Source of the DNA: Halostagnicola larsenii XH-48 | GTDB lineage: Archaea > Halobacteriota > Halobacteria > Halobacteriales > Natrialbaceae | Assembly: GCF_000517625.1 (NCBI RefSeq) | Contig: NZ_CP007055.1 | Location: 1,550,001 to 1,614,000, forward strand | Reading direction: 5' to 3' | Length of the DNA: 64,000 nt | Part shown: positions 1 to 64,000 of the stretch, piece by piece | Layout: every line of letters starts with the position of its first letter | Position numbering within the stretch: the stretch's first letter is position 1 | The notes under the pieces: generated by a model | Databases searched by the model: none | What the model was told of the DNA's origin: nothing | What the model saw: only the letters and a program-made list of their open reading frames with translations | Position numbers and translations under genes: made by a program

Positions 1-1
1 T

Positions 2-2206
2 TCGGACAGCGGTAGCGGCGGGTCCGAGATGGGTGCAGTTAGCGACCGAATCGTCGACAGTCAACTCGACATTCGCGAACTCGCGACCGACTACGACGAC
101 GACGAACTCGCCGGCGGCTACATCGTCTTCGGCGGCGGTATCCTCACCGACGAGATCGACGGCTCGATGGCGGACAGTCTGGCTATCGTCGGCCCGCTCG
201 CGCTTCTTTTCGTCGTCGCCGCGTTGGCAATCGCCTACCGCGATCCGATCGACATCGTCCTCGGCGTCGCGGGTATCGGTGCCGTGTTGATCTGGACGTT
301 CGGATTCATGGGGTGGGCGGGAATCGCGTTCAACCAGATGTTCGTCGCCGTCCCGGTCTTGCTCATCGGGCTCTCTATCGACTACGCGATTCACGTCTTT
401 ATGCGCCATCGCGAGCAGCGCGGGGCGGCAGACAGTTCGGCCGCGCAATCGGGGGCCGAGGCGACCGGCGAGCAACACGAACCAGACGATGTCCGCGGGT
501 CGATGCGGATCGCGCTGGCTGGCGTGGGCGTCGCACTCGTCTGGGTCACCGCGACGACCGCGATCGGCTTCCTCGCGAACCTGGTGAGTCCCATCGGCCC
601 GATTCAGGAGTTCGGCATCGTGAGTTCCGTCGGTATCGTCGCCGCGTTGATCGTCTTCGGCGGCCTCATTCCCGCGGCGAAAATCGAGATCGACTCGTTC
701 CTCGAGGCACGGGGCTACGACCGACGAAAGCGAGCCTTCGGGACCGGCGAAGGCCGGTTCAGCGACGTCCTCGCCGTCGGATCGACCGCGGCACGGAAGG
801 CCCCGCTGATCCTCATCGTCGCCGTCCTGTTGCTGACCGCTGGCGGCGTCTACGGCGCGACGCAGGTCGACACCAGTTTCAACCAGGAGGATTTCCTCGC
901 GGAGAGTCCACCCGGGTGGACGGAGAACCTACCCGGACCGATGAGCCCCGGCGAGTATCAGGCCACCGACGACCTCGATTACGTCAACGAGAACTTCCAG
1001 CGCGCGGACTCGCAAGCGGAGATACTCACGCACGGGGCGGTTACCGACGACGAGACGCTCGAGCGAATACAGGGGGCGGAAGCGGAGGCGACTGAAAGCG
1101 ACGTCGCCTACACGCTCGCGAACGGCGAGGCCGAGGTGCAGAGTCCGCTCTCGGTGATGGAAGACACCGCCACACAGAACGAGTCGTTCAACGAGTCGTT
1201 CACCGCCGCGGATACGAACGGCGACGACGTTCCCGACGAAAACGTCTCCGCGCTGTACGACGAACTGTTCGAGGTAAACGAGGAGGGTGCCAGCGAGGTC
1301 ATCCACCGAACCGACGGCGGCGAGTACGAGTCAGTCCGCATGGTCGTCGCCATCGACGGGGACGCCGGCTTCGACAACACGACCGACGAGATGCGAACGA
1401 TCGCCGCGGGAATCAGCGATGGCGGCGGGGGCGGCGACCAGTTTGTCACCGAACCCGACGGACGCTGGAGTGCAATCGCGACCGGCGACCCGGTCGTCAG
1501 CTACGTCGTCGAGCAGGACCTTCTGGAGACGGTCTTGCAGAGCCTCATGATCACGCTCGTGGCCGTCTTCGTCTTCCTTTCCGTGGCCTATCGCCTGACC
1601 GGCAACAGCGCGACGCTGGGTGCCGTAACGTTGCTCCCGGTCGCGTTCTCGGTGAGCTGGATCCTCGGGACGATGTACCTCATCGGGATGCCGTTTAACG
1701 TCTTGACGGGGATGATCACGAGCCTGACCATCGGGCTCGGCGTGGCCTACAGCATCCACGTGAGCGCTCGATACACCCTCGAACTCGAGCGCCAGGGCAA
1801 CGTCTGGCATGCGATGCATACAACCGTCACTGGAACCGGCGGCGCGTTGCTCGGGAGCGCGGCGACGACGGTCGGCGGCTTCGGGACGCTCGCGTTCGCA
1901 ATCTTGCCCGTGCTTCGCCAGTTCGGCATCATCACCGCGCTGACGATCACGTACGCGTTCCTCGCGAGCGTCGTCGTCCTGCCGACGCTGCTCGTGCTCT
2001 GGACGCGCTATTTCGGCCCGGACGTCTCCTTCGATCCGTCCCGGCGTTCCGCGTCGGCGACCGCCGCCAGCGACGGCGGTCGCCCCGAGTCGGCGACCCG
2101 TGATACCGGCTCCGAGACACCGGATGTTACCGAATCCGAGAGTCCGGACGATCCCCAGTCCGAGAATCTCGAGGGGAACGAGAAAGACGGAGGGGCAGAC
2201 GAATGA
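2..2206 (+). CDS. RND/MMPL-family transporter, 5' end outside window
   Basis: A membrane exporter of the RND superfamily (MMPL/SSD type), which normally moves lipids or hydrophobic compounds using the proton gradient. The frame is already open at base 2, so the gene begins before the window; the first visible Met is at base 29. From there a first membrane block (about residues 50-230) carries the GLSIDYAIHV motif, followed by one more helix, an extracytoplasmic domain (about 280-505) and a second membrane block (about 505-670) with GLGVAYSIHV. The Asp of the first motif is replaced by Ala in the second. The tail after 675 is hydrophilic and acidic. The stop overlaps the next start (ATGA), so it is probably co-translated with a TrmB-like regulator. 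Family certain, substrate unknown. Confidence 0.9.
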   Translation, partial: SDSGSGGSEMGAVSDRIVDSQLDIRELATDYDDDELAGGYIVFGGGILTDEIDGSMADSLAIVGPLALLFVVAALAIAYRDPIDIVLGVAGIGAVLIWTFGFMGWAGIAFNQMFVAVPVLLIGLSIDYAIHVFMRHREQRGAADSSAAQSGAEATGEQHEPDDVRGSMRIALAGVGVALVWVTATTAIGFLANLVSPIGPIQEFGIVSSVGIVAALIVFGGLIPAAKIEIDSFLEARGYDRRKRAFGTGEGRFSDVLAVGSTAARKAPLILIVAVLLLTAGGVYGATQVDTSFNQEDFLAESPPGWTENLPGPMSPGEYQATDDLDYVNENFQRADSQAEILTHGAVTDDETLERIQGAEAEATESDVAYTLANGEAEVQSPLSVMEDTATQNESFNESFTAADTNGDDVPDENVSALYDELFEVNEEGASEVIHRTDGGEYESVRMVVAIDGDAGFDNTTDEMRTIAAGISDGGGGGDQFVTEPDGRWSAIATGDPVVSYVVEQDLLETVLQSLMITLVAVFVFLSVAYRLTGNSATLGAVTLLPVAFSVSWILGTMYLIGMPFNVLTGMITSLTIGLGVAYSIHVSARYTLELERQGNVWHAMHTTVTGTGGALLGSAATTVGGFGTLAFAILPVLRQFGIITALTITYAFLASVVVLPTLLVLWTRYFGPDVSFDPSRRSASATAASDGGRPESATRDTGSETPDVTESESPDDPQSENLEGNEKDGGADE

Positions 2207-3024
2207 GCGAGGGTGACGACGAAACGGAACTGGGCGATCCGGTACGTACCGATGACAGAACGGGACCGGACGACGAAGGGGCCGCGGTCGAGGCGTTCGA
2301 ACGGCTCGGGCTCACCGGCTACGAGGCCAAGGTCTTCATCGCGCTCCACCGACTGGGGTCGGGAACCGCACGAGACGTCGCCGAAATCACCGACGTTCCC
2401 CGCTCGCAGGTCTACAGCGTCGCCGAAAACCTCGAGGCCCGTGGACTGCTCGAAGTGCACCACGCCAGCCCGATTCGATACCGGCCGGTCCGCGTCGAAG
2501 AGGCTCGAGAGACGCTTCGCGAGCGGTTCGAACACGAACAGGAACGGGCACTCGAGTACGTCGAGCGCGTCCAAGAGGAGATGCCGGCGGAAGAAACCAC
2601 CGAGGAGATCTGGACCGTCCGCGGGAGTGGCCGAATCGACGACCGCATCGTCGACCTCCTCTCGAACGCGGAGGACCGGATCGTCTTCGCCGTCCGGTTG
2701 CCGGCGCTCTTCGATTCGTCGATCGAGTCCGTTCTCGAAGACCGAGCGACCGACGGCGTGTCGGTCACCGCTATCAGCAGCGCCCAGCGGGTTCGTGATC
2801 GACTCGAGGACCGAGAGAACCTTCGCGTGCAGGAACCCCGTGAACCACGAACGGAAGACGAACGCTCCGGACGGATCGCCGTCGTCGACGACGATAGCGT
2901 GCTCTTGAGCGTCGTCGACGACGACGGCAGCGAGACCGCCATCTGGAGCGTCGAATCGCTGTTCGCATCCGTCCTGATTCAGCTGATCGAAGCGAACGAA
3001 GAAACGCTCGAGCGGGCGGCCTGA
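2203..3024 (+). CDS. TrmB-family transcriptional regulator
   Basis: A 273-residue regulator. Residues 31-95 form a TrmB-type winged helix (LTGYEAKVFIAL, then RDVAEITDVPRSQVYSV). A middle linker is charged and probably helical, and the C-terminal half (about 130-270) resembles the PLD-like effector domain found in TrmB relatives. In the archaeal family such proteins bind DNA as dimers and respond to sugars or other ligands; here the ligand is unknown. It starts inside the stop of the RND transporter (ATGA), so it most likely controls that transporter. Start is fixed by the overlap. Confidence 0.88.
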   Translation: MSEGDDETELGDPVRTDDRTGPDDEGAAVEAFERLGLTGYEAKVFIALHRLGSGTARDVAEITDVPRSQVYSVAENLEARGLLEVHHASPIRYRPVRVEEARETLRERFEHEQERALEYVERVQEEMPAEETTEEIWTVRGSGRIDDRIVDLLSNAEDRIVFAVRLPALFDSSIESVLEDRATDGVSVTAISSAQRVRDRLEDRENLRVQEPREPRTEDERSGRIAVVDDDSVLLSVVDDDGSETAIWSVESLFASVLIQLIEANEETLERAA

Positions 3025-3116
3025 CCGCCGGCGTTCGTTTCGAACTCGAGGCACGGCCCGTAACCTGAGAAACGGGCGCGATTCGTAACCCGAGAGCCGA
3101 ACGCGATCCGTTACCG

Positions 3117-3221
3117 CTAGAAGAAACTGAGCAGATCGAGCAGTCGGTCGATGTAGCGGTCGTATTTTCCCGCAGAATCGTCGTCGTCAGAATCCGAGTT
3201 TTCCGAGTCAGGTTCTCCCAT
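3117..3221 (-). CDS. 34-residue acidic microprotein
   Basis: A short ORF of 34 codons. The N-terminal half is Asp/Ser-rich; the C-terminal part (KYDRYIDRLLDLLSFF) could form an amphipathic helix. About 22 bases before its ATG lies CTTAATAC, well placed as a TATA-like box for a leaderless transcript, which is the main support. No family recognised. It lies tail-to-tail with the TrmB-like gene. It could be chance, but the ATG, acidic composition and promoter fit together. Confidence 0.5.
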   Translation of the reverse strand: MGEPDSENSDSDDDDSAGKYDRYIDRLLDLLSFF

Positions 3222-3693
3222 GTGACGCGTCTCACGACGTGAGTATTAAGCGTTCACCCGACGCCGCACCGCAACACTCTCCGAGGGTATCGACGCCTCG
3301 GTTCGATTCGGCAGTCGAGAGAGGAGACCCGTAACCACTCCGCTGGAAAAGCGGCCGGATCGATACCGTCGAAGCGGGCGTCCAGCGCTCACAGGGCGAA
3401 AATTCCGGACGCCGGTCGATCGGAGTCGGCCGCTGCCAGACAGTTCTCGTGTGGGTGTGGACAGCGTGATCTTCAGTTATCACGGGCCCACATGCGATTG
3501 TCACAGCGTGCTCGTACGTATATATCCGCAGGCTGTCACCACGGAAGGCGACCTCGAACAGTTGTGGGGTATTCGCTACTCGGACCGTATGGTGTGCGAA
3601 CTGGTTCTATCCCCGGATTAGCGCGATCGCTGATACGTTCTTCTAAAAGCCACCGAGAGCGTGTTCACTCCCTGCCAGCACCGCATTACCCGC
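3222..3693. other. Intergenic region, no convincing gene
   Basis: About 470 bases without a protein I can support. ORFs of 80-90 codons exist on both strands but have non-haloarchaeal composition. A TATA-like stretch (GTATATATCC) sits near 3527-3536 but no clear reading frame follows it; an untranslated RNA is possible but not shown. Confidence 0.4.
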
Positions 3694-3719
3694 CGCGAGC
3701 ACGAACGTTCGTGCCCGCG
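3694..3719. terminator. Hairpin 3' of the bat-like regulator
   Basis: Contains the perfect 16-base palindrome GCACGAACGTTCGTGC at 3699-3714, extended by CGCG on both sides with one mismatched pair. It lies one base beyond the stop of the regulator gene at 3721. Position suggests a transcript end or stabilising hairpin; a bidirectional operator is the alternative. No T-run follows. Confidence 0.5.
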
Positions 3720-3720
3720 G

Positions 3721-4395
3721 CTAGTTCCGTATGATTTCGCCGCGGGGCTGGTTCAGTTGCTCGCCGGCGAGCACGCGATTCGCTCGCCGGAGCCGTTCGG
3801 ATAGCGCCTGATGTGAGATGTTCAGTTCGCGCGCGAGTTCCTCGAGCGAAATCTCGCGAGGGACGTCGTAGTATCCCTGTCTGTAGGCCTCCGCGATCGC
3901 CTCCCGCTGTGGCTCGGTCAGCGCGGCGCTGGCCTCGAGATCGGCGTTTCGGTCCGCCTCGACCATTCGCCGAACGTCGACGGTGACGTCGAACCCCTCG
4001 ATGGCTTCTATCGCACTCGAGAGGCTCTCCCGGCGCGGGAAGAGCAGTCGGAGCGTCCACTGCCCGTCGGAGACCTTCGCGTCGAGTATCGATCCGTCGT
4101 ACTCGAAGACACACTCACACCGCTCGGTGACGTTCGAGTCGTACTCCAGACGGTAGAGACGCTCTGTGCCGTCAGAGCTGGTGAGTAGTTGTTTGAAGTC
4201 AGTTACCGTCGAATCGTCGGCCAGTGCGGATTCGACTGCCTCTCGATCACAACTCGAGAACCACACGAGCGTCATCGGGTGTTTCCCTTCCCCGGCGACG
4301 CTCTCGACTCGAAGCTCGAGGTCGGGGTTCGACTGGCACGTGTCCGCGAGTGCGAAATCGGCCGCCGTGATCGTGATTTCTGCAATTGTTGTCAT
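3721..4395 (-). CDS. HTH_10 (bat-like) transcriptional regulator
   Basis: A 224-residue protein of the haloarchaeal bacterio-opsin-activator-like group. The C-terminal helix-turn-helix (about residues 158-215) has the family pattern LTEPQREAIAEAYRQGYYDVPR followed by SLEELARELNISHQALSERLRRA. The N-terminal 150 residues match the usual alpha/beta sensor-like domain of the family, ligand unknown. It stands alone, tail to the hairpin at 3694-3719. Another full bat-like gene is at 21070 and a dead one at 40422. Confidence 0.9.
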   Translation of the reverse strand: MTTIAEITITAADFALADTCQSNPDLELRVESVAGEGKHPMTLVWFSSCDREAVESALADDSTVTDFKQLLTSSDGTERLYRLEYDSNVTERCECVFEYDGSILDAKVSDGQWTLRLLFPRRESLSSAIEAIEGFDVTVDVRRMVEADRNADLEASAALTEPQREAIAEAYRQGYYDVPREISLEELARELNISHQALSERLRRANRVLAGEQLNQPRGEIIRN

Positions 4396-4841
4396 CGTGT
4401 CTCACCGTCGGTTGGAACGTTCGAGTCCGATCGGATGCTAGTACTACTGGCGCGGTCTGTGGGGGACTCGAATCGTATCATGGTGTGTCATCCGATCCCG
4501 ATAGTGGGCGAGCGCGTCCGACGGAGATTACCTCGCCCGAGACGGATCGAAGTGATACGAACGAACAGCCCCAAGCCGATTGATGAACGGGCCTGAGTGT
4601 TCCGGTCGTTTAAGACAACGTGTAAATTATCCACGGGTTACGCTGAAAGGATAGTTCGGTGTAGGATATGGTTACCAATAACATGACGCATGGCCGTTGG
4701 CTTCTCGTCCGTAATCGTCGTCGCCATATCACGTTCGGCCGTCTCCACGCTCGTACGTGCAGAGTTATCGGCCGAAGCGCTCCGATTCCGTCTGTATCGA
4801 ACCCATAACAATCGAGCGATCGCTCGAGCGGTCGGACACAA
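4396..4841. other. Intergenic region with weak small-ORF signal
   Basis: About 445 bases. The only ORF worth noting is a 29-codon minus-strand frame (start ATG near 4727, beginning MATTITDEKP); it may be the beginning of a gene cut short, but I recognise no family. No RNA gene seen. Promoters of the two flanking genes must lie here. Confidence 0.3.
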
Positions 4842-5336
4842 ATGGCCGTCGAACGGTCGGTTGGAATCAGAGACGCCGAAAACGAAGCGTTCGCGAGCGC
4901 CGTGGTCGGCGCGCTCGTCGCTGGATTTGTCTTCGGAATCGTGTTACACGAAACGGGGCGGATGGAATCTATCGCCAGCCTGTACGGACAGGACGACATA
5001 GTCGTCGCGTGGGCGTTTCACTTCATCCACAGCTTTTTCGCGGGAATCTTCTTTCTCGCCGTCGTGAACCTGCTTCGCGTGACCGATCCGTTCGGCGTGA
5101 CGAGCCTCGAGCGACCGCTCGGCTTTCCGGTCGCGACGGCCGTCGCCGGAGTGCTCTACGGTCTCGTCCTCTGGGCCCTGCTCGTCGCCACGCTGTTGCC
5201 GCTGTGGGGGGAGGTCGTTGGACTCGAGCGGCCGTTGCCGTATCTCCACGAACCGAGTCTACTCGGTCTCGTGCTGTTCGGCGCGATCCTCGGATTGCTC
5301 TACGGCGTTCTCTTCCGGCTCATGACCCGCCACTAG
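4842..5336 (+). CDS. Small integral membrane protein, paralogous to the C-terminal half of the gene at 49383
   Basis: A 164-residue protein with four predicted membrane segments (about 22-42, 57-78, 96-118, 138-158). The pieces GRMESIASLYG, a PLWxxxxxLxRPLPYLH stretch and LVLFGAILGLLYG have clear counterparts (GRMETLAALWG, RPIPYFH, LVVFGAMVGIVY) in the second half of the YdjM-like protein near 50 kb. So this is a stand-alone copy of that domain. Function not recognised. No operon partner is evident; the coiled-coil gene follows after 75 bases. Confidence 0.8.
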   Translation: MAVERSVGIRDAENEAFASAVVGALVAGFVFGIVLHETGRMESIASLYGQDDIVVAWAFHFIHSFFAGIFFLAVVNLLRVTDPFGVTSLERPLGFPVATAVAGVLYGLVLWALLVATLLPLWGEVVGLERPLPYLHEPSLLGLVLFGAILGLLYGVLFRLMTRH

Positions 5337-5411
5337 GCGAGTGTCGGTTGATCGCATTCGGTTTTCAGTACGGTCCCAACTGACTTGCTCTCCCAGTCCG
5401 AACGATCGGGC

Positions 5412-5924
5412 ATGGGCGAGGACGATGCGGACACGTTGTCGGTCGACGAACTCGTCGAGTACTGTCGGACCCAGGCGGGCCTGCTCTCCGGATCGGTCGA
5501 ACGGATGGGCGCGGAGGCCGACGAGTTACTGGACGAAATCGACGCCGAAATGGCGACCATTCGAACGCGCCTCGAGGAGCGTCCGGACGCCGTCACGGAA
5601 CCGGAATCACCCTCATCGGCGGTCGGTCCCGGGAGCCGCGACCGCGAGGCAGACCTCGCGGAGATCGAAGCGCTCGAAGCTGATCTCGAGGAAAAACAGA
5701 CCATCGTCGAAGCGAAACAGGCTCGAATGGAAGCGTTCCAGAGCCTCGCAGCCGACTACACCGACCTCGCAACAGACCTCCAGCGAGACAGCGACGGGTG
5801 GCAGGCGGCACTCGAGCAGATCGTCCAGTTCGAGGCCGACCACGACGCGCCGGCGTACTTCCCGGATCGCCAGACCCTTCTCGAGGCCGCCATGGTCGAG
5901 TCCGAGACCGACGACGAGGACTGA
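5412..5924 (+). CDS. Haloarchaeal coiled-coil protein of unknown function
   Basis: A 170-residue, very acidic, cytoplasmic-looking protein. Residues 20-50 and 75-120 look like coiled coils rich in Glu and Ala (for example EIEALEADLEEKQTIVEAK); the C-terminal 40 residues are less repetitive. I chose the ATG at 5412 rather than the TTG at 5385 because the protein then begins with an acidic stretch (MGEDDAD) typical for this organism. No membrane segments, no catalytic motif. Not recognised beyond being haloarchaeal in style. Confidence 0.72.
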   Translation: MGEDDADTLSVDELVEYCRTQAGLLSGSVERMGAEADELLDEIDAEMATIRTRLEERPDAVTEPESPSSAVGPGSRDREADLAEIEALEADLEEKQTIVEAKQARMEAFQSLAADYTDLATDLQRDSDGWQAALEQIVQFEADHDAPAYFPDRQTLLEAAMVESETDDED

Positions 5925-5950
5925 CCGCTGCGGGTGTGCAACCGGAGTAG

Positions 5951-6400
5951 TCAGGCCGCGTCGACGGTTCCGTCGGGACGCACCGTAACGACGGGGGCCG
6001 GCGCGGTTCGAACGACTTTGTTGGTGACGCTCCCGACGACCATGCGTTCGATCCCGCTGCGACCCGCCGTTCCGATGACGATCATGTCGGCGTCGATCTC
6101 CGCCGCGTAGTCGGCGATCTCCCGTGCAGGAATGCCCGTTCGGACGACTTCTTCGACTTCGAGACCCTCGGCTCGGGCCGTCGCCGCGAGGTCGGCCGCC
6201 CATCCGGCGGCGATTTCGGTCACGTCGTCTTTCGTTTTCGGCGGCCCGCCGCCGATGGATGATATCTGTGTCAAGTTCGTATCGCCGACGGAGAGGACGT
6301 GGACGGCCGCGTTCATCTTCTCGGCAATCTCGAACCCGACTTCGGCTGCGGATTCGGAATATTCGCTCCCGTCCGTTGTAATAACTATTGTATTACTCAT
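5951..6400 (-). CDS. Universal stress protein, UspA family
   Basis: A 149-residue single UspA domain. The N-terminal strand IVITTDGSEYS and the C-terminal ATP-binding signature (GTAGRSG, nine residues, then GS in MVVGSVTNK) are intact, placing it in the ATP-binding branch. Such proteins are cytoplasmic dimers linked to stress survival; the exact role here is not known. Three more UspA genes are in the window (43881, 45532, 63700). Confidence 0.95.
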   Translation of the reverse strand: MSNTIVITTDGSEYSESAAEVGFEIAEKMNAAVHVLSVGDTNLTQISSIGGGPPKTKDDVTEIAAGWAADLAATARAEGLEVEEVVRTGIPAREIADYAAEIDADMIVIGTAGRSGIERMVVGSVTNKVVRTAPAPVVTVRPDGTVDAA

Positions 6401-6548
6401 CGTTCGTAGTCTAATTACTGAGATAGGAGGCTGTTCGTATAGTTTTTGCTGCTCCCGCTATTCTTTCGGTCGCTCGCTGATCGATGCGGCCGGTAACATT
6501 ATCTATTTCCATTACACATAGCCAGCATCAGCAACAGAAGGGGAGACT

Positions 6549-6956
6549 GTGAACCATCTAACCACCGCCGAGAAAACCGAGAGAATCCGCGTGTTACACG
6601 TCGACGACGACGAGGCGTTGGTCGATCTCGCCGCCACGCTACTCGAGCGCGAATGCGATCCGCTCGAGGTCGTGACCGAAACGAGTGTCGACGCTGCGTT
6701 GCAGGTGTTGCGTGCCCAGACCGTCGACTGCGTGATCAGCGATTACGACATGCCGGGCCAGGACGGACTCGCGTTTCTGGAACGCGTTCGCACCACCGCG
6801 CCCAATCTTCCATTTATCCTCTTTACGGGGTATGATTCGGCGGCTCTCAAGGCCGATGCGATCCAAGCGGGCGTAACGGAGTACCAGCGCAAGCGGACCG
6901 ATACCGAACAGTACGCGGTCTTGGCAGAGCGCGTTCTCGAGGCAGTCGAGAGCTGA
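6549..6956 (+). CDS. Stand-alone response regulator receiver domain
   Basis: A 135-residue CheY-like receiver with no output domain. The acidic pocket (VDDDE near residue 18), the phosphate-accepting Asp in CVISDYDMPGQDG (about residue 60), the Thr in ILFTGYD and a late Lys (QRKRTD) are all present, so it should be phosphorylatable. It starts with GTG. No histidine kinase is adjacent; the nearest is the sensor kinase at 57114, so pairing cannot be decided. Confidence 0.93.
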   Translation: MNHLTTAEKTERIRVLHVDDDEALVDLAATLLERECDPLEVVTETSVDAALQVLRAQTVDCVISDYDMPGQDGLAFLERVRTTAPNLPFILFTGYDSAALKADAIQAGVTEYQRKRTDTEQYAVLAERVLEAVES

Positions 6957-6962
6957 ACCGGA

Positions 6963-7208
6963 TTACCGATCGTCGTCCGACGACTCGAGACCGTACGCTT
7001 CGGGGTCGTACTCGTCGGTTAGGGACAGTACCAGAAGGCTGCCGAACGCGACGAGTGACACGTAGAACGGGTCAACGCGAAGCGGTCCCAAGCTACTCAC
7101 GTGGGCTCCCGGGGACGCGACCATCACTGTGGCGAACAGACCAAACAGGCCGATAATCGGATAGTGATAGTGGTGAATCTTCGTCCAGATCCGAAACCAC
7201 TTCCCCAT
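6963..7208 (-). CDS. Small two-helix membrane protein
   Basis: An 81-residue protein with a basic, aromatic N-terminus (MGKWFRIWTKIHHYHYP) and two membrane segments (about 18-36 and 45-63), then an acidic tail. A longer frame begins at 7253, but the AT-rich stretch AAAATAAAA about 30 bases before the ATG at 7208 fits a TATA box for a leaderless start there. It ends six bases from the receiver gene, tail to tail. Function unknown. Confidence 0.7.
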   Translation of the reverse strand: MGKWFRIWTKIHHYHYPIIGLFGLFATVMVASPGAHVSSLGPLRVDPFYVSLVAFGSLLVLSLTDEYDPEAYGLESSDDDR

Positions 7209-7394
7209 AGTATATCGAGTGCCGTCCGGTGATTTTATTTTTATGCTAGTCACACACCGTTGCGAAACCTCGGTAGCTGTTCGGACCGACGGGATAGCTA
7301 CAAGAACATCGACCCGTGGATGGCCGTCGAACTCGAAGCGACGATAGCGGACGTGTCAATCAGTATTTTATTCCACCGGTCACACTGCACTCGT

Positions 7395-8378
7395 ATGGTC
7401 ACTCGCCTAACGGCTCTCCGTCTCCGAATGGTCGCCGCGATCCTGGGGTTGGTGCTCGTCACGGCGGGATTGCTCGGCGGCGTCTGGGTCGTCTTCTACG
7501 CGCTCTTCGCCGTTTTCGAGAGTCCGTTCGCCGCACAGGCCGCCTTTGCCATCACCGCTGGAACGTTGTTGACGATCGGCTACCTCGAGTACACGCACCT
7601 CGAGACGATCGAACGGCTGGCAGATGCACACACCGTGTCTCGAGACGACGCACCGGAGCTGTACGAAACGACGACGCGCGTCGCCGCCCAGTTGGACGTT
7701 CCCGTGCCCACCATCGCGGTCTCCGATCGGGAGACGCCCGAAGCGCTGGCCGTTGGCTTTCGGCCCGAGTCCGTGCATCTGGTCCTCTCGCTCGGGACGA
7801 TCAACGCGCTCGAGGGCGAGCAACTCGAGGCGGTGATCGCCCACGAACTCGCCCACGTCAAAAACCGAGACGCGATGGTCATGACGGCCGTCTCGCTTCC
7901 GATCGTTCTCGCCGACGGCCTCCGCTCGCGCATCGCAGCGATCGAGAAGCCGGGGTGGACCGTCATCATCATCGTCCCGCTGGCGGCGCTGTCTTCCGTG
8001 GTCTGGGTCGTCGGCAGGACCATCTCGGCTCGCCTCTCGAGAGCCAGAGAGGTCGCCGCCGACCGGGCGGCCGCGGAGGTTACCGGCTCGCCGGCCGCCC
8101 TCGCCGACGCGTTATCGAGGTTGGATCGGACCATCGAGGAGACCCCCACTCGCGACCTGCGGGAAGTCTCCGGCGTCTCGTCGCTGTCGATCCTCCCGCT
8201 TGAGCCGGCCGAACTCGAGAAGGTCATGCTCGGGCCCGAGGGGGATATCGAGCCGGCCTACTGGGAGGTACGACGACGACTCCACCGGCTCGAGCGTTGG
8301 CTGTTCGGTACGCATCCCTCGACGGAAGACCGAATCGCCGAACTCCGAGAACGCCAGCGGGACGCGGAATCGGACTGA
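7395..8378 (+). CDS. HtpX-like M48-family membrane zinc protease
   Basis: A 327-residue membrane metalloprotease of peptidase family M48, expected to degrade misfolded membrane proteins. Two helices (about 13-38, 43-63) precede the catalytic site HELAH at residues 150-154, flanked by VIAHELAHVKNRDA; another hydrophobic region follows (165-210), and EVAADRAA near 219 supplies the third zinc ligand. The frame is open from 7260, but the ATG at 7395 gives the normal basic N-terminus and has TATTTTATT about 30 bases before it. Runs alone. Confidence 0.92.
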   Translation: MVTRLTALRLRMVAAILGLVLVTAGLLGGVWVVFYALFAVFESPFAAQAAFAITAGTLLTIGYLEYTHLETIERLADAHTVSRDDAPELYETTTRVAAQLDVPVPTIAVSDRETPEALAVGFRPESVHLVLSLGTINALEGEQLEAVIAHELAHVKNRDAMVMTAVSLPIVLADGLRSRIAAIEKPGWTVIIIVPLAALSSVVWVVGRTISARLSRAREVAADRAAAEVTGSPAALADALSRLDRTIEETPTRDLREVSGVSSLSILPLEPAELEKVMLGPEGDIEPAYWEVRRRLHRLERWLFGTHPSTEDRIAELRERQRDAESD

Positions 8379-8445
8379 TCAAACCAAAAATCTCCGCGCG
8401 TTCGGAGCAACGAAACGAACAGTTACGAAACGAGTAGGAGTCGCG

Positions 8446-9063
8446 CTACGTTTCTTCAGCGCGATCCGTCTCAGCTCTGAGAACGGCATTTACGTATTCG
8501 TCCGCCGTCCGTCTGGCTGTCGCGAGCGTATCCGTCTCATCCAGAACGACAGCACGCGTACGGCCACCGTCAACGATGGTCATGAGCGCTCGCGTCACGT
8601 GTTCGGCGTCGACGTCAGTGAACACGCCTTCGGAGATGCCGTGATCGATCACCGTTCGAAGCATGTATCGGACGTACTCGTCGTTCTGTTGGAACCGGTC
8701 GGCAAACGTCTCGTTGTACGGCGTCTGGCCCCGCATCTCGAGTACTGCGATCAACAGGTCGTGATGGTCCGCCGGTGCGACGAGGAGTTGGTCGAGCAGC
8801 AGGTCCAATCGCCGTTCGGGGTCCGTCGTCTCGACTTCGTGTATCGTCTCGACGAACCGGTCGAGGATAAAGTCCAGAAACGCTGCGAGCAAGTCCTCTT
8901 TCGTGTCGTAGTGGTAGTGAATGGCGGCGGTCGATTTCCCGTATTCTTCGGCAATGCGTTTGATCGTGAGATCGGCGTATCCGTGCTCTCGAAGCGCGCG
9001 ATAGGTCGCACGCATGATATCCACGTTGGGCTCCGAAGAAGTCCGTTCCGGGAGGTCGGCCAT
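8446..9063 (-). CDS. TetR/AcrR-family transcriptional repressor, intact
   Basis: A 205-residue regulator. Residues 16-62 form the TetR helix-turn-helix (TYRALREHGYADLTIKRIAE, then STAAIHYHYDTKEDLLAAF); the rest is the helical ligand-binding dimer domain of normal length. About 38 bases upstream of its start is ACTGGGTCGTCAGT (9101-9114), close in sequence to a site before the MATE unit (9204-9217). I infer that this protein represses itself and the MATE exporter. Ligand unknown. Confidence 0.93.
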   Translation of the reverse strand: MADLPERTSSEPNVDIMRATYRALREHGYADLTIKRIAEEYGKSTAAIHYHYDTKEDLLAAFLDFILDRFVETIHEVETTDPERRLDLLLDQLLVAPADHHDLLIAVLEMRGQTPYNETFADRFQQNDEYVRYMLRTVIDHGISEGVFTDVDAEHVTRALMTIVDGGRTRAVVLDETDTLATARRTADEYVNAVLRAETDRAEET

Positions 9064-9100
9064 TGCTGGTATGTACGTCCTCCGCCAGATAACGGTTTTG

Positions 9101-9114
9101 ACTGGGTCGTCAGT
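9101..9114. promoter_or_regulatory. Candidate TetR operator A
   Basis: ACTGGGTCGTCAGT: the outer ACTG/CAGT pairs are inverted repeats, and the preceding TTTTG is shared with operator B. It lies 38-51 bases upstream of the intact TetR gene. Autoregulation is inferred from position. Confidence 0.5.
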
Positions 9115-9203
9115 ATTCGAACTGCTCTATTACGCCCCTCAGAACCCTTTCAATCCACTGTGGCGATGAGATCCCGATCGATTCGAACTCCCGAAGGTTT
9201 TTG

Positions 9204-9217
9204 ACTGACTGGTTAGT
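9204..9217. promoter_or_regulatory. Candidate TetR operator B
   Basis: ACTGACTGGTTAGT: five of six outer base pairs are symmetric. It sits 20-33 bases before the truncated TetR frame that leads into the MATE gene and shares TTTTGACTG with operator A. Confidence 0.5.
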
Positions 9218-9236
9218 AAGTTGGATATCTCCCGTC

Positions 9237-9519
9237 ATGGCGGACGAACCAGCCACCGAGATTCTGGAGGCAACGTATCGTGTTCTCTGCGAGTGCGGAT
9301 ACACGGATCTTATCCTCCAGGATATCGCTGCGAAAGCGGGTCCGAGCAAGTGGTCGATTCACCACCACGACGACTCCAAAGACCAGTTGTTCGTCGCCTT
9401 TCTCGACGAATTACCCGAGCGGTTCACTAGCCGCGCGGTCCCGCTCGATTTTACAATACAATGATAAGATACATTCAGAGGCACCTGCTCGTCGATGAGC
9501 ACACGGAGGTCGCACAGTA
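9237..9519 (+). pseudogene. TetR-family regulator with internal deletion
   Basis: An intact N-terminal TetR DNA-binding domain (75 codons, ending at 9464; ILEATYRVLCECGYTDLILQD, then KWSIHHHDDSKDQLFVAFLDE) stops where a ligand-binding domain of about 120 residues should follow. A second frame just behind it reads QRHLLVDEHTEVAQ and ends in TAA at 9518, overlapping the MATE start as TAATG. I read this as the surviving C-terminus of the same gene after an internal, frame-shifting deletion. The remaining 75-residue piece could still bind DNA without a dimer domain, but that is doubtful. Confidence 0.7.
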
Positions 9520-11004
9520 ATGGGACTCGTAAGCCGCATCAGTTCACTCTTCAAAGGTCCCGAAGAGGTCGATCTGACGTCGGGCGGCATTGGGAAGCCG
9601 TTGTTCTTCCTCGCGATGCCGATCGTCGTCACGAACCTCTTTCAGACGGCGTACAATCTCGCGGATACGTTCTGGCTCGGACAGTACAATACCGACGCAC
9701 TGGCCGCGATCAGTTTCGCGTTCCCGCTCGTGTTCCTTCTCATATCGCTCGGGATGGGAATCGCCGTCGCCGGCAGCATCCTCGTCGCCCAGTATACTGG
9801 TGCAAACCAGAAACGTGAGGCCGAGTACGCCGCCTCGCAATCCGTAACCTTCGCCGCTATCGCCTCACTCGTCCTCGGCGTAGTCGGGTACTTCGGCGTC
9901 GATACGTTTCTCAGCCTGATGGGCGCATCGGATGACGTCCTACCGATGGCGACAGACTACATGGAAGTCATCTCGCTTGGCTTGCTGTTCATGTTCGGCT
10001 TCGCCATCTTCATCTCCCTCATGCGAGGGTCCGGGGACACGATCACCCCGATGCTCGTCATGTTCGGGTCGGTCGTGCTCAACATCATCCTCGACCCGTT
10101 CTTGATATTCGGGTGGACGGTCGTCGAGAACGCTCCCCTCGTCGGTACGATTTCGTTCCCCGAACTCGGTATTCAGGGCGCGGCCATCGCCACCGTGTTC
10201 TCGCGGGCACTCGCCCTGCTGGTCGGCCTGGTGATCATGTTCCGCGGCAACCATGGTATCCAGATCAACCTCCGGGATATGCTGCCGGATCTCGCGTATC
10301 TCCGTCGGCTCTTTCGAATCGGCCTGCCGGCATCCATCGAAGGCACCGGGCGAGCGCTGTCGATGAACCTCCTGTTGGTAATCGTCGCGATGTTCCCGGA
10401 TACGGTCGTTGCCGCCTACGGCATCGGAACGCGCGTCTTCTCGGTCGTCTTCCTTCCCGCAATCGCCGTCGCCCGCGGCGTCGAAACGATGACCGGCCAG
10501 AACATGGGTGCCGGGAAACCGGACCGTGCGGAACAGGCGGCAGGGCTCGCGGCGAAAGTCCTCTTCGGCGTCCTCACGGTTGCCGGAATCCTCGTCTTCC
10601 TCGTCCCAGAACCCATCGTCTCGGTGTTCGTCGGTGCCGATCAGGAAAACGCCGCCGAAGTAGTCTCCATCGGAGCGGAGTTCCTTCGGTACGTCGCGCT
10701 GTCGTTCGGGTTCATCGGTATTATGCGGGCGTACACAGGGAGCTTCCGGGGCGCCGGAAAGACGCTCACCGCCGCCGCCATCTCCGTCCTGATGCTCGGC
10801 GTCATCCGCTTTCCGATCGCCTGGTTCGCGACGGGGCCGTTCGGAGAGACCGGGATCTGGCTCGCGTTCGCGGTTTCGAACGTCATCGGAGCGGCGATCG
10901 CCTACGCGTGGTACCGACGCGGCACGTGGCGAGGGAGCGATCTGACCGAGTCAAAAGTCGACCTCGAGGAACCCGCGTCCGGAGTGACGGGAGACGACGA
11001 CTGA
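9520..11004 (+). CDS. MATE-family efflux transporter
   Basis: A 494-residue multidrug and toxin extrusion protein. The two homologous halves of six helices can be followed (first half begins GKPLFFLAMPIVVTNLFQ; second near residue 255 with LFRIGLPASIEGTGRAL). Family landmarks such as NLADTFWLGQ and MTGQNMGAG are present. It uses a cation gradient to export cationic compounds, substrate unknown. The start overlaps the TAA of the regulator remnant (TAATG), pointing to an ancestral regulator-exporter operon. Confidence 0.95.
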   Translation: MGLVSRISSLFKGPEEVDLTSGGIGKPLFFLAMPIVVTNLFQTAYNLADTFWLGQYNTDALAAISFAFPLVFLLISLGMGIAVAGSILVAQYTGANQKREAEYAASQSVTFAAIASLVLGVVGYFGVDTFLSLMGASDDVLPMATDYMEVISLGLLFMFGFAIFISLMRGSGDTITPMLVMFGSVVLNIILDPFLIFGWTVVENAPLVGTISFPELGIQGAAIATVFSRALALLVGLVIMFRGNHGIQINLRDMLPDLAYLRRLFRIGLPASIEGTGRALSMNLLLVIVAMFPDTVVAAYGIGTRVFSVVFLPAIAVARGVETMTGQNMGAGKPDRAEQAAGLAAKVLFGVLTVAGILVFLVPEPIVSVFVGADQENAAEVVSIGAEFLRYVALSFGFIGIMRAYTGSFRGAGKTLTAAAISVLMLGVIRFPIAWFATGPFGETGIWLAFAVSNVIGAAIAYAWYRRGTWRGSDLTESKVDLEEPASGVTGDDD

Positions 11005-11260
11005 TCCAGGTCAGTTCGCCCGTCACGGCTCGAGGAGTCAGGATTGATTCGTTCGTCCCTGAGTAACACTCGGTGTGGCTCCGGCTGTCTCGGCCGTCTG
11101 TTTGGCCGGCGCGGGTATCCGTTGGTCAGTTCGATAAGGTCTCGAAAGGAGTGGTTCTCTCGAGCGGGCAATCTCTTCGTTTGCCGCTACTGTTATTCGC
11201 GCCGTTCGAACCGAACCGAGATTTCACCGACCTCGATACCGATGTAAATGTCACGGTCGA

Positions 11261-11443
11261 CGTCTCACCCATTCCAAGGATGACGCCCGCACAGAGGTCC
11301 ATTCCCGCCGATGTGGCGACCTCGAGCGTGTGGGCCCGATCCTCGAAGCTGTGGAAGTCGACGATCTCGAGGAAGTACCGCGGCGAGGTTTCGATGTTGT
11401 GATTGTAGTGGTTGATCCCTTCCCCGGCGAGTATTTCGACCGT
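11261..11443 (-). pseudogene. Biotin synthase (BioB) internal fragment
   Basis: About 60 codons on the minus strand in one open frame clearly match the core of biotin synthase: GINHYNHNIETSPRYF, then HSFEDRAHTLEVA, SAGMDLCAG and ILGMGET. In intact BioB this is the segment after the radical-SAM cluster, reaching the second conserved Cys (here CAG). There is no start, no CxxxCxxC segment and no continuation beyond GMGET. A TAA closes the frame upstream at 11444. It lies 9 bases past the stop of the flavoprotein gene, so it is a dead scrap, not a gene. Confidence 0.85.
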
Positions 11444-11452
11444 TTACCCAGT

Positions 11453-12838
11453 CTATGGCTCGGGGAGAACTTTACCCGGGTTGAGTATCCCGTTCGGGTC
11501 GAACGCCTGCTTGATCGATCGCATCGCTTCGACCGCCGCGTCTCCGTGCTCGCTGGCAAGGTAGTCTTGTTTCCCAATTCCAACCCCGTGCTCACCAGTC
11601 GCGGTCCCGTTCATTTCGATTGCTTTTTCGACGATTTGCTTCGAGATCTGTTTCCCTGTTTCCACCATCTCCTCGTCCTCAACATCGACCATGACGAAGT
11701 AGTGGAGGTTCCCGTCTCCTGCGTGTCCAAAGCACGGGATCAGAAAGTCGTGTTCATCACCCAATTCTTTAACGTATCTCACCATCTCCGGATACTCGCT
11801 GATCGGAACCGTCACGTCCCCGGGAGTGAGCGAAGAAAGGTCCGGATCAAAGGGATCGACAGCGTCCGCGAGTTCACGCCGCGCTTCCCAGAGATCCGTC
11901 ATCTCTGGACCGCTCTCAGCGACGGCAAACTCGTCGACATCGTGTGCTTCGAATATCGTCCGACAGAACTCCACTTCGGCTTCGATGCTGTGGTTCGCGT
12001 GGAACTCGAGAAACACCATCGGCGAGTTCGATAAGCCGGTATCCAGACTGGCGTTCGCCATCTCTGCACTGATCGAATCGATCAGTTCGATCTTGGCAAC
12101 GTCAACGCCGGAACGGATCGTATCGAAAATCGCATCGGCCGCATCGCCGAGCTCTGTAAAGGTTGCTCGCCCGCCCCAGATCTGCTCCGGACGGCCAGCC
12201 AATTGCAGCGTCGCTCGTGTGATGACTCCCAGCGTTCCCTCACTTCCGACGAGCAAGTCCAGCAAATTATACCCGGACGAAGTCTTCGTCGCCTTGCTCC
12301 CGGCAGTTATCACTTCTCCTGTCGGCAACACGGCCTCAACCTCGAGGAGCCAGTCTGCGACTTCGCCGTACTTTACGGTCTTCATACCCGACGCATCGTT
12401 CGCGAGCATCCCGCCGATCGTCGAGATTTTTCCCGATGAGGGGAGCGACGGCAAAACGAGGCCCTGTTTTCCAACCGCTTCGTTGATTTCGTCGCCGTAA
12501 ATCCCGGGTCCAACATCGATCTGGAGATCATCTGGCCGAATCTCATGGATCTCGTTCATTCGAGTCATATCGAGGCTTATGCCCTTCTCCAGCGGGACGG
12601 CGTTCCCCTCGAGGCTCGTTCCGGCGGCGTACGGGGTGACTGGGATTCTTTCCTCGTTGGCCCACGAAAGTACTGCAGCCACATCTGCAGTGCTCTCGGG
12701 CCAAACGACGACGTCCGGTGGCACGCCGTTCTCCTCGCTGGTCCCCCAATCGACAGATCGTTCATGTCGATCAGCTTGTGTATACGATATTTGGTCGGAG
12801 TCCAGTATCGAGGAAAGGGCCTGGAGTTCGGTTGACAT
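11453..12838 (-). CDS. FAD-linked 2-hydroxyacid dehydrogenase (GlcD/D-lactate dehydrogenase type)
   Basis: A 461-residue flavoprotein of the VAO fold that oxidises D-2-hydroxyacids such as D-lactate or glycolate. Residues 35-215 are the FAD-binding domain (RIPVTPYAAGTSLEGNAVP; SSGKISTIGGMLANDASG), and 215-461 is the FAD oxidase C domain with CFGHAGDGNLHYF and TGEHGVGIGKQ. Length fits single-subunit members. A TATA-like GCTTAATTG stands about 30 bases before the ATG. The BASS transporter lies upstream on the same strand 203 bases away, so it may supply the substrate. Lactate versus glycolate cannot be told. Confidence 0.92.
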   Translation of the reverse strand: MSTELQALSSILDSDQISYTQADRHERSVDWGTSEENGVPPDVVVWPESTADVAAVLSWANEERIPVTPYAAGTSLEGNAVPLEKGISLDMTRMNEIHEIRPDDLQIDVGPGIYGDEINEAVGKQGLVLPSLPSSGKISTIGGMLANDASGMKTVKYGEVADWLLEVEAVLPTGEVITAGSKATKTSSGYNLLDLLVGSEGTLGVITRATLQLAGRPEQIWGGRATFTELGDAADAIFDTIRSGVDVAKIELIDSISAEMANASLDTGLSNSPMVFLEFHANHSIEAEVEFCRTIFEAHDVDEFAVAESGPEMTDLWEARRELADAVDPFDPDLSSLTPGDVTVPISEYPEMVRYVKELGDEHDFLIPCFGHAGDGNLHYFVMVDVEDEEMVETGKQISKQIVEKAIEMNGTATGEHGVGIGKQDYLASEHGDAAVEAMRSIKQAFDPNGILNPGKVLPEP

Positions 12839-13041
12839 ACCTGCCTAATCGAACGAAAATCAATTAAGCATATGGGTTTCGTGACCTTCTCTGGCCGCAA
12901 AGACCGTTCTTCACCTCGACTCCCGGCAACTGCACTTGTTCTTGCTCTCGAGAGTCCCCCGCCTGGTTCGTCGATTGCGCTACCCGCTCGATATCTGCAA
13001 CGGTGCTGGAAAAACGGTTCACCGATCGGCGAACACTGACG

Positions 13042-14034
13042 TTAGTCGCTGACCGATTGGGCTGGCTTCGTTGTTTCGTCGATTGGCTCATCGTCTCGGC
13101 TCGAAAAATAGGAAGCCAGCGCAGGACCAGTAAGTTGGTGGAGAACGACCGCAAGCGCAGGGACTAGCGATGCCAACGGTGAAAAGAACCCGGTTGCGAT
13201 CGCGACAGCCAGCGCGCTATTTTGCATTCCAACCTCGAACGAGCACGCGCGCGATCGATCTGCCGCCATTCCGAACACGTACCCCGTCCCGTAGCCAGCA
13301 GACAGGCCGATCACGTTGTGGAGAACAACCGCAAATAAGACGATGACGCTCGCGGTAAGGAGGTTTTCGACGTTCGCGCCGACGACCGCTGCAACGATCG
13401 CGACGATTGCCAGTACGCTGACCGCTGGGAAGACCGTCAATCCCGCTTTCGCAGCAGTCGGTGCATACCGATCGAGAATACGCCGTAGCGTGAGACCGAG
13501 AACGACCGGAACCACGACGATAAAAACGATCTCCTGAAACATCTCCGCAAACGTGACCTGGATCTGCTCCCCGGCAAAGAGGATCACCCAGGCCGGCATC
13601 ACGATCGGCGCTGCGAGCGTCGTCATGGAGGTCACAGTTACTGAAAGGGCAACATCGCCTTTCCCGAGATACGTGTACACGTTGGAGGCCGTCCCGCCCG
13701 GTGCTGCTCCCAGAATAATGAGCCCGATGCCGATCTCTGCAGGCAGCGAAAGTGCGAGCACGAGCGCATACGCCGCAGTTGGCATAATCAGCCACTGGGC
13801 CGCCGCTGCGAGGAGCACGTCTCGCGGGCGCTCGAGAATCCGTTTGAAATCGTCGGTAGTGAGCGTAAGCCCCATTCCCAGCATCACAACACCTAACAAT
13901 AGAGACACGTACTCGCCAATCCACACGAACGTTTCAGGACTCAGAAATGAAAGAACAACCGCAATCACGACCCACAATACGAAATATTTGCTCACAAGCT
14001 GGCTGAAATCCTTTGCTGTGGTAAGGAATGACAT
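13042..14034 (-). CDS. Bile acid:sodium symporter (BASS/SBF) family transporter
   Basis: A 330-residue membrane protein with nine or ten helices and family landmarks (GMGLTLTTDDFKRIL, LGAAPGGTASNVYTYLGKGD, GMQNSALAVAIATGFF). BASS proteins move organic anions with sodium; plant relatives carry pyruvate or glycolate. The ATG at 14034 is preferred over a TTG at 14052 because TTATATATAA lies about 26 bases upstream. With the hydroxyacid dehydrogenase next on the strand, uptake of lactate or glycolate is a reasonable guess. Confidence 0.92.
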   Translation of the reverse strand: MSFLTTAKDFSQLVSKYFVLWVVIAVVLSFLSPETFVWIGEYVSLLLGVVMLGMGLTLTTDDFKRILERPRDVLLAAAAQWLIMPTAAYALVLALSLPAEIGIGLIILGAAPGGTASNVYTYLGKGDVALSVTVTSMTTLAAPIVMPAWVILFAGEQIQVTFAEMFQEIVFIVVVPVVLGLTLRRILDRYAPTAAKAGLTVFPAVSVLAIVAIVAAVVGANVENLLTASVIVLFAVVLHNVIGLSAGYGTGYVFGMAADRSRACSFEVGMQNSALAVAIATGFFSPLASLVPALAVVLHQLTGPALASYFSSRDDEPIDETTKPAQSVSD

Positions 14035-14150
14035 TCTATCTGTATAGCACAAATGATGTTATATATAATTGTCGAAAGAACGGTTCATTTCTCAATGCGG
14101 TTTGCTAACAGGGTGTGAACTCAGTATCTTGCCGCAGTACTGTTACTTGC

Positions 14151-14816
14151 CTACGCCTCGGTAACGGATCCTTCTTCGTTCGGCTGGACAACGACGAATC
14201 CCCCCGAACCCGTAAACTCCATCTGAACCGATTCGCCGGAGGTCTGGCCGATCTCGAACAGCTTGTTCGTCTCGAACGACGGGGAGAGATTTGCGCTCCA
14301 TGCGACCGTCGCATCCGGGTCCGTGTAGACCGGCGGCGTCATGACGAGCGGGTCACCGTGCGTTGAAATCGCGACTTCCCCCGGACCGGAGAGGTAAACG
14401 TTCGTCAGGCCGCCCGCCGCCATCCCCGAGATGCTCTTGACAGTATTGATCTCGTAGTCGACGCTCGTTTCGAACGCGAGGACGTCGTTTCCGTTGACGG
14501 AGATCGATTCATCAGCGTCGAGATCGAGCAACTGTACCTTCTTGCTCTGCTCGGCGATATACAGGTGGCCGTTTCCCGTCGCTTCCATGATGGGTGTCCC
14601 CTCACCGCTTACGGCCTCCTTGACCATTCCGGTGAGACCGCCTTCAGCCGACGATTTTCCCGTGAACGTAATGTCGCCGGTGTACGCGACCATCGATCCG
14701 GCTTTGACCATCACGGTTCCATCGAGCGGGATATCTAGCAGACGATTGTTCTCCTTCTGGAATCCGTCGCCGCCTTCGTCAGGGGCGTTGGACTGCGTGA
14801 ACTCTTCGAGTTCCAT
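14151..14816 (-). CDS. AIM24-family protein
   Basis: A 221-residue protein of the AIM24/TIGR00266 beta-barrel family (GTVMVKAGSMVAYTGDITF, AEGGLTGMVKEAVSGEG, LYIAEQSKKVQLLDLD). No signal peptide or membrane helix. The prokaryotic role is not established. Length is normal. It stands alone, with about 100 bases to the BASS promoter. Confidence 0.9.
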   Translation of the reverse strand: MELEEFTQSNAPDEGGDGFQKENNRLLDIPLDGTVMVKAGSMVAYTGDITFTGKSSAEGGLTGMVKEAVSGEGTPIMEATGNGHLYIAEQSKKVQLLDLDADESISVNGNDVLAFETSVDYEINTVKSISGMAAGGLTNVYLSGPGEVAISTHGDPLVMTPPVYTDPDATVAWSANLSPSFETNKLFEIGQTSGESVQMEFTGSGGFVVVQPNEEGSVTEA

Positions 14817-15051
14817 ACTGACAGGCGTGGGATTTCTCGTCCAATCATATATGTTTTCATCGGAGTTTCCGTGTCGGTAACAGGTGTCGGCGTTTCAACA
14901 CCGTCAAGTACGGGCAGAGCACTCGAGCCAGCTTACAGAGGCAGATAGTTCTGTGAGATTGGTACTCGTCGGTCGGTCGGGTCACAGTCCCGGTATCTAG
15001 GTGCGAGACTCGGCGCACACTTTTACAGCAATGCTCCACACAGTTCGACAT

Positions 15052-15240
15052 ATGGCTTCCAAATACGGCAATCAATCGTCCGTAATAACTGCAGTTGGTC
15101 TCTTATTCGCCCTTATTGCAATTGTGGGAACACAATTCCTCGGGTGGGACTGGGGAACTGACCAGCTCGTTCCGACACTCATCGGCGTCGTCGCCGCAGG
15201 AGCGGCGATTTTGGTCGTTTCCAGGCGGTTGCTGACTTGA
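15052..15240 (+). CDS. Small two-helix membrane protein
   Basis: A 62-residue protein with two hydrophobic segments (about 11-28 and 37-55) separated by a short loop GWDWGTDQ. The frame is open from 15001; I prefer the ATG at 15052 because the product then starts MASKYGNQ directly before the first helix. Function unknown. It runs convergently with the DUF4330 gene, 19 bases apart. Confidence 0.7.
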   Translation: MASKYGNQSSVITAVGLLFALIAIVGTQFLGWDWGTDQLVPTLIGVVAAGAAILVVSRRLLT

Positions 15241-15259
15241 AAAGAGGACTAACGCCCGT

Positions 15260-16366
15260 TCAGTCGACAATCCAGGCGCGTTCTTCGACGGTCGTGACGC
15301 CAAAGTCGAAGTAGATGGTGTCGCCGGTACGCAACTTCTCACCCTTGAACTCCGTTCCGAGATCCGTCTCGCGGGTCTCGAGTTCGACGGTGAGCGTCAC
15401 GTCGTCTTTCGTCGGGTGGGTCTGTTCGTTGAGGGTGCCGTCCTCCGCTTCGACGACGACCGTGGCGGGTTCGCGATCCACATCCGTGACCGTTGCCCAC
15501 GTCTCCCCGCCGGCCGTCTCGGTCAGTCCGGGTTCGAACAGGCTGGCCTCGCGATCCGAGAGTCCGTTCAGATCGAGTTCGACGGTGGTCGTCGTCGCCT
15601 CGCCCGGTTCGTCCGTCGTCCCGGTCTCGAGGATCGTCGGCTCGAGGGTGTACGAGTCAGTCGCGAACGGAATCGTCGCGCCGGGTTCGACGAGGTGCTT
15701 TCCGTATCGAACGTCGTCCTCGCCCTGGAGCGTCGTGAGCGTCGCCCCAGCGGTGACGCGATACTGATCGTCGCCGATCGGGTGTATCGAGGCCGACTCG
15801 AGCGTCGCGGCCGTGTCGTTGCCGACCGCGGACTCGTTACCGGCCCGTATCTGTTCGGCCGTCTCCCGATCGACGGTGTCTTCGAACAGTACCGCCGTTT
15901 CGGTGGTCGAGAGCGCGGTCGTATTGGCTTCGACAGCGTCGATGCTGCCGGTCACGTCGTACTCGTCGGTCTGGATCGAGACGTTCTGGCCGGTTGCGAA
16001 CTGACCGTCGTTGAACGTGACCGTTCCGTTCTCGTGCTGGCTGGCCGCAACTTCGGTGCGCACAGTGACGTCTGCGGTGTCGCTCGAGGTCCGCGTCGCG
16101 TACACGTCGGTGATCGAGAGCCGTTCGTCACCGGTCGTCATCTCGTCGCCCGCGGTGATGGATTCGGCGGTCGCGATCGATTGGGTGCCGACATCGATCG
16201 TCGCGTACTGAGTCTCGATAGCGGTCTCTTCAGGGTCGTCTCCAGTGCCGAGGACGCCGACGACGGCGATTCCAGCGACGACGACCGCGAGAGCGAGTAC
16301 GATCACGAGCGCGTCGATGACGTTGACTGCGCCGAAGAGGTTCCCATCTTCGTCGATTAATTCCAT
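15260..16366 (-). CDS. DUF4330 domain protein (copy 1)
   Basis: A 368-residue protein with one N-terminal membrane anchor (about 15-40) after the family start ELIDEDGNLFGAVNVIDALV; the rest is an extracytoplasmic, beta-rich, acidic Thr-rich region. Conserved late motifs include GETWATVTDVDREPATVVVE and GTEFKGEKLRTGDTIYFDFG. A second, shorter copy is at 23934 with the same beginning and end; this one has an extra stretch in the middle. Role unknown. Confidence 0.88.
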   Translation of the reverse strand: MELIDEDGNLFGAVNVIDALVIVLALAVVVAGIAVVGVLGTGDDPEETAIETQYATIDVGTQSIATAESITAGDEMTTGDERLSITDVYATRTSSDTADVTVRTEVAASQHENGTVTFNDGQFATGQNVSIQTDEYDVTGSIDAVEANTTALSTTETAVLFEDTVDRETAEQIRAGNESAVGNDTAATLESASIHPIGDDQYRVTAGATLTTLQGEDDVRYGKHLVEPGATIPFATDSYTLEPTILETGTTDEPGEATTTTVELDLNGLSDREASLFEPGLTETAGGETWATVTDVDREPATVVVEAEDGTLNEQTHPTKDDVTLTVELETRETDLGTEFKGEKLRTGDTIYFDFGVTTVEERAWIVD

Positions 16367-16629
16367 GGCTTACCCGGAGAGTTCATATTCGTGGTACGTC
16401 TTTTGCAGTGATATAGGTGTTTTGTCCTGCCGTACGATGTCGTTGGTCTCGAACTGATGGGAACGACGGAGCGTATGATGGTGGTATCAGCCTTCACGGC
16501 TGCTGCTCGAGCCTCCACGTGTGAACGACCTCGGCGTATCTTTGAGTATATTTCACAGAATCAAAAGAGCGACGCGTCCACTTCGACCGGACGAGGGGAC
16601 GTTTCGCTCGACGAGTGACTCGAGATTGG

Positions 16630-17796
16630 TTACTCTGCGTTCTCTTGGAGGGCGAATCCCCAGTTTGTGGAAACATCATCGACGGATTCCCCGTCGAGTT
16701 GGGTGATAGAGAGGGGTGTCTCGAAGGACAGCTCCGACGGGAGGCTCTCTCTGATCTCCTCCGTTTCATCGGGTTGTACGAGCACCAGAAGGGTCTCAGA
16801 ACGAGTTTCTCCCGGTTCGAGCGTCTCGAATTGGTAATCCATCGTCATCCCGAATCCACCTTCTGCAACCCACAGTCCAGAGTCAGCGTCTCGCTCGTAG
16901 TTCTCGTCAGGCAGTTCTTGTTCCGGATACAGAACGAACCCGTCGTCTCGAGCGTTCCAAAACATCGCTGTTCGGCGCTCACCATACTGTACCCGCTGAT
17001 CCGACTCGTTCGTGAGCGAGACCTCGACTTGCATCGGCTCGTCGGGGGATTGCATTTGTGCCTGCGCCAAGTCAACGGTATACTGAAGGGGGAACTCGCG
17101 CACCGCCTCATCACCATCGGCGACGTACGATTCCGTATCGCCATCGAGACTGAGTGTAAAACCCCATTCCGATGGTTGGGATTCGGTTTCTGAACCCACA
17201 TCGGCGGGAGCACGGAATCGAGTGTTGAACGACATCTCCGTCGGCGGATTCTCCGGCGGTTCTTCCTGATGACTAACCACCACGCTCAACGTCTCTGAAC
17301 GGCTCTCATCGGGCTCGAGGGTACCGACCTGATAGTCGGTTGTCGTTGCAAACGGGCTCGTCGCGACCCAATACTCGGACTCCGTATCGAACTCGCGGAT
17401 TGTACTGGTCGTCTCCGAATCCAGTTCGGGGAGCAGCGTAAAGCCGTTCTCCGAGCGATTACCCCAGAACAGCGTCTCGCGGCGTTCACCGTACGTGAGT
17501 GTCTCATCGGACGTGTTTGTGACCGTCACCTCAACGCGGAGCGGAGAGTCGGGAGAGTGGAGGTCGCCATCGACGACGGTTACTTCGTGTTGTACTGGTG
17601 ATCCGCCGATGGTCTCATCTCCAACGACAGTATACGGTCGCTGTTCCGCTGATGGGTCTTTCTTCGAATCGTCCGATTCGTCGTCATTCGACCCGTTCGA
17701 CGGATCATCGTCCGACCTGCTTTCACCCGATGCGAGACAGCCAGCCGTTAACGCAACCGTCGTTGCCGTACCGGCCACGAACGTTCGTCTATCCAT
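16630..17796 (-). CDS. Exported lipoprotein with internally duplicated domain
   Basis: A 388-residue protein with a twin-arginine-type signal (MDRRTFVAGT) and lipobox ending at Cys20 (ALTAGC), so it is probably a Tat-exported, lipid-anchored protein. A Ser/Asp-rich linker follows. The rest consists of two similar halves (about 52-215 and 216-388), each with an LxYGERRxxxFW motif, a late Tyr/Glu region, and EPxExRSETL. The fold is probably an immunoglobulin-like beta-sandwich (inferred). Function unknown; likely binds or decorates the cell surface. Confidence 0.82.
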   Translation of the reverse strand: MDRRTFVAGTATTVALTAGCLASGESRSDDDPSNGSNDDESDDSKKDPSAEQRPYTVVGDETIGGSPVQHEVTVVDGDLHSPDSPLRVEVTVTNTSDETLTYGERRETLFWGNRSENGFTLLPELDSETTSTIREFDTESEYWVATSPFATTTDYQVGTLEPDESRSETLSVVVSHQEEPPENPPTEMSFNTRFRAPADVGSETESQPSEWGFTLSLDGDTESYVADGDEAVREFPLQYTVDLAQAQMQSPDEPMQVEVSLTNESDQRVQYGERRTAMFWNARDDGFVLYPEQELPDENYERDADSGLWVAEGGFGMTMDYQFETLEPGETRSETLLVLVQPDETEEIRESLPSELSFETPLSITQLDGESVDDVSTNWGFALQENAE

Positions 17797-18004
17797 ATCT
17801 AGCCAGTTACCCCGTATAGAAAAAGAACTATCTCAGAGTGAAATCATTCTTTGAGCTTGCATCGCCCGTATCGGTTGAGTTCCGAAACCGTGCATCTGAG
17901 GGGTAACAGACCGCCAACCGGACGTTGGGACAGCGATCAGACCGCCCCGTTCACAGGAGACGCCAGCACTCCAATTAGTAGGGGAAATCCCGGACGACCA
18001 AACG

Positions 18005-18019
18005 CTCGGTACAACCGAG
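18005..18019. terminator. Hairpin after the 70-residue ORF
   Basis: CTCGGT-ACA-ACCGAG: a perfect six-pair stem with a three-base loop, beginning one base after the TAA of the ORF at 18021 on the minus strand. Good position for the 3' end of the OPT operon; no T-run is obvious. Confidence 0.5.
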
Positions 18020-18020
18020 A

Positions 18021-18233
18021 TTAGTGTGACGTATCTTCGCTTTTTGTTGTCGGTTCGACCCTCTCTGTGACATCAAGCTGACGGAGAATCGGGTACTTCC
18101 GTTCGAGCAATTCGACGATCGAGACCGGTCTATCGCCGCGGGGGATCGACGCAGTAGGGAGCACAGAGCTACCTGTTGCAGCGAGAAACACCAGTACGAC
18201 TACTCGCGGCCACTCGACTATCCGTCGAATCAG
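18021..18233 (-). CDS. 70-residue membrane-anchored peptide overlapping the PqqD-like gene
   Basis: An ORF of 70 codons not starting with ATG, GTG or TTG. If the CTG at 18233 is used it overlaps the stop of the PqqD-like gene as CTGA, the same arrangement as ATGA junctions. The product has a basic N-terminus (MIRRIVEWPR), one hydrophobic helix (11-28), a small-residue stretch, and a soluble segment with PVSIVELLERKYPILRQLDV. A hairpin follows at once. No family recognised. It could be a third operon gene, possibly even a peptide handled by the PqqD-like protein; the CTG start is the weak point. Confidence 0.5.
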   Translation of the reverse strand: MIRRIVEWPRVVVLVFLAATGSSVLPTASIPRGDRPVSIVELLERKYPILRQLDVTERVEPTTKSEDTSH

Positions 18234-18585
18234 CCGTCTGGCCGGTCCTCGAACCGAATGAGGTCTCGCTCCTCGAGTTGCATGAGGAAGTGTGCGAGCG
18301 TCTCGTCGACCGGTTCGACCCGATCGGCGTCGTGTTCGTCGGCGACGATCGATGCGATCTCCGAGACGGTGTGCTCACCGTCACAGCGTTGCCAGACGGT
18401 CGTCCCGACTGAATCGAGCGTGAGTTCGCGCTCTCGGCTCGTGCCGAAGAGGTCGAACAAGAACCGGTCGAGCCGGTTTCGAGGGGACTTCGTCCACGTG
18501 ATCGTGACCCGCCGGTCGCCGTCGCTGGTCGTTACGTCCCAGTCGTCCGTCGTTCGGATCGGAATCGAACCCGGCGCGTGCGCGC

Positions 18586-18589
<4 letters not shown>
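18230..18589 (-). CDS. PqqD-like peptide-binding (RRE-type) protein
   Basis: A 119-residue protein whose C-terminal 70 residues match PqqD (LDSVGTTVWQRCDGEHTVSEIASIV, then LAHFLMQLEERDLIRF). PqqD-type winged domains bind leader parts of ribosomally made peptides and pass them to modifying enzymes. The N-terminal 45 residues are extra. Its ATG overlaps the stop of the OPT transporter (18586-18589), so both are made together; no radical-SAM or other modifying enzyme is nearby. Actual ligand unknown. Confidence 0.85.
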
Positions 18590-20526
<1,937 letters not shown>

Positions 20527-21069
20527 CGTTGCGTCTTGCGATGGTCCGTGTGACATAATCGAATAAGGCGACCGTCCCATTCGCCCAGGTACAGAAAATA
20601 ACTCGAGCGTTGCAACCGAGGGCGTTCCCGTCGATTCCACGATCGCACACCGAGTCCCCGGAAGGGCGGTTCCGCCTTCTCGATGATTGTAGCCCGTTGG
20701 AGCCATAAAAACGGAAAGATTTGGTCGTGTCACGACCCCCTCGCTAGTCCATTACTGGCTCCTGCGGAACGGACGCCTCTGAGGTCTTTCCGAGAGCGAT
20801 CCCATTTACGCCCGCTCGAGGCGCATTGACGGGTAGCACGACATCAGCAGTGAGACCCACTCCACTCCGAGAGAATCGATTGCATGTGACCCTCGAGGAA
20901 CGAACGGTGTCAGCCGTAAGCGAGTAAGGCAGAGAGGAAATTATATCAAGCAATAGTAAATATAGGGAACAATACGTGAAAACACGCCTATCAATCAGAC
21001 ATAATCATTGATTTACCAATATGTTGGGGGATAGTCTTAATATCGATCTACATAACAAACAACTAGTCC
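20527..21069. other. Intergenic region, no convincing gene
   Basis: About 540 bases between the divergent OPT and bat-like genes. A minus-strand frame at 20744-20953 has mixed third-position bases and no recognisable protein. The right part becomes AT-rich (20937-21060) and holds the bat-like promoter, with CTTAATATCG about 35 bases before its ATG. Confidence 0.4.
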
Positions 21070-21762
21070 ATGCCTGAAGGTGCCTCGGGTAGATCGCAGG
21101 ATATCGTCGTAGAAGTCGAGTTTTCGATCGACGACCCAACATATCCGTTTATTAGTGCAACAGAAAATGAAGGCTGTGTCATAGAACTCGCCGATATGGT
21201 TCCTCGAATGGACGATCAATATGCTGAATTTTTCAACATTACCGGGATCAATTCTACTCGGGTTCTCGAACTCGTAGCGTCATACGAAACGATAGATGCC
21301 ACCCTTCTGTATGAATACGAGGACGGAGGACTGTTCGAATTTCTCACTTCCGGGAACTGTCCGGCGTTCTCCCTTGCTGAACTCGGCGCGCTCCCTCGTG
21401 AGGCGATCTCTCTGAATGGAGAGGGGCGAATCGTCGCAGAGATCCCTCCCAAATATGATGCCTCGACGGTCATCGAGGAGTTTCTCGCGGAGAACACTAC
21501 GGTAGAACTCGTTTCAAAACAGGAAAAAGAGTCGTTTTCACCGATACTCACTCACTCTGCAACAGAACAAATCATTCGGACGCAACTTACCGAACGACAG
21601 TGGGAAGTCATTCGAACTGCGTTCAATGCCGGCTACTACGAATGGCCACGGGAGTGCACTGGAGAGGAAGTAGCCGAAAAACTGGATATTACGTCCCCAA
21701 CGTTCTCTGAGCACATTCACGCGGCTGAACGCAAGCTACTCGCTGTCCTGTTTAATCGATAA
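21070..21762 (+). CDS. HTH_10 (bat-like) transcriptional regulator
   Basis: A 230-residue regulator with the bat-type C-terminal helix-turn-helix at about residues 175-228 (LTERQWEVIRTAFNAGYYEWPR, then VAEKLDITSPTFSEHIHAAERK). The N-terminal domain is of the family's usual size and starts with an EVEFSIDDPTYPF strand. Codons are less GC-rich than in neighbours. Converges with the HalOD1 gene, 7 bases apart. Target genes unknown. Confidence 0.9.
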   Translation: MPEGASGRSQDIVVEVEFSIDDPTYPFISATENEGCVIELADMVPRMDDQYAEFFNITGINSTRVLELVASYETIDATLLYEYEDGGLFEFLTSGNCPAFSLAELGALPREAISLNGEGRIVAEIPPKYDASTVIEEFLAENTTVELVSKQEKESFSPILTHSATEQIIRTQLTERQWEVIRTAFNAGYYEWPRECTGEEVAEKLDITSPTFSEHIHAAERKLLAVLFNR

Positions 21763-21769
21763 TGTCGGC

Positions 21770-22108
21770 TCATTCGTCGTGTTCTCCCACTTCAAGCCAG
21801 ATATACAGTTTCCCGTTGCTCTGAACGACCACATCACAGCCTTCGTGACGAAACGAGACGGAAAGCTGTGAAGGGTGCCGATCAAGGCCAGATACTGATT
21901 CGAAGAGCATGTTGAGGGCATCAGGGTCAACACTCTCGTAGAGCGGTTGCAGGCGCTCTGGGGCAGTATCAGTCGCTGCTGCGATGGCGTTAACCACGCC
22001 TAAAGCAGGCGACTCGTCTTCTTGCCAGTTATGGCACACAGACACCTGGTTCCCAGTCGGATCTGGACGGGACCTGTTAGTGTGTAAATAAGAGTCGTCC
22101 TTTGTCAT
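21770..22108 (-). CDS. HalOD1 output-domain protein
   Basis: A 112-residue protein made almost entirely of one HalOD1 domain (PALGVVNAIAAATDTAPERL, LYESVDPDALNMLFES, VSFRHEGCDVVVQSNGKL). In haloarchaea this domain is found alone or behind receiver domains and is thought to be a signalling output. TATATAGTATTAAG lies about 25-35 bases before the ATG, consistent with a leaderless mRNA. Confidence 0.85.
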   Translation of the reverse strand: MTKDDSYLHTNRSRPDPTGNQVSVCHNWQEDESPALGVVNAIAAATDTAPERLQPLYESVDPDALNMLFESVSGLDRHPSQLSVSFRHEGCDVVVQSNGKLYIWLEVGEHDE

Positions 22109-22446
22109 TTTATCACCATTGTTGTACTTAATACTATATAGATGAGGAACAGGCTTAGTTCGACTCCCTAAACCTCATGGGTGGCCGACAGCGTGGCGTT
22201 GGCCCCGTTCCGTGTCTCACGTCTCGAGGATCCAGCCCAGTCTATACAGCATATAACTGACATCTATCGGATAAGAGATACAATCTGACCAGTCTTCAGC
22301 ACTGCTCAGCAAACATTCCCGTAGATAGCAGAGGCGGTAGCGTTCAATTCGTATCTGTGGTTGCCGGATAGCAATCTCTGTCAAATTTAATATATTCTTG
22401 GAGCGATGGTCCGCAGATTTATAGTGATCGATCACTCCCTATGTGC
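22109..22446. other. Intergenic promoter region
   Basis: About 340 bases between divergent genes. It holds the HalOD1 promoter at the left and the amidohydrolase promoter with its palindrome at the right. A 72-codon minus-strand frame (22217-22435) is not supported by codon use or family. Confidence 0.45.
22417..22436 (+). promoter_or_regulatory. Amidohydrolase promoter with overlapping palindrome
   Basis: GATTTATAG (22417-22425) is a good archaeal TATA box; overlapping its end is AGTGATCGATCACT (22423-22436), a perfect 14-base palindrome, 10 bases before the ATG at 22447. A regulator bound here would cover the transcription start, so repression is the likely mode. Regulator not identified. 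Confidence 0.6.
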
Positions 22447-23523
22447 ATGGTAACACTTGACGATGTATTTGTCGTCGACGCCGTTTCCCACGCGTACAAC
22501 CAGGCTGAATCGAACTTCCGCGTTCCGAGATACGCCGAACAGGTCGCAGACATCGGGGTCGGACTCGAGGATGCGATGCCCGAGGGATACAAACGGACGC
22601 CGGAGACGTTTTTGAGCGACTGGCCCGTCGAATACACCGAAGACGTGCTGTTCCGGGAGAGCCAGACGGATTTTTCGGTGTTTCACCCGCAGTCGATTAC
22701 GGTCTTTCACGACGGGCTGACGTCCCTCGAGAAAGCACAAGCGTTCCTCGAGCGCAACCCGACGCGGAGCGCTGCGCTGGGAAGCATCGACGCGGTCGGA
22801 CTCGACGACCCGCAAGGCGAACTGACCCGACAAGTCGAGGAATTCGACCCCCACGGCGTGAAAGTCTACCCATCCTACTGGGAGGAAAGCGGCACTCACC
22901 ACAAGTTCACGATGGACGACCCGGAAGTGGCGTTTCCGCTGTGGGAACACGTGGCCGACCTCGGGCTCGACGTCGTCGCCGTCCACAAGGCGATGCCGTT
23001 CGGCGCGGTTCCGATGGACTCCTACGAGGTCGGCGACGTCGAGGAGGCCGCGGCGAGCTTCCCCGATCTGACCTTCGAGATCGTCCACGGCGGCCTGACG
23101 TTCGCTCGAGAAACCGGCTGGCAGATCGCCCGGTTCCCGAACGTCTACGTCAATCTGGAGTTGACGCTCGCGGAGGCGGTGACGACGCCGAAGACGTTCG
23201 CGGAGACGATGCAGGATCTCCTCTACGCCGGCGGCAAACGCGCGATCGACAAGATCATCTGGGGCACCGGCGCGCCGCACTTCCACCCGCAGTTGCTGCT
23301 CGAGCGGTTCTGGGAGTTCGACTTCCCGGAGATGGAAAGCCTGAGCGGAAGTTTCACCATCACCCAGGCGGACAAACGAAAGATCCTCGGCGAGAACTTC
23401 GCTGAAGCGCACGGCTTCGACCTGGAGGAACTCGAGGCCCAAACGGTCGACGACGAGTACAGCGACGCGGAGCTGGTCGAGGAGCCGTGGTCGACGACCG
23501 GGTTCGAGGTGGCGTCTCCGTGA
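22447..23523 (+). CDS. Amidohydrolase family (amidohydro_2) protein
   Basis: A 358-residue TIM-barrel hydrolase of the amidohydrolase superfamily. Usual strand-end His positions are visible (DAVSHAYN near the start, VAVHKAMPFG, EIVHGGLTF) and a late acidic region IIWGTGAPHFHPQ. The first HxH motif is reduced to SHAY, so metal binding or chemistry may differ from decarboxylase relatives. Substrate unknown. The ATG at 22447 follows a near-start ATG at 22441. Its stop overlaps the MIP18 gene start (GTGA), so the two are one unit. Confidence 0.85.
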   Translation: MVTLDDVFVVDAVSHAYNQAESNFRVPRYAEQVADIGVGLEDAMPEGYKRTPETFLSDWPVEYTEDVLFRESQTDFSVFHPQSITVFHDGLTSLEKAQAFLERNPTRSAALGSIDAVGLDDPQGELTRQVEEFDPHGVKVYPSYWEESGTHHKFTMDDPEVAFPLWEHVADLGLDVVAVHKAMPFGAVPMDSYEVGDVEEAAASFPDLTFEIVHGGLTFARETGWQIARFPNVYVNLELTLAEAVTTPKTFAETMQDLLYAGGKRAIDKIIWGTGAPHFHPQLLLERFWEFDFPEMESLSGSFTITQADKRKILGENFAEAHGFDLEELEAQTVDDEYSDAELVEEPWSTTGFEVASP

Positions 23524-23891
23524 CAACGGTTCGAGCGGTTCGGGAATCGCTTCGAGAGGTCGTCGATCCGTGCAGCGCTGCGACCGGCTCGAACCTCGAT
23601 ATCGTCGAAATGGGACTGGTGAAATCCGTCGACGTGTCCGGGAGTCACGTGCAGGTTTCGATGCGACTGACGACGCCGGCCTGCCACATGGTCCCGTATT
23701 TCTTCGAGGAGGTCGAAGGCCGGGTGGGTGAGCTTTCCGGGGTCGAATCGGTCGAACTCGAGACCGACGGCGGCTTCGAGTGGTCCGAGGAGATGCTCTC
23801 CGACGCGGCGAAACGGAAGCGACAGGCGGTATTGGACGACCAGGAAGCGCGATATCGAAAGGAACAGCTCGCGGTGGAAAGGGACGACTAG
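23520..23891 (+). CDS. MIP18/DUF59-family iron-sulfur assembly protein
   Basis: A 123-residue protein of the MIP18 (DUF59) family: GSNLDIVEMGLVKSVDV, then MRLTTPACHM with the conserved Cys, then a PYFFEEVEG and GVESVELE strand. Relatives help deliver Fe-S clusters to target enzymes. The C-terminal 40 residues are helical and charged. The GTG start overlaps the amidohydrolase stop. Similar amidohydrolase-DUF59 pairs are known in diiron monooxygenase (propane-type) clusters, but no monooxygenase is here. Confidence 0.88.
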   Translation: MTTVRAVRESLREVVDPCSAATGSNLDIVEMGLVKSVDVSGSHVQVSMRLTTPACHMVPYFFEEVEGRVGELSGVESVELETDGGFEWSEEMLSDAAKRKRQAVLDDQEARYRKEQLAVERDD

Positions 23892-23933
23892 CCGTCTCGA
23901 TAGGCCATTTTAGTCGGATTCAGCCGCACGTAC

Positions 23934-24788
23934 TCACTCGAGGGCGGTCACCTCGCCGTCGACGGTCACTGTGTCGAAATCGAGGACAACGGACGTTCCG
24001 ATCCCGAGTTGTCTCCCCCGAAAGCTCGTCCCGGTCTCGGTTTCCGTCGTCGCCAGTTCGACCGTCAGCGTGACGTCCACGTTTTGGGGATGCTCCCGTT
24101 CGTAAATATCGCCGCCGTCGCTCTCGAGGATGACGGTCGCCGGTTCGCTCTCGACCGACTGGATCGTCGCGACCGTCTCGCCGCGAACGGTTTCAGTCAT
24201 CCCCTCCTCGAGTCCGTCTGCAACCGCGGGCGTAACGTTTCGGAGTTCGACTTCGGTGTCGGTGGTGGTTTCGTCGGCCGCGAGCGCGTCTTCGTCCGAG
24301 TCGAGAGCAGTTACCGTCCCGCTCGTGGCATACGTGCCCAGGTCGAGCTTGAGTTCGCTACCGAGCGTGAGCGAGTCGCCGTCGACACGAAACGCAGTTC
24401 GTTCGCCGTCGTCTTCGGGGGCTACTCCCTCGAGTGCAACGCGAATCGTCACGTCCGTCGAGGCGTTCGTTTGGTCTCCATTTCGGGCGGTAACGGAGAC
24501 GTCCGTCACCGTCACGTTCGCCGCTGTCCCGTCGGAGCCCCAGCCCCGGGCGAGGGCGGTGTCACCCTCGCTGAGCTGCTCGACGACGTAGTCCGGTTGG
24601 TCACCGAGTTCGACGGTCGCGTATCTCGTTTCCGGTTCGTCGGGATCCGCCGATACACTTGCCGATCCGCCGCCATTTACGACGAGCGCGGCCCCCGCGA
24701 CGAGCACGGCGAGCAACACGAGGACGACGAGCGCGTCGACGACGTTGACGACGCCGAAGAGATTGCCGTCGTCGTCGATCAGTGGCAT
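23934..24788 (-). CDS. DUF4330 domain protein (copy 2)
   Basis: A 284-residue paralogue of the gene at 15260: same start (PLIDDDGNLFGVVNVVDALV), one membrane anchor (about 14-36), then an acidic beta-rich outer domain with GETVATIQSVESEPATVILE and GTSFRGRQLGIGTSVVLDFD. It is about 80 residues shorter because of a shorter middle region. A palindrome (24791-24804) lies directly before the ATG. Role unknown. Confidence 0.87.
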   Translation of the reverse strand: MPLIDDDGNLFGVVNVVDALVVLVLLAVLVAGAALVVNGGGSASVSADPDEPETRYATVELGDQPDYVVEQLSEGDTALARGWGSDGTAANVTVTDVSVTARNGDQTNASTDVTIRVALEGVAPEDDGERTAFRVDGDSLTLGSELKLDLGTYATSGTVTALDSDEDALAADETTTDTEVELRNVTPAVADGLEEGMTETVRGETVATIQSVESEPATVILESDGGDIYEREHPQNVDVTLTVELATTETETGTSFRGRQLGIGTSVVLDFDTVTVDGEVTALE

Positions 24789-25273
24789 GTGTTACTCGAG
24801 TAACCGTTCGCTCGCGGTCGCCTCGCCGACCGACTGGACGCCGTGAATCGTTCGTCGTGATCTCGGAGATCGTCTCCGCTGGAGCGGGTGAGCGGGCACA
24901 TAGCGCGTGTAACAATATCAACCATAATAATTAGCAAACGCCTACGGGTGAACTCGAGCGGCAGTACATCGAGTTCTCCACCGACGGTTTCTTCCACAAC
25001 CGGTGTTCTCGCGATGCGTGGGTACAGTCGTCTCATCCGGGCGACTCGAGTTAGTGCACCGGTGACAGCTGTTGTCTTCAGGCTCACCGTCGATCCCTGT
25101 CCGTCTTCGTGACCACCGACGACCACTCGAGCGACAGACCCACCGGTAGCCGACCCGCCTACACCCGCGTTCTTGCTGTGAATTACGGTTCGGAGCGCGT
25201 TACTCGGCCTCTCTCGAGGCTTCCTGTGAGCCACTGTCCCCGGTCACCCGAGGACACCAGTTGTCACCGGCGC
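24789..25273. other. Intergenic region with start-proximal palindrome
   Basis: About 485 bases. Next to the DUF4330 start is the perfect 14-base palindrome GTTACTCGAGTAAC (24791-24804), a possible operator or leader hairpin. An AT-rich stretch near 24910-24930 could serve as its TATA region. No gene found in the remainder; frames of 70-150 codons have no protein-like features. Confidence 0.4.
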
Positions 25274-26146
25274 TTAGTCGCCGCCCGTCGTTTCCCCGGG
25301 GACGTCGGCGTCGGCGGGGAGCACCAGCCGCCGTTCGGTGTACTCGAGGCCGTTCTTTCGCTCGGTTTTCCGGTGGACCGCGAGGCGATTCTTCGAGAGG
25401 TCCAGCGCGGCGTCGATCACCCTCGAGACTAACTTCTTGGCGTAGCTCTCGCTGATGCCCGGCTCCCGTCTTCGGATCCAGTGTCTGAGATCGCTCGCCG
25501 CGACGTACTCGGCGACGGCCTTACAGCCGCGTTCCCAGGGATCGTCGCCGACGGCGTCGTCGGTGCGCGCCCGCCAGAGTTTCGCCGCCAACCGCGTGGG
25601 CAGGGCGTTGGCCGCCGATCGGCGCATATCCTCGTCCATCCTGGCAAGTTGTTGAATCGGGAGCAGATCGCCGTAGGCGAGCGAGACCTCGCCGTCCGCG
25701 AGCGGGTCGGCGTGCTCGGGGAGTCGGAGGTAGGCCTCGCCGTCGTCTTTGGTGACCCGCTCGAGGCGGTCGCCGGGGACCTCGAGTTCGTGGACGTCGA
25801 CGGTCTCGGCTTTCAGGTGTGCGCCCTTCTCGAGTTCGCGGGCCTGTAGCTCCGCGAGTCGGGCCTTGTTGGTCCCGGCCTTGTTCAACGCCGCGTCGAC
25901 GGCACTGTCACAGCGCGTGCGCTCGCGCTCGCAGTCCTCGAGTCGGTCTCCGTGGGTCTCGAGTTCGTCTTGACAGTCCTCGAGTTGGTTTTCGTACTTC
26001 TCGAGTCGGTCCTCGAGCGTCCGGACCCGATCCGTCAGTCGGTCGCGGTCGCGCTCGAGATCGTCGATTCGTTGGGTTTTCGACTCGAGGTCACGCTCGA
26101 GGGTTTCGACGCGCTCTGCGAGGGCGGCCACGCGGTCGTCACGCAT
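25274..26146 (-). CDS. Haloarchaeal coiled-coil protein, mobile-element type
   Basis: A 290-residue protein. Residues 1-105 are a continuous coiled coil with heptads (VETLERDLESKTQRIDDLER). The C-terminal 180 residues are soluble and contain WIRRREPGISESYAKKLV and ENGLEYTERRLVLP-like endings, resembling hypothetical proteins found beside haloarchaeal proviruses. I chose the ATG at 26146, because the open frame further up has nonsense composition in the overlap with the next gene. It overlaps the upstream gene by 8 bases, so they are co-translated. No biochemical function known. Confidence 0.72.
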   Translation of the reverse strand: MRDDRVAALAERVETLERDLESKTQRIDDLERDRDRLTDRVRTLEDRLEKYENQLEDCQDELETHGDRLEDCERERTRCDSAVDAALNKAGTNKARLAELQARELEKGAHLKAETVDVHELEVPGDRLERVTKDDGEAYLRLPEHADPLADGEVSLAYGDLLPIQQLARMDEDMRRSAANALPTRLAAKLWRARTDDAVGDDPWERGCKAVAEYVAASDLRHWIRRREPGISESYAKKLVSRVIDAALDLSKNRLAVHRKTERKNGLEYTERRLVLPADADVPGETTGGD

Positions 26147-26489
26147 CGGGCTCACCTCGAGTGTCGTCGGTCGTCTCGTGGGTGGGTGCGTCGTCGGTGG
26201 TTGTGTGGTCGATCGACTCGAGGTCCGCGTTCGGAATCGTCGCCTTGGGGCCGAACGCGAGCAAGAGGATTCGGTTCGTCTCCGCGTCGATCTCGCGGAG
26301 GCGTCTGCGAACGGCGCTGCGTTCGGCGGGCTCGAGATGCTCGAGCGCCGGGGAGCGGGTCGTCTCGCGGAGGAGGATCGTCGTGAGGTGGTCGATGGTC
26401 TCGAGGCGCTCGCGAAACAGTCGCGTCGCGCGGGTCGATGCGTTCTGTCGGTCGGGGCTTTCATTACCCCGTGGATCGTCGTTTGACAT
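26139..26489 (-). CDS. Small helical protein paired with the coiled-coil gene
   Basis: A 116-residue acidic protein, mostly alpha-helical (TRLFRERLETIDHLTTILLRE, AERSAVRRRLREIDAETNRI), with a disordered Thr/Asp-rich tail. It precedes and overlaps the coiled-coil protein by 8 bases on the same strand. No family recognised; context suggests an accessory element with the PhiH1-like repressor next door. Confidence 0.68.
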   Translation of the reverse strand: MSNDDPRGNESPDRQNASTRATRLFRERLETIDHLTTILLRETTRSPALEHLEPAERSAVRRRLREIDAETNRILLLAFGPKATIPNADLESIDHTTTDDAPTHETTDDTRGEPDA

Positions 26490-26635
26490 GGCTTCCGTAG
26501 GCTGAATACGGAGGCTGACGCGGATCTGGTGGCCTTAACACCGATCCGCAATTCTGCGACGATATCGGTAGAGCGTCGCGTTTAGCTTCCGTGCCCGCAA
26601 CGAGGTCCCCCGTTGACATAAATCTTGACTACGAA

Positions 26636-26656
26636 CGTGGTTTTTCAGAAACCACG
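26636..26656. promoter_or_regulatory. Inverted repeat upstream of PhiH1-like repressor
   Basis: CGTGGTTT-TTCAG-AAACCACG: a perfect eight-pair inverted repeat with five-base loop, 67-87 bases before the repressor ATG and just after CATAAATCT (about 26617-26625), a TATA-like box. Likely the binding site of the repressor for self-control. Confidence 0.5.
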
Positions 26657-26722
26657 AAGATGGTTTCAACTCCGTGAGATAGTACTGATTTTTCCGTGCT
26701 GCACGCAGCATACCGATATCAC

Positions 26723-26983
26723 ATGGTCGAGCGCGTTCGCTGGATGGCTCCCGTCGACTACGAAATTATGCTCTTTTTCGACGAGCACCCGATTCTCGTC
26801 TCGCCACGAGTGCTTGGAGCGAACATCGACTACGACCGCCAGTACGTGAGCAAGCGATGTCGCACGCTTTCGGACGCCGGATTGTTGACCGCAGTCGACA
26901 CCGGACTGTACCAGTTGACCGATACCGGACGGACGTATCTCGAGGGGGATCTCGACGTATCGGAACTCGAACCCGAGGACTAG
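26723..26983 (+). CDS. PhiH1 repressor-like winged-helix protein
   Basis: An 86-residue winged helix matching the haloarchaeal PhiH1-repressor group: WMAPVDYEIMLFF, then DYDRQYVSKRCRTLSDAGLL, then GLYQLTDTGRTYLEGDLD. These proteins keep proviruses silent in the type case, though many are now chromosomal. The ATG at 26723 gives the family's standard beginning. With the coiled-coil pair on the other strand it marks a likely provirus remnant; no integrase or structural gene is visible. Confidence 0.85.
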   Translation: MVERVRWMAPVDYEIMLFFDEHPILVSPRVLGANIDYDRQYVSKRCRTLSDAGLLTAVDTGLYQLTDTGRTYLEGDLDVSELEPED

Positions 26984-27285
26984 CGTTCTAGCGCTGGCTC
27001 GAGTCGGAGTACAGCGTCCATCTCTGGGAGATAATTTCCACGACGAAACAGTAATTATATGACACTACAGTACGTTGGCCCGAACGGAAGCCATGAATAG
27101 CAGAGATGGGCGTTTCCGTTGAAATGCCCCGGGTGTTACAGGCACCCGAGACGTGGCTTCCAACCCCATGAAGGATCGGTTGCCATGATTGGATATCTTC
27201 TCCGCGGGCTTAAACATCCCGTCCGACAGATGAATCGAAGTCGAACAAATCGGGCCTTGCTCTGCCCCTCTACAGGTGGGTCTCT
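26984..27285. other. Intergenic region, no gene
   Basis: About 300 bases. It looks like non-coding DNA with several short inverted stretches (for example GGGTGTTACAGGCACCC at 27129-27145, a six-pair stem). I considered an insertion-sequence end but cannot show one. Confidence 0.35.
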
Positions 27286-27507
27286 ATGACCTGCGCGACG
27301 GCTGACCCGCTCGTCATCGAGATCGTCGATACACTTGAGGAACACGGCCTTCCTCGAGACGCCTACCAGCTCGGCAGGGAGTTCGATCCCGAAGCGCTCG
27401 AGCGGTTCCTCGAGTCTTGTAGTGAAGGGGTTGAGGTGCGGCTCGAGGTACGAGGGATTCCACTGCTCGTGACTCCTGCGGGAACTCGGGTGTATCGCGA
27501 TGAGTGA
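27286..27507 (+). CDS. HalOD1-like small protein
   Basis: A 73-residue protein with the compact layout of a HalOD1 output domain: ADPLVIEIVDTLEEHGLPRD, then FDPEALERFLES, then VEVRLEVRGIPLLVTPAGTRV. It overlaps the next gene by 8 bases, so a two-gene unit with a zinc microprotein is likely. Assignment rests on pattern rather than strong identity. Confidence 0.65.
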   Translation: MTCATADPLVIEIVDTLEEHGLPRDAYQLGREFDPEALERFLESCSEGVEVRLEVRGIPLLVTPAGTRVYRDE

Positions 27508-27655
27508 AGAGGGTGAATCAGATGGCGATTCGGAGTATCCCTTCCCATCGTGTCCTCGTTGTGGTGACCCTGTGGTTATGGTCACGAGTCGCGGGCCAAC
27601 CGAACACACCGCCAGTCCCTGTGGCTGTCGTGTGAGTGGGAACCTGCTCGAGTAA
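27500..27655 (+). CDS. CPxCG-type zinc-finger microprotein
   Basis: A 51-residue protein with two Cys pairs, CPRCG near residue 18 and PCGCR near residue 42, which together can bind one zinc ion. Haloarchaea encode many such CPxCG microproteins; the few studied affect motility, biofilm or stress behaviour. The first 15 residues are acidic. Its start lies inside the HalOD1-like gene, so translation is coupled. The product is too short for standard gene calling and could be missed. Confidence 0.8.
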   Translation: MSEEGESDGDSEYPFPSCPRCGDPVVMVTSRGPTEHTASPCGCRVSGNLLE

Positions 27656-27669
27656 ATTGGATAATCCGC

Positions 27670-29205
27670 TCAGTTAACTATACCCAATTTCCTCATGTAC
27701 GGTCTGACGTTTTCGTAGTAAAATTCCTTGTCCTCGTCCTCAAACCCAAACATTACCAATAGAGTGACGAATACAAGAAGTCCTGAGGTTGACCCAACGA
27801 CGAGGAGCACGTATCCAGTGAGATAAAATTCCAAACCCAACATAACCGGAATGGTAAGTATTCCAGCGAAGACTGGTTTCCAGAACTTTGTAGAATAGGG
27901 GATCATTCCTTCGAAATGCCAGACTTCTACTACTCTGATCACGTTGATCATTGCAAGTGACCCCGCTGTTGCGACTGCTGCACCGATAAAACCGAACTCG
28001 AGGATCAATACGTAATTCAATACGACATTCGAGACACCAAGCGTCCACTGGTTTGCAAGGTTTAGGTATTGGTGGTCCGTCATCATCAATAAAAACCCAC
28101 TCGGTCCGACTAAGCAATTTGTTAATTGTGCTACTGCAAACAAAATTAGCACAAATGAGCCGGTTGAAAATCCTTCTCCAAATATCTGGAGTACTTCCTG
28201 ACTAAACACGATGACTGCGAGAGCTGGTGGTATCACAATCGTGAATGTCCATCGAGTGAGAATTTGATAGATCTCCTCAAGTTCTTTCCGCTCGCCATTC
28301 GAATGCAGATCAGATGCAACAGGTGGGAATAGCTGGTTGATGCCAGACAATGGGAGGGTTAGAAACGATGTCATCAGTACCGATATGCGATAGATCCCAA
28401 CAGCCGATCCCGTTAAAAAGAAGCCGACCATCAGTATGTCGACTCGTGTGTAGAGCTTACTCCCCAAATCTTTGAATGTAAGTGGAAGTGAAAAGTTGTA
28501 GAATCGACGAAAGCTTCCACTCGATAGGTCCCCTGTTGGGCGAATATCCGTTTGGTTATACAGAATCGAAATTGCCACACTGAATGTGAGAACTGTTCCA
28601 ACGGCTAGCGCTGTTACCACCCCGACGAGTGAAAACCCAAATACGAATGCGACTGCCACAATAGCGATTTGTATAAGTGGTTTAGTAAAATCTTGAACTA
28701 TAATCTGCAACTCGACTCGTTCCAATCCACGGAAGATGGCACCCGTGAGATTGATAAGGGTATTAAAGGGAAGAGCAATTGCGAGGATTCGAAGTATAAT
28801 CACTAACTCGGGTGTGCTTAGAGTGAAACTATTGACTAAAGGTGCCAAAATGTATAGCCCAGCACTGATGAGGATACTTGCGGCCAACGCGGTGAGATAG
28901 GCTATTCTAACTGTCCAGTCGCGACGGGGGGGATTATCTGAGTGTTCTGGAAGAAATCGTAGTATAGACTTGCCTGTACCGAGGCGAGCAAACACCATGA
29001 AAAACTGAATCAACGTTTGGGCGTAGGTATAGACGCCATATAGCGTCGCACCGAGCACTCGAGTCAAAAGCAGATTGAATACAAACTTTAAGCCTTGCGA
29101 GGTGATTTTCCCACCAAAATGTAATGACGCCCCTTGGGAGATGACTTGAAGTGATCTGCCACTATTTACGTTTTTTTGAGACCCGTCCTCGGTTGTTTGA
29201 TCCAT
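27670..29205 (-). CDS. Polysaccharide flippase (Wzx/MATE-like MOP superfamily)
   Basis: A 511-residue membrane protein with 12-14 helices, of the oligosaccharide flippase family (SLHFGGKITSQGLKFVFNLLL near the start, then GVYTYAQTLIQ). It would flip lipid-linked glycans to the outer face, the role of AglR-like proteins in haloarchaea. First gene of the AT-rich island and last in a minus-strand run after the phosphatase-like and FkbM genes, 29 bases from its upstream neighbour. Confidence 0.9.
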   Translation of the reverse strand: MDQTTEDGSQKNVNSGRSLQVISQGASLHFGGKITSQGLKFVFNLLLTRVLGATLYGVYTYAQTLIQFFMVFARLGTGKSILRFLPEHSDNPPRRDWTVRIAYLTALAASILISAGLYILAPLVNSFTLSTPELVIILRILAIALPFNTLINLTGAIFRGLERVELQIIVQDFTKPLIQIAIVAVAFVFGFSLVGVVTALAVGTVLTFSVAISILYNQTDIRPTGDLSSGSFRRFYNFSLPLTFKDLGSKLYTRVDILMVGFFLTGSAVGIYRISVLMTSFLTLPLSGINQLFPPVASDLHSNGERKELEEIYQILTRWTFTIVIPPALAVIVFSQEVLQIFGEGFSTGSFVLILFAVAQLTNCLVGPSGFLLMMTDHQYLNLANQWTLGVSNVVLNYVLILEFGFIGAAVATAGSLAMINVIRVVEVWHFEGMIPYSTKFWKPVFAGILTIPVMLGLEFYLTGYVLLVVGSTSGLLVFVTLLVMFGFEDEDKEFYYENVRPYMRKLGIVN

Positions 29206-29234
29206 TAGTAGAAATCCATACTTGAGTACTGCAC

Positions 29235-30212
29235 TTACTGATCAACGTAACCAAGATCCGCCAGTCTGTCCGTCACAGTTGAGTCCGCTTCAGTCGTATG
29301 ATCGTCCGTGATATGATCTTCGGGAGGTTCACTTTTCACTTCCTTTCGTCTGTTACCTTCAATTTCGACCCATGGAACTTTCCGAAGTGCATCTGTGTAC
29401 ACACCAACCGGGTGTCCATACTGGCGACTTCCAAAAGGTAGGACACGTTCTCCAACCAAGTTTCCGTGATCAGAGGTGACAACAGTTTTCTCTGAAAAAT
29501 CTTCGACGAGATTCTCAACGTGTCCCAAGACGATATTGAGATTCTCGTTATACGCTTTCCAAACGCTTTCTTCGTTTACTTTACCGTCCTCAAGCAATGA
29601 CCATACTGTCGGATCATCGCGTATGGCATCTTGTCCCTGAACTTGTCTATAGGCAAACTCGTACCCAGCATGATCTCCTATTACATCGGCTGCTTCCCCA
29701 ATAAATGGGTAATGTGGCTGCATGAAGTGAGCGATAAGACGCTTATTCGGATAGTCCCTGTATGTTTCAAGCGTTCTTTCCTTCATAGTCTCTGGTAGTA
29801 CTGTTCGTCGTTCACTGTCCCATTCTAATTCCCAAACATCCACAACATCGTGAAATACATCGTTGAGTCCTTGGGTCCTATACATAGGATTTGCAGTGAC
29901 GTAGACTGTATCGTGATAGGTTTTCCCTGCAAAATTTTCCCGCAAAAACTCTGGTGTTGCTGATCCAAGAGAGTTACGGGATTCCAAATCCGATGAGAAT
30001 GAGTTTAGACTTTCGAATTGATCATACCGGCATGCATCAAGAATTATTAGATTATCCCAGTCTTCACTCATTAATTCGCATACTGGAGCAGATTCAGAAT
30101 ATCGAAATTCAGAGTATTTCTTTGTTAAGTTTTTCTGTATGTAGGGAATTGCCATATCTTTCCACCAAAACGGATTATAGAAATTCTTCAATAACAACTC
30201 GAATTTACTCAT
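29235..30212 (-). CDS. Alkaline-phosphatase/sulfatase-superfamily enzyme
   Basis: A 325-residue soluble enzyme of the alkaline phosphatase superfamily. Metal-site segments are visible: NLIILDACRYDQF (about residue 58), a central MQPHYPFIG and TSDHGNLVGERV near 250. The formylglycine motif of true sulfatases (C/S-x-P-x-R) is missing; SLGSATPEFL could hold a Ser/Thr nucleophile, so phosphatase or phosphotransferase activity on a glycan is as likely as sulfatase. I chose the ATG at 30212 (MSKFELL) over 30254. AT-rich, island gene. Confidence 0.82.
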   Translation of the reverse strand: MSKFELLLKNFYNPFWWKDMAIPYIQKNLTKKYSEFRYSESAPVCELMSEDWDNLIILDACRYDQFESLNSFSSDLESRNSLGSATPEFLRENFAGKTYHDTVYVTANPMYRTQGLNDVFHDVVDVWELEWDSERRTVLPETMKERTLETYRDYPNKRLIAHFMQPHYPFIGEAADVIGDHAGYEFAYRQVQGQDAIRDDPTVWSLLEDGKVNEESVWKAYNENLNIVLGHVENLVEDFSEKTVVTSDHGNLVGERVLPFGSRQYGHPVGVYTDALRKVPWVEIEGNRRKEVKSEPPEDHITDDHTTEADSTVTDRLADLGYVDQ

Positions 30213-30393
30213 TGTTACTCCACCTATATCGTTGTGATATTTCTTTCTTTTCACTCGGTAATTGTGTATGTGGCAATAAAATTATATTTGTCATTCTGAT
30301 TGGACAGCATATCACTATATCCTTGTTTTCCATAGTACTTTAGAAATAATATGTTCAAAATTTCTAACACTCACAGTGATTAGAAAAGCATAT

Positions 30394-31227
30394 TCATTTT
30401 GACGCTCGTAAGAAAAATTCGCTTCTATCGGAAGACAGTTCAGTAACATCGAATCCTGCGCCTTCAAGAAACGCGCGAACTTCCGGAGCGCTGTCGCCGA
30501 AGGCTGGAAGTTTCTCTGAGTGGACTTCGACGTACGCAAGACGGACGTTTTCACGCAAGGTCTCGCTTAGTCCACGGAGGACCGATAGTTCTGCCCCCTC
30601 GACATCGATCTTCACAACCGATGGAGGGGTGAGGTCGCGTTCTTCGATGACTCTATCCCCTCGAACTGTCTCGACTTCGATTGTTTCCGTGGCCTGATCA
30701 GTGGCAATCGCATGCTCTCCTTCCCCAGCCTCATCGCCCGAGAGGGCAAAATCGATTGTTCCATTAGTATCCGAGAGCGCTACCTCGAGGACCCTTGCGT
30801 CGAGATTATTCAACTCGAGGTTGCCACGCAATCGCTCTGCGTTTCGAGATTCCGGTTCGAAGGCTACCGTTTGTTGAGATTGTAGTTTCATAGCTGCAAA
30901 GCACGTGTAGGTACCAACATTTGCCCCAACATCATAAACAATATCTGTCTTCTTAAGGGATTGGAGCAGGTCTTTAAGAATGGCTTCCTCCCCAGCAAAA
31001 CTCCGGAATCGCATAAACTCGGTGAACGTATCTGTTTTAAATTCAATTTTGTGTCCATCTATGTCGTGTGTTTGTGTTTTTCCTGAGAAAACATATACCA
31101 ATTTCCAGTATGGATCAGAAAGAATTTTATTAAGGCCTATTTGACGGACTATGTAGCGGAGGTGTCCGCTATAGAATTTGTCCCTCAATTTTTGCAACAG
31201 ATATTGGGGTTTCACCATAGATAGCAT
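30394..31227 (-). CDS. FkbM-family methyltransferase
   Basis: A 277-residue SAM-dependent methyltransferase. The FkbM fold begins about residue 90 with DIVYDVGANVGTYTCFAAM (SAM site), continues with AFEPESRNAERL and ends with VVKIDVEGAELSVLRGL and LAYVEVHSEKL. In glycan clusters FkbM enzymes O-methylate sugars, a known final step of haloarchaeal N-glycans. GC content is higher in its middle and end than at its start, hinting at mixed ancestry. Start is 31227 or 31218. Confidence 0.9.
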   Translation of the reverse strand: MLSMVKPQYLLQKLRDKFYSGHLRYIVRQIGLNKILSDPYWKLVYVFSGKTQTHDIDGHKIEFKTDTFTEFMRFRSFAGEEAILKDLLQSLKKTDIVYDVGANVGTYTCFAAMKLQSQQTVAFEPESRNAERLRGNLELNNLDARVLEVALSDTNGTIDFALSGDEAGEGEHAIATDQATETIEVETVRGDRVIEERDLTPPSVVKIDVEGAELSVLRGLSETLRENVRLAYVEVHSEKLPAFGDSAPEVRAFLEGAGFDVTELSSDRSEFFLRASK

Positions 31228-31461
31228 GTTTACTGCCGTTCGGTCATAACTTATTAGTTAATCGTTGTGGTGGCTTTTATACTGAGTTTATGGACCAGTT
31301 CTACAAAGACGAACTGCAAGATAGATACAAACCATAATAAAGGTCACACCTTAATATGCGGGATACAAGCAATTCCCATACGTTGAATACCGTATTAGGG
31401 AGTGAATCAAAGAACACAGTATACAGTCGATCTTCGGCGATCCAGTCTGAAAGAGTTCGAA

Positions 31462-32388
31462 ATGAAATCAACAGAGCAAGAAATTACAAGGCCTACTGTT
31501 TCGGTTATCATTCCGTCATACAACCGCTTTCGGCGAACGCAGCGTTCAGTGGATTCGGTTGCACAACAATCGTATCCAAATATTGAATTAATAGTAGTAG
31601 ATGATGGATCTGACCGCGAACTCGAGGAGGTATTATCTATCCCCGATGATGTCTTTACGCAGTATTATATAATTCGACATGAAGCGAACCGTGGGGCAAA
31701 TGCGGCCAGAAACACAGGTGTGAGGTCAGCAAGTGGGAAATATATCTCATTTTTGGATTCAGATGATGAATTCCATGATGGGTATCTCGAAACGGTCGTA
31801 AATACTTTCGAAAGCACTTCCCCAGATTGCGCCGGTGTTTATACCTCATACGTCATGGTCTATGACCAAGGTGATGATTCTATAAGTGAGGTGATAGAAG
31901 GAAAGACAGTCATAGATGACATAATAGTCAGAAATAAAATTGGCTCGTTTTCCTCTGTGACAATAAGGCGAGATATCCTTATTAGACTTGGTCTATTGGA
32001 TGAATCGCTGCCATCAAAACAAGACTACGACATTTATTTGCGGATTCTTAAAGAAGGATACTTTCTCTATGGCGTATCAGACCCACTTGTTAATCATCAT
32101 ATCCATGAAAACAGGATATCCTCCGATATTAGCGCAAAAAAGGCTGGTAAATCTAAATTGTATGAAAAGCATTCAGATATCCTTGACAAGCGATGGTTAT
32201 CTAATTCCTTACTCACTGAAGGATTTCAAATGGCTAAACAAGGAGATATCCATAACGCCCGACGGAAATTTTGCCGAGCCATCAGGAACAACCCTAAGAA
32301 TATCAGAGGATATCCTCTTTTATTCCTATCATTATTTGGATCCCAAGCGTTCCAGAATGCTATTAAGCTTGTTCATAGATGGCAGTAA
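31462..32388 (+). CDS. Glycosyltransferase family 2
   Basis: A 308-residue GT-A-type transferase: VSVIIPSYNRFRRTQRSVDS at the start, VDDGSDRE, then GANAARNTGVRSASGKYISF and the metal-binding LDSDDE near residue 98. It adds one sugar from a nucleotide donor to a lipid-linked glycan. A GTG at 31402 is possible, but the family begins just before VSVIIPSYN, so I prefer the ATG at 31462. The 3' third is very AT-rich. Confidence 0.88.
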   Translation: MKSTEQEITRPTVSVIIPSYNRFRRTQRSVDSVAQQSYPNIELIVVDDGSDRELEEVLSIPDDVFTQYYIIRHEANRGANAARNTGVRSASGKYISFLDSDDEFHDGYLETVVNTFESTSPDCAGVYTSYVMVYDQGDDSISEVIEGKTVIDDIIVRNKIGSFSSVTIRRDILIRLGLLDESLPSKQDYDIYLRILKEGYFLYGVSDPLVNHHIHENRISSDISAKKAGKSKLYEKHSDILDKRWLSNSLLTEGFQMAKQGDIHNARRKFCRAIRNNPKNIRGYPLLFLSLFGSQAFQNAIKLVHRWQ

Positions 32389-32407
32389 AAGCCTGTATTT
32401 AGATCTA

Positions 32408-33679
32408 TTATACCTCACCAGCTTGTTCTGGACTTTGCCCCCGATCGGCTACAATGTTAAGAGATATTAGGCATAAAAACATCATCAACCAATTCAAACG
32501 TAGGAGGGAAAAAACGCCAAACATTTGTGATGCAAAGAATGAAAATGTACAGACAACAAACACAAAAGCAATCTCTGAGTATTCAAACAAACCAGATTTC
32601 CAGCTGCGGACTGATCTCCAACTAATAATCCCTGTCAGAGCGCTAATACCGAATCCTGCGAAAATACCACCTTCAACAAATGGAATAATGAACATGTTAT
32701 GTGGTTTGTGAGCATAGCGCTTTTCAAGAGGTGTAATAGCAAGATAGTCTAAGTGGTTCATGAAGTTATTGTAACCTGCTCCGAAAATCAAGTTTTCTTT
32801 TAGGAACCTAAAACCTAGAATAATTGGTATAATTCTATTATCCAATGATCCCCTGCCATCTAAGACGTTTAGCCGTTCTATGAATATGTCTGGGACGAAA
32901 CCAGAAGCAAGTAATAAGATTCCTAGTACACCAAAACTGAGGGCTATTACTCCGCCCTTCACGGCCAAATTCAGTATCCTATCCCGTCGTCCAAATGAGG
33001 TTCCTACAATCAAGAAAATCGAAATGAACAAATATATGAAAACCCTTCTAGATTGTGATAATACTATCAACGCTATTCCAATAATTGCAATGGCTCCTGT
33101 CAATACCATAGGCTGTATGCGATCTTGTTTCCACTTTGAATAGGCGATATAAGCTCCTAAGACGGTAGCGGGGGCAATGTGAAGCGCAAAGACATTCGGG
33201 TTATCAAAGAATAGAATAAGACGTCCGTTCATGAAATTACTATCACTCATATTTGTAATAGCGAAATAGATCACCATTGCAAATAATGAGAAAACAAGGG
33301 CGATCGCATGATGGTATAGTTGCCGTCTTGTTCGTGTGAGAGTGTATAACACAGACGACTGTATAATAAATATGAATGTGAGCTGGAGAGGTAATTTAAT
33401 TGCTTCTGTCGGTTCCTGTGCATTGAACACTGATATTGAATAGCCAAATATTATTAATAGAATAGCAGCAGATACATATTTGTCAGGAAGAACTAATTCC
33501 TTTCCTCTTATAACTAAGAGGGAAAATAATATTAAAAGGACAACTTCATAGAGGCCAGCACTAGTAGGAAAGAGCGCAAACCAGGGGGCTAAAAATGTGC
33601 TAATATACAACAAGTAATAAAGATATTGGGGATATCCTCCATCTCCATCTCCAAGTTTATTGAGATTGACACCAGACAT
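32408..33679 (-). CDS. O-antigen ligase/polymerase-like (Wzy/WaaL) membrane protein
   Basis: A 423-residue protein with about 12 membrane helices and a large outer loop (about 260-340) carrying FIERLNVLDGRGSLDNRI and NNFMNHLDYLAI. This is the layout of the O-antigen ligase family, which joins or polymerises lipid-linked glycans outside the membrane. Converges with the GT2 gene, 19 bases apart. In archaea its reaction is not proven. Confidence 0.8.
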   Translation of the reverse strand: MSGVNLNKLGDGDGGYPQYLYYLLYISTFLAPWFALFPTSAGLYEVVLLILFSLLVIRGKELVLPDKYVSAAILLIIFGYSISVFNAQEPTEAIKLPLQLTFIFIIQSSVLYTLTRTRRQLYHHAIALVFSLFAMVIYFAITNMSDSNFMNGRLILFFDNPNVFALHIAPATVLGAYIAYSKWKQDRIQPMVLTGAIAIIGIALIVLSQSRRVFIYLFISIFLIVGTSFGRRDRILNLAVKGGVIALSFGVLGILLLASGFVPDIFIERLNVLDGRGSLDNRIIPIILGFRFLKENLIFGAGYNNFMNHLDYLAITPLEKRYAHKPHNMFIIPFVEGGIFAGFGISALTGIISWRSVRSWKSGLFEYSEIAFVFVVCTFSFFASQMFGVFSLLRLNWLMMFLCLISLNIVADRGQSPEQAGEV

Positions 33680-34003
33680 TAATAAGTAATAGCTTCTACC
33701 CAGAGAATATAGAGTTTGTTGGTTCTAATCTATGTGTTTCACAATTAGCTACTGGATATTAATTTGGATGTTTAAATAGATATAATGATATAAACAGCTA
33801 TCTATCCAATCCGAAGCAAACTATTTCAAGCATCAGTATTGTACAACTGTACTTGTAAATAAGATATTTCACCAATAACTCATGGGTTTTCACAGGATTA
33901 GCATATATAATGGTATTGTACTTCCGTTTTCTGGACCCTCATAAACTATCTATACAGAATCAAAAACTAAATATCTCTATTAAGGCTCATATGATATAGT
34001 AGA
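33680..34003. other. AT-rich divergent promoter region
   Basis: About 320 very AT-rich bases between two divergent genes. Many TATA-like stretches (for example near 33770, 33908 and 33968); no gene and no clear symmetric operator seen. Confidence 0.45.
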
Positions 34004-35383
34004 ATGTCCCCACCAAATGTAGTCTGGATAACGCTTGATTCTGTCCGATCTGATCATGTGACCCCAGGGGGTGCAACACGAAACACGACTCCAAAATTAC
34101 AACAGATCGTTGATTCCCCCGAAGGGTACTACCATGATCACTGTATCTCTCACGGACGCTGGTCATTGCCATCAATCACGTCTATTTTGACTGGAACCTA
34201 TCCATCATATCATCAGACCGGATTTGATAACAACGTTCTCGTTTCTGAAGTTCCGACAGCGAGCGAATTGTTCTCGGATGTTGGCTATACAACGGCCTGT
34301 TTGTCTCGGAATCCTCACCTCTCTTCTGAGACGAATCTTGATCGGGGATTTGATCGATTTAAATACGTTCAAGCCTCTACTCTTCTCCAGAACGCTGGTC
34401 TCAAAACAACTGCAAAATTTCTTGCGAATATTCGCACCCACTCTGCTGGTTTCGAGTTAAACAAGTATGCTCATTCAACACCATATATCATCAATGATAT
34501 AGCAAAGCGATGGGTTCAGGACTTTACTCAATCCAATAACCCATTTTTCTTCTACCTCCATTACAACGAGACTCACACCCCGTATTATCCACCACTGCCG
34601 TATCTTGATGCATTCGATGAAGAATTCCATATGGAGCCACGTGAAGCCGCGAGACGTGTTTTAGAGATATGTGATAACAAAGACGAACATATGGCCAACG
34701 GATTTTCAGAGTTCTCAGACGAAGACTGGCGGATCTTATCTGCCATGTATGATTCTGAGATCAAATACACTGACAAAATGATAGGAGACCTCATTGAGTA
34801 TGTCATGAAAAAATCTAACCGAAAAACAATATTTATCGTAACCGCTGATCATGGTGAGCTATTTGGTGAGTATGGTGTATTCGGGCATACGTTGGTTCTT
34901 CATGACGGATTGGTCCATGTACCACTAGTCACACACGGGCTAGACGTTGAGCAGGATCTCGTGCAACATGTGGATATCCTCCGTACGCTCGCAGAGAAGG
35001 CAGGGGTTGATACAGAGTCGATGCAAGGACTTGATCTCCGTACAGAAAGCCGTGATTTCGCAGTAGCCCAAACATCTGCTGCTAATTTGGACCCATATTT
35101 GAAATTCAACTCGGAGTTTAATAGCGAACATTATATTCAAGACGCACAATCAGACGTCGTTCGAACCAAATCCCATAAACTTCGGACTGGAAAAGACCAA
35201 GAATGGCTCTTTGAACTACCAGATGAAGAGACAGATATCTTAGAATCTAATCAGAATATCGCATATGAGCTACGTGAAAAACGCGATGGCTGGTATCAAC
35301 AGCATGGATCTGTGTCTGAACGTTCAGACGATACGTACTCTGAAGAGATGATGCAGCGGTTAGAAGATCTTGGATATCACTGA
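34004..35383 (+). CDS. Sulfatase-family hydrolase
   Basis: A 459-residue enzyme of the sulfatase group. NVVWITLDSVRSDHV near the start gives the metal-binding Asp, GRWSLPSITSILTGTYPS at about residue 50 holds the nucleophile position (Ser-type, not Cys), and VTADHGELFGEYGVFGH near 285 gives the late metal ligands. No signal peptide, so it is cytoplasmic or acts on intermediates inside. It may remove or transfer sulfate or phosphate on the island's glycan; substrate unknown. Confidence 0.87.
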   Translation: MSPPNVVWITLDSVRSDHVTPGGATRNTTPKLQQIVDSPEGYYHDHCISHGRWSLPSITSILTGTYPSYHQTGFDNNVLVSEVPTASELFSDVGYTTACLSRNPHLSSETNLDRGFDRFKYVQASTLLQNAGLKTTAKFLANIRTHSAGFELNKYAHSTPYIINDIAKRWVQDFTQSNNPFFFYLHYNETHTPYYPPLPYLDAFDEEFHMEPREAARRVLEICDNKDEHMANGFSEFSDEDWRILSAMYDSEIKYTDKMIGDLIEYVMKKSNRKTIFIVTADHGELFGEYGVFGHTLVLHDGLVHVPLVTHGLDVEQDLVQHVDILRTLAEKAGVDTESMQGLDLRTESRDFAVAQTSAANLDPYLKFNSEFNSEHYIQDAQSDVVRTKSHKLRTGKDQEWLFELPDEETDILESNQNIAYELREKRDGWYQQHGSVSERSDDTYSEEMMQRLEDLGYH

Positions 35384-35437
35384 TAGCTCGGTCGTATAAG
35401 CAAACCTCACTCAGAATGTTGTAGATTAAATATCATA

Positions 35438-36538
35438 TTAGACATCCTGCGCGAGTTCTCGATACGTCTGTTGATACTCGCGAGACATACGAACTGCACT
35501 AAGATGATCTGTAGCAACAGTTCGAGGCGCCGCTGTCTCTTTCTCGACGAGTGAACCAAGGGCGGTTGCAAGACCGGAAACAGATCCAATTTCGAATTCA
35601 GTGCCTACGTCACCGTACTGGAGGATCTCTTTGTGTGGTTGGATGTCTGAGAGGCAGACAGAGAGGCCGGATGCGAGTGCTTCCATCACTGAATTTGGCA
35701 ACCCTTCAGATTTTGATGCCGAGACAAAGAAATCGCTCGCTTGGAGGTACGCAGCCACATTGTCAACCCACCCCTCGAAAAAGACGCGACTAGTATCCTG
35801 AATCGCGTGTTCGCACTTCTTTCGTAGTGGGCCGTCACCGAGTAGTACGAGATAACCGTCGTCGCTGAGACTACTTTGGGAAAAGCCGCGGACAACAGTT
35901 ACTGGATCTTTTCGTTCTATCAAGGATCCCACAGAGATGATGATTGGCCCATCGGTTGGCAATCCCAGTTGCTCACGCCGATTCTGTGTTTCAGACGGAG
36001 TTACAGGAGTATACGAGGTCGTATCTACTCCGTTTTGAATTGGAGCCGCATCAATTCCATGCGGCTGCACTGCCTGGGCTATCGTCTCCGAACAAGCAAC
36101 CGGGTACTGCAGCCGTTTCAATATATTTGTGTGGAGAACGGCCATCGGCATCCCTTTCTTCTGTCCGTACTTTGCAGGATAATCATCGAAGGCGTAGTTT
36201 CGAATTGTTGTAACGTGGGGGTGCCCAGAGACGAACGCAGTGACCAGTGTATCTGCTCTGATACCCTGTGTGTGAATTATATCTGGATCGTACTCGTTCA
36301 CAGCATTCCGAAGACGAACTGGCCCTATTAGAGCTCCTTTGACTCGAGACAATCCAAGCGTCTCGTATTCAATATCTAGCTCACGAAATCGAGCAAGTTC
36401 TGAATCCTCTGGTTCAGGGGACAGTGTTAGTATCCGGGCATTGAACTCCTCGCTCAAATTTTCGAGTAAGTAGTAGAGTTGATTCGTGGGTCCACTCTGG
36501 CGGAGCGTCGAAACGATGTAAAGGAGATCAATGGCCAT
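35438..36538 (-). CDS. Glycosyltransferase family 4
   Basis: A 366-residue GT-B transferase. N-terminal domain: AIDLLYIVSTLRQSGPTNQL, then IIHTQGIRADTLV. C-terminal nucleotide-sugar domain: IISVGSLIERKDPVTVVRGF, LLGDGPLRKKCE and the E-x7-E type motif SEGLPNSVMEALASG. Adds a sugar to the growing lipid-linked glycan. Third-position base use is intermediate between island and host. Confidence 0.92.
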   Translation of the reverse strand: MAIDLLYIVSTLRQSGPTNQLYYLLENLSEEFNARILTLSPEPEDSELARFRELDIEYETLGLSRVKGALIGPVRLRNAVNEYDPDIIHTQGIRADTLVTAFVSGHPHVTTIRNYAFDDYPAKYGQKKGMPMAVLHTNILKRLQYPVACSETIAQAVQPHGIDAAPIQNGVDTTSYTPVTPSETQNRREQLGLPTDGPIIISVGSLIERKDPVTVVRGFSQSSLSDDGYLVLLGDGPLRKKCEHAIQDTSRVFFEGWVDNVAAYLQASDFFVSASKSEGLPNSVMEALASGLSVCLSDIQPHKEILQYGDVGTEFEIGSVSGLATALGSLVEKETAAPRTVATDHLSAVRMSREYQQTYRELAQDV

Positions 36539-36640
36539 GCGTCTATCTCAAACTGTTGTGGTTAATAAATAATGGATCGCTGAGTAACGCAGTTCGAAAA
36601 CGACTATTGGTCTGGCTAAGGTATCACCTCACGAACTCGA

Positions 36641-37912
36641 ATGAGCTTCAATCCTATTGAACGGAAAATTGCGGAAACTCTAAACAGGTTTCCGAGAATA
36701 AAACAAGCAGCAAAACACATCTACCAGCGATCAAATTATTTCCTCTTTGGTGACCAGGATTTCACATTCGATGTTCATCCAAAGGCAACCCTTCTAACTC
36801 CCGCTCAATATTTCGATACGACTCCATCCAATAGATGCGAATTCTTTGGCTATTTCGACACTTCACCGTGGAGTCAACGAATGGACTCGTTAGTGTATCA
36901 TCGTCTCACGAACAACGCCCAAGTCTCTCTGCAGTTATACCAGCGTGACTCGTCTCGATCAATAACAACCTCGAGTGCATGGAATTTCCAGCAAGGTTGT
37001 AGAACGCAATGGCATCCGACGCACGCTGACCAAATTTTGTACAATGATATTCAAAATGGAACCGTCATTACAAATCTGATTGATGCAACCGGCTCAAATA
37101 TCAAGACGTACGATCGACCCCTTCAAAGTATGTCTCCATCGGGCCAAGAGTTCATCTCTCTCAACTATCATCGACTCGATCGAAATCGACCTGACTATGG
37201 ATACGGCATTGATGATCAAACGAAAATACATCACCCATCTGAAGACGGGCTCTGGAGAGTGAATACAGACTCGAACTCAAGCGAACTGATAATTCCACTC
37301 TCAGAACTCATCGATAATGACGTAGATCACAAAGACCATTATTTAAATCATGTTCTGTACAATCCATCGGGTGGCCAGTTTGTCTTCCTGCATCGATGGC
37401 AAGGATCACAGGGACGTGTTTCGCGTTTGTATGTGTCTGATAGGCTTGGGGACACTCAACTAATTATGGATGATGGCGTTGTTTCTCACTACTGTTGGTT
37501 GAACGATTATCAGATACTAGTCTGGGGGCGTACCGAAAGACACGGGGATGGCTATCATATTATTAATGTTGAGAACAATGAACGAGAGCTTGTTCAACCC
37601 CTAGACGAGTACGGCGATGGCCATCCGTCTATCTCTCCTGACGGGCAATGGATTGTTACGGATACGTACCCCGATCGCAGCCGTCAACGGCATCTTTTCC
37701 TTTTGAATCTCGAGACGAACGAGGTAATTGAGATAGGTCGATTTCTTTCGCCGTTTGGTTTCGAAGGAACAGAACGCTGTGACCTACATCCGAGATGGAG
37801 TCCAGATGGAACCGCAATTTCGATTGATTCGGCTCATGATGGAACACGTCGCAGTTATATTCTTGATGTCTCCTCGTTAGTCTCAACGCCGTCTCGAAGG
37901 AATGTTCGGTAG
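36641..37912 (+). CDS. Beta-propeller protein of glycan clusters
   Basis: A 423-residue protein with repeated TolB/WD40-like blades, best seen at the end (HPSISPDGQWIVTDTY; LHPRWSPDGTAISID). Near residue 70 it has CEFFGYFDTSPWS, a pattern typical of uncharacterised propellers in capsule and S-layer glycan clusters, distantly like oligogalacturonate lyase. No signal peptide. It may bind or cleave a sugar chain; not shown. Its last 58 bases overlap the GT2 gene on the other strand. Confidence 0.75.
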   Translation: MSFNPIERKIAETLNRFPRIKQAAKHIYQRSNYFLFGDQDFTFDVHPKATLLTPAQYFDTTPSNRCEFFGYFDTSPWSQRMDSLVYHRLTNNAQVSLQLYQRDSSRSITTSSAWNFQQGCRTQWHPTHADQILYNDIQNGTVITNLIDATGSNIKTYDRPLQSMSPSGQEFISLNYHRLDRNRPDYGYGIDDQTKIHHPSEDGLWRVNTDSNSSELIIPLSELIDNDVDHKDHYLNHVLYNPSGGQFVFLHRWQGSQGRVSRLYVSDRLGDTQLIMDDGVVSHYCWLNDYQILVWGRTERHGDGYHIINVENNERELVQPLDEYGDGHPSISPDGQWIVTDTYPDRSRQRHLFLLNLETNEVIEIGRFLSPFGFEGTERCDLHPRWSPDGTAISIDSAHDGTRRSYILDVSSLVSTPSRRNVR

Positions 37913-38712
37913 ATCAAACTCCGAAGGCTGTTCGGTAACAATCTAACTGGAACTCGAACAGCAATATTCCGTAAAAAAGTAACACGAGAAATAGCGTCCA
38001 TACGGAGGAATTCTCGCTGTATTTCTAGCTCAAGCAGAGAATATTTGACCCCTCCTCTTCGTTCGTATAGGTCATTACTGGCCCGGCACTTTACGAGTAC
38101 CTCAGGAATGTTTTCAATGGTATACCCCTGAGATAACATTCGCACCCAGAGTTCGTAGTCCTGCATTGATCGGTACGAGCGATAATTCCCGGCCTCCAAA
38201 ACGGAAGACCGTCGAAACATCACGCTTGGATGGTTTGTTGGAGATCGAAATTGAGCCATCGATCTGACCTCAGCTGCACTTGAAGGTACCTTTCTAACGT
38301 TTTTGATATTATCGGGGTTATCGTAGAATTCACCGACATTACTGCCGACAACATCAATATTAGGATTTGAGAGTAGATATGAGACTTGAGTCTCAAATCG
38401 GTGTGGTTCGGAAATGTCATCGGCATCCATTCGTGCGACAAGATCATGAGAACACTTCTTGAGCCCCGTTTGAAGTGCTATACCGAGACCTTGATTGGAG
38501 TCCAGCTGGATAAGAGTAAAAACATTTGGATGCGCTGAAGTGAATTTTTCGATGGTCTGTTCTATCTCAGAAGGAAGGGGGCCATCCGCAACGAGAACAA
38601 TCTCCTCGGGTTCTACTGATTGCTCAACGATGCTTCTAAGGGCTTCGTCTAAGTGTTCTGGATCATCATTTTCGTAAACGCTAATTAGAACAGAGAATGA
38701 TCCATCAGTCAT
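37855..38712 (-). CDS. Glycosyltransferase family 2
   Basis: A 285-residue GT-A transferase: FSVLISVYENDDPEHLDEAL, IVLVADGPLPSEI, then LARMDADD-like acceptor motif VARMDADDISEPHRFE near residue 95, PTNHPSVMFRRS and a late YELWVRMLSQGY, as in rhamnosyl- or galactosyl-type GT2 enzymes. Its 3' end overlaps the propeller gene (37855-37912), unusual for real genes here but both read as complete proteins. Confidence 0.9.
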   Translation of the reverse strand: MTDGSFSVLISVYENDDPEHLDEALRSIVEQSVEPEEIVLVADGPLPSEIEQTIEKFTSAHPNVFTLIQLDSNQGLGIALQTGLKKCSHDLVARMDADDISEPHRFETQVSYLLSNPNIDVVGSNVGEFYDNPDNIKNVRKVPSSAAEVRSMAQFRSPTNHPSVMFRRSSVLEAGNYRSYRSMQDYELWVRMLSQGYTIENIPEVLVKCRASNDLYERRGGVKYSLLELEIQREFLRMDAISRVTFLRNIAVRVPVRLLPNSLRSLIYRTFLRDGVETNEETSRI

Positions 38713-38997
38713 CGTACTCCAGTGAGATTTGAGTCTTTCTCGCTAAAGTTGTTCTCATGACTGTGGGTAACTGCTTAACTTCCATGCGTGTAGAATTACT
38801 TGCAAAGTTGGTATACTCAACATTCGTTTTCAGCAACTGTTACTAAGGCTAATGGCTTTACGTTTTGCTGCTTTTGTATTTCTCGTTATGGCTCAACCCT
38901 ACTTACGATCGCTTTATAGTTTAGTCTGAGGCGGAGCGGAAGTATGCTAGAACAAGTTGATCAAAGAGGTTTTGATACCTAAATAGTATTGTAATTT

Positions 38998-39780
38998 ATG
39001 AGCGCGGAAAACCTGAGAGACTGTCCCTTATGCCGATCCTCAGAGAGATCATTATCAAACCAGTACAATGGTTATTCTATAGGGACATGCGACAAGTGTG
39101 GTTTTCTCTATGTTTTTGACCCCGGTGAAGACACTGCTTCAGAGGCAAATGCAGAGATAGAACACGCGCGACATACAAAAATTCCAGAACCCCGAAAGCG
39201 CCACCAATACATATCAAACCTGATAGAGATGAGTTGCGGATCAAATGTAGATGTTCTTGAGATCGGTTCTGGTTATGGCGGATTGGGAAAATTACTTGAG
39301 AAAAAAGATCACACATATGTCGGATTTGAACCGAGCAATATACGTGCTGATATAGCAACTGAAGGTGGTTTGAATGTCATAGACAAGGTTTTTGAGCCAG
39401 CAGAAGTTGACCAAGCTTTTGATGTTGTAGTAATTGATAATGTGCTGGAGCATGTTTTGAATCCACTTGAGTTGATTATTGATGCGGCGAGTGTGATCAA
39501 GGATACTGGAATTGTAATTGTCATTGTCCCCTCCAGAAGAGATCTCCGACGGTTACACCCAAATTGGAATGATACACATTTCTGGATCCCAGATGTACAC
39601 ATTAATTTTTTCAGACCAATGGATCTGAATCGGTTATATGCAAGATCTGGCCTTAGCATGACTCCATTTCCCCCATCTGCTTTCGAAATAGGGACAATGA
39701 AAGATTTACTATTCAGATTCAAAGCATCTATTGAATATTTTGACTATTATCCCTTGTCGTTGTATACATATGGGTCATAA
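38998..39780 (+). CDS. Zinc-binding class I SAM methyltransferase
   Basis: A 260-residue methyltransferase. An N-terminal zinc ribbon (CPLC near residue 9, CDKCG near 32) is followed by a class I fold with VDVLEIGSGYGGLGKLLE, VGFEPSN, and DVVVIDNVLEHVLNP. This two-part design is common in O-antigen and S-layer glycan clusters, where it modifies sugars or sugar nucleotides. It may be somewhat short at the C-terminus. Last gene of the AT-rich island. Confidence 0.85.
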   Translation: MSAENLRDCPLCRSSERSLSNQYNGYSIGTCDKCGFLYVFDPGEDTASEANAEIEHARHTKIPEPRKRHQYISNLIEMSCGSNVDVLEIGSGYGGLGKLLEKKDHTYVGFEPSNIRADIATEGGLNVIDKVFEPAEVDQAFDVVVIDNVLEHVLNPLELIIDAASVIKDTGIVIVIVPSRRDLRRLHPNWNDTHFWIPDVHINFFRPMDLNRLYARSGLSMTPFPPSAFEIGTMKDLLFRFKASIEYFDYYPLSLYTYGS

Positions 39781-39801
39781 CTAGATGCGATAAACTCCAA
39801 T

Positions 39802-39879
39802 TTAGATACTAGTTGGATGGCAAAGTCCGCCGCCTTTCACGTCGGGATAGACCTTCTGGGCAACCCGGAGGATCCGCAT
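39802..39879 (-). pseudogene. Glycosyltransferase family 4, N-terminal stub cut by the island edge
   Basis: Minus-strand ORF of 25 codons beginning MRILRVAQKVYPDVKGGG, the standard opening of a haloarchaeal GT4 gene (normally continuing with a YHVH segment and 340 more residues). Homology stops after LCH near 39815 and the frame then ends at 39802. A TATA-like GAATAACATA remains about 40 bases upstream, so the promoter survives. The stub marks where AT-rich island DNA joins GC-rich host DNA. Confidence 0.75.
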
Positions 39880-39963
39880 TGGGAGGTGGATTCTCGAGTC
39901 ACCGGTTATGTTATTCGGTTCAAAACGACGTTCGAGGTGAAAGTCTGTCGTCCAGACACACCG

Positions 39964-40421
39964 TCACAGGGCCCGTGTGTCTCCCCAGTGGGCCGAACTC
40001 GAGAAGTCCCGACGAGCAACCAATGTAGGGGCTCGAAGGCGGTAGCAAACCGATCCGACGAGGACCAGCGCAGCGACGCCCGGCCACACCACTGACAGCG
40101 CCACGTCATCCGCCTCGGCGGTCGACTCGAGCGACGCGACGCTTACCGCGTCGCCGCCCGCAACTGGCAGCGTCTCGCTCGTCGACTCGAAACCGGGGGC
40201 CTCGATGGTCACCGTGTACTCACCGGCTTCCAGGGCGACAGTCCCAATCCCGTCGGCGTTTGTCTCCGCGGTGTGCTCGCCGATCGTGACGGTCGCCTCT
40301 GCAATCGGATCCCCGTCAGCATCCTCGGCAGTGGTGGTCGCGGTGTGTTCGTCCGCGTCGCCGGTGGTGAGCGTCTCGGTCGCGGTGTCGGTCACCGTAA
40401 GCGCGACCTCGTCCCTCACTC
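39964..40421 (-). pseudogene. C-terminal piece of an exported protein with carboxypeptidase-regulatory-like domain
   Basis: The frame encodes a Thr-rich region, one beta-sandwich domain (AEATVTIGEHTAETNADGIG, LEAGEYTVTIEAPGF) and a C-terminal membrane helix (VWPGVAALVLVGSVCYRL), but no signal peptide or natural start. The open frame continues to 40503 with a protein that has lost haloarchaeal character, because from about 40422 the DNA belongs to a different gene on the other strand. So the 5' part of a larger surface protein has been lost. Confidence 0.7.
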
Positions 40422-40903
40422 CGACGAGATGTCGATGGCGTCGCGTCGGCGACGATCGACGCGGGGACGGGACGGTGCGAACTGGTCGCCTCCACTCCCA
40501 CACCTGAGGGGCTGCTGGCCGAACGCGGGAGCAGCGTTCTCGACACGGTCGTCGATCACGGACGGGTGACCGTCACGGTCGTCTGTCCCGAAGGCGGGGG
40601 CGTCAACGCGCTCTCGTCGTCGCTCGAGGAACAGTGTCCCGACGCTCGCGTCGGTTCGATCCAGCCGAACCGACATCCGACGAATACGACGACGGTGGGT
40701 GATCTCCTCGTGTCGATGACCGACAAGCGACGATAGGCGGTCGAACTCGCCTACGACTCCGGGTACTTCGAGCGGGCGCGGGAACACAACACCACCGAAA
40801 TCACCTCCAATTCGGCGCCTCTCGAGCGACGTTCACACAGCATCTCCGCGCGGTCGAGCGACAACTCCTCTCTCGAGTCTTCGACTCGAGCACCCTCGTC
40901 TAA
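40422..40903 (+). pseudogene. HTH_10 (bat-like) regulator with nonsense and frameshift mutations
   Basis: The frame reads through the family's middle domain (GVASATIDAGTGRCELVAST, VVDHGRVTVTVVCPEGG, PTNTTTVGDLLVSMTDKRR) to a TAG at 40734, where CAG (Gln) is expected. It then continues AVELAYDSGYFERAREHNTTEI until a single missing base near 40811 shifts the frame; the next frame gives GASRATFTQHLRAVERQLLS and ends at TAA 40901. The N-terminal part is missing. Clear dead copy of the family at 3721 and 21070. Confidence 0.85.
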
Positions 40904-40992
40904 GGCTTCTTTCTCGCGAAATTTGGCGTCATCACTGTACAAGCTCAGCAATGTACAAGCAGACCATCGTTTGTTGACGAGGTGTTTGCGTT

Positions 40993-41007
40993 GCAAAGTT
41001 ACTTTGC
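40993..41007. promoter_or_regulatory. Palindrome 1 before ABC operon
   Basis: GCAAAGT-T-ACTTTGC, a perfect seven-pair inverted repeat with one central base, 41-55 bases before the permease ATG. Good candidate for the binding site of the winged-helix protein encoded last in the operon. Confidence 0.6.
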
Positions 41008-41009
41008 GC

Positions 41010-41025
41010 CACAAACTTATTTGTG
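41010..41025. promoter_or_regulatory. Palindrome 2 / TATA region before ABC operon
   Basis: CACAAA-CTTA-TTTGTG, a six-pair inverted repeat whose centre (AACTTATTT) is itself TATA-like, 23-38 bases before the ATG. A protein bound here would compete with TBP. Confidence 0.55.
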
Positions 41026-41047
41026 AGAGGGTATCGATCCAACTGGT

Positions 41048-41899
41048 ATGAGCGCCGAGAACCATCGTGGCCCACCTACAGGTCGCTTCTTCGAACAGAC
41101 CACCGGGTTCGCCGTCAGATCCCTTCGAACGCTCAGACGAAACGGTGCCGTCGTCTTCTGGGCGGTGGCGTTTCCGGCGATGTTCTATCTGATGACGGTG
41201 TACCTTTTCATCGATACCAGCACACTGTCGGCGGAGGTGGCGAGCGTCGTCAAGGCGACCAACGCGATCTCCTACGGGACGTTCGCAGCGCTGATCGTGT
41301 TCCTGAACACGTTCTCACAGTCGCTGGTCGACGACGTTGAGGGGGGTCGGTACGCGCAGTTTCGAGCGCTTCCCGTCCTCCCGAGCGCGGACTTCTTCGG
41401 GCGGTTCGCGGCCGCTTACGTGTTCGCACTCGGCGCGGCCGGCGCGGTCCTCGGCGTCGGGTGGGCTACCGGCGCGACGTACGGCACTCAGTCGGCCGGT
41501 TCCATTCCCGTCGCGCTGTGTAGCTTGTTCGCACTCGGCCTGTTCGCTGCGAGCCTCGCCGTCGTTCTGGTCGCGGCTGTGCCCGAAGCGAAATTCGCTA
41601 GCATCATCGCCATCAGCGTGGTCATGATCGCGTTCTTCCTTACCGGGTACAACGGCATCCAGCCTGGCATGGTCGCTTCCAGCGCGGAGTTCGTCAACTA
41701 CGTGCCGAACGCGCTTGCCACTCGGCTCGCGGTGTATCACCTCGTTCCCGTCGGTGACTGGACCCAGGCCGGACTCGCCGCACCGAGCGCACCTGTCTCA
41801 CCCGTCTTCGTCGCACTCCTCGCGGCGTACGCCGCAGCTGGGGTCGGCGTTGCCGTGTTCGCAACTCGACACTCGCTGTATCGGGGTGAAATCAAATGA
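41048..41899 (+). CDS. ABC-2-type transporter permease
   Basis: A 283-residue membrane protein with six helices of the ABC-2 type (first at about 35-57, last near 255-275), the membrane half of an ATP-driven exporter. The helix after the cytoplasmic N-terminus carries VVFWAVAFPAMFYLMTVYLF. Its stop overlaps the ATPase gene start (ATGA), so both are made together. Exported compound unknown; drugs or lipids are typical. Confidence 0.9.
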   Translation: MSAENHRGPPTGRFFEQTTGFAVRSLRTLRRNGAVVFWAVAFPAMFYLMTVYLFIDTSTLSAEVASVVKATNAISYGTFAALIVFLNTFSQSLVDDVEGGRYAQFRALPVLPSADFFGRFAAAYVFALGAAGAVLGVGWATGATYGTQSAGSIPVALCSLFALGLFAASLAVVLVAAVPEAKFASIIAISVVMIAFFLTGYNGIQPGMVASSAEFVNYVPNALATRLAVYHLVPVGDWTQAGLAAPSAPVSPVFVALLAAYAAAGVGVAVFATRHSLYRGEIK

Positions 41900-42792
41900 G
41901 CGTCGACACGCCCGCTATTGAGGCACGTAATCTCCGCAAGGAATTCGGTGATGACGGCATCCTCAACGGTATCGACCTCGCTGTACAGGAGAACGAAGTT
42001 CTGCTGTTGATGGGGCCCAACGGCACGGGAAAAACGGTCCTGCTATCGTGTCTCGCTGGGAGTCTCAATCCCACCGCCGGAGACGTTCGCGTGTTCGGCG
42101 ATCCTGTGAGAGAAGACGGCGGCCACAGCCTCTCGCTGTTGTTACAGGGCGGGGCGAGTGTTGACAGTCTCTCCGGCCGCGAGACCGCGGCGTTCTACGC
42201 GCGACTCCACCCCGCGTTCACGGACCGGTGGCGCGATCTCGTCGACGATCTCGGGCTCGCAGATGACCTTGACAAGCGCATCAAACACTACTCCGAGGGC
42301 ATGAAACGGAAACTCGAGCTTGCCCTCGCGCTCGCTATCGATACCCCGCTGTATCTTCTGGACGAGCCCACCGCCGGCGTCGACCTCTCGATGGTACAAC
42401 GGTTCCACCGCGCCATTCGGGACCGAGTCCGAGACGGTGGGACAGTTGTTACGACGAGCCACCGACCTGTCGATGCGGACCTCGCAACGCGTATTGCGTT
42501 CGTAAACGACGGTAGCATCACCGCTGTCGGGACGCCCACGGAGCTACTCGACGGCGTGCCCCCGGTCGTGCGCATCGTGGGTGCCGGCTCGGATACCGAG
42601 ACGCTCGAGTCGCTCGTCGCCGATGGCACGCTGTTCTATCACGGCGACGAACGTCGCGGCTTTCTCGCTGACGGCATCACGTCTGCCAGTCTCGAAACGG
42701 CGACAGGTACCGGCGTGACCGCCGAAATAGTCGAACCGAGCTACACCGACGCGTTCAACTATTACGTGCACACAACACGGACCAATGAGTGA
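41896..42792 (+). CDS. ABC transporter ATP-binding protein
   Basis: A 298-residue ATPase with all motifs: Walker A GPNGTGKTVLL (about residue 37), signature YSEGMKRKLELAL (about 134), Walker B LYLLDEPTAGVD (about 153) and the switch His in TTSHRP (about 192). The last 75 residues are an extra beta-rich domain as in drug-export (CcmA/DrrA-like) subunits. Partner of the upstream permease. Confidence 0.95.
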   Translation: MSVDTPAIEARNLRKEFGDDGILNGIDLAVQENEVLLLMGPNGTGKTVLLSCLAGSLNPTAGDVRVFGDPVREDGGHSLSLLLQGGASVDSLSGRETAAFYARLHPAFTDRWRDLVDDLGLADDLDKRIKHYSEGMKRKLELALALAIDTPLYLLDEPTAGVDLSMVQRFHRAIRDRVRDGGTVVTTSHRPVDADLATRIAFVNDGSITAVGTPTELLDGVPPVVRIVGAGSDTETLESLVADGTLFYHGDERRGFLADGITSASLETATGTGVTAEIVEPSYTDAFNYYVHTTRTNE

Positions 42793-43405
42793 GGACATCG
42801 AACCCGCGGATCTCCAGCGCGACCTTGATCGCATCAAGGACGCGATGGGTATCGCGGAACGCTACGAAAACGCGCCCGAGCAATGGCTGTTGTTCGGCGT
42901 ACTGATCGCCGTTGGCTGTGCGCTCTCTCAGTTCGTCGTCCTCGAGCGCCTCCCGGGCTACTGGTTTTTCGTGATCTGGTTCGGGTTGTTCGGCGCGTTC
43001 GGTGGGGCTCTCTACTGGCGGTCCGACAGCCGCTCGTGGGGACCCGGAAGCGAGGCTCCGAACGTCGGCTTTCAAATCCTCGTCGTGTACGCCGGGGCGT
43101 TCGCGGTCCAGTTCGTCACCGCGCCGTTCCTTCCGGACCTCGGCTACCTTTCGATGACCGCCTACGTGCTCGGCCTCGTTCTCGTGATGCTCGGGATCGC
43201 GTACGTCGTCGCCGGGGAGACCCTAAAGGCCTACCACATCCGCGACCGAGACCGATACGCGCTCCACGCCGGCGGCGCCCTGATGGCCGGTCTCGGCATC
43301 GCCATCCCGAACGTCGAACCGCTCCACGAGTGGGGGTTCGCGGCGTTCGGCCCGCTGTATCTGGTGTACGCGACAGTAACCTATCTGATGCTGACGAGAA
43401 CGTAG
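42785..43405 (+). CDS. Integral membrane protein of the ABC operon
   Basis: A 206-residue protein with a charged N-terminal helix (DLQRDLDRIKDAMGIAERYE) and six predicted membrane segments from about residue 37 to 203. It overlaps the ATPase gene by 8 bases. No family I can name, but its place between transporter and regulator suggests it belongs to the exporter or senses its substrate in the membrane. Confidence 0.8.
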   Translation: MSEDIEPADLQRDLDRIKDAMGIAERYENAPEQWLLFGVLIAVGCALSQFVVLERLPGYWFFVIWFGLFGAFGGALYWRSDSRSWGPGSEAPNVGFQILVVYAGAFAVQFVTAPFLPDLGYLSMTAYVLGLVLVMLGIAYVVAGETLKAYHIRDRDRYALHAGGALMAGLGIAIPNVEPLHEWGFAAFGPLYLVYATVTYLMLTRT

Positions 43406-43406
43406 A

Positions 43407-43691
43407 ATGGATCTCGACAAACTCGTCCACCAACCGACGCGACTGCAGATCTTCGCCTATCTCTACCAGCACGGCGAGTCGAGTTTCAACGACCTCACCG
43501 AGGATCTAGATCTCACGGAGGGGAATCTCTCGAGTCATCTTCAGCGCATGGAAGCGGCCGACGCGGTCGAGATACGGAAGGAATTCGTCGATAAGCGCCC
43601 TCGTACAAACGCGGTCCTCACCGACGAGGGCGAAGCACTATTCGAAGACCACGTCCAGCAACTGCAAGGACTCATCGACGAACTGGAATAA
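43407..43691 (+). CDS. Winged-helix transcriptional regulator
   Basis: A 94-residue winged helix (DKLVHQPTRLQIFAYLYQHG, then EGNLSSHLQRMEAADAVEI), of the MarR-like DNA-binding group often called HTH_27. No ligand domain, so it may act as a simple dimer. It begins one base after the membrane protein stop and is the last gene of the operon; the palindromes at 40993-41025 are its probable operators. Confidence 0.9.
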   Translation: MDLDKLVHQPTRLQIFAYLYQHGESSFNDLTEDLDLTEGNLSSHLQRMEAADAVEIRKEFVDKRPRTNAVLTDEGEALFEDHVQQLQGLIDELE

Positions 43692-43880
43692 CAGAGTGAC
43701 TGGACTGGGTGCCAATTCCGACAGTAGTCGTTACAGCGGTCGTGCAGGATACAGCGGATGTCTGCACCACGGCGCTCCTGTTTATTCCGCCATCGTTCGA
43801 CTGAATCAGGCGATTGGTAGATGTGCGAAGTTCTCGTAGCCAACGTGAGATACAAGCCCTTGACCCGCGAGTAAGTGAGT

Positions 43881-44312
43881 GTGGAACCATCACATGTGCT
43901 CGTCCCGTTGGATGGCTCACCACTAGCCGACGACGCCCTCGAACACGCACTCGACGTCTTCGACTGCCAGATCACCGTGTTGAACGTCGTGACGCCGCTT
44001 GACGCGGATATGAGCGAAGGCGGTGTTCTGGAGCCGGACGAAGCGCGACTCAATGCGGCACGCACTCGAGCCGACCAGCTGGTCGAGCGTGCCCGCCATC
44101 AGACTGCGGCGAAGGACCGTCCGGTCGAAACGGCTGTCGAAACCGGTGAGCCGGCAGAGACGATCCTCGCGTACATCGACACGACTGACGTGGATCACGT
44201 GGTGATGGGGGGTCATGGTGGTCCCAAGACCGGGGCGCTTCGTCGCTTGCTCGGTACTGTCGCAACGACCGTGGTCGGTAAAGCGCCCGTCCCGGTGACG
44301 GTTGTCCGGTGA
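43881..44312 (+). CDS. Universal stress protein, UspA family
   Basis: A 143-residue UspA domain: HVLVPLDGSPLADDALEHAL at the start, VMGGHGGPKTGALRRLLGT near the end, close to the nucleotide-binding motif. GTG start at 43881 or 43875. The PiT transporter and another UspA protein follow on the opposite strand. Confidence 0.93.
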   Translation: MEPSHVLVPLDGSPLADDALEHALDVFDCQITVLNVVTPLDADMSEGGVLEPDEARLNAARTRADQLVERARHQTAAKDRPVETAVETGEPAETILAYIDTTDVDHVVMGGHGGPKTGALRRLLGTVATTVVGKAPVPVTVVR

Positions 44313-44332
44313 ATTTCGTGGTTGAATATCAC

Positions 44333-45535
44333 CTACGCAATCCCAAGGAGCGTCGAGAAGAGTCGGTAGAGTCCAAATCCGATCCCGATAGAACTCGCCA
44401 GTGTGAGCAGCCAGAAGATGATCGTGGTGGTGATTTTCTGGCGGGAGACACCGGCAGTGCCAGCAGCTAGGCCGCTACCGATCACACCCGAAATGATGAT
44501 ATTGTTGAACGAAATCGGAATGCCGAGCACAATTGCCGTCTGGGCGATGATGAATCCGGGGACGAGCGCCGCAATCGACCGGCGAACGCCTAGCTGTGCG
44601 TATTCACGCGAGGTTGCTTGCAACAATCGGGGAGCACCCATCCACGCACCTGCCAGGATGCCGGCTGCGCCGATGATCAGGAGCACAATCCCCGGCAGTC
44701 CGAGTTCGATACCGTACAGCTCCTCGAGCGGTCCTGTCGCGAGTCCGACTTGACTGCCACCACTACTGAACGCAACGATCCCACCGAGGATGAGCAAGAA
44801 CGCTCGGATTCCCTGATCGACGGACTCGTACATCTTTTGTCGCATGAGCCGAAACCCGACAGCCGCAAACACGACCGTGACAGCGACCACTACGACGTCG
44901 ATGCCGGCGACGCGTGGGTTTCCTAGCGTGAGTGATACCAGGTCCGCGACCGATCCCTGCGGACGGTCGGGATGGGGAATCACTCCGAGACGGATATGCG
45001 CGAGGATGCCTGCGACGACAGCTGCCAGGAGCGGTACCCCCACCGTCTCGGGAATATCGTCCCGGCGAAGGAGTGTCGCCGTGAGAAAGGCGAGTCCACC
45101 CGATGACGGTGGGACGAGCACCCAGAACGTTCCGATCCGGCGATAGGTATCGAACGCCGGGGCGCCACCGAGCGAGAGGCCGACACCGACCATTGCTCCG
45201 GTGGTCGCAAACGCCGCCGGCACCGGATACCCCGTGTAGACGCCGAACGACATGAACGTCGCCGCGACCAGTAGGCCTGTCGTTGCCGCGAGCGGCGTGA
45301 TCGTGACGCCGCCGATGAGGTCGGCCCCGACAGTCTCGGAGATGCTGCCGCCTTGCGTAACTGCACCGGCTGCCGCGAGAATCCCGATCAGGAACGCTGC
45401 CTGCATCGTCGAAATCGCATTCGCACCGATTGCAGGGGCGAACGGCGGAGAGTTGCTGTTCGCCCCGAGCGACCACGCCATGAACAGACAGGTCACGGTT
45501 GCGAGGCCAACGAGGGCCCAGAATGCCAGCGTCAC
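44333..45535 (-). CDS. PiT-family inorganic phosphate transporter
   Basis: A 400-residue membrane protein of the PiT family with both repeat motifs recognisable: SLGANSNSPPFAPAIGANAIST near residue 24 and the second half starting about residue 210. It imports phosphate with a cation. Its ATG overlaps the stop of the UspA-like gene (45532-45535), tying phosphate uptake to a stress protein; a similar pairing of PiT and UspA is known in haloarchaea. Confidence 0.92.
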   Translation of the reverse strand: MTLAFWALVGLATVTCLFMAWSLGANSNSPPFAPAIGANAISTMQAAFLIGILAAAGAVTQGGSISETVGADLIGGVTITPLAATTGLLVAATFMSFGVYTGYPVPAAFATTGAMVGVGLSLGGAPAFDTYRRIGTFWVLVPPSSGGLAFLTATLLRRDDIPETVGVPLLAAVVAGILAHIRLGVIPHPDRPQGSVADLVSLTLGNPRVAGIDVVVVAVTVVFAAVGFRLMRQKMYESVDQGIRAFLLILGGIVAFSSGGSQVGLATGPLEELYGIELGLPGIVLLIIGAAGILAGAWMGAPRLLQATSREYAQLGVRRSIAALVPGFIIAQTAIVLGIPISFNNIIISGVIGSGLAAGTAGVSRQKITTTIIFWLLTLASSIGIGFGLYRLFSTLLGIA

Positions 45536-46230
45536 GACTGGTCCCAGAGCCGCTCGACGTACCTAAGGCCCGTTCTACCGACGACGGCACCCGAACGCGC
45601 GAGTAGCACCGTCCGATCAGTCCGATGACTAACTGGCTGCGGGATCGATCCGACAAGTCGGCGTCGAACCGCGCCGTGGCGTGTCGCCCCGAAGATGATC
45701 ACGTCGTAGTCGGGTACTGTCTCAGCGATCGCGTCGGAGACATCCTCACCAGTTTGGAGCAGTGTTTCGATCCGTATGTCCGGACCGGGTGCCTCCTCGA
45801 GCGTCAGTGTGGCAGTTGCGATGTCGTCTTTTGCAGCGTCGGGATCACTATCGGACTCACCGACTGACAGAACGTGAACGGTCGCGTCGTTACGAACGGC
45901 GATGGCTTTCGCCGCCAGTGCTGCTGATGGGACGTGGGGTCCGTCGGCCACTGAGTGACTAACGGACATTTCATGGTCGACAGGGACATCATCTGGAGCG
46001 ACGGTCGTCGCCGCGTCGAGCATCTCCTGGGTATCTCCCGAAAACGTCTCGATAATCATTTCATCAGCGTCCATAGAAAACGGGGAGCCGTGCGGTTTGA
46101 CGATGACAGAAACCATCTTCACTCTCGTATCGAGCAGGCGAGCGAGGTCGCCGACAGCCCGGACGAGTTGTTCAACGTGGTCCGAATTCGCGACTGCGAC
46201 CAGTATCGGCTGGTTCTTCAGTTCGGTCAT
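45532..46230 (-). CDS. Universal stress protein-like, phosphate-transporter partner
   Basis: A 232-residue UspA-fold protein, longer than usual. The N-terminal strand PILVAVANSDHVEQL and late GATRHGAVRRRLVGS fit the fold, but the first Gly-x2-Gly of the ATP motif is broken (GATR), so nucleotide binding is doubtful. The C-terminal 40 residues are extra and basic. Translationally coupled to the PiT gene; may regulate that transporter. Confidence 0.85.
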   Translation of the reverse strand: MTELKNQPILVAVANSDHVEQLVRAVGDLARLLDTRVKMVSVIVKPHGSPFSMDADEMIIETFSGDTQEMLDAATTVAPDDVPVDHEMSVSHSVADGPHVPSAALAAKAIAVRNDATVHVLSVGESDSDPDAAKDDIATATLTLEEAPGPDIRIETLLQTGEDVSDAIAETVPDYDVIIFGATRHGAVRRRLVGSIPQPVSHRTDRTVLLARSGAVVGRTGLRYVERLWDQS

Positions 46231-46373
46231 TGAGAGCGATTTCTTGGCCTTCTTGGTATCAGATTGATACTCTCCGTTCAGGTCGTGTGTACTTAATATT
46301 GTGCCTCATTGTAGATGAACATCGTGTCGATTCGGATGGCGTGGTGGTATCTAGTTCTAAGCACTGTTCGCTG

Positions 46374-46428
46374 AGGGGATGTCTCGAGACTGATTTCATA
46401 TCGAACTCGAGAACTGGAGACATCCCCT
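46374..46428. repeat. Long inverted repeat upstream of AglB-like gene
   Basis: AGGGGATGTCTC (46374-46385) and GAGACATCCCCT (46417-46428) are perfect complements separated by 31 bases. CTCGAG also occurs on both inner sides. The stem sits about 60 bases before the gene start and just upstream of a TATA-like GGATAATC (46455-46462). It could be a double operator, a transcript-end hairpin of an unseen RNA, or a tiny mobile remnant. Confidence 0.6.
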
Positions 46429-46486
46429 TCTCAGACAATCAAATAGAGCGAAAGGATAATCAGGCCACACTCGGACGTACGCGGTA

Positions 46487-48943
46487 ATGGCCGCAGATCC
46501 CGCCGAGGTCGCAGATAGGGCGGCGCGCTTTTGCGAGGAGCGAGCCGACGGCGAGGAAACCCTCGAGATCCTCCTCGAGACCGACGCCGTCCACGAGACG
46601 TGGACGTTCGACGACCTACCCGTCGATTCAGGCACCTTCGGCGAGCTCGTCTCCCGCGATCTCGTGGCGAAGATCGACGGCGAGTACCGGGTTTCGAGCC
46701 GGGAGGGCGTCCGGGCGGGACTCGAGGGCGAGTCGATCGAAGCCGTCGACGACGAACCGGGCCGCGAGTTCTCGAGTCCGATCGACGTCGACGGGAAAAC
46801 GACGCTTGCGGTCCTCGGATCGCTCGTCTTTCTCGTCGCCATGCGCCTCCTGAACGCCCCGTCAGTGTTCCGCGACGGGACGATCCTCTCGCCGGGGAAC
46901 GATCCCTACTACTATCGCTACTGGATGGAACGCCTGCTCGCCGAATCGAACGGCCCGACCGATATCAGCCTTCTCTCGGAGATGCCGGGTAGCGCTCCTA
47001 ACGTCCGCCCGCTCACCCACGCGACGAACTGGTTCCTCGCGGAACTCGTCGGCCCGGACGCGGTCGCCGCGTGGCTTCCCGTCGTCGCCACCCTGCTTCT
47101 GGGGGTCCTCGTCTACTGGCTCGCCGTGATCGTCACCGACGACGTTCGCGTCGGCATCGCCTCGGTCGTCCTGCTCGCGCTGACGCCCGTCCACGCCGTC
47201 TACTCTGGCGTCGGCTTTCTCGAGCACCGCCTCCACCAGTACCTCTGGCTCGGCGTGACGCTGGTCGCGTTCGCCTGGCTCGCGGTCGATCTCCGCCGAC
47301 GCCGAGCCCGAGACCCCGATCCCGACCGAAACCCGGACCAGCGGCTCTCCCAACCCCTGCGCGATCATCTCCAAGACACCTGGACCTGGGTCGCGGCCGT
47401 CGCGCTCGGGGTCGGACTCAGCTTCTCCGCGCTCGCCTGGGGCGGCTCGGTCCTGATGTTCGTCCCCGCATCGGCCTACGTCGGCCTGAAAGTCGCGATG
47501 GACGCTCGAGACGGGGTCTCTCCCGCGGCCGCCGCCGCACCGATCGTCGCCGGCCTCCTCGTCGCCAGCGCCCTCACTGGGTTCTTGCACTTCCGGTGGG
47601 GCTGGCACGACGCGTTCGTCGCCATCGTTCCCGTCCTCACCGTCGCCGCCACCCTCGTAATCGCGGCTCTCGGCGAGGTCTGGGTGCGACTCGAGTGGCC
47701 GACGGCCGGACTGGTCGGCCTCGAGGTCGTCCTCGCCGCGGCGGGGATCTTCCTCTTCCGACGGCTGCGCCCGGCGGAGTGGGCGCGCCTCGCCGAACGC
47801 GCGGACGATCTCTTCTTCCGGTCGGGATACACCGAGTCCGCCTCGCTGTTCTCGGCCGACCTCGCCGTGATCCACGGCCCGATGTCCCAGCTCGGCATCC
47901 AGTTCTACGTCGCGCTGGTCGTCCTCATCTGGACCTGCTGGGTGGCCTACAAGCGCTACGAACCGGCCTGGTTGCTCTTGAGCGTCTACGTCGTCTTCTG
48001 GGTCGCCATGGCCGCGATTCAGGTTCGCTTCGCCGCGCAACTGGCGGTCCCCCTGTCCGTACTCGGCGGCCTCGGGCTCGTCCACCTGACGGCCTGGGTC
48101 GACTTGGCCCGCCTCCCCGTGCCGTTCCGCGAGGACAGTGAGTCGACTCGAGCGGGCCCACTCGACCGACCGAGCACTCGCGCCACCGACGCCGACGGCG
48201 GCGAGTCCGAACCGAACATTATCCTCCCGACGGACGCCTCGACGGTCGTCTATCTCGGCATCATCGCCCTGATCGTCTGCGGGATGAGCCTGATCTTCGT
48301 CCCCTCGTTGGTCGCCCAGACCGCCCACACCGACGGCCAGTACGAGGTCGCGACGGCGATCGACGACCACGCCGAAGAGATAGACCGGGAGTACCCCCAG
48401 AACTTCGTCCTGAGCGAGTGGCCGGACAACCGGATGTACAACTACCTGGTCAACGGCGAGTCCGACAGCTACGGATACGCGAACGCCTACTTCGACGAGT
48501 TTCAGGCGGGCGACGATCCGGACGGCTGGTACGACCAGTTCCGGAGCGACGACGTCGGCTACGTGGTCGTCGGCGACACCGACGCCTCGGTACCGGACAA
48601 CGCGACCGCCCACCAGCTCCACGACGACCTCGGCACGGGCGGCGAGGACGGTGACGCGCTCGCCCGCTACCAGCTTCTCGCGACGAGCGAGAACACGTCG
48701 GCCTTCGCGGTCGTCCCCGGTGCCACTATCGAGACGGCCACCGACGCCGACGGCCCGGTGACGGTCGCCACCGAACAGCAGATCGACGGCGAGTCGATCA
48801 CGTACGAACGCGAAGTCCAGCCGGAAGACGGCGCTCTCGAGGTAACGGTTCCCTACGCGGGCGAGTACGCGATCGATGGAGAAACGGTCACCGTCGAGCA
48901 AGCCGACGTGCTCGAGGGCAACACCGTCGGTTCGTCACAATAA
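46487..48943 (+). CDS. AglB/STT3-like membrane protein with N-terminal winged-helix-like region
   Basis: An 818-residue protein. Residues 1-85 are soluble and pattern like a winged helix (WTFDDLPVDSGTFGELVSRDLV). From about 108 on come 12-13 helices in the STT3/AglB layout, with GNDPYYYRYW near 139 (first acidic loop motif) and GVGFLEHRLHQYLW near 244 where AglB has a DHH-type motif. After residue 615 follows an outer domain. The catalytic WWDYG motif is replaced by SEWPDNRMYN near 645, and the protein is shorter than typical haloarchaeal AglB. So it is an oligosaccharyltransferase relative with altered chemistry or a different glycan acceptor. Not the standard AglB, as far as I can see. Confidence 0.78.
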   Translation: MAADPAEVADRAARFCEERADGEETLEILLETDAVHETWTFDDLPVDSGTFGELVSRDLVAKIDGEYRVSSREGVRAGLEGESIEAVDDEPGREFSSPIDVDGKTTLAVLGSLVFLVAMRLLNAPSVFRDGTILSPGNDPYYYRYWMERLLAESNGPTDISLLSEMPGSAPNVRPLTHATNWFLAELVGPDAVAAWLPVVATLLLGVLVYWLAVIVTDDVRVGIASVVLLALTPVHAVYSGVGFLEHRLHQYLWLGVTLVAFAWLAVDLRRRRARDPDPDRNPDQRLSQPLRDHLQDTWTWVAAVALGVGLSFSALAWGGSVLMFVPASAYVGLKVAMDARDGVSPAAAAAPIVAGLLVASALTGFLHFRWGWHDAFVAIVPVLTVAATLVIAALGEVWVRLEWPTAGLVGLEVVLAAAGIFLFRRLRPAEWARLAERADDLFFRSGYTESASLFSADLAVIHGPMSQLGIQFYVALVVLIWTCWVAYKRYEPAWLLLSVYVVFWVAMAAIQVRFAAQLAVPLSVLGGLGLVHLTAWVDLARLPVPFREDSESTRAGPLDRPSTRATDADGGESEPNIILPTDASTVVYLGIIALIVCGMSLIFVPSLVAQTAHTDGQYEVATAIDDHAEEIDREYPQNFVLSEWPDNRMYNYLVNGESDSYGYANAYFDEFQAGDDPDGWYDQFRSDDVGYVVVGDTDASVPDNATAHQLHDDLGTGGEDGDALARYQLLATSENTSAFAVVPGATIETATDADGPVTVATEQQIDGESITYEREVQPEDGALEVTVPYAGEYAIDGETVTVEQADVLEGNTVGSSQ

Positions 48944-48957
48944 CAGTAGATAGTAGC

Positions 48958-49231
48958 ACGGCTTCTTTATTCAGAACCCTCCCTGAAATCGAATCGGATG
49001 CTTCGGTAACTACAGACGCAAATGGAACGCTGGGAAAGATAGTAGTATCCACGAGCGAAGCGAGCGGTTCCCCGCCGGAGCGGGGTGAAACCCCGCGAAG
49101 GCGGCCTTTTGGCATCAACAGGTTTTGCCGGGGTTCGATCGAGTGAGTAAAACGAACGAGGGAGGACCTCGGTAAAAGAGGTTGCTGTACTGAGCGTGAG
49201 TTTCACGGCCAACTCTGAATAAAGAAACCGT
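48958..49231. mobile_element. MITE-like 274-bp element
   Basis: The ends are ACGGCTTCTTTATTCAGA and, in inverted form, ACGGTTTCTTTATTCAGA: 17 of 18 bases agree. The inside has no transposase and holds a GC-rich hairpin, GCGGGGT-GAA-ACCCCGC (49080-49096). No clear target-site duplication. Size, ends and lack of genes fit a miniature inverted-repeat element that is moved by a transposase elsewhere in the genome. Confidence 0.75.
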
Positions 49232-49382
49232 ATTACCAACTACTGATAACTGGGGTTTTCCCGATCCGGCGTCCCGGTTTTCGAACCGACGGTTTCGAAT
49301 CCGATCACTCATGACTGAACCCCGTCAGTGCCCGCTCTCGAGCATTTCTGACGAGGTTCCTCCTCCCTTGCCGAACCGGTTC

Positions 49383-50219
49383 TCAGTGCCCGTAGGCCGC
49401 CAGCGGTGAGTCGATGGCTCGGCGGGTCGCCGGATAGACGATCCCCACCATCGCCCCGAAGACGACGAGCGCGCCCAGGCTGATCCGGTGGAAGTACGGG
49501 ATCGGACGCGAGAGGTCTAACACGAGGCGCATCCAGAGCGGCACGGCGACCGCGACGACCGTCGCCCAGGCCATCACCGCGACCACGACCCCGACGCCTG
49601 CGCCGGGGACCGCGCTCATTACCCGCCACCGGCGGTCGAGCACCTCGAGGACGATCCCGAAAACGCCGCTGGCACCGAGGCTACAGCCCAGGAGGAACAC
49701 CCAGCCGGCGATCGCGCTCTCGCGACCCCACAGCGCGGCCAGCGTCTCCATTCGACCAGCCCAGGTGAATACGAGTCCGACGCCGACGGCCGCGACCACG
49801 CCGGCGACCGCGGCGGCGTACCCCGTCACCAGCGCTCGAGCCAGCAGGTGATTCCACGGCGACCCACTCCCTCGACGGCCGTGCTCGCCGACAAGCGATG
49901 CGCTCGTAAAGCAGGCGACGGCACCCACGAATCCCGTGACGGCCGCGCCGGTACTCAACAGCTCTCGAGTCGCGAACGCGGGTTGGTCGAGCGCGTGGTG
50001 GGCGGCGAATAGGTTCGCCCACCGCGAGCCGTGAAGCGTCGCCAGTTCGGTCTGAAACACGGGCGTCGCGTAGTTAACGTCCGGAAACATGCCCCAGAGA
50101 CCGCCGATCGCGACGATCCACAGGTGGCGTCGCGTCAGGTGACCCCGGAGCGCGAGCGGCGTCGCTACGAACAGCGCGAGCGTCGCGCCGGCGAGGAAGT
50201 GGACGAGTGAGGGTGCCAT
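49383..50219 (-). CDS. YdjM/DUF457-like membrane protein with C-terminal domain shared with gene 4842
   Basis: A 278-residue protein. The first half begins APSLVHFLAGATLALFVATP and has GMFPDVNY and an AAHHALDQP segment, resembling the metal-dependent YdjM/DUF457 membrane hydrolases with conserved His/Asp. The second half (from about 165) carries GRMETLAALWG, RPIPYFH and LVVFGAMVGIVY, clearly similar to the 164-residue protein at 4842. So it looks like a fusion. The ATG at 50219 gives the family's normal start. Enzyme activity is not shown. Confidence 0.75.
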   Translation of the reverse strand: MAPSLVHFLAGATLALFVATPLALRGHLTRRHLWIVAIGGLWGMFPDVNYATPVFQTELATLHGSRWANLFAAHHALDQPAFATRELLSTGAAVTGFVGAVACFTSASLVGEHGRRGSGSPWNHLLARALVTGYAAAVAGVVAAVGVGLVFTWAGRMETLAALWGRESAIAGWVFLLGCSLGASGVFGIVLEVLDRRWRVMSAVPGAGVGVVVAVMAWATVVAVAVPLWMRLVLDLSRPIPYFHRISLGALVVFGAMVGIVYPATRRAIDSPLAAYGH

Positions 50220-50421
50220 CGATGACCGTGCAGGGGGAACTGCGATTGAACGCACCTACCTCGGGCGCGGTATTAAACGGCGGGACTTCGTCTCGGGTTC
50301 GAAGAATCGTCGACACGTGCCGCCCGTCTACCTCCTCGAGCGAGTTCCAAAAGAACGAAGCCGGATTTCTCTGGGTACTCGAATCACAACACAGCGTACC
50401 GGCTTCGAACCCATAGCGCCA

Positions 50422-51873
50422 TCAGCTAGAAATCGTCTCCCAGGTGTCGACACACACTTTCCAGACCTGGCGCAACACGATCTTCAGATCGAACCAGAAC
50501 GACTGGCGGCGGATGTACTCGAGGTCGTAGCGCAACTTCGCGTCCGGCTCCGTGCTCTTGGCGTCGTTGATCTGTGCCAGCCCGGTTAGACCGGGTTTGA
50601 CGAACCACCGCTTGCGCCACGACGCCGTTTCGCGCTCGAGTATCTGCTCTTCGTCGGTCCAGGCCGCTCGCGGGCCGACGACGCTCATTCGTCCCAGCAG
50701 GATCGCCATGAGCTGTGGGAGTTCGTCCATGTGCGTCTTTCGCAACACGCGTCCGACTCGAGTGATGCGGTCGTTTTCCCCGTCTTCGGCGGGTGTTGCG
50801 GACTCGCCTTCCTGTACCATCGTCCGGAACTTCGAGACGGTAAAGGTCTCCCCGAGGCCAGCGGTTCGCTCCTGGCTGTAGAGGATAGGGCCGGGACTAT
50901 CCAGCCGAATCGCCGCGCCGATGAGGACCATCAGCGGGGCGAAGACGACGAGTCCGACGAGGGCAAACACCACGTCGAACAGCCGTTTGAACACGGAGTC
51001 GAGCGGATCCCACGGCTCGAGGTCGATGTCGACCAGTTCGCCGAACTCGCCCTCCGAAACGAGCACGCTGTCGGCGTACTCGCGGTGAACCTTCGCGTCG
51101 ACTCCGTGTTCGAAACACGCGTCGAGCGCCCCGAAGAACTCCGCCCGATCGGGCTGGTGAAACGCCAGCACCACGGTATCGACGTCGTACTCGACGAGCA
51201 CGTCTTCGATGCGCGAGAGTCCGCCGAGTCGGTCCAGATCGGTGAGTTCGTCGTACTCGAGGAGGAGTCCGTCGCCCGTCTGGATTCCGCCGTCGGGAAC
51301 GGCCTCGATCGCGTCCAGTTCCCCGTTCTCTACCAACTGGGACGAGAGAATGTTCGTCGGACAGAGATAGCCCAGGATCGGTCCCTCGAGTTGCGTCGTA
51401 ATCTGTTTGATCTGGTCCGGATCGTCGCCCACGAGCAGCGTTCGACCCGAGTCGCCGGGCGGTCGGCGTCGCATCGAGACGAACCACAGCGGCATCGCGA
51501 CCGAGAGCAATCCGACGACCATCACGAGAGTCGCTCGAGGCAGTCGGTGCGACCACTTGAAAAAGCCGAACGTCGCGATGGCGAGTCCGCCGGTTACCAC
51601 GCGTTTCTGGGTGAGAAAGATCGTATCGAGCACGCGTCGCGGCCGGGGTTTATAAAGCGGCAGCAGACAGCCGATCATCACGAACGAACAGAGACCGACC
51701 GCCCACAGAAACATGGGACCGGTAAGCGTTTGCTCCTCTAATCGATTGAATACCGGAACGTACGTCGTAAAGAGGTGCTGGAACTCTGGATGGTTCGCTA
51801 CGAGCACGGAGACGACGGTAAACGCTACCACTCCGGCTGCACTGACGATCCGATAGCGCCACCCAGTTACCAT
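50422..51873 (-). CDS. Polyprenyl-phosphate sugar-phosphotransferase (WbaP/exopolysaccharide initiating enzyme type)
   Basis: A 483-residue membrane enzyme. Residues 15-125 contain four helices, then a Rossmann-like domain (LVGDDPDQIKQITTQLEG), then the bacterial-sugar-transferase domain from about 290: KRLFDVVFALVGLVVFAPLM, GPILYSQERTAGLGE, TVSKFRTM and the late GLTGLAQINDAKST. It transfers a sugar-phosphate onto a lipid carrier and so starts glycan assembly; it could feed the island at 27.7-39.8 kb. Promoter stretch GTATATAACACC lies just upstream. Confidence 0.92.
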   Translation of the reverse strand: MVTGWRYRIVSAAGVVAFTVVSVLVANHPEFQHLFTTYVPVFNRLEEQTLTGPMFLWAVGLCSFVMIGCLLPLYKPRPRRVLDTIFLTQKRVVTGGLAIATFGFFKWSHRLPRATLVMVVGLLSVAMPLWFVSMRRRPPGDSGRTLLVGDDPDQIKQITTQLEGPILGYLCPTNILSSQLVENGELDAIEAVPDGGIQTGDGLLLEYDELTDLDRLGGLSRIEDVLVEYDVDTVVLAFHQPDRAEFFGALDACFEHGVDAKVHREYADSVLVSEGEFGELVDIDLEPWDPLDSVFKRLFDVVFALVGLVVFAPLMVLIGAAIRLDSPGPILYSQERTAGLGETFTVSKFRTMVQEGESATPAEDGENDRITRVGRVLRKTHMDELPQLMAILLGRMSVVGPRAAWTDEEQILERETASWRKRWFVKPGLTGLAQINDAKSTEPDAKLRYDLEYIRRQSFWFDLKIVLRQVWKVCVDTWETISS

Positions 51874-52161
51874 TCGTTAGTGAGCACAGACGGAACGTAT
51901 ATAACACCTGTTATGTTATGACTGATTCAATATGATGTTGTTTTAGCATCTTTGAGTTCGGGGAGACGATACACAGCAGAACGCGACGGATACAGCGTGA
52001 AACAGTCCCGCGACGAACGATGAACGATCTCGGCCCCACAGCGTGTTTGCGATCACTTCCGAACGAAAACCGATCGTAACTGAGTCACAACGGTCACGAC
52101 GGACGACTATCTGGCTGTGTTGAACGATGTGCGAACGGGCGCATCGATCTCGACGAGTCGC

Positions 52162-53160
52162 TCAATACGATCGTGTGATAACTCCGTGAACGTCTTCGGA
52201 ATTGATCGCTTCATCCACGTCCAGCTCCCCGGCCGACGCCCGAATCTCGAGGTCGCCTCCGATCGTACTCTCCTCTAGCTCGAGTTCGATTTCCACTTCG
52301 CCGCCGCTCGATCGAATCGTAACGTCACCCCCGATCGTGCTCTCTTCTAACTTGAGTTCGATGCCGACCGCACTCCCGTTGGCGTGAACCATCAGGTCTC
52401 CGTCGATCGTACTTCCTTCGAGATTGATTTCGATGTCGGATTCGTTGGTGAAGGCACGAGCTTGCAGGTCGCCCTCGATGCTCGAATCCTCGAGTTCGAT
52501 TTCGATCCCCACCTCGTTGCCGGTCGCTTCGATATCGAGGGAGTCCTCGAGTACCGCGGGGCGGCCGTCGTCTTCCATCTTGACTTCGATATCGCCGCCG
52601 CTCCACTTGCGGATCTCGACGGCACACGGCTCGACCTCGCCCGCTAACTTGAGTCCGTCCCGCCTGACGACACAGCGTTCGGCTTCTCCCGTACACGTCA
52701 CGGGGACGGCTCGCTCGAGTTGAACCGAGTTCGACGCCCCGCTGGCACGGATCTCGAGTTCGACATCGTCGTCGAAGTCGTCTTCACACTGTAGGTCGGC
52801 CGCGAGTTCGACCCGTTCCCCGACGGGTACGACCGGCGTGTCGATGTTTCTGAGGACGGCTGAACCCCCTATGCCCTCGATCGACGTCAGTTCCACTGCG
52901 CTCGAAAACTGATTCGAGACGGCGGCGATGGTCACTCGTTCGCCGTCTTCCCCCTCGACGTTGTACGGTTCGAATCCAAGCAGTGCGTCGTCGTCATCGG
53001 CGACGCCGAAATCGAGATTCCGGTTCGACGAAATGCTATCGAACGCGCCGCTCGCGTGAGCCCCCACAGTTCCGAGACTCGCGAGGAGTCCGACCGACAG
53101 AACAGCCCGACGGCTCACGGTTCCGTCAGTCCCGCGCGAACGTTTTCGTTTTCGTGACAT
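52162..53160 (-). CDS. Exported beta-repeat protein with SipW-type signal
   Basis: A 332-residue, very acidic secreted protein. The N-terminus (SRRAVLSVGLLASLGTVGAH) is a haloarchaeal signal sequence, followed by SGAFDSISSNR, as in SipW-dependent surface proteins. Residues 130-215 contain two Cys pairs. Residues 219-314 are four consecutive repeats of exactly 24 residues with the pattern IEIxLExSTIxGDLxIxA, which should fold as a beta-solenoid. Role unknown; structural surface fibre or matrix is plausible. Confidence 0.8.
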   Translation of the reverse strand: MSRKRKRSRGTDGTVSRRAVLSVGLLASLGTVGAHASGAFDSISSNRNLDFGVADDDDALLGFEPYNVEGEDGERVTIAAVSNQFSSAVELTSIEGIGGSAVLRNIDTPVVPVGERVELAADLQCEDDFDDDVELEIRASGASNSVQLERAVPVTCTGEAERCVVRRDGLKLAGEVEPCAVEIRKWSGGDIEVKMEDDGRPAVLEDSLDIEATGNEVGIEIELEDSSIEGDLQARAFTNESDIEINLEGSTIDGDLMVHANGSAVGIELKLEESTIGGDVTIRSSGGEVEIELELEESTIGGDLEIRASAGELDVDEAINSEDVHGVITRSY

Positions 53161-53526
53161 TTCGTTTCGCTGAGGAATTACTCGTGAATAGGTGTTCGAC
53201 GCTCAATAGTGTTGTGGAGTTCTCGACTGGGGAATTTCTCTCGAGACATTATCCATCTGATGTATAATTGATATTACTATCTCGAGCGTCTACTGGGACC
53301 TCGATCAGCGGACACAGTCCATCAGTAATCGACCCCCTCCACCATCGGTCGATTCGCTGCGACCTCGAGGATGCCAGACGGCACTCGAGCGCCGAAATAT
53401 CGATCTGTTCGAACCTATATTAGTCTCTACTAACAGTAAACCAGTTAGATATATTATAATAATCGCCCAGAGAGTATTTCAATACGCCATCGAAATAGGT
53501 CGAATCAGAGTATCGGTGTCGCCTCG
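53161..53526. other. Divergent promoter region
   Basis: About 365 bases between two genes for exported proteins. AT-rich stretches at 53256-53280 and 53438-53462 (TATATTATAATAATC) are the probable promoters. No gene or RNA recognised. Confidence 0.5.
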
Positions 53527-56094
53527 ATGAATTCGAATCCGCCAACGAATCCGCCAGCCACCCTCTCCAGAGTCACCACAATGTTTGCGAACGTCTGGTC
53601 CCGGTCGATCCGGTCGCGTCGTGTGTCCGAGCGTACGAAACACGCCCTTGTAGGGTTGATCGTGTGTTTCGTGGTACTCGGAACGGTTGTGGGTGCCGGC
53701 GCTGGTATCGGCGTGGGGGCGACAGCCGACGACACCGAAGAATCGCGAACAGCGTTCACTGGTTCAACGAACGAAACGGCGGTCTCACTCGCACAGGAAT
53801 CAGGACCCCAAGATGACTTCGTAGTCGTCCGGCCGGGGAACAATATCCTCGTAAGCGGAGAATCAGTGAACGAAACGTCTACTCAGGGATTCATAACGCA
53901 CGAAATCAATGGCGAAGACGAGTACCTCATCGTCGGATCGTCGTTCGGAAACGAACGCCTCGAAGTGGGCGGACAGCTAGTAGAAGTCGACGACAATACC
54001 GACGACACTACCTATATCCAGCGTGTGGACGGTTCTCCGGACCTAGAGACCACAGATGGAGACCAGATCGAAGTGGACCCCGACGATGGTGGCAAACTCA
54101 AAACGGCGTCGGGAGATGACATCGTCGTCAATACTGGGGACGGGAACGAGGTACTCACGTACGATCAGTACGATCAGCCGATTCTCGAGATCGAAATAAC
54201 GAAGGTCAACGATCCGGCCGAGGGAGAGAATCTCGTCGTCAATACGTCGATCACCAATCACGGCTACGATAATTACGCCGGCGATCGAACCGTCTCGTGG
54301 AACGGTGAGTCGAAGACGGCACCTGTAAACGTAAACCCAGAATCACAGGTCAACGAGTCGTTCGTCTTCGAAACAGAAGATGGCGATAGTTCAGCCGGTC
54401 AAGTCGAATTCGACGTGGGCGAGCAATCCGTCACACAAGACGTCGACATCGAGGAGGCGGAAATTCTCATCAGCGACTTCGGGACGACCACAGCGGTCGC
54501 TGGTGATGATATCCTGATTGGGGCCGAGTTCGAGCGTATCGGTGACGTGCCGGTCGAAGACATGACCGTCGAGTTCACCGTTGGAAACGAAACCGTCGAA
54601 ACTGACTCCCTCGAGATCGACCCCGGTGATACGGAAGACGGCGAAATATCCTACGAAACGAGTTCCAGCGACGTTCCGGAACTCGATGTCGGCGTCGAGA
54701 TTCCCGAACTGGGCCTCTCGAACGAGACAACGGCGACCGTCGTTTCCAAAGACGACCACGAGGAGAACATGAACGTCGAGATCCCTCCTGACGAACTCGA
54801 GATCGGGAACTTCAGCGAGGAACTCGAGGTCACCGGCGAGTTCGAGTACAACGGCGAGGAGATTCCAAACGGGGAGACGGACGTTCCAACTGAATTCCTC
54901 GTCAACGGAACCGTCGTCGAAGAACGGGACGTAACGATCGACGAGTCGCCCTTCGAGGAAACGTTCACCTGGGAATTCAACGAGAGCACGATGCCGATCG
55001 AGAACGTCTCCCTGCGGACGCCCAGCGGGGAGAACGTGACCGAGTTCGACCGAGACCTAGACATCGAATTCGAGGAGTTCAACGAGACGTTTTCCTCGAA
55101 TGAACCCCTCGAGGCGACGGTACGCGTCGAAAACAACGGCGAAGTGCCGGAGTTACAGAACCTCTCCGTGGGCGTCGAGGACGCGGATAACGTGGCTTCG
55201 AACGTGACGCAGACGCGCGAGTTCTTGCTCAACGAATCGGAATCGATCGAGGAAACGTTCTCGTTCGATCTGACAGCGAACGCGTCCTCAGGAATCGAAC
55301 TCGTCGCGAACACGACCACCGTCTCCGAGAACGTGACGGCGAACCGCTCGGTGTTCGAAGCGAGCGACCTCGAGTTAGACGGCGCGTCGAATCCGCGTTC
55401 GAATCTAACGATGTCCGGGAACATAACCAACATCGGCGACCTCGTAGACACACAGACCGTCCAGTTCGTGCTCGACGGGGAGACGGTCTTCGAGGAGGAA
55501 CTCACGCTCGAGTCGTCCGAATCCGAGACCGTCCTGGCCGATATCGAACCGCCCGAAGAAAGCGGCGAGTATACGTACGGGATCACGACCAACAACGAGT
55601 CGTTGAACGCCTCCTCGGCCGTCGAACGGAGTGCGACGATCGAAGGGATGGCCGATCAGGGACTGCTCGATCGGATCACCCCGCTCCATCTCGGAGTGCT
55701 CGTGCTCGGACTGCTGGCACTAGTGGGTATCCTGCTGGCCTACCAGAACAATCCGGGGGCGTTCCGATCGCGCGCCGCTGCACTCACGGCCGGCGCACAG
55801 GGTGCAGTGCAACGCGTTTTCGGCGGCGGTGACACGATCGTCGTCGAGAACGGTCTGTCGCGCGACGCGACGGTCCGACTCCGGGTTCGGGACTCGAACG
55901 AGGTCGTCTTCCTCGAGGATCTGACCCTCGCGGACGGCGAGCAACGCGAGTTCAAGTGTCTCCCAGACAGCGACGAGTTCGAGGTCGGTGCCGGCGTCGA
56001 CGATATCGACTCCCACGCCCAAGTGTTCCAGACGAAACCCAACGGCGTCGGCGTCCGCCTCGAGCCGGACGGAATCCGAATCACCGAACAGTAA
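53527..56094 (+). CDS. Large exported, membrane-anchored protein with CARDB-like domains
   Basis: An 855-residue surface protein. A basic stretch then a signal/anchor helix (HALVGLIVCFVVLGTVVGAG, about residues 38-60) leads into an outer region of several CARDB-like beta-sandwich domains with many N-x-T/S sites, e.g. VNTSITNHG, VTNRS-like and EVPELQNLSVGV. One more helix (LHLGVLVLGLLALVGILLAY, about 718-737) is followed by a cytoplasmic beta-rich tail of 115 residues. An ATG at 53581 is an alternative start. Likely N-glycosylated; role unknown. Confidence 0.82.
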   Translation: MNSNPPTNPPATLSRVTTMFANVWSRSIRSRRVSERTKHALVGLIVCFVVLGTVVGAGAGIGVGATADDTEESRTAFTGSTNETAVSLAQESGPQDDFVVVRPGNNILVSGESVNETSTQGFITHEINGEDEYLIVGSSFGNERLEVGGQLVEVDDNTDDTTYIQRVDGSPDLETTDGDQIEVDPDDGGKLKTASGDDIVVNTGDGNEVLTYDQYDQPILEIEITKVNDPAEGENLVVNTSITNHGYDNYAGDRTVSWNGESKTAPVNVNPESQVNESFVFETEDGDSSAGQVEFDVGEQSVTQDVDIEEAEILISDFGTTTAVAGDDILIGAEFERIGDVPVEDMTVEFTVGNETVETDSLEIDPGDTEDGEISYETSSSDVPELDVGVEIPELGLSNETTATVVSKDDHEENMNVEIPPDELEIGNFSEELEVTGEFEYNGEEIPNGETDVPTEFLVNGTVVEERDVTIDESPFEETFTWEFNESTMPIENVSLRTPSGENVTEFDRDLDIEFEEFNETFSSNEPLEATVRVENNGEVPELQNLSVGVEDADNVASNVTQTREFLLNESESIEETFSFDLTANASSGIELVANTTTVSENVTANRSVFEASDLELDGASNPRSNLTMSGNITNIGDLVDTQTVQFVLDGETVFEEELTLESSESETVLADIEPPEESGEYTYGITTNNESLNASSAVERSATIEGMADQGLLDRITPLHLGVLVLGLLALVGILLAYQNNPGAFRSRAAALTAGAQGAVQRVFGGGDTIVVENGLSRDATVRLRVRDSNEVVFLEDLTLADGEQREFKCLPDSDEFEVGAGVDDIDSHAQVFQTKPNGVGVRLEPDGIRITEQ

Positions 56095-56544
56095 TCAAAA
56101 GTCTTCTCGCGGCCACTTTCGAGACCTGCGTCGACTGCTCTGGTGAACGTTCTCGAGTTCGTTGTTCAACTCCCCGTAGTGATCGATGAGGTCCTGGGTC
56201 GTCAGGATGCCTACGATATCGAGTCCGTCGACGACGACTAATTTCTTGACTCCCTCGTCGCCCATTCGCTTGGCCGCGAGCCGAAGCGTCTGCGTCGGTT
56301 CGACGGTCACGATCGGATGGCTCGCGACCTTCCGCGTCGGAATCTCGCCGAGCGACGCCCCCGTTCGGTAGGTCGCGAAGACGATGTCCGTCTCCGTGAT
56401 GATCCCGTAGGAGTTTCCCTCCGCGGTGATGACGACGCTGCCGATTTCGTGTCGAAGCATCCGCTCTGCGACGGCCTCGAGAGCGGTATCGGCCCCGCAG
56501 GTGACGACGTCCTCGGTCATCACGCCCATGACTCGTGTGCCCAT
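56095..56544 (-). CDS. Two-CBS-domain protein
   Basis: A 149-residue protein made of two CBS domains: GVMTEDVVTCGADTALEAVA with GSVVITAEGNSYGIITETDI, then HPIVTVEPTQTLRLAAKRM with KKLVVVDGLDIVGILTTQDL. The pair forms a site for adenosine nucleotides that senses energy state. The ATG at 56544 is the normal family start. Stop lies beside the surface-protein gene's stop (convergent). Confidence 0.93.
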   Translation of the reverse strand: MGTRVMGVMTEDVVTCGADTALEAVAERMLRHEIGSVVITAEGNSYGIITETDIVFATYRTGASLGEIPTRKVASHPIVTVEPTQTLRLAAKRMGDEGVKKLVVVDGLDIVGILTTQDLIDHYGELNNELENVHQSSRRRSRKWPREDF

Positions 56545-56694
56545 GTGACATGATCCGGTCCGACGTCGCTTAACTGAGGTGGCCCGCCGAGACGAATCGA
56601 TCCGAAGTCGGCCTCGATCGGTTCGGTTCGTCACACTCGCAACTGCAATCGGCACACTCGCAACTGGAACCGACACGTCCGCAACTGCAAACGG

Positions 56695-57033
56695 TTAGGG
56701 TCGCAGGTACGCGTACCCCTCGTCCTGCAAACGGGTGACTTCCACAGCACCTTCGGGGACGGTCTCGACGCCCTCGAGGAGATCCGACTCTTCGAGATCC
56801 ATCATCTCGAGCGTGTTCGAGCAAGCGCTGACCTCGACGCCGTCCTCGAGCAGTGCCTCGACGTCGTCGACGGTGTCGCCGTCGGTCCGCACGGTCGCGA
56901 TCCCCTCGGCCTGAACGACGATCGCGACGTCGTCGATGCGATCCGTTTCGTCCTCGAGTAAGTTGCGTGCGATGGCGAGTCCGGTCTGTTGTTCGGCTTC
57001 GTCTCCCGATAGGATGTGTACGACGGTTTGCAT
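56695..57033 (-). CDS. DsrE-family protein
   Basis: A 112-residue protein of the DsrE fold: VVHILSGDEAEQQTGLAIAR, VAIVVQAEGIATV and VEVSACSNTLEMM with a central Cys at the family's usual place. DsrE relatives carry sulfur or act as small thiol-based regulators. It is followed by a Cys-rich frame without a start codon. Exact role unknown. Confidence 0.85.
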   Translation of the reverse strand: MQTVVHILSGDEAEQQTGLAIARNLLEDETDRIDDVAIVVQAEGIATVRTDGDTVDDVEALLEDGVEVSACSNTLEMMDLEESDLLEGVETVPEGAVEVTRLQDEGYAYLRP

Positions 57034-57113
57034 GCGTCAATCAACAGTCGTCTGTAGGGAGTAGCTGGTGCTTGCAAAAACGGACTGACGACGCGAAACG
57101 CAGGTTCGTCCGG

Positions 57114-58292
57114 TTAGTATCCCTCGCGACGCGGTTCGATTTCGCGCTGTGGGCCCACAGTGGGGAGTGAGACCGAAAACGTCGATCCTTCGCCGGGCTC
57201 GGACTCGACCCAGATATCGCCTCCGTGGCGTTCCACGACGCGCTTGCACAGTGCGAGGCCGATACCCGTGCCGGCGTGTTCCTCGCGGGTGTGGAGGCGC
57301 TCGAACACCTCGAAGATATCCTCCTGGCTCTCCCGTGGAATCCCGATGCCGTTGTCCTGTACGGATACGATCCACATCGAATCGTCGCGGCTGGCGGAGA
57401 CGGTTACGCGAGGCGGTTCGTCTTCGCTGTACTCGAGCGCGTTGCTCAACAGATTCTGAAAGACGTGTTGTAGCTGTCCTCGATCACCCATGACCCGCGG
57501 CAGCTCCTCGAGTTCGATGGTCGCGTCGCTTTCGGCGATCTGGATCTCGAGGTTCTTCGTGACGGTTGCGAGCACGTCCGCGAGGTCGACCGGTTCCATC
57601 GGTTCGCCCCGTGTCTCGACGCGAGAGTACTCGAGCAGCGCGTCGATCATCGATTTCATGCGGTCTGCGCCGTCGACCGCGAACTCGATGAACTCCTCTC
57701 CCTCCTCGTCGAGTTCGTCCCCGTACCGATCCTCGAGTAGTGAAAGATAGCTCGTGACCATCCGAAGGGGTTCCTCGAGGTCGTGGGAGGCGGCGTAGGC
57801 GAACTGCTCTAAGCGTTCGTTCGACCGCTCGAGTTGGGCTCGTACCTGCTGGAGTTCTCGATTGCGCTGGGTCACTTCGCGCGCTCGCGTCTTCGCTCGC
57901 GCGTCGTGGATGCCGATTCCGAACCCCGCGACGCTGCTGAGCGCAGAGAGGATGAGGATGCTTCGGCTCGGGTTAGAAAGGCTGTCAGTGGGTAGTACGT
58001 GATAGACAATCAGAACGACAATGCTCACGCCGATACTCCCGAGACACCACTTGCCGATCACTGAATAGAAATCGGAGTCGACATCCGTTCGGGGTAATCG
58101 GTGGGTTCCCAGCAAAACCACGAGTCCCGGGATGCCGACCAACAACGGAACGATCAGGAGGTTTACGAGTGGTTCGCCGTGAATTATCTGTCCAATCACC
58201 CATGCGATCCCTGCTACAATGTAGACCGCTCCAATACTGGTGAGGAGGAGCTTGCCGCTGTCTCGAGATCCCGCGGGGTGATCGAAACCCAT
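57114..58292 (-). CDS. Membrane sensor histidine kinase
   Basis: A 392-residue kinase. Four or five membrane segments lie in residues 14-130, then a coiled linker, a dimerisation/phosphorylation region with ASHDLEEPLRMVTSYLSLL (His near 175), and an ATPase domain with N-box NLLSNALEYS, G1 QDNGIGIP and G2 GTGIGLALCKRV. No sensor domain other than the membrane part. No response regulator adjacent; the lone receiver at 6549 could be a partner but distance gives no support. Confidence 0.93.
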   Translation of the reverse strand: MGFDHPAGSRDSGKLLLTSIGAVYIVAGIAWVIGQIIHGEPLVNLLIVPLLVGIPGLVVLLGTHRLPRTDVDSDFYSVIGKWCLGSIGVSIVVLIVYHVLPTDSLSNPSRSILILSALSSVAGFGIGIHDARAKTRAREVTQRNRELQQVRAQLERSNERLEQFAYAASHDLEEPLRMVTSYLSLLEDRYGDELDEEGEEFIEFAVDGADRMKSMIDALLEYSRVETRGEPMEPVDLADVLATVTKNLEIQIAESDATIELEELPRVMGDRGQLQHVFQNLLSNALEYSEDEPPRVTVSASRDDSMWIVSVQDNGIGIPRESQEDIFEVFERLHTREEHAGTGIGLALCKRVVERHGGDIWVESEPGEGSTFSVSLPTVGPQREIEPRREGY

Positions 58293-58515
58293 TGGTGGCA
58301 CTCGGAAAGGGACTGCTATAGGTTTTCGTATTCAATCGGACACAGGTTTGTTAGATCTGGAAAAATAAAACCACCTTTCAAGAATTACTGTTTATTCTGA
58401 CGTACGTTCGATTCTGTTTCGTCCGACAGAACGAACGGCACTCACCTGTCCGTCTGGGTGACCGTCAGCATCGAACGCAACTGACCTATTTAGTTCGGAC
58501 CATCGAACGGCTCCT

Positions 58516-59019
58516 ATGACCTACGAACTCCGCCCCTTCGAGGCTGAGCGCTCGCGAGCAGCGGTCGTAACGACGTTCCGATCGATCGCCGACGAATTCG
58601 ACGACGGCGACTCGGTTTCGGTAGCGCTCGAGGACCAATCGACGAGGGTACGACTTCCCGAGACGTTCTCGGTCGAACTCGAGATCGAACGCGCCCCCAT
58701 CGACGAAGAAGGTGAGGCCCACGAAATCGAGTTGGAGATCGAACTCGAGTGGACGGAACCCTCGACGGAACGGGACCCGAGCGACACAGCCTCCGACGAC
58801 CGAACGGAGGTGGAATTCGGCAGTCAGGGAACGTTTCAACTCTTCGAAGACCGCGCAAACGAGTGGCGTTGGCGACTCGTCCACCGGAACGGAAACATAA
58901 TCGCGACCAGCGGCGAGGGGTACACCACGAAACAAAACGCCAGAAAGGGAATCCGGAGCGTCCGTCGGAACGCACCCGAAGCGGCGGTCGTCGACCGATC
59001 CGACTCACCACCATCATGA
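58516..59019 (+). CDS. Amphi-Trp/DUF1508 (HVO_2922-type) protein
   Basis: A 167-residue protein. The first half matches the haloarchaeal amphi-Trp type, and the second half (about 108-158) is a YegP/DUF1508 domain: FQLFEDRANEWRWRLVHRNG, then ATSGEGYTTKQNARKGIRSV. Cytoplasmic; function unknown. TATA-like CTATTTAG is about 26 bases before the ATG. Confidence 0.85.
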   Translation: MTYELRPFEAERSRAAVVTTFRSIADEFDDGDSVSVALEDQSTRVRLPETFSVELEIERAPIDEEGEAHEIELEIELEWTEPSTERDPSDTASDDRTEVEFGSQGTFQLFEDRANEWRWRLVHRNGNIIATSGEGYTTKQNARKGIRSVRRNAPEAAVVDRSDSPPS

Positions 59020-59109
59020 GTGGAGATACTCGCGCTCACCGCAGCGCTGTCCGCCGACTCGAGCCCACCCTGCGGAGAACTTATGGCGCATGACACCGAA
59101 TAACATGGC

Positions 59110-59283
59110 ATGGGTCGAGACGTGCCTCGAGAGTCAGACAGTACGGAGCAGCCACGACCCGTTCGAGCGTCGGTCGATCACGGACACTCCGTGCCCCGCT
59201 TTCGGCTCGACGAGCGCGCTGAGGCCGACGCCTGGCTGTCGGTTCGGTGCGACGCTGTCGTCTCCCTCCGACAGTGGGTCTGA
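59110..59283 (+). CDS. 57-residue haloarchaeal small protein
   Basis: An ORF of 57 codons with haloarchaeal codon use, beginning MGRDVPRESD and ending AWLSVRCDAVVSLRQWV. The end resembles small uncharacterised haloarchaeal proteins that finish with a Trp-rich short segment. CTTATGG lies about 27 bases before the ATG, fitting a leaderless promoter. Ends 18 bases before the end of the opposing glycosyltransferase gene. Too short to appear in many annotations. Confidence 0.6.
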   Translation: MGRDVPRESDSTEQPRPVRASVDHGHSVPRFRLDERAEADAWLSVRCDAVVSLRQWV

Positions 59284-59301
59284 TCGAGATCCGCGAGCCC
59301 G

Positions 59302-60555
59302 TCAATCGTCGTCGAGAATGTTGGTGTTCATGTCGAACTCCGCCTCTGACTCGCGGATGAGTCGCTCCGTCCCGTCGTGATTTGTAAGATCGCCGTGATC
59401 GAGTTCGCTGTGAACCGCTTCGATCGTATCCGGCGTCACCTTCTCGGTCACCTCGAACGTTTTGACCGGGCTGAGAATACCCCAGAACGCACCGATCGAG
59501 TGGGCGGCGACCGCAATCGGCGTGAGCACGAGAAACAGCGGCCAGGTGAGGGGATGCTTTCGGTAGCCGATGAGGCCTACGACCATGTAGATGAACAGAA
59601 CACCCACCAGCCCGACCGAGAGCCAATTATACCACTCGACCGTCGGAATCGAACTCGGGAGCATCGCCGCGACGAGTGCGAGAATCGCAACAAGCGGCGA
59701 AAACGCCCACGCGATGATTCGCGTATAGTAGAGGGGTTGGTACCACTTCGGGAGAATGTGACCGTCTGCCATCGTTCCGGAGACCCAGCGACGGCGCTGG
59801 TGGATCATGGCGCGGAGAGACGGCGGTGCCTGGTTCCGAAAGCGTGCGTTGAGGAGCGTATAGGAGAGGTCTCGAGTATCGGCTGCTCGCCACACGAAAT
59901 TCGTATCTTCGGTGATCGTCGCGACGTCCCACGTGGTGTCGTCTTCGATGGACGACCGAATAGCGATGCCGCCACCCCACGCGTAGAGTGGGTAGGTGAG
60001 CCGGTGAAACCCGAACTGCTCGAACTGGTAGCCGATGCGGAACACCTCGCTGAGGTAGGAAACTCGAGAGCCGGTGTAGATCGGTTTCTCGGTGAACTGA
60101 ATCACGTCGGCATCCGGCAGCCCCTCGAACCCCGCCATGAGCGTATCTTCGTCCAGGTACAGAACGTACTCCTTGTCACAGAAGACGTGTTGAAGCGCCC
60201 ACTCGACCGCCCGTCCTTTGTTCGTCGCGGTGCACTCGTAGTCGTCGGGCACGACGTGGACGGTCGCGCCGTCGATATCGAGGTCTGCTTCGGCGATAAC
60301 GCGAACGTCCTCGATGGCATCAGGGACTGCATTGACCGTCGTCTGAACGACTTCCTCGGCGTCTATTGTCAGAATCCGAACCTGGATGTCGTCGAACCCC
60401 CACACGATGTCGTCGGCATCGGTCTTCCACCCGCGGGCCAGAACCACCGTCTCGATCAACCACCAGCACGCCGACAGCAGGTACAGAAGCAGGCCAACCC
60501 AGAGCAGAAGAAGAATAGCCCCTGCCAGTGGGTTTTCCTGCATGAAGACAATCAT
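59302..60555 (-). CDS. Membrane glycosyltransferase family 2 (processive type)
   Basis: A 417-residue enzyme with one or two N-terminal helices, a cytoplasmic GT-A domain and four C-terminal helices. Catalytic motifs: LYLDEDTLMAGF (about residue 153), TITEDTNF with the base, and HQRRRWVSG near 262, the Q/RxxRW mark of processive enzymes such as hyaluronan or cellulose synthases and Egghead. It may polymerise a surface glycan. ATGATT before the start is AT-rich. Confidence 0.9.
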   Translation of the reverse strand: MIVFMQENPLAGAILLLLWVGLLLYLLSACWWLIETVVLARGWKTDADDIVWGFDDIQVRILTIDAEEVVQTTVNAVPDAIEDVRVIAEADLDIDGATVHVVPDDYECTATNKGRAVEWALQHVFCDKEYVLYLDEDTLMAGFEGLPDADVIQFTEKPIYTGSRVSYLSEVFRIGYQFEQFGFHRLTYPLYAWGGGIAIRSSIEDDTTWDVATITEDTNFVWRAADTRDLSYTLLNARFRNQAPPSLRAMIHQRRRWVSGTMADGHILPKWYQPLYYTRIIAWAFSPLVAILALVAAMLPSSIPTVEWYNWLSVGLVGVLFIYMVVGLIGYRKHPLTWPLFLVLTPIAVAAHSIGAFWGILSPVKTFEVTEKVTPDTIEAVHSELDHGDLTNHDGTERLIRESEAEFDMNTNILDDD

Positions 60556-60794
60556 GTCTTCATATTCGCTTCTCCTTATATCAGCGTTCGTGTTTTATCG
60601 GCCACAACGACTAAGAACGTCCGTTCTACGCCAATTGACTTCCTCTACCGAAACTCGATTGACCCCCCGAACACGGAAATAGCAACTGAACAACTACATA
60701 TTCTGCTATCAACGCGGTTGCCGTTCGAGAGTCACCTCCCGATCAAAAATCGATGTCGTCCCAGTTCGAGAGAGCGCCAGCCGACGACGAACCA

Positions 60795-63581
60795 CTACTG
60801 ACGCGCCCACTCGAGCATCCGGCCGTAGAGCGGATCGGACTCGAGCGCGTCCGGATCGCCGACCAGCACGAGCGCGCGTTTCGGGCGCGTCAGTGCGACG
60901 TTAATTCGGCGATAGTCCTCGAATATCGGTCCCTCGAGGGTGTCGGTCGCGGTAAAGGAGACGATGATGACCTCCTGGCTCGAGCCCTGAAACCGGTCGA
61001 CGGTGTCGACGGCGACGTCCTCGGGAACGTGATTCGAGATGTTCGACACCTGTGCGCGAAACGGCGCGATAACCCCGATATCGGTGCGTTCGAGGCCTGC
61101 GGCTTCGTACCGTTCGATCAGGTCCGCGATCCGGGTAGCCTCGGCGTCGTCGGTGTACTGGCTGTCGTCGCCCGCCACCGGGACGAAGCTCACGGGGTCT
61201 CGAAGCTCTGTGGGCAAACGCTCGCGGGAGACGCCCTCGAGATCGTCGAGCGTTCGCGTCGCGACCGTCGGCTCCGCGGGTCGAAGCTCGCCGTCGTAGA
61301 ACTCTCGCGAGGCGAAAGCCTGAATGCGCTGGTTCATCCGGTACTGGCGATCGAGCATGACGCCCGCGTCGGGGGACTGCTCGACCAGTCGCTCGAACAG
61401 CGACTCAGTCAAGTCGTTTTCGGCCTGTACGACCGGCGGGAGCTGTTCGTGGTCGCCGACGAGGACGAACCGGTTCGCGAGATTAATCGCGGCGTAAGTC
61501 CCCGGCTCGGTCAACTGCGCGGCTTCGTCGACCAGCGCCGCGTCGAACGACTGCTCTTTCATGACCCGCGAGCCGCAGGTCGCCGTCGTCGCCGCGACGA
61601 CCTGCGCGTTCTGTAACTCTGCGACGCGCGCTTCGGGGTCGCCCGCGAAGTCGAGTCGATAGGCCTGCATGTCCTCGCGGACGCCGCTTTCGGAGCCGAC
61701 TCGAACCACGTCGGTCGTCTCGATCCCCTGCTCGAGTAGCGCCTCGAGCGCGTTGTCGACCGCCCGGTTCGTAAACGCCGACAGGAGGACGCGCTCGCCG
61801 CGTTCGACCATCGCGCGGATCGCTCGAGCGATGGTGTAGGTCTTGCCCGTCCCTGGCGGGCCGTGGATCAGCGCGCAATCCTGTGCCCCGACCGCCTTTC
61901 GAACGGCCTCGTCCTGCGCGTCGTTGTTGTCGATGAACGTCTCTCCCGGATCGTCGAAGTCGGGATCGGCGCGTCCGAAAAGAACGTCCTTGCGACGGTC
62001 GCTCCCTTTGAGCAGGGCGTCGTGGAGCGCCACGAGCAGCCGGTCGGTCGTCAGTTCGGACGGATAGACATCGAGTCGAGTAACTTCCACGGGTTCGTCG
62101 GCCGTAACGACAATCACATCGTCCAACCGTTCGATTCGAGCGAGCTCCGAATTGCCTCTCACCGGGTGGCCGTCGCTCGCCAACACGAGGTCCCCCTCGC
62201 GCAATTTGGAGGTCGATGCCCCGCGTTGGCGCGCCCGAAGCTCCCAGCGACCGCCCTCGAGTTCCCGGCGCTCGACGAACTCGAGGTCGACGATCGCCCG
62301 GTCGTCGTCGGCGCGCTCCTGCGGATCCTGTTCCCAGAGTTTGGCGTACTCCGCGTGGATCTCGCGGCGTTCCTCCTCGATTGCGCGATAGAGCCGCTCG
62401 AAGTACTCGAGTTCCTCGTCCGGAAGCGACTGGCCGATCTGGCCCGCTTTCGACTCCTGGTCCAGTCGGCCGGAGACGACCATGCAGGTGTCCTGTTCGA
62501 AGCAGTACTCGCACTTCGCGTCGCCCTCGTACCCCGTCGGCACGTCGCCGGCGATCTCCATCGCCGCGATCTCGTTTCGCACGCGAACGACGAACTTCAG
62601 GAGTCCGTCGCCCATCGTGAACTCCTTTGCGGGCGTGAGATCGCCGGTTTCCTCGTTCCGGTCGAGCGCGGAGTTTTTCGTGTAGAGCAGGGTTCCCATG
62701 TCGACATCCCCACCGTGTTCCTCGAGCAAGAGCGCGTAGCAGGCGGCCTGGACCTTGTCCTTGAACCGCGGGTCCTTGCGCAGGTTCTTGCCCGTCTTGA
62801 GTTCGACCGGCGCGCCGCGTCGGACGGCGTCGGCGCGACCGCGGATCCCGAACGTCTCGCTGATGAGTAGCTGCTCGGAGCGCCAACTTCCCTCCGCGGG
62901 CGTAAACGCCCGCTCCGGGTTGTCGGCGGCTGTCGCCGCCCCATCCTCCTCGGTGAGTCGGCCCTGCTCGAGCCAGCCCTCGATCGCGGCGGCGTTGTCG
63001 CGGACGTCTTCAGCGACGGCTTCGGGCGTTTCGCCCAGTAAGCCGAGTTCGAGCCCCCGCTCGTCGATCCGCTCGTCGATCGCGGCTTCGAGATCCCGGC
63101 CCCGGAGCAGGTCCCCGAAGACCTCGTGGACGATGGTCCCCTTGACGACCGGATAGTTCAGCGGTACCCCCGAGAGCTTGTTGAGGTAGTACAGGCGCGG
63201 ACACTCGACCCAGTTTCGAACGGCAGTCACGTTCACCAGAAAACTCGGCTCGACGACGACGTAGGAATCACCCGTCGTCGAGTACTGCGTCTCGCCCTGA
63301 TACTCGTCTTCCTCGACGTTCGTCACGAGCAGTTCTATCCCCGGCTCGAGCAGCGCCGCGGATTCGGTCCACTTTCCCCACAAAGTGACCGTCCTCGCGT
63401 CCTTTCCGTCGACTGAATTCGGGGACGCGCCGCCGGACTCGCGATTGGACGCGTCGGTCGGGGACGCCGAATCCTCGAGTCCGTCGAAGCGAAGCGGGAC
63501 CTCCGCGAGGTCGCTCTCCCCGTAGCTCGTCGTCACCGTTCGCACGTCGACCTCGCCCGCGACGGTACCGCGTACGTTCAC
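60795..63581 (-). CDS. Dna2-like nuclease-helicase
   Basis: A 928-residue protein. Residues 110-385 form a Cas4/Dna2-type PD-(D/E)xK nuclease: VECPRLYYLNKLSG, GTIVHEVFGDLL, VELKTGKNL and four Cys (one in VECP, three in CEYCFEQDTC) for a 4Fe-4S cluster. The superfamily 1 helicase starts about 570: GPPGTGKTYTI (Walker A), LVDEAAQL (Walker B), VLVGDHEQLPPV and late DTVDRFQGSSQEV and NVALTRPKRAL. It processes DNA ends or flaps in replication and repair. I chose the GTG at 63581, because the longer frame upstream runs into the opposing UspA gene and gives non-protein sequence. Confidence 0.92.
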   Translation of the reverse strand: MNVRGTVAGEVDVRTVTTSYGESDLAEVPLRFDGLEDSASPTDASNRESGGASPNSVDGKDARTVTLWGKWTESAALLEPGIELLVTNVEEDEYQGETQYSTTGDSYVVVEPSFLVNVTAVRNWVECPRLYYLNKLSGVPLNYPVVKGTIVHEVFGDLLRGRDLEAAIDERIDERGLELGLLGETPEAVAEDVRDNAAAIEGWLEQGRLTEEDGAATAADNPERAFTPAEGSWRSEQLLISETFGIRGRADAVRRGAPVELKTGKNLRKDPRFKDKVQAACYALLLEEHGGDVDMGTLLYTKNSALDRNEETGDLTPAKEFTMGDGLLKFVVRVRNEIAAMEIAGDVPTGYEGDAKCEYCFEQDTCMVVSGRLDQESKAGQIGQSLPDEELEYFERLYRAIEEERREIHAEYAKLWEQDPQERADDDRAIVDLEFVERRELEGGRWELRARQRGASTSKLREGDLVLASDGHPVRGNSELARIERLDDVIVVTADEPVEVTRLDVYPSELTTDRLLVALHDALLKGSDRRKDVLFGRADPDFDDPGETFIDNNDAQDEAVRKAVGAQDCALIHGPPGTGKTYTIARAIRAMVERGERVLLSAFTNRAVDNALEALLEQGIETTDVVRVGSESGVREDMQAYRLDFAGDPEARVAELQNAQVVAATTATCGSRVMKEQSFDAALVDEAAQLTEPGTYAAINLANRFVLVGDHEQLPPVVQAENDLTESLFERLVEQSPDAGVMLDRQYRMNQRIQAFASREFYDGELRPAEPTVATRTLDDLEGVSRERLPTELRDPVSFVPVAGDDSQYTDDAEATRIADLIERYEAAGLERTDIGVIAPFRAQVSNISNHVPEDVAVDTVDRFQGSSQEVIIVSFTATDTLEGPIFEDYRRINVALTRPKRALVLVGDPDALESDPLYGRMLEWARQ

Positions 63582-63699
63582 GGATTCGTGAAGGGGGCGG
63601 CGGCGAAAAATGCTATCGGTCGCGACTTGGCTCGAGGCGCTTTCGGAAACGAACAACACAGTTATTACTGCTGCATGTTGTATGTTGTTGTATACCACG

Positions 63700-64000
63700 A
63701 TGTACGACCGAATCCTCGTCCCGACCGACGGCTCGGCCGAGGGCGAACACGCACTCGAGTACGCGATCGAGCTCGCGCGAGCCCACGACGCGAAGATTCG
63801 TGCGGTGTACGTCGTCAACGCGGCGAGTTACGGCGGGCTCCCGATGGAAACGGCGTGGGATGGGATCAACGACGCCCTCCGCGAGGAAGGCGAGACGGCG
63901 GTCGAACGGGTGAGAGAACTCGCGCCGGCGGACGTCACGGTCGAAACGGTGGTGCTCGAGGGATCCCCGAGTAAAGTCATCGTCGACGAAGCCGCCCCGG
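63700..64000 (+). CDS. Universal stress protein, UspA family, 3' end outside window
   Basis: Starts at ATG 63700 and is still open at the window's end after 100 codons: MYDRILVPTDGSAEGEHALE, then RAVYVVNAASYGGLP and EGSPSKVIVDEA, a normal UspA N-terminal part. The nucleotide-binding end is not visible. Divergent from the Dna2-like gene with 118 bases between, containing an AT-rich stretch before it. Confidence 0.9.
   Translation, partial: MYDRILVPTDGSAEGEHALEYAIELARAHDAKIRAVYVVNAASYGGLPMETAWDGINDALREEGETAVERVRELAPADVTVETVVLEGSPSKVIVDEAAP

Follow-up and report, generated by a model that had tools for sequence, protein, structure and literature searches.

A widespread haloarchaeal family of WWDYG-less AglB paralogues, candidates for a second oligosaccharyltransferase

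In the oligosaccharyltransferases (OSTs) PglB and STT3, the WWD of the WWDYG motif binds the Ser/Thr at position +2 of the acceptor site; AglB has been described likewise, and its residues D47 and E360 hold the amide of the acceptor Asn (PMC7226087). Asn-2 of the Halobacterium salinarum S-layer protein carries a repeating, GalNAc-linked glycan, which is dolichol-pyrophosphate (DolPP)-derived and bacitracin-sensitive (PMC2952790, PMC6591318, PMC8674786). The Ser of this site is dispensable, Val, Leu or Asn being tolerated in its place; sequencing of the Halobacterium genome revealed 'only a single oligosaccharyltransferase gene', and the Asn-2 glycan was left without explanation (PMC2952790). 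The Asn-2 transferase is known only as an activity, and AglB, being promiscuous, could itself serve this second H. salinarum glycan (PMC6591318). Another haloarchaeal system, the Agl15 (low-salt) pathway of Haloferax, uses an AglB-independent OST that has not been identified (PMC3871713, PMC8241124).

The DNA analysed here is a 64,000-nucleotide stretch of the genome of Halostagnicola larsenii XH-48 (contig NZ_CP007055.1, positions 1,550,001 to 1,614,000), hereafter called the window. An open reading frame on its + strand (46487..48943, ATG start) encodes a non-canonical STT3/AglB-like protein of 818 aa, whose close homologues begin at an aligned Met. The same genome encodes a separate canonical AglB of 1015 aa with the motifs GVDSYYH, LDHH, TIQE and WWDYG (G000:C1:483292). 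One genome scan yielded 13 named relatives of the 818-aa protein, the closest of them from Halostagnicola (82% and 69% identity), and a profile built from these was run over 392 Halobacteriales genomes. This search revealed members in 208 genomes, representing 60 of 95 genera. In a phylum-wide search, strong full-length matches were found only in Halobacteriales; outside this order, two genomes gave matches, which were limited to the membrane core and only of the level expected for AglB. Canonical AglB was also present in all 40 genomes examined, and therefore the WWDYG-less protein is an addition to it. The 818-aa gene is thus a member of a haloarchaeal family of AglB paralogues and not a single-gene quirk. 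Text searches of a library of freely accessible papers found no description of this family, which is widespread and apparently undescribed.

Several family members carry C-terminal extensions of 200-600 residues (e.g. L051:14965-17913, L054:11956-15021, L066:8570-12772, L086 and L088), which in Haladaptatus are LamG-like. Because of these extensions, automatic naming misses the STT3 core, and plasmid-borne copies are named 'STT3 domain-containing protein', 'hypothetical protein' or, if extended, 'LamG-like' at NCBI. Some genomes (G140, G315, G184 and G338) encode two members, and the second copy in the first of these (G140:C1:2937861-2940290) contains three in-frame stops.

The preliminary description of this gene, made without database searches, had recognised an STT3-type membrane plan and the first acidic motif, and both were confirmed. 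The 818-aa protein matched TIGR04154, the model for ArtA-associated AglB, with an E-value of 1e-35, though with a score (123 bits) far under the 450-bit NCBIfam cut-off, and as a single sequence it gave no match in a PDB search, so that profiles were required. The family profile aligned with A. fulgidus AglB (3WAJ/5GMY) at E 1e-30, over GNDPYYY/GNDPWYY, GF-DHH/GFNDHH, GIAE/TIAE, QxRFA/QNRFA and the C-terminal peripheral domain, and hhalign of the family against 41 haloarchaeal AglBs gave E 4e-42 (probability 100%). AglB (7e9s) was also ranked first by Foldseek (E 2e-12), where the C-mannosyltransferase DPY19 was among the fold matches (E 0.001). Since the full-length AlphaFold model used was poor (mean pLDDT 59), no active-site geometry is claimed. 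DPY19 and PglB share the STT3-type fold but have other acceptors or other domains and are more distant by score.

The first transmembrane helix of the core comprises residues 103-127 (46793..46867, + strand, as all further features of this gene) in the structure model. It is followed by the first acidic motif, GNDPY (residues 137-141; 46895..46909), in which D139 corresponds to D47 of A. fulgidus AglB; within GNDPYYYRY this Asp is found in 77 of 77 family members. The Glu of external loop 5 (E450, equivalent to AglB E360) lies in YTESAS (residues 448-453; 47828..47845) and is kept in 76/77. The catalytic Asp and Glu are, judged from these alignments, retained across the family. The invariant Arg-Phe shared with AglB is located in RFA (residues 514-516; 48026..48034), and the protein ends with a beta domain (residues 740-808; 48704..48910) related to the AglB peripheral domain L1, as indicated by a match to 3wai and by the sole Pfam match of the protein, AglB_L1 (PF18079; E 0.003, under the cut-off). 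The 818-aa protein thus resembles AglB in its membrane core, first acidic motif, loop-5 Glu, RF and peripheral domain, but differs from it in the absence of WWDYG, an extra front of 85 residues, a shorter C-terminal half, another gene neighbourhood and, within its clade, an altered second acidic motif. In this second metal-site region (Y...LEHRLH, residues 239-250; 47201..47236), R154/D161/H163 of AglB correspond to Y239/E246/R248. The R/D/H set is exactly as in AglB in 30 of the 77 members (about 40%), whereas proteins of the clade of the 818-aa protein have Y/E/R or Y/D/Q, with His or Tyr two residues on. As the His of this Natrialbaceae clade is changed to Arg or Gln, and the preceding Asp often to Glu, metal binding could be weakened; nothing else speaks as strongly against ordinary metal chemistry in these proteins as this altered motif.

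The WWDYG position is occupied by SEWPDNRMYN (residues 643-652; 48413..48442), as judged from spacing and the family alignment. WWDYG occurs in none of the 77 family members but in every one of the 41 canonical AglBs compared. At the same position each of the 77 members has S-x-W-x-x-N-R-x-x-N or a closely similar form that varies at S, N or R; the refined family motif is S-x-W-[G]-x-N-R-x-Y-N. The replacement already proposed in the preliminary description was thereby confirmed: the RF pair is separated from SEWPDNRMYN by 124 residues, and from WWDYG in AglB by 128. The Asp within SEWPDNRMYN was considered as a counterpart of the WWDYG Asp and was rejected, since it is present in only 39/77 members. 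The equal spacing, the V-[LM]-S-x-W context common to the family and AglB, and the invariant second Trp (W645) would suit a general alternative AglB, which would use a divergent WWDYG to transfer dolichol phosphate-linked glycans to ordinary N-X-S/T sites. Such a role is nevertheless improbable, given that WWDYG itself is found in no member, that canonical AglB always accompanies the family and that the gene neighbourhoods differ sharply, as described below. WWD has been replaced by a strictly conserved motif, which argues that the acceptor pocket was rebuilt and did not merely decay. Because the lost WWD is the holder of the +2 Ser/Thr, a relaxed sequon is expected: sites outside the N-X-S/T rule would be accepted, or another anchoring residue would be used.

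The second peculiarity of the protein is its N-terminal domain (residues 1-85; 46487..46741), predicted to lie on the cytosolic side. Described initially as about 85 soluble residues in front of the core, it was found in every family member and ranks with the best-conserved parts of the protein, with W39 and V55 each present in 77/77 sequences; a chance or mis-called start was rejected on account of this conservation. AlphaFold2, run with an alignment from which plasmid-derived rows had been dropped, folded it with a pLDDT of 88 in the order H5-18, H22-35, H48-56, E60-63, E66-69, H72-80. This H-H-H-E-E-H order is winged-helix-like, and many of the weak Foldseek matches were winged-helix proteins (MarR, MotA, ArsR, PrfA, CARF-nuclease), but none was significant (best E 0.23) and no convincing Pfam match was found. 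The winged-helix reading of the front was thus upheld as to the order of its elements and not as to a recognisable relative, and the DNA binding suggested along with it is unsupported. The combination of a normal WWDYG elsewhere in the protein and a front with no winged fold, an outcome contrary to the preliminary description, was looked for and did not occur.

A clearer relationship emerged when the front profile was run over the proteins of the source genome, where it matched only one other protein (E 2e-8), an EMC3/TMCO1-like (DUF106) insertase of 316 aa (PF01956, E 4e-38). Matches to six distinct insertases of three genera ranged from E 1e-9 to 1e-11, and profile-profile comparison (hhalign) of the front with the insertase N-terminal domain gave 27% identity and E 5e-12. 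The same domain is present in the insertases of Haloferax and Halobacterium. In both protein types this 85-residue domain precedes a membrane helix, although the membrane part of the insertase is unrelated and its gene is located outside glycan clusters, between adenylate and cytidylate kinase genes (named by eye from the sequence). These profile comparisons establish homology between the front and the N-terminal domain of haloarchaeal insertases. As a separate observation, haloarchaeal EMC3/TMCO1-like insertases have this extra N-terminal domain (L162:4406-5356, L160:5009-5881, L163:4329-5249), and apparently one more membrane helix as well, in front of the Oxa1-type core.

The winged-helix-like order of the front and the changed metal site of the Natrialbaceae clade could be taken to indicate a non-catalytic paralogue acting as a sensor or regulator through this domain, an idea voiced in the preliminary description. 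This is highly improbable, because D139 and E450 are retained almost without exception, the R/D/H site is exact in a substantial part of the family, and the front is not regulator-specific, the insertase being the one further homologue that the genome encodes. A DNA-binding regulator or sensor was accordingly rejected, in view of the retained catalytic residues and the lack of a significant match of the front. TMCO1 is reported to be part of a eukaryotic ribosome-Sec61 complex (PMC7505659), and this makes docking at an insertion site a reasonable guess. The front shares ancestry with the insertase domain; its most likely role, a tentative one, would be to dock the protein where membrane insertion/translocation takes place, or on a partner common to both.

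The genomic context of 59 family loci, within a reach of 8.5 kb, was set against that of 39 loci of canonical AglB and of 40 random regions; both comparison sets were mostly drawn from the genomes that supplied the family loci. A phosphoglycosyltransferase gene (Bac_transf) was present near 30/59 family loci and near none of the AglB loci (0/39) or random regions (0/40); the Fisher p-value of about 4e-9 is, like the others of this comparison, descriptive, as the loci are related by descent. At family loci it often directly adjoins the family gene in the same orientation, and at 29 of the 59 it was not found within 8.5 kb. Genes for NTP-transferases (27/59 family, 5/39 AglB and 1/40 random loci) and epimerases (19/59, 3/39 and 0/40) followed the same trend. 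UppP/BacA was found near a minority of family loci (8/59, and 0/39 and 0/40 for the other sets), as were S-layer genes (5/59, p 0.07). Flippase, family-2 glycosyltransferase and sulfatase genes were commoner near AglB, and plasmid copies of the family are located near flippase, rhamnose or S-layer genes. Enzymes of the Bac_transf type produce sugars linked to polyprenyl pyrophosphate, and the pyrophosphate carrier is recycled by UppP.

In the window, a phosphoglycosyltransferase of this type (PF02397) is encoded at 50422..51873 (- strand) and is expected to start glycans on DolPP. A gene between it and the STT3-like gene (49383..50255, - strand) encodes a membrane protein that has no Pfam match and is a neighbour in 7 of the 59 family loci. 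Upstream, a dense glycan-assembly cluster (27670-43405) encodes, as judged by domain matches, (i) a flippase-type protein (Polysacc_synt; 27670..29205, - strand), (ii) a Wzy/O-antigen-ligase-type membrane protein (PF04932; 32408..33679, - strand), which may be a repeat-unit polymerase, and (iii) several glycosyltransferases, among them one of family 2 (31402..32388, + strand) and one of group 1/4 (35438..36538, - strand), as well as an FkbM methyltransferase, a sulfatase and an ABC-2 transporter pair. Immediately upstream of the STT3-like gene (43875-46230) there are two universal-stress-protein genes and a gene for a PHO4-type phosphate permease, apparently unrelated to glycans, and an 855-aa protein encoded at 53527-56094 has only a weak aerolysin-like match (E 0.01, under the cut-off).

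These data can be combined into a scheme in which the linked phosphoglycosyltransferase, by analogy with its enzyme family, would start the glycan on dolichol phosphate to give a DolPP sugar. Neighbouring glycosyltransferases would extend it, and the glycan would then be flipped and, in some species, polymerised. Outside the cell, the STT3-like protein would move it to Asn of S-layer-type surface proteins via the conserved Asp/Glu site. We regard it as an even chance that the 818-aa gene encodes such a second, haloarchaea-specific OST, transferring DolPP-linked glycans to S-layer-type proteins with no need for a +2 Ser/Thr. The special acceptor suggested in the preliminary description gains support from the retained catalytic residues, the conserved replacement of WWD and the glycan-assembly and S-layer neighbours; the insertase homology, the large family and the DolPP-pointing neighbourhood had been missed there. 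A related possibility is that DolPP-linked glycans are transferred by the STT3 fold to an acceptor other than Asn, i.e. to Ser/Thr, to a lipid or to a surface polysaccharide (as a ligase or polymerase). The loss of WWD takes away the element that reads N-X-S/T, relatives of this fold with other acceptors exist (e.g. DPY19, mentioned above), and the family neighbours are general polysaccharide genes. We nevertheless consider a non-Asn acceptor unlikely, since both residues that contact the amide of the acceptor Asn in AglB (here D139 and E450) and the AglB-type peripheral domain are retained, and some clusters already have Wzy/ligase-type proteins.

A locus that favours the second OST proposed here is that of a Halobacterium genome (G064), whose species name was inferred from a match to an H. 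salinarum plasmid (100% identity over 5.5 kb). In this genome, 3.3 kb separate the family member from an upstream S-layer gene of the PGF-CTERM type, and the family member is followed by the UDP-HexNAc genes for GlmS and two GlmU-like proteins and by a phosphoglycosyltransferase gene. The encoded S-layer protein reads A-N-A-D, with no Ser/Thr at +2, after the presumed cleavage site, which we placed from the known protein. The AglB of this genome and a Haloferax AglB share 48% identity; the published figure for H. salinarum is 47% (PMC6591318). Among four family-positive Halobacterium species, an Asn-2-type S-layer start was present in three and absent from one, a small survey that is suggestive only. 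An H. salinarum-type S-layer protein was found in 4/4 family-positive and 1/9 family-negative species (p 0.007, in a small and phylogenetically linked sample). The DolPP donor, dispensable Ser, GalNAc link and S-layer acceptor of the Asn-2 glycan fit the WWDYG-less family, for which a DolPP donor, a relaxed sequon, a HexNAc start and an S-layer acceptor would be expected. The family, whose sequences and loci point to each of these properties, is a good candidate for the Asn-2 transferase, as a hypothesis; this link is limited, as one Halobacterium genome and a small survey stand behind it. It is possible, though on the whole doubtful, that the family constitutes a second class of archaeal OSTs that transfers DolPP-linked repeat-unit glycans free of the N-X-S/T rule, is docked through an insertase domain and provides the Asn-2 enzyme of Halobacterium.

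The Agl15 pathway of Haloferax, as mentioned above, also has a vacant place for an OST. However, 15 Haloferax genomes (recognised via a Haloferax plasmid) contained no full-length family member, the matches there being limited to canonical AglB and to the front of the insertase; the family was rejected as the transferase of that pathway, a role whose likelihood is practically negligible.

A conserved AglB paralogue that lacks the Ser/Thr-reading motif and is linked both to an enzyme starting pyrophosphate-bound sugars and to an S-layer gene makes the Asn-2 puzzle directly testable. If the proposal is true, it would describe a natural way of relaxing the sequon, and a domain common to the glycosylation and membrane-insertion machineries. 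In another Halobacterium genome, a frame-broken remnant of a family member lies between two S-layer (csg-type) genes (L161/L149, G095:C1:214016-214499), and an intact copy is located about 50 kb from it.
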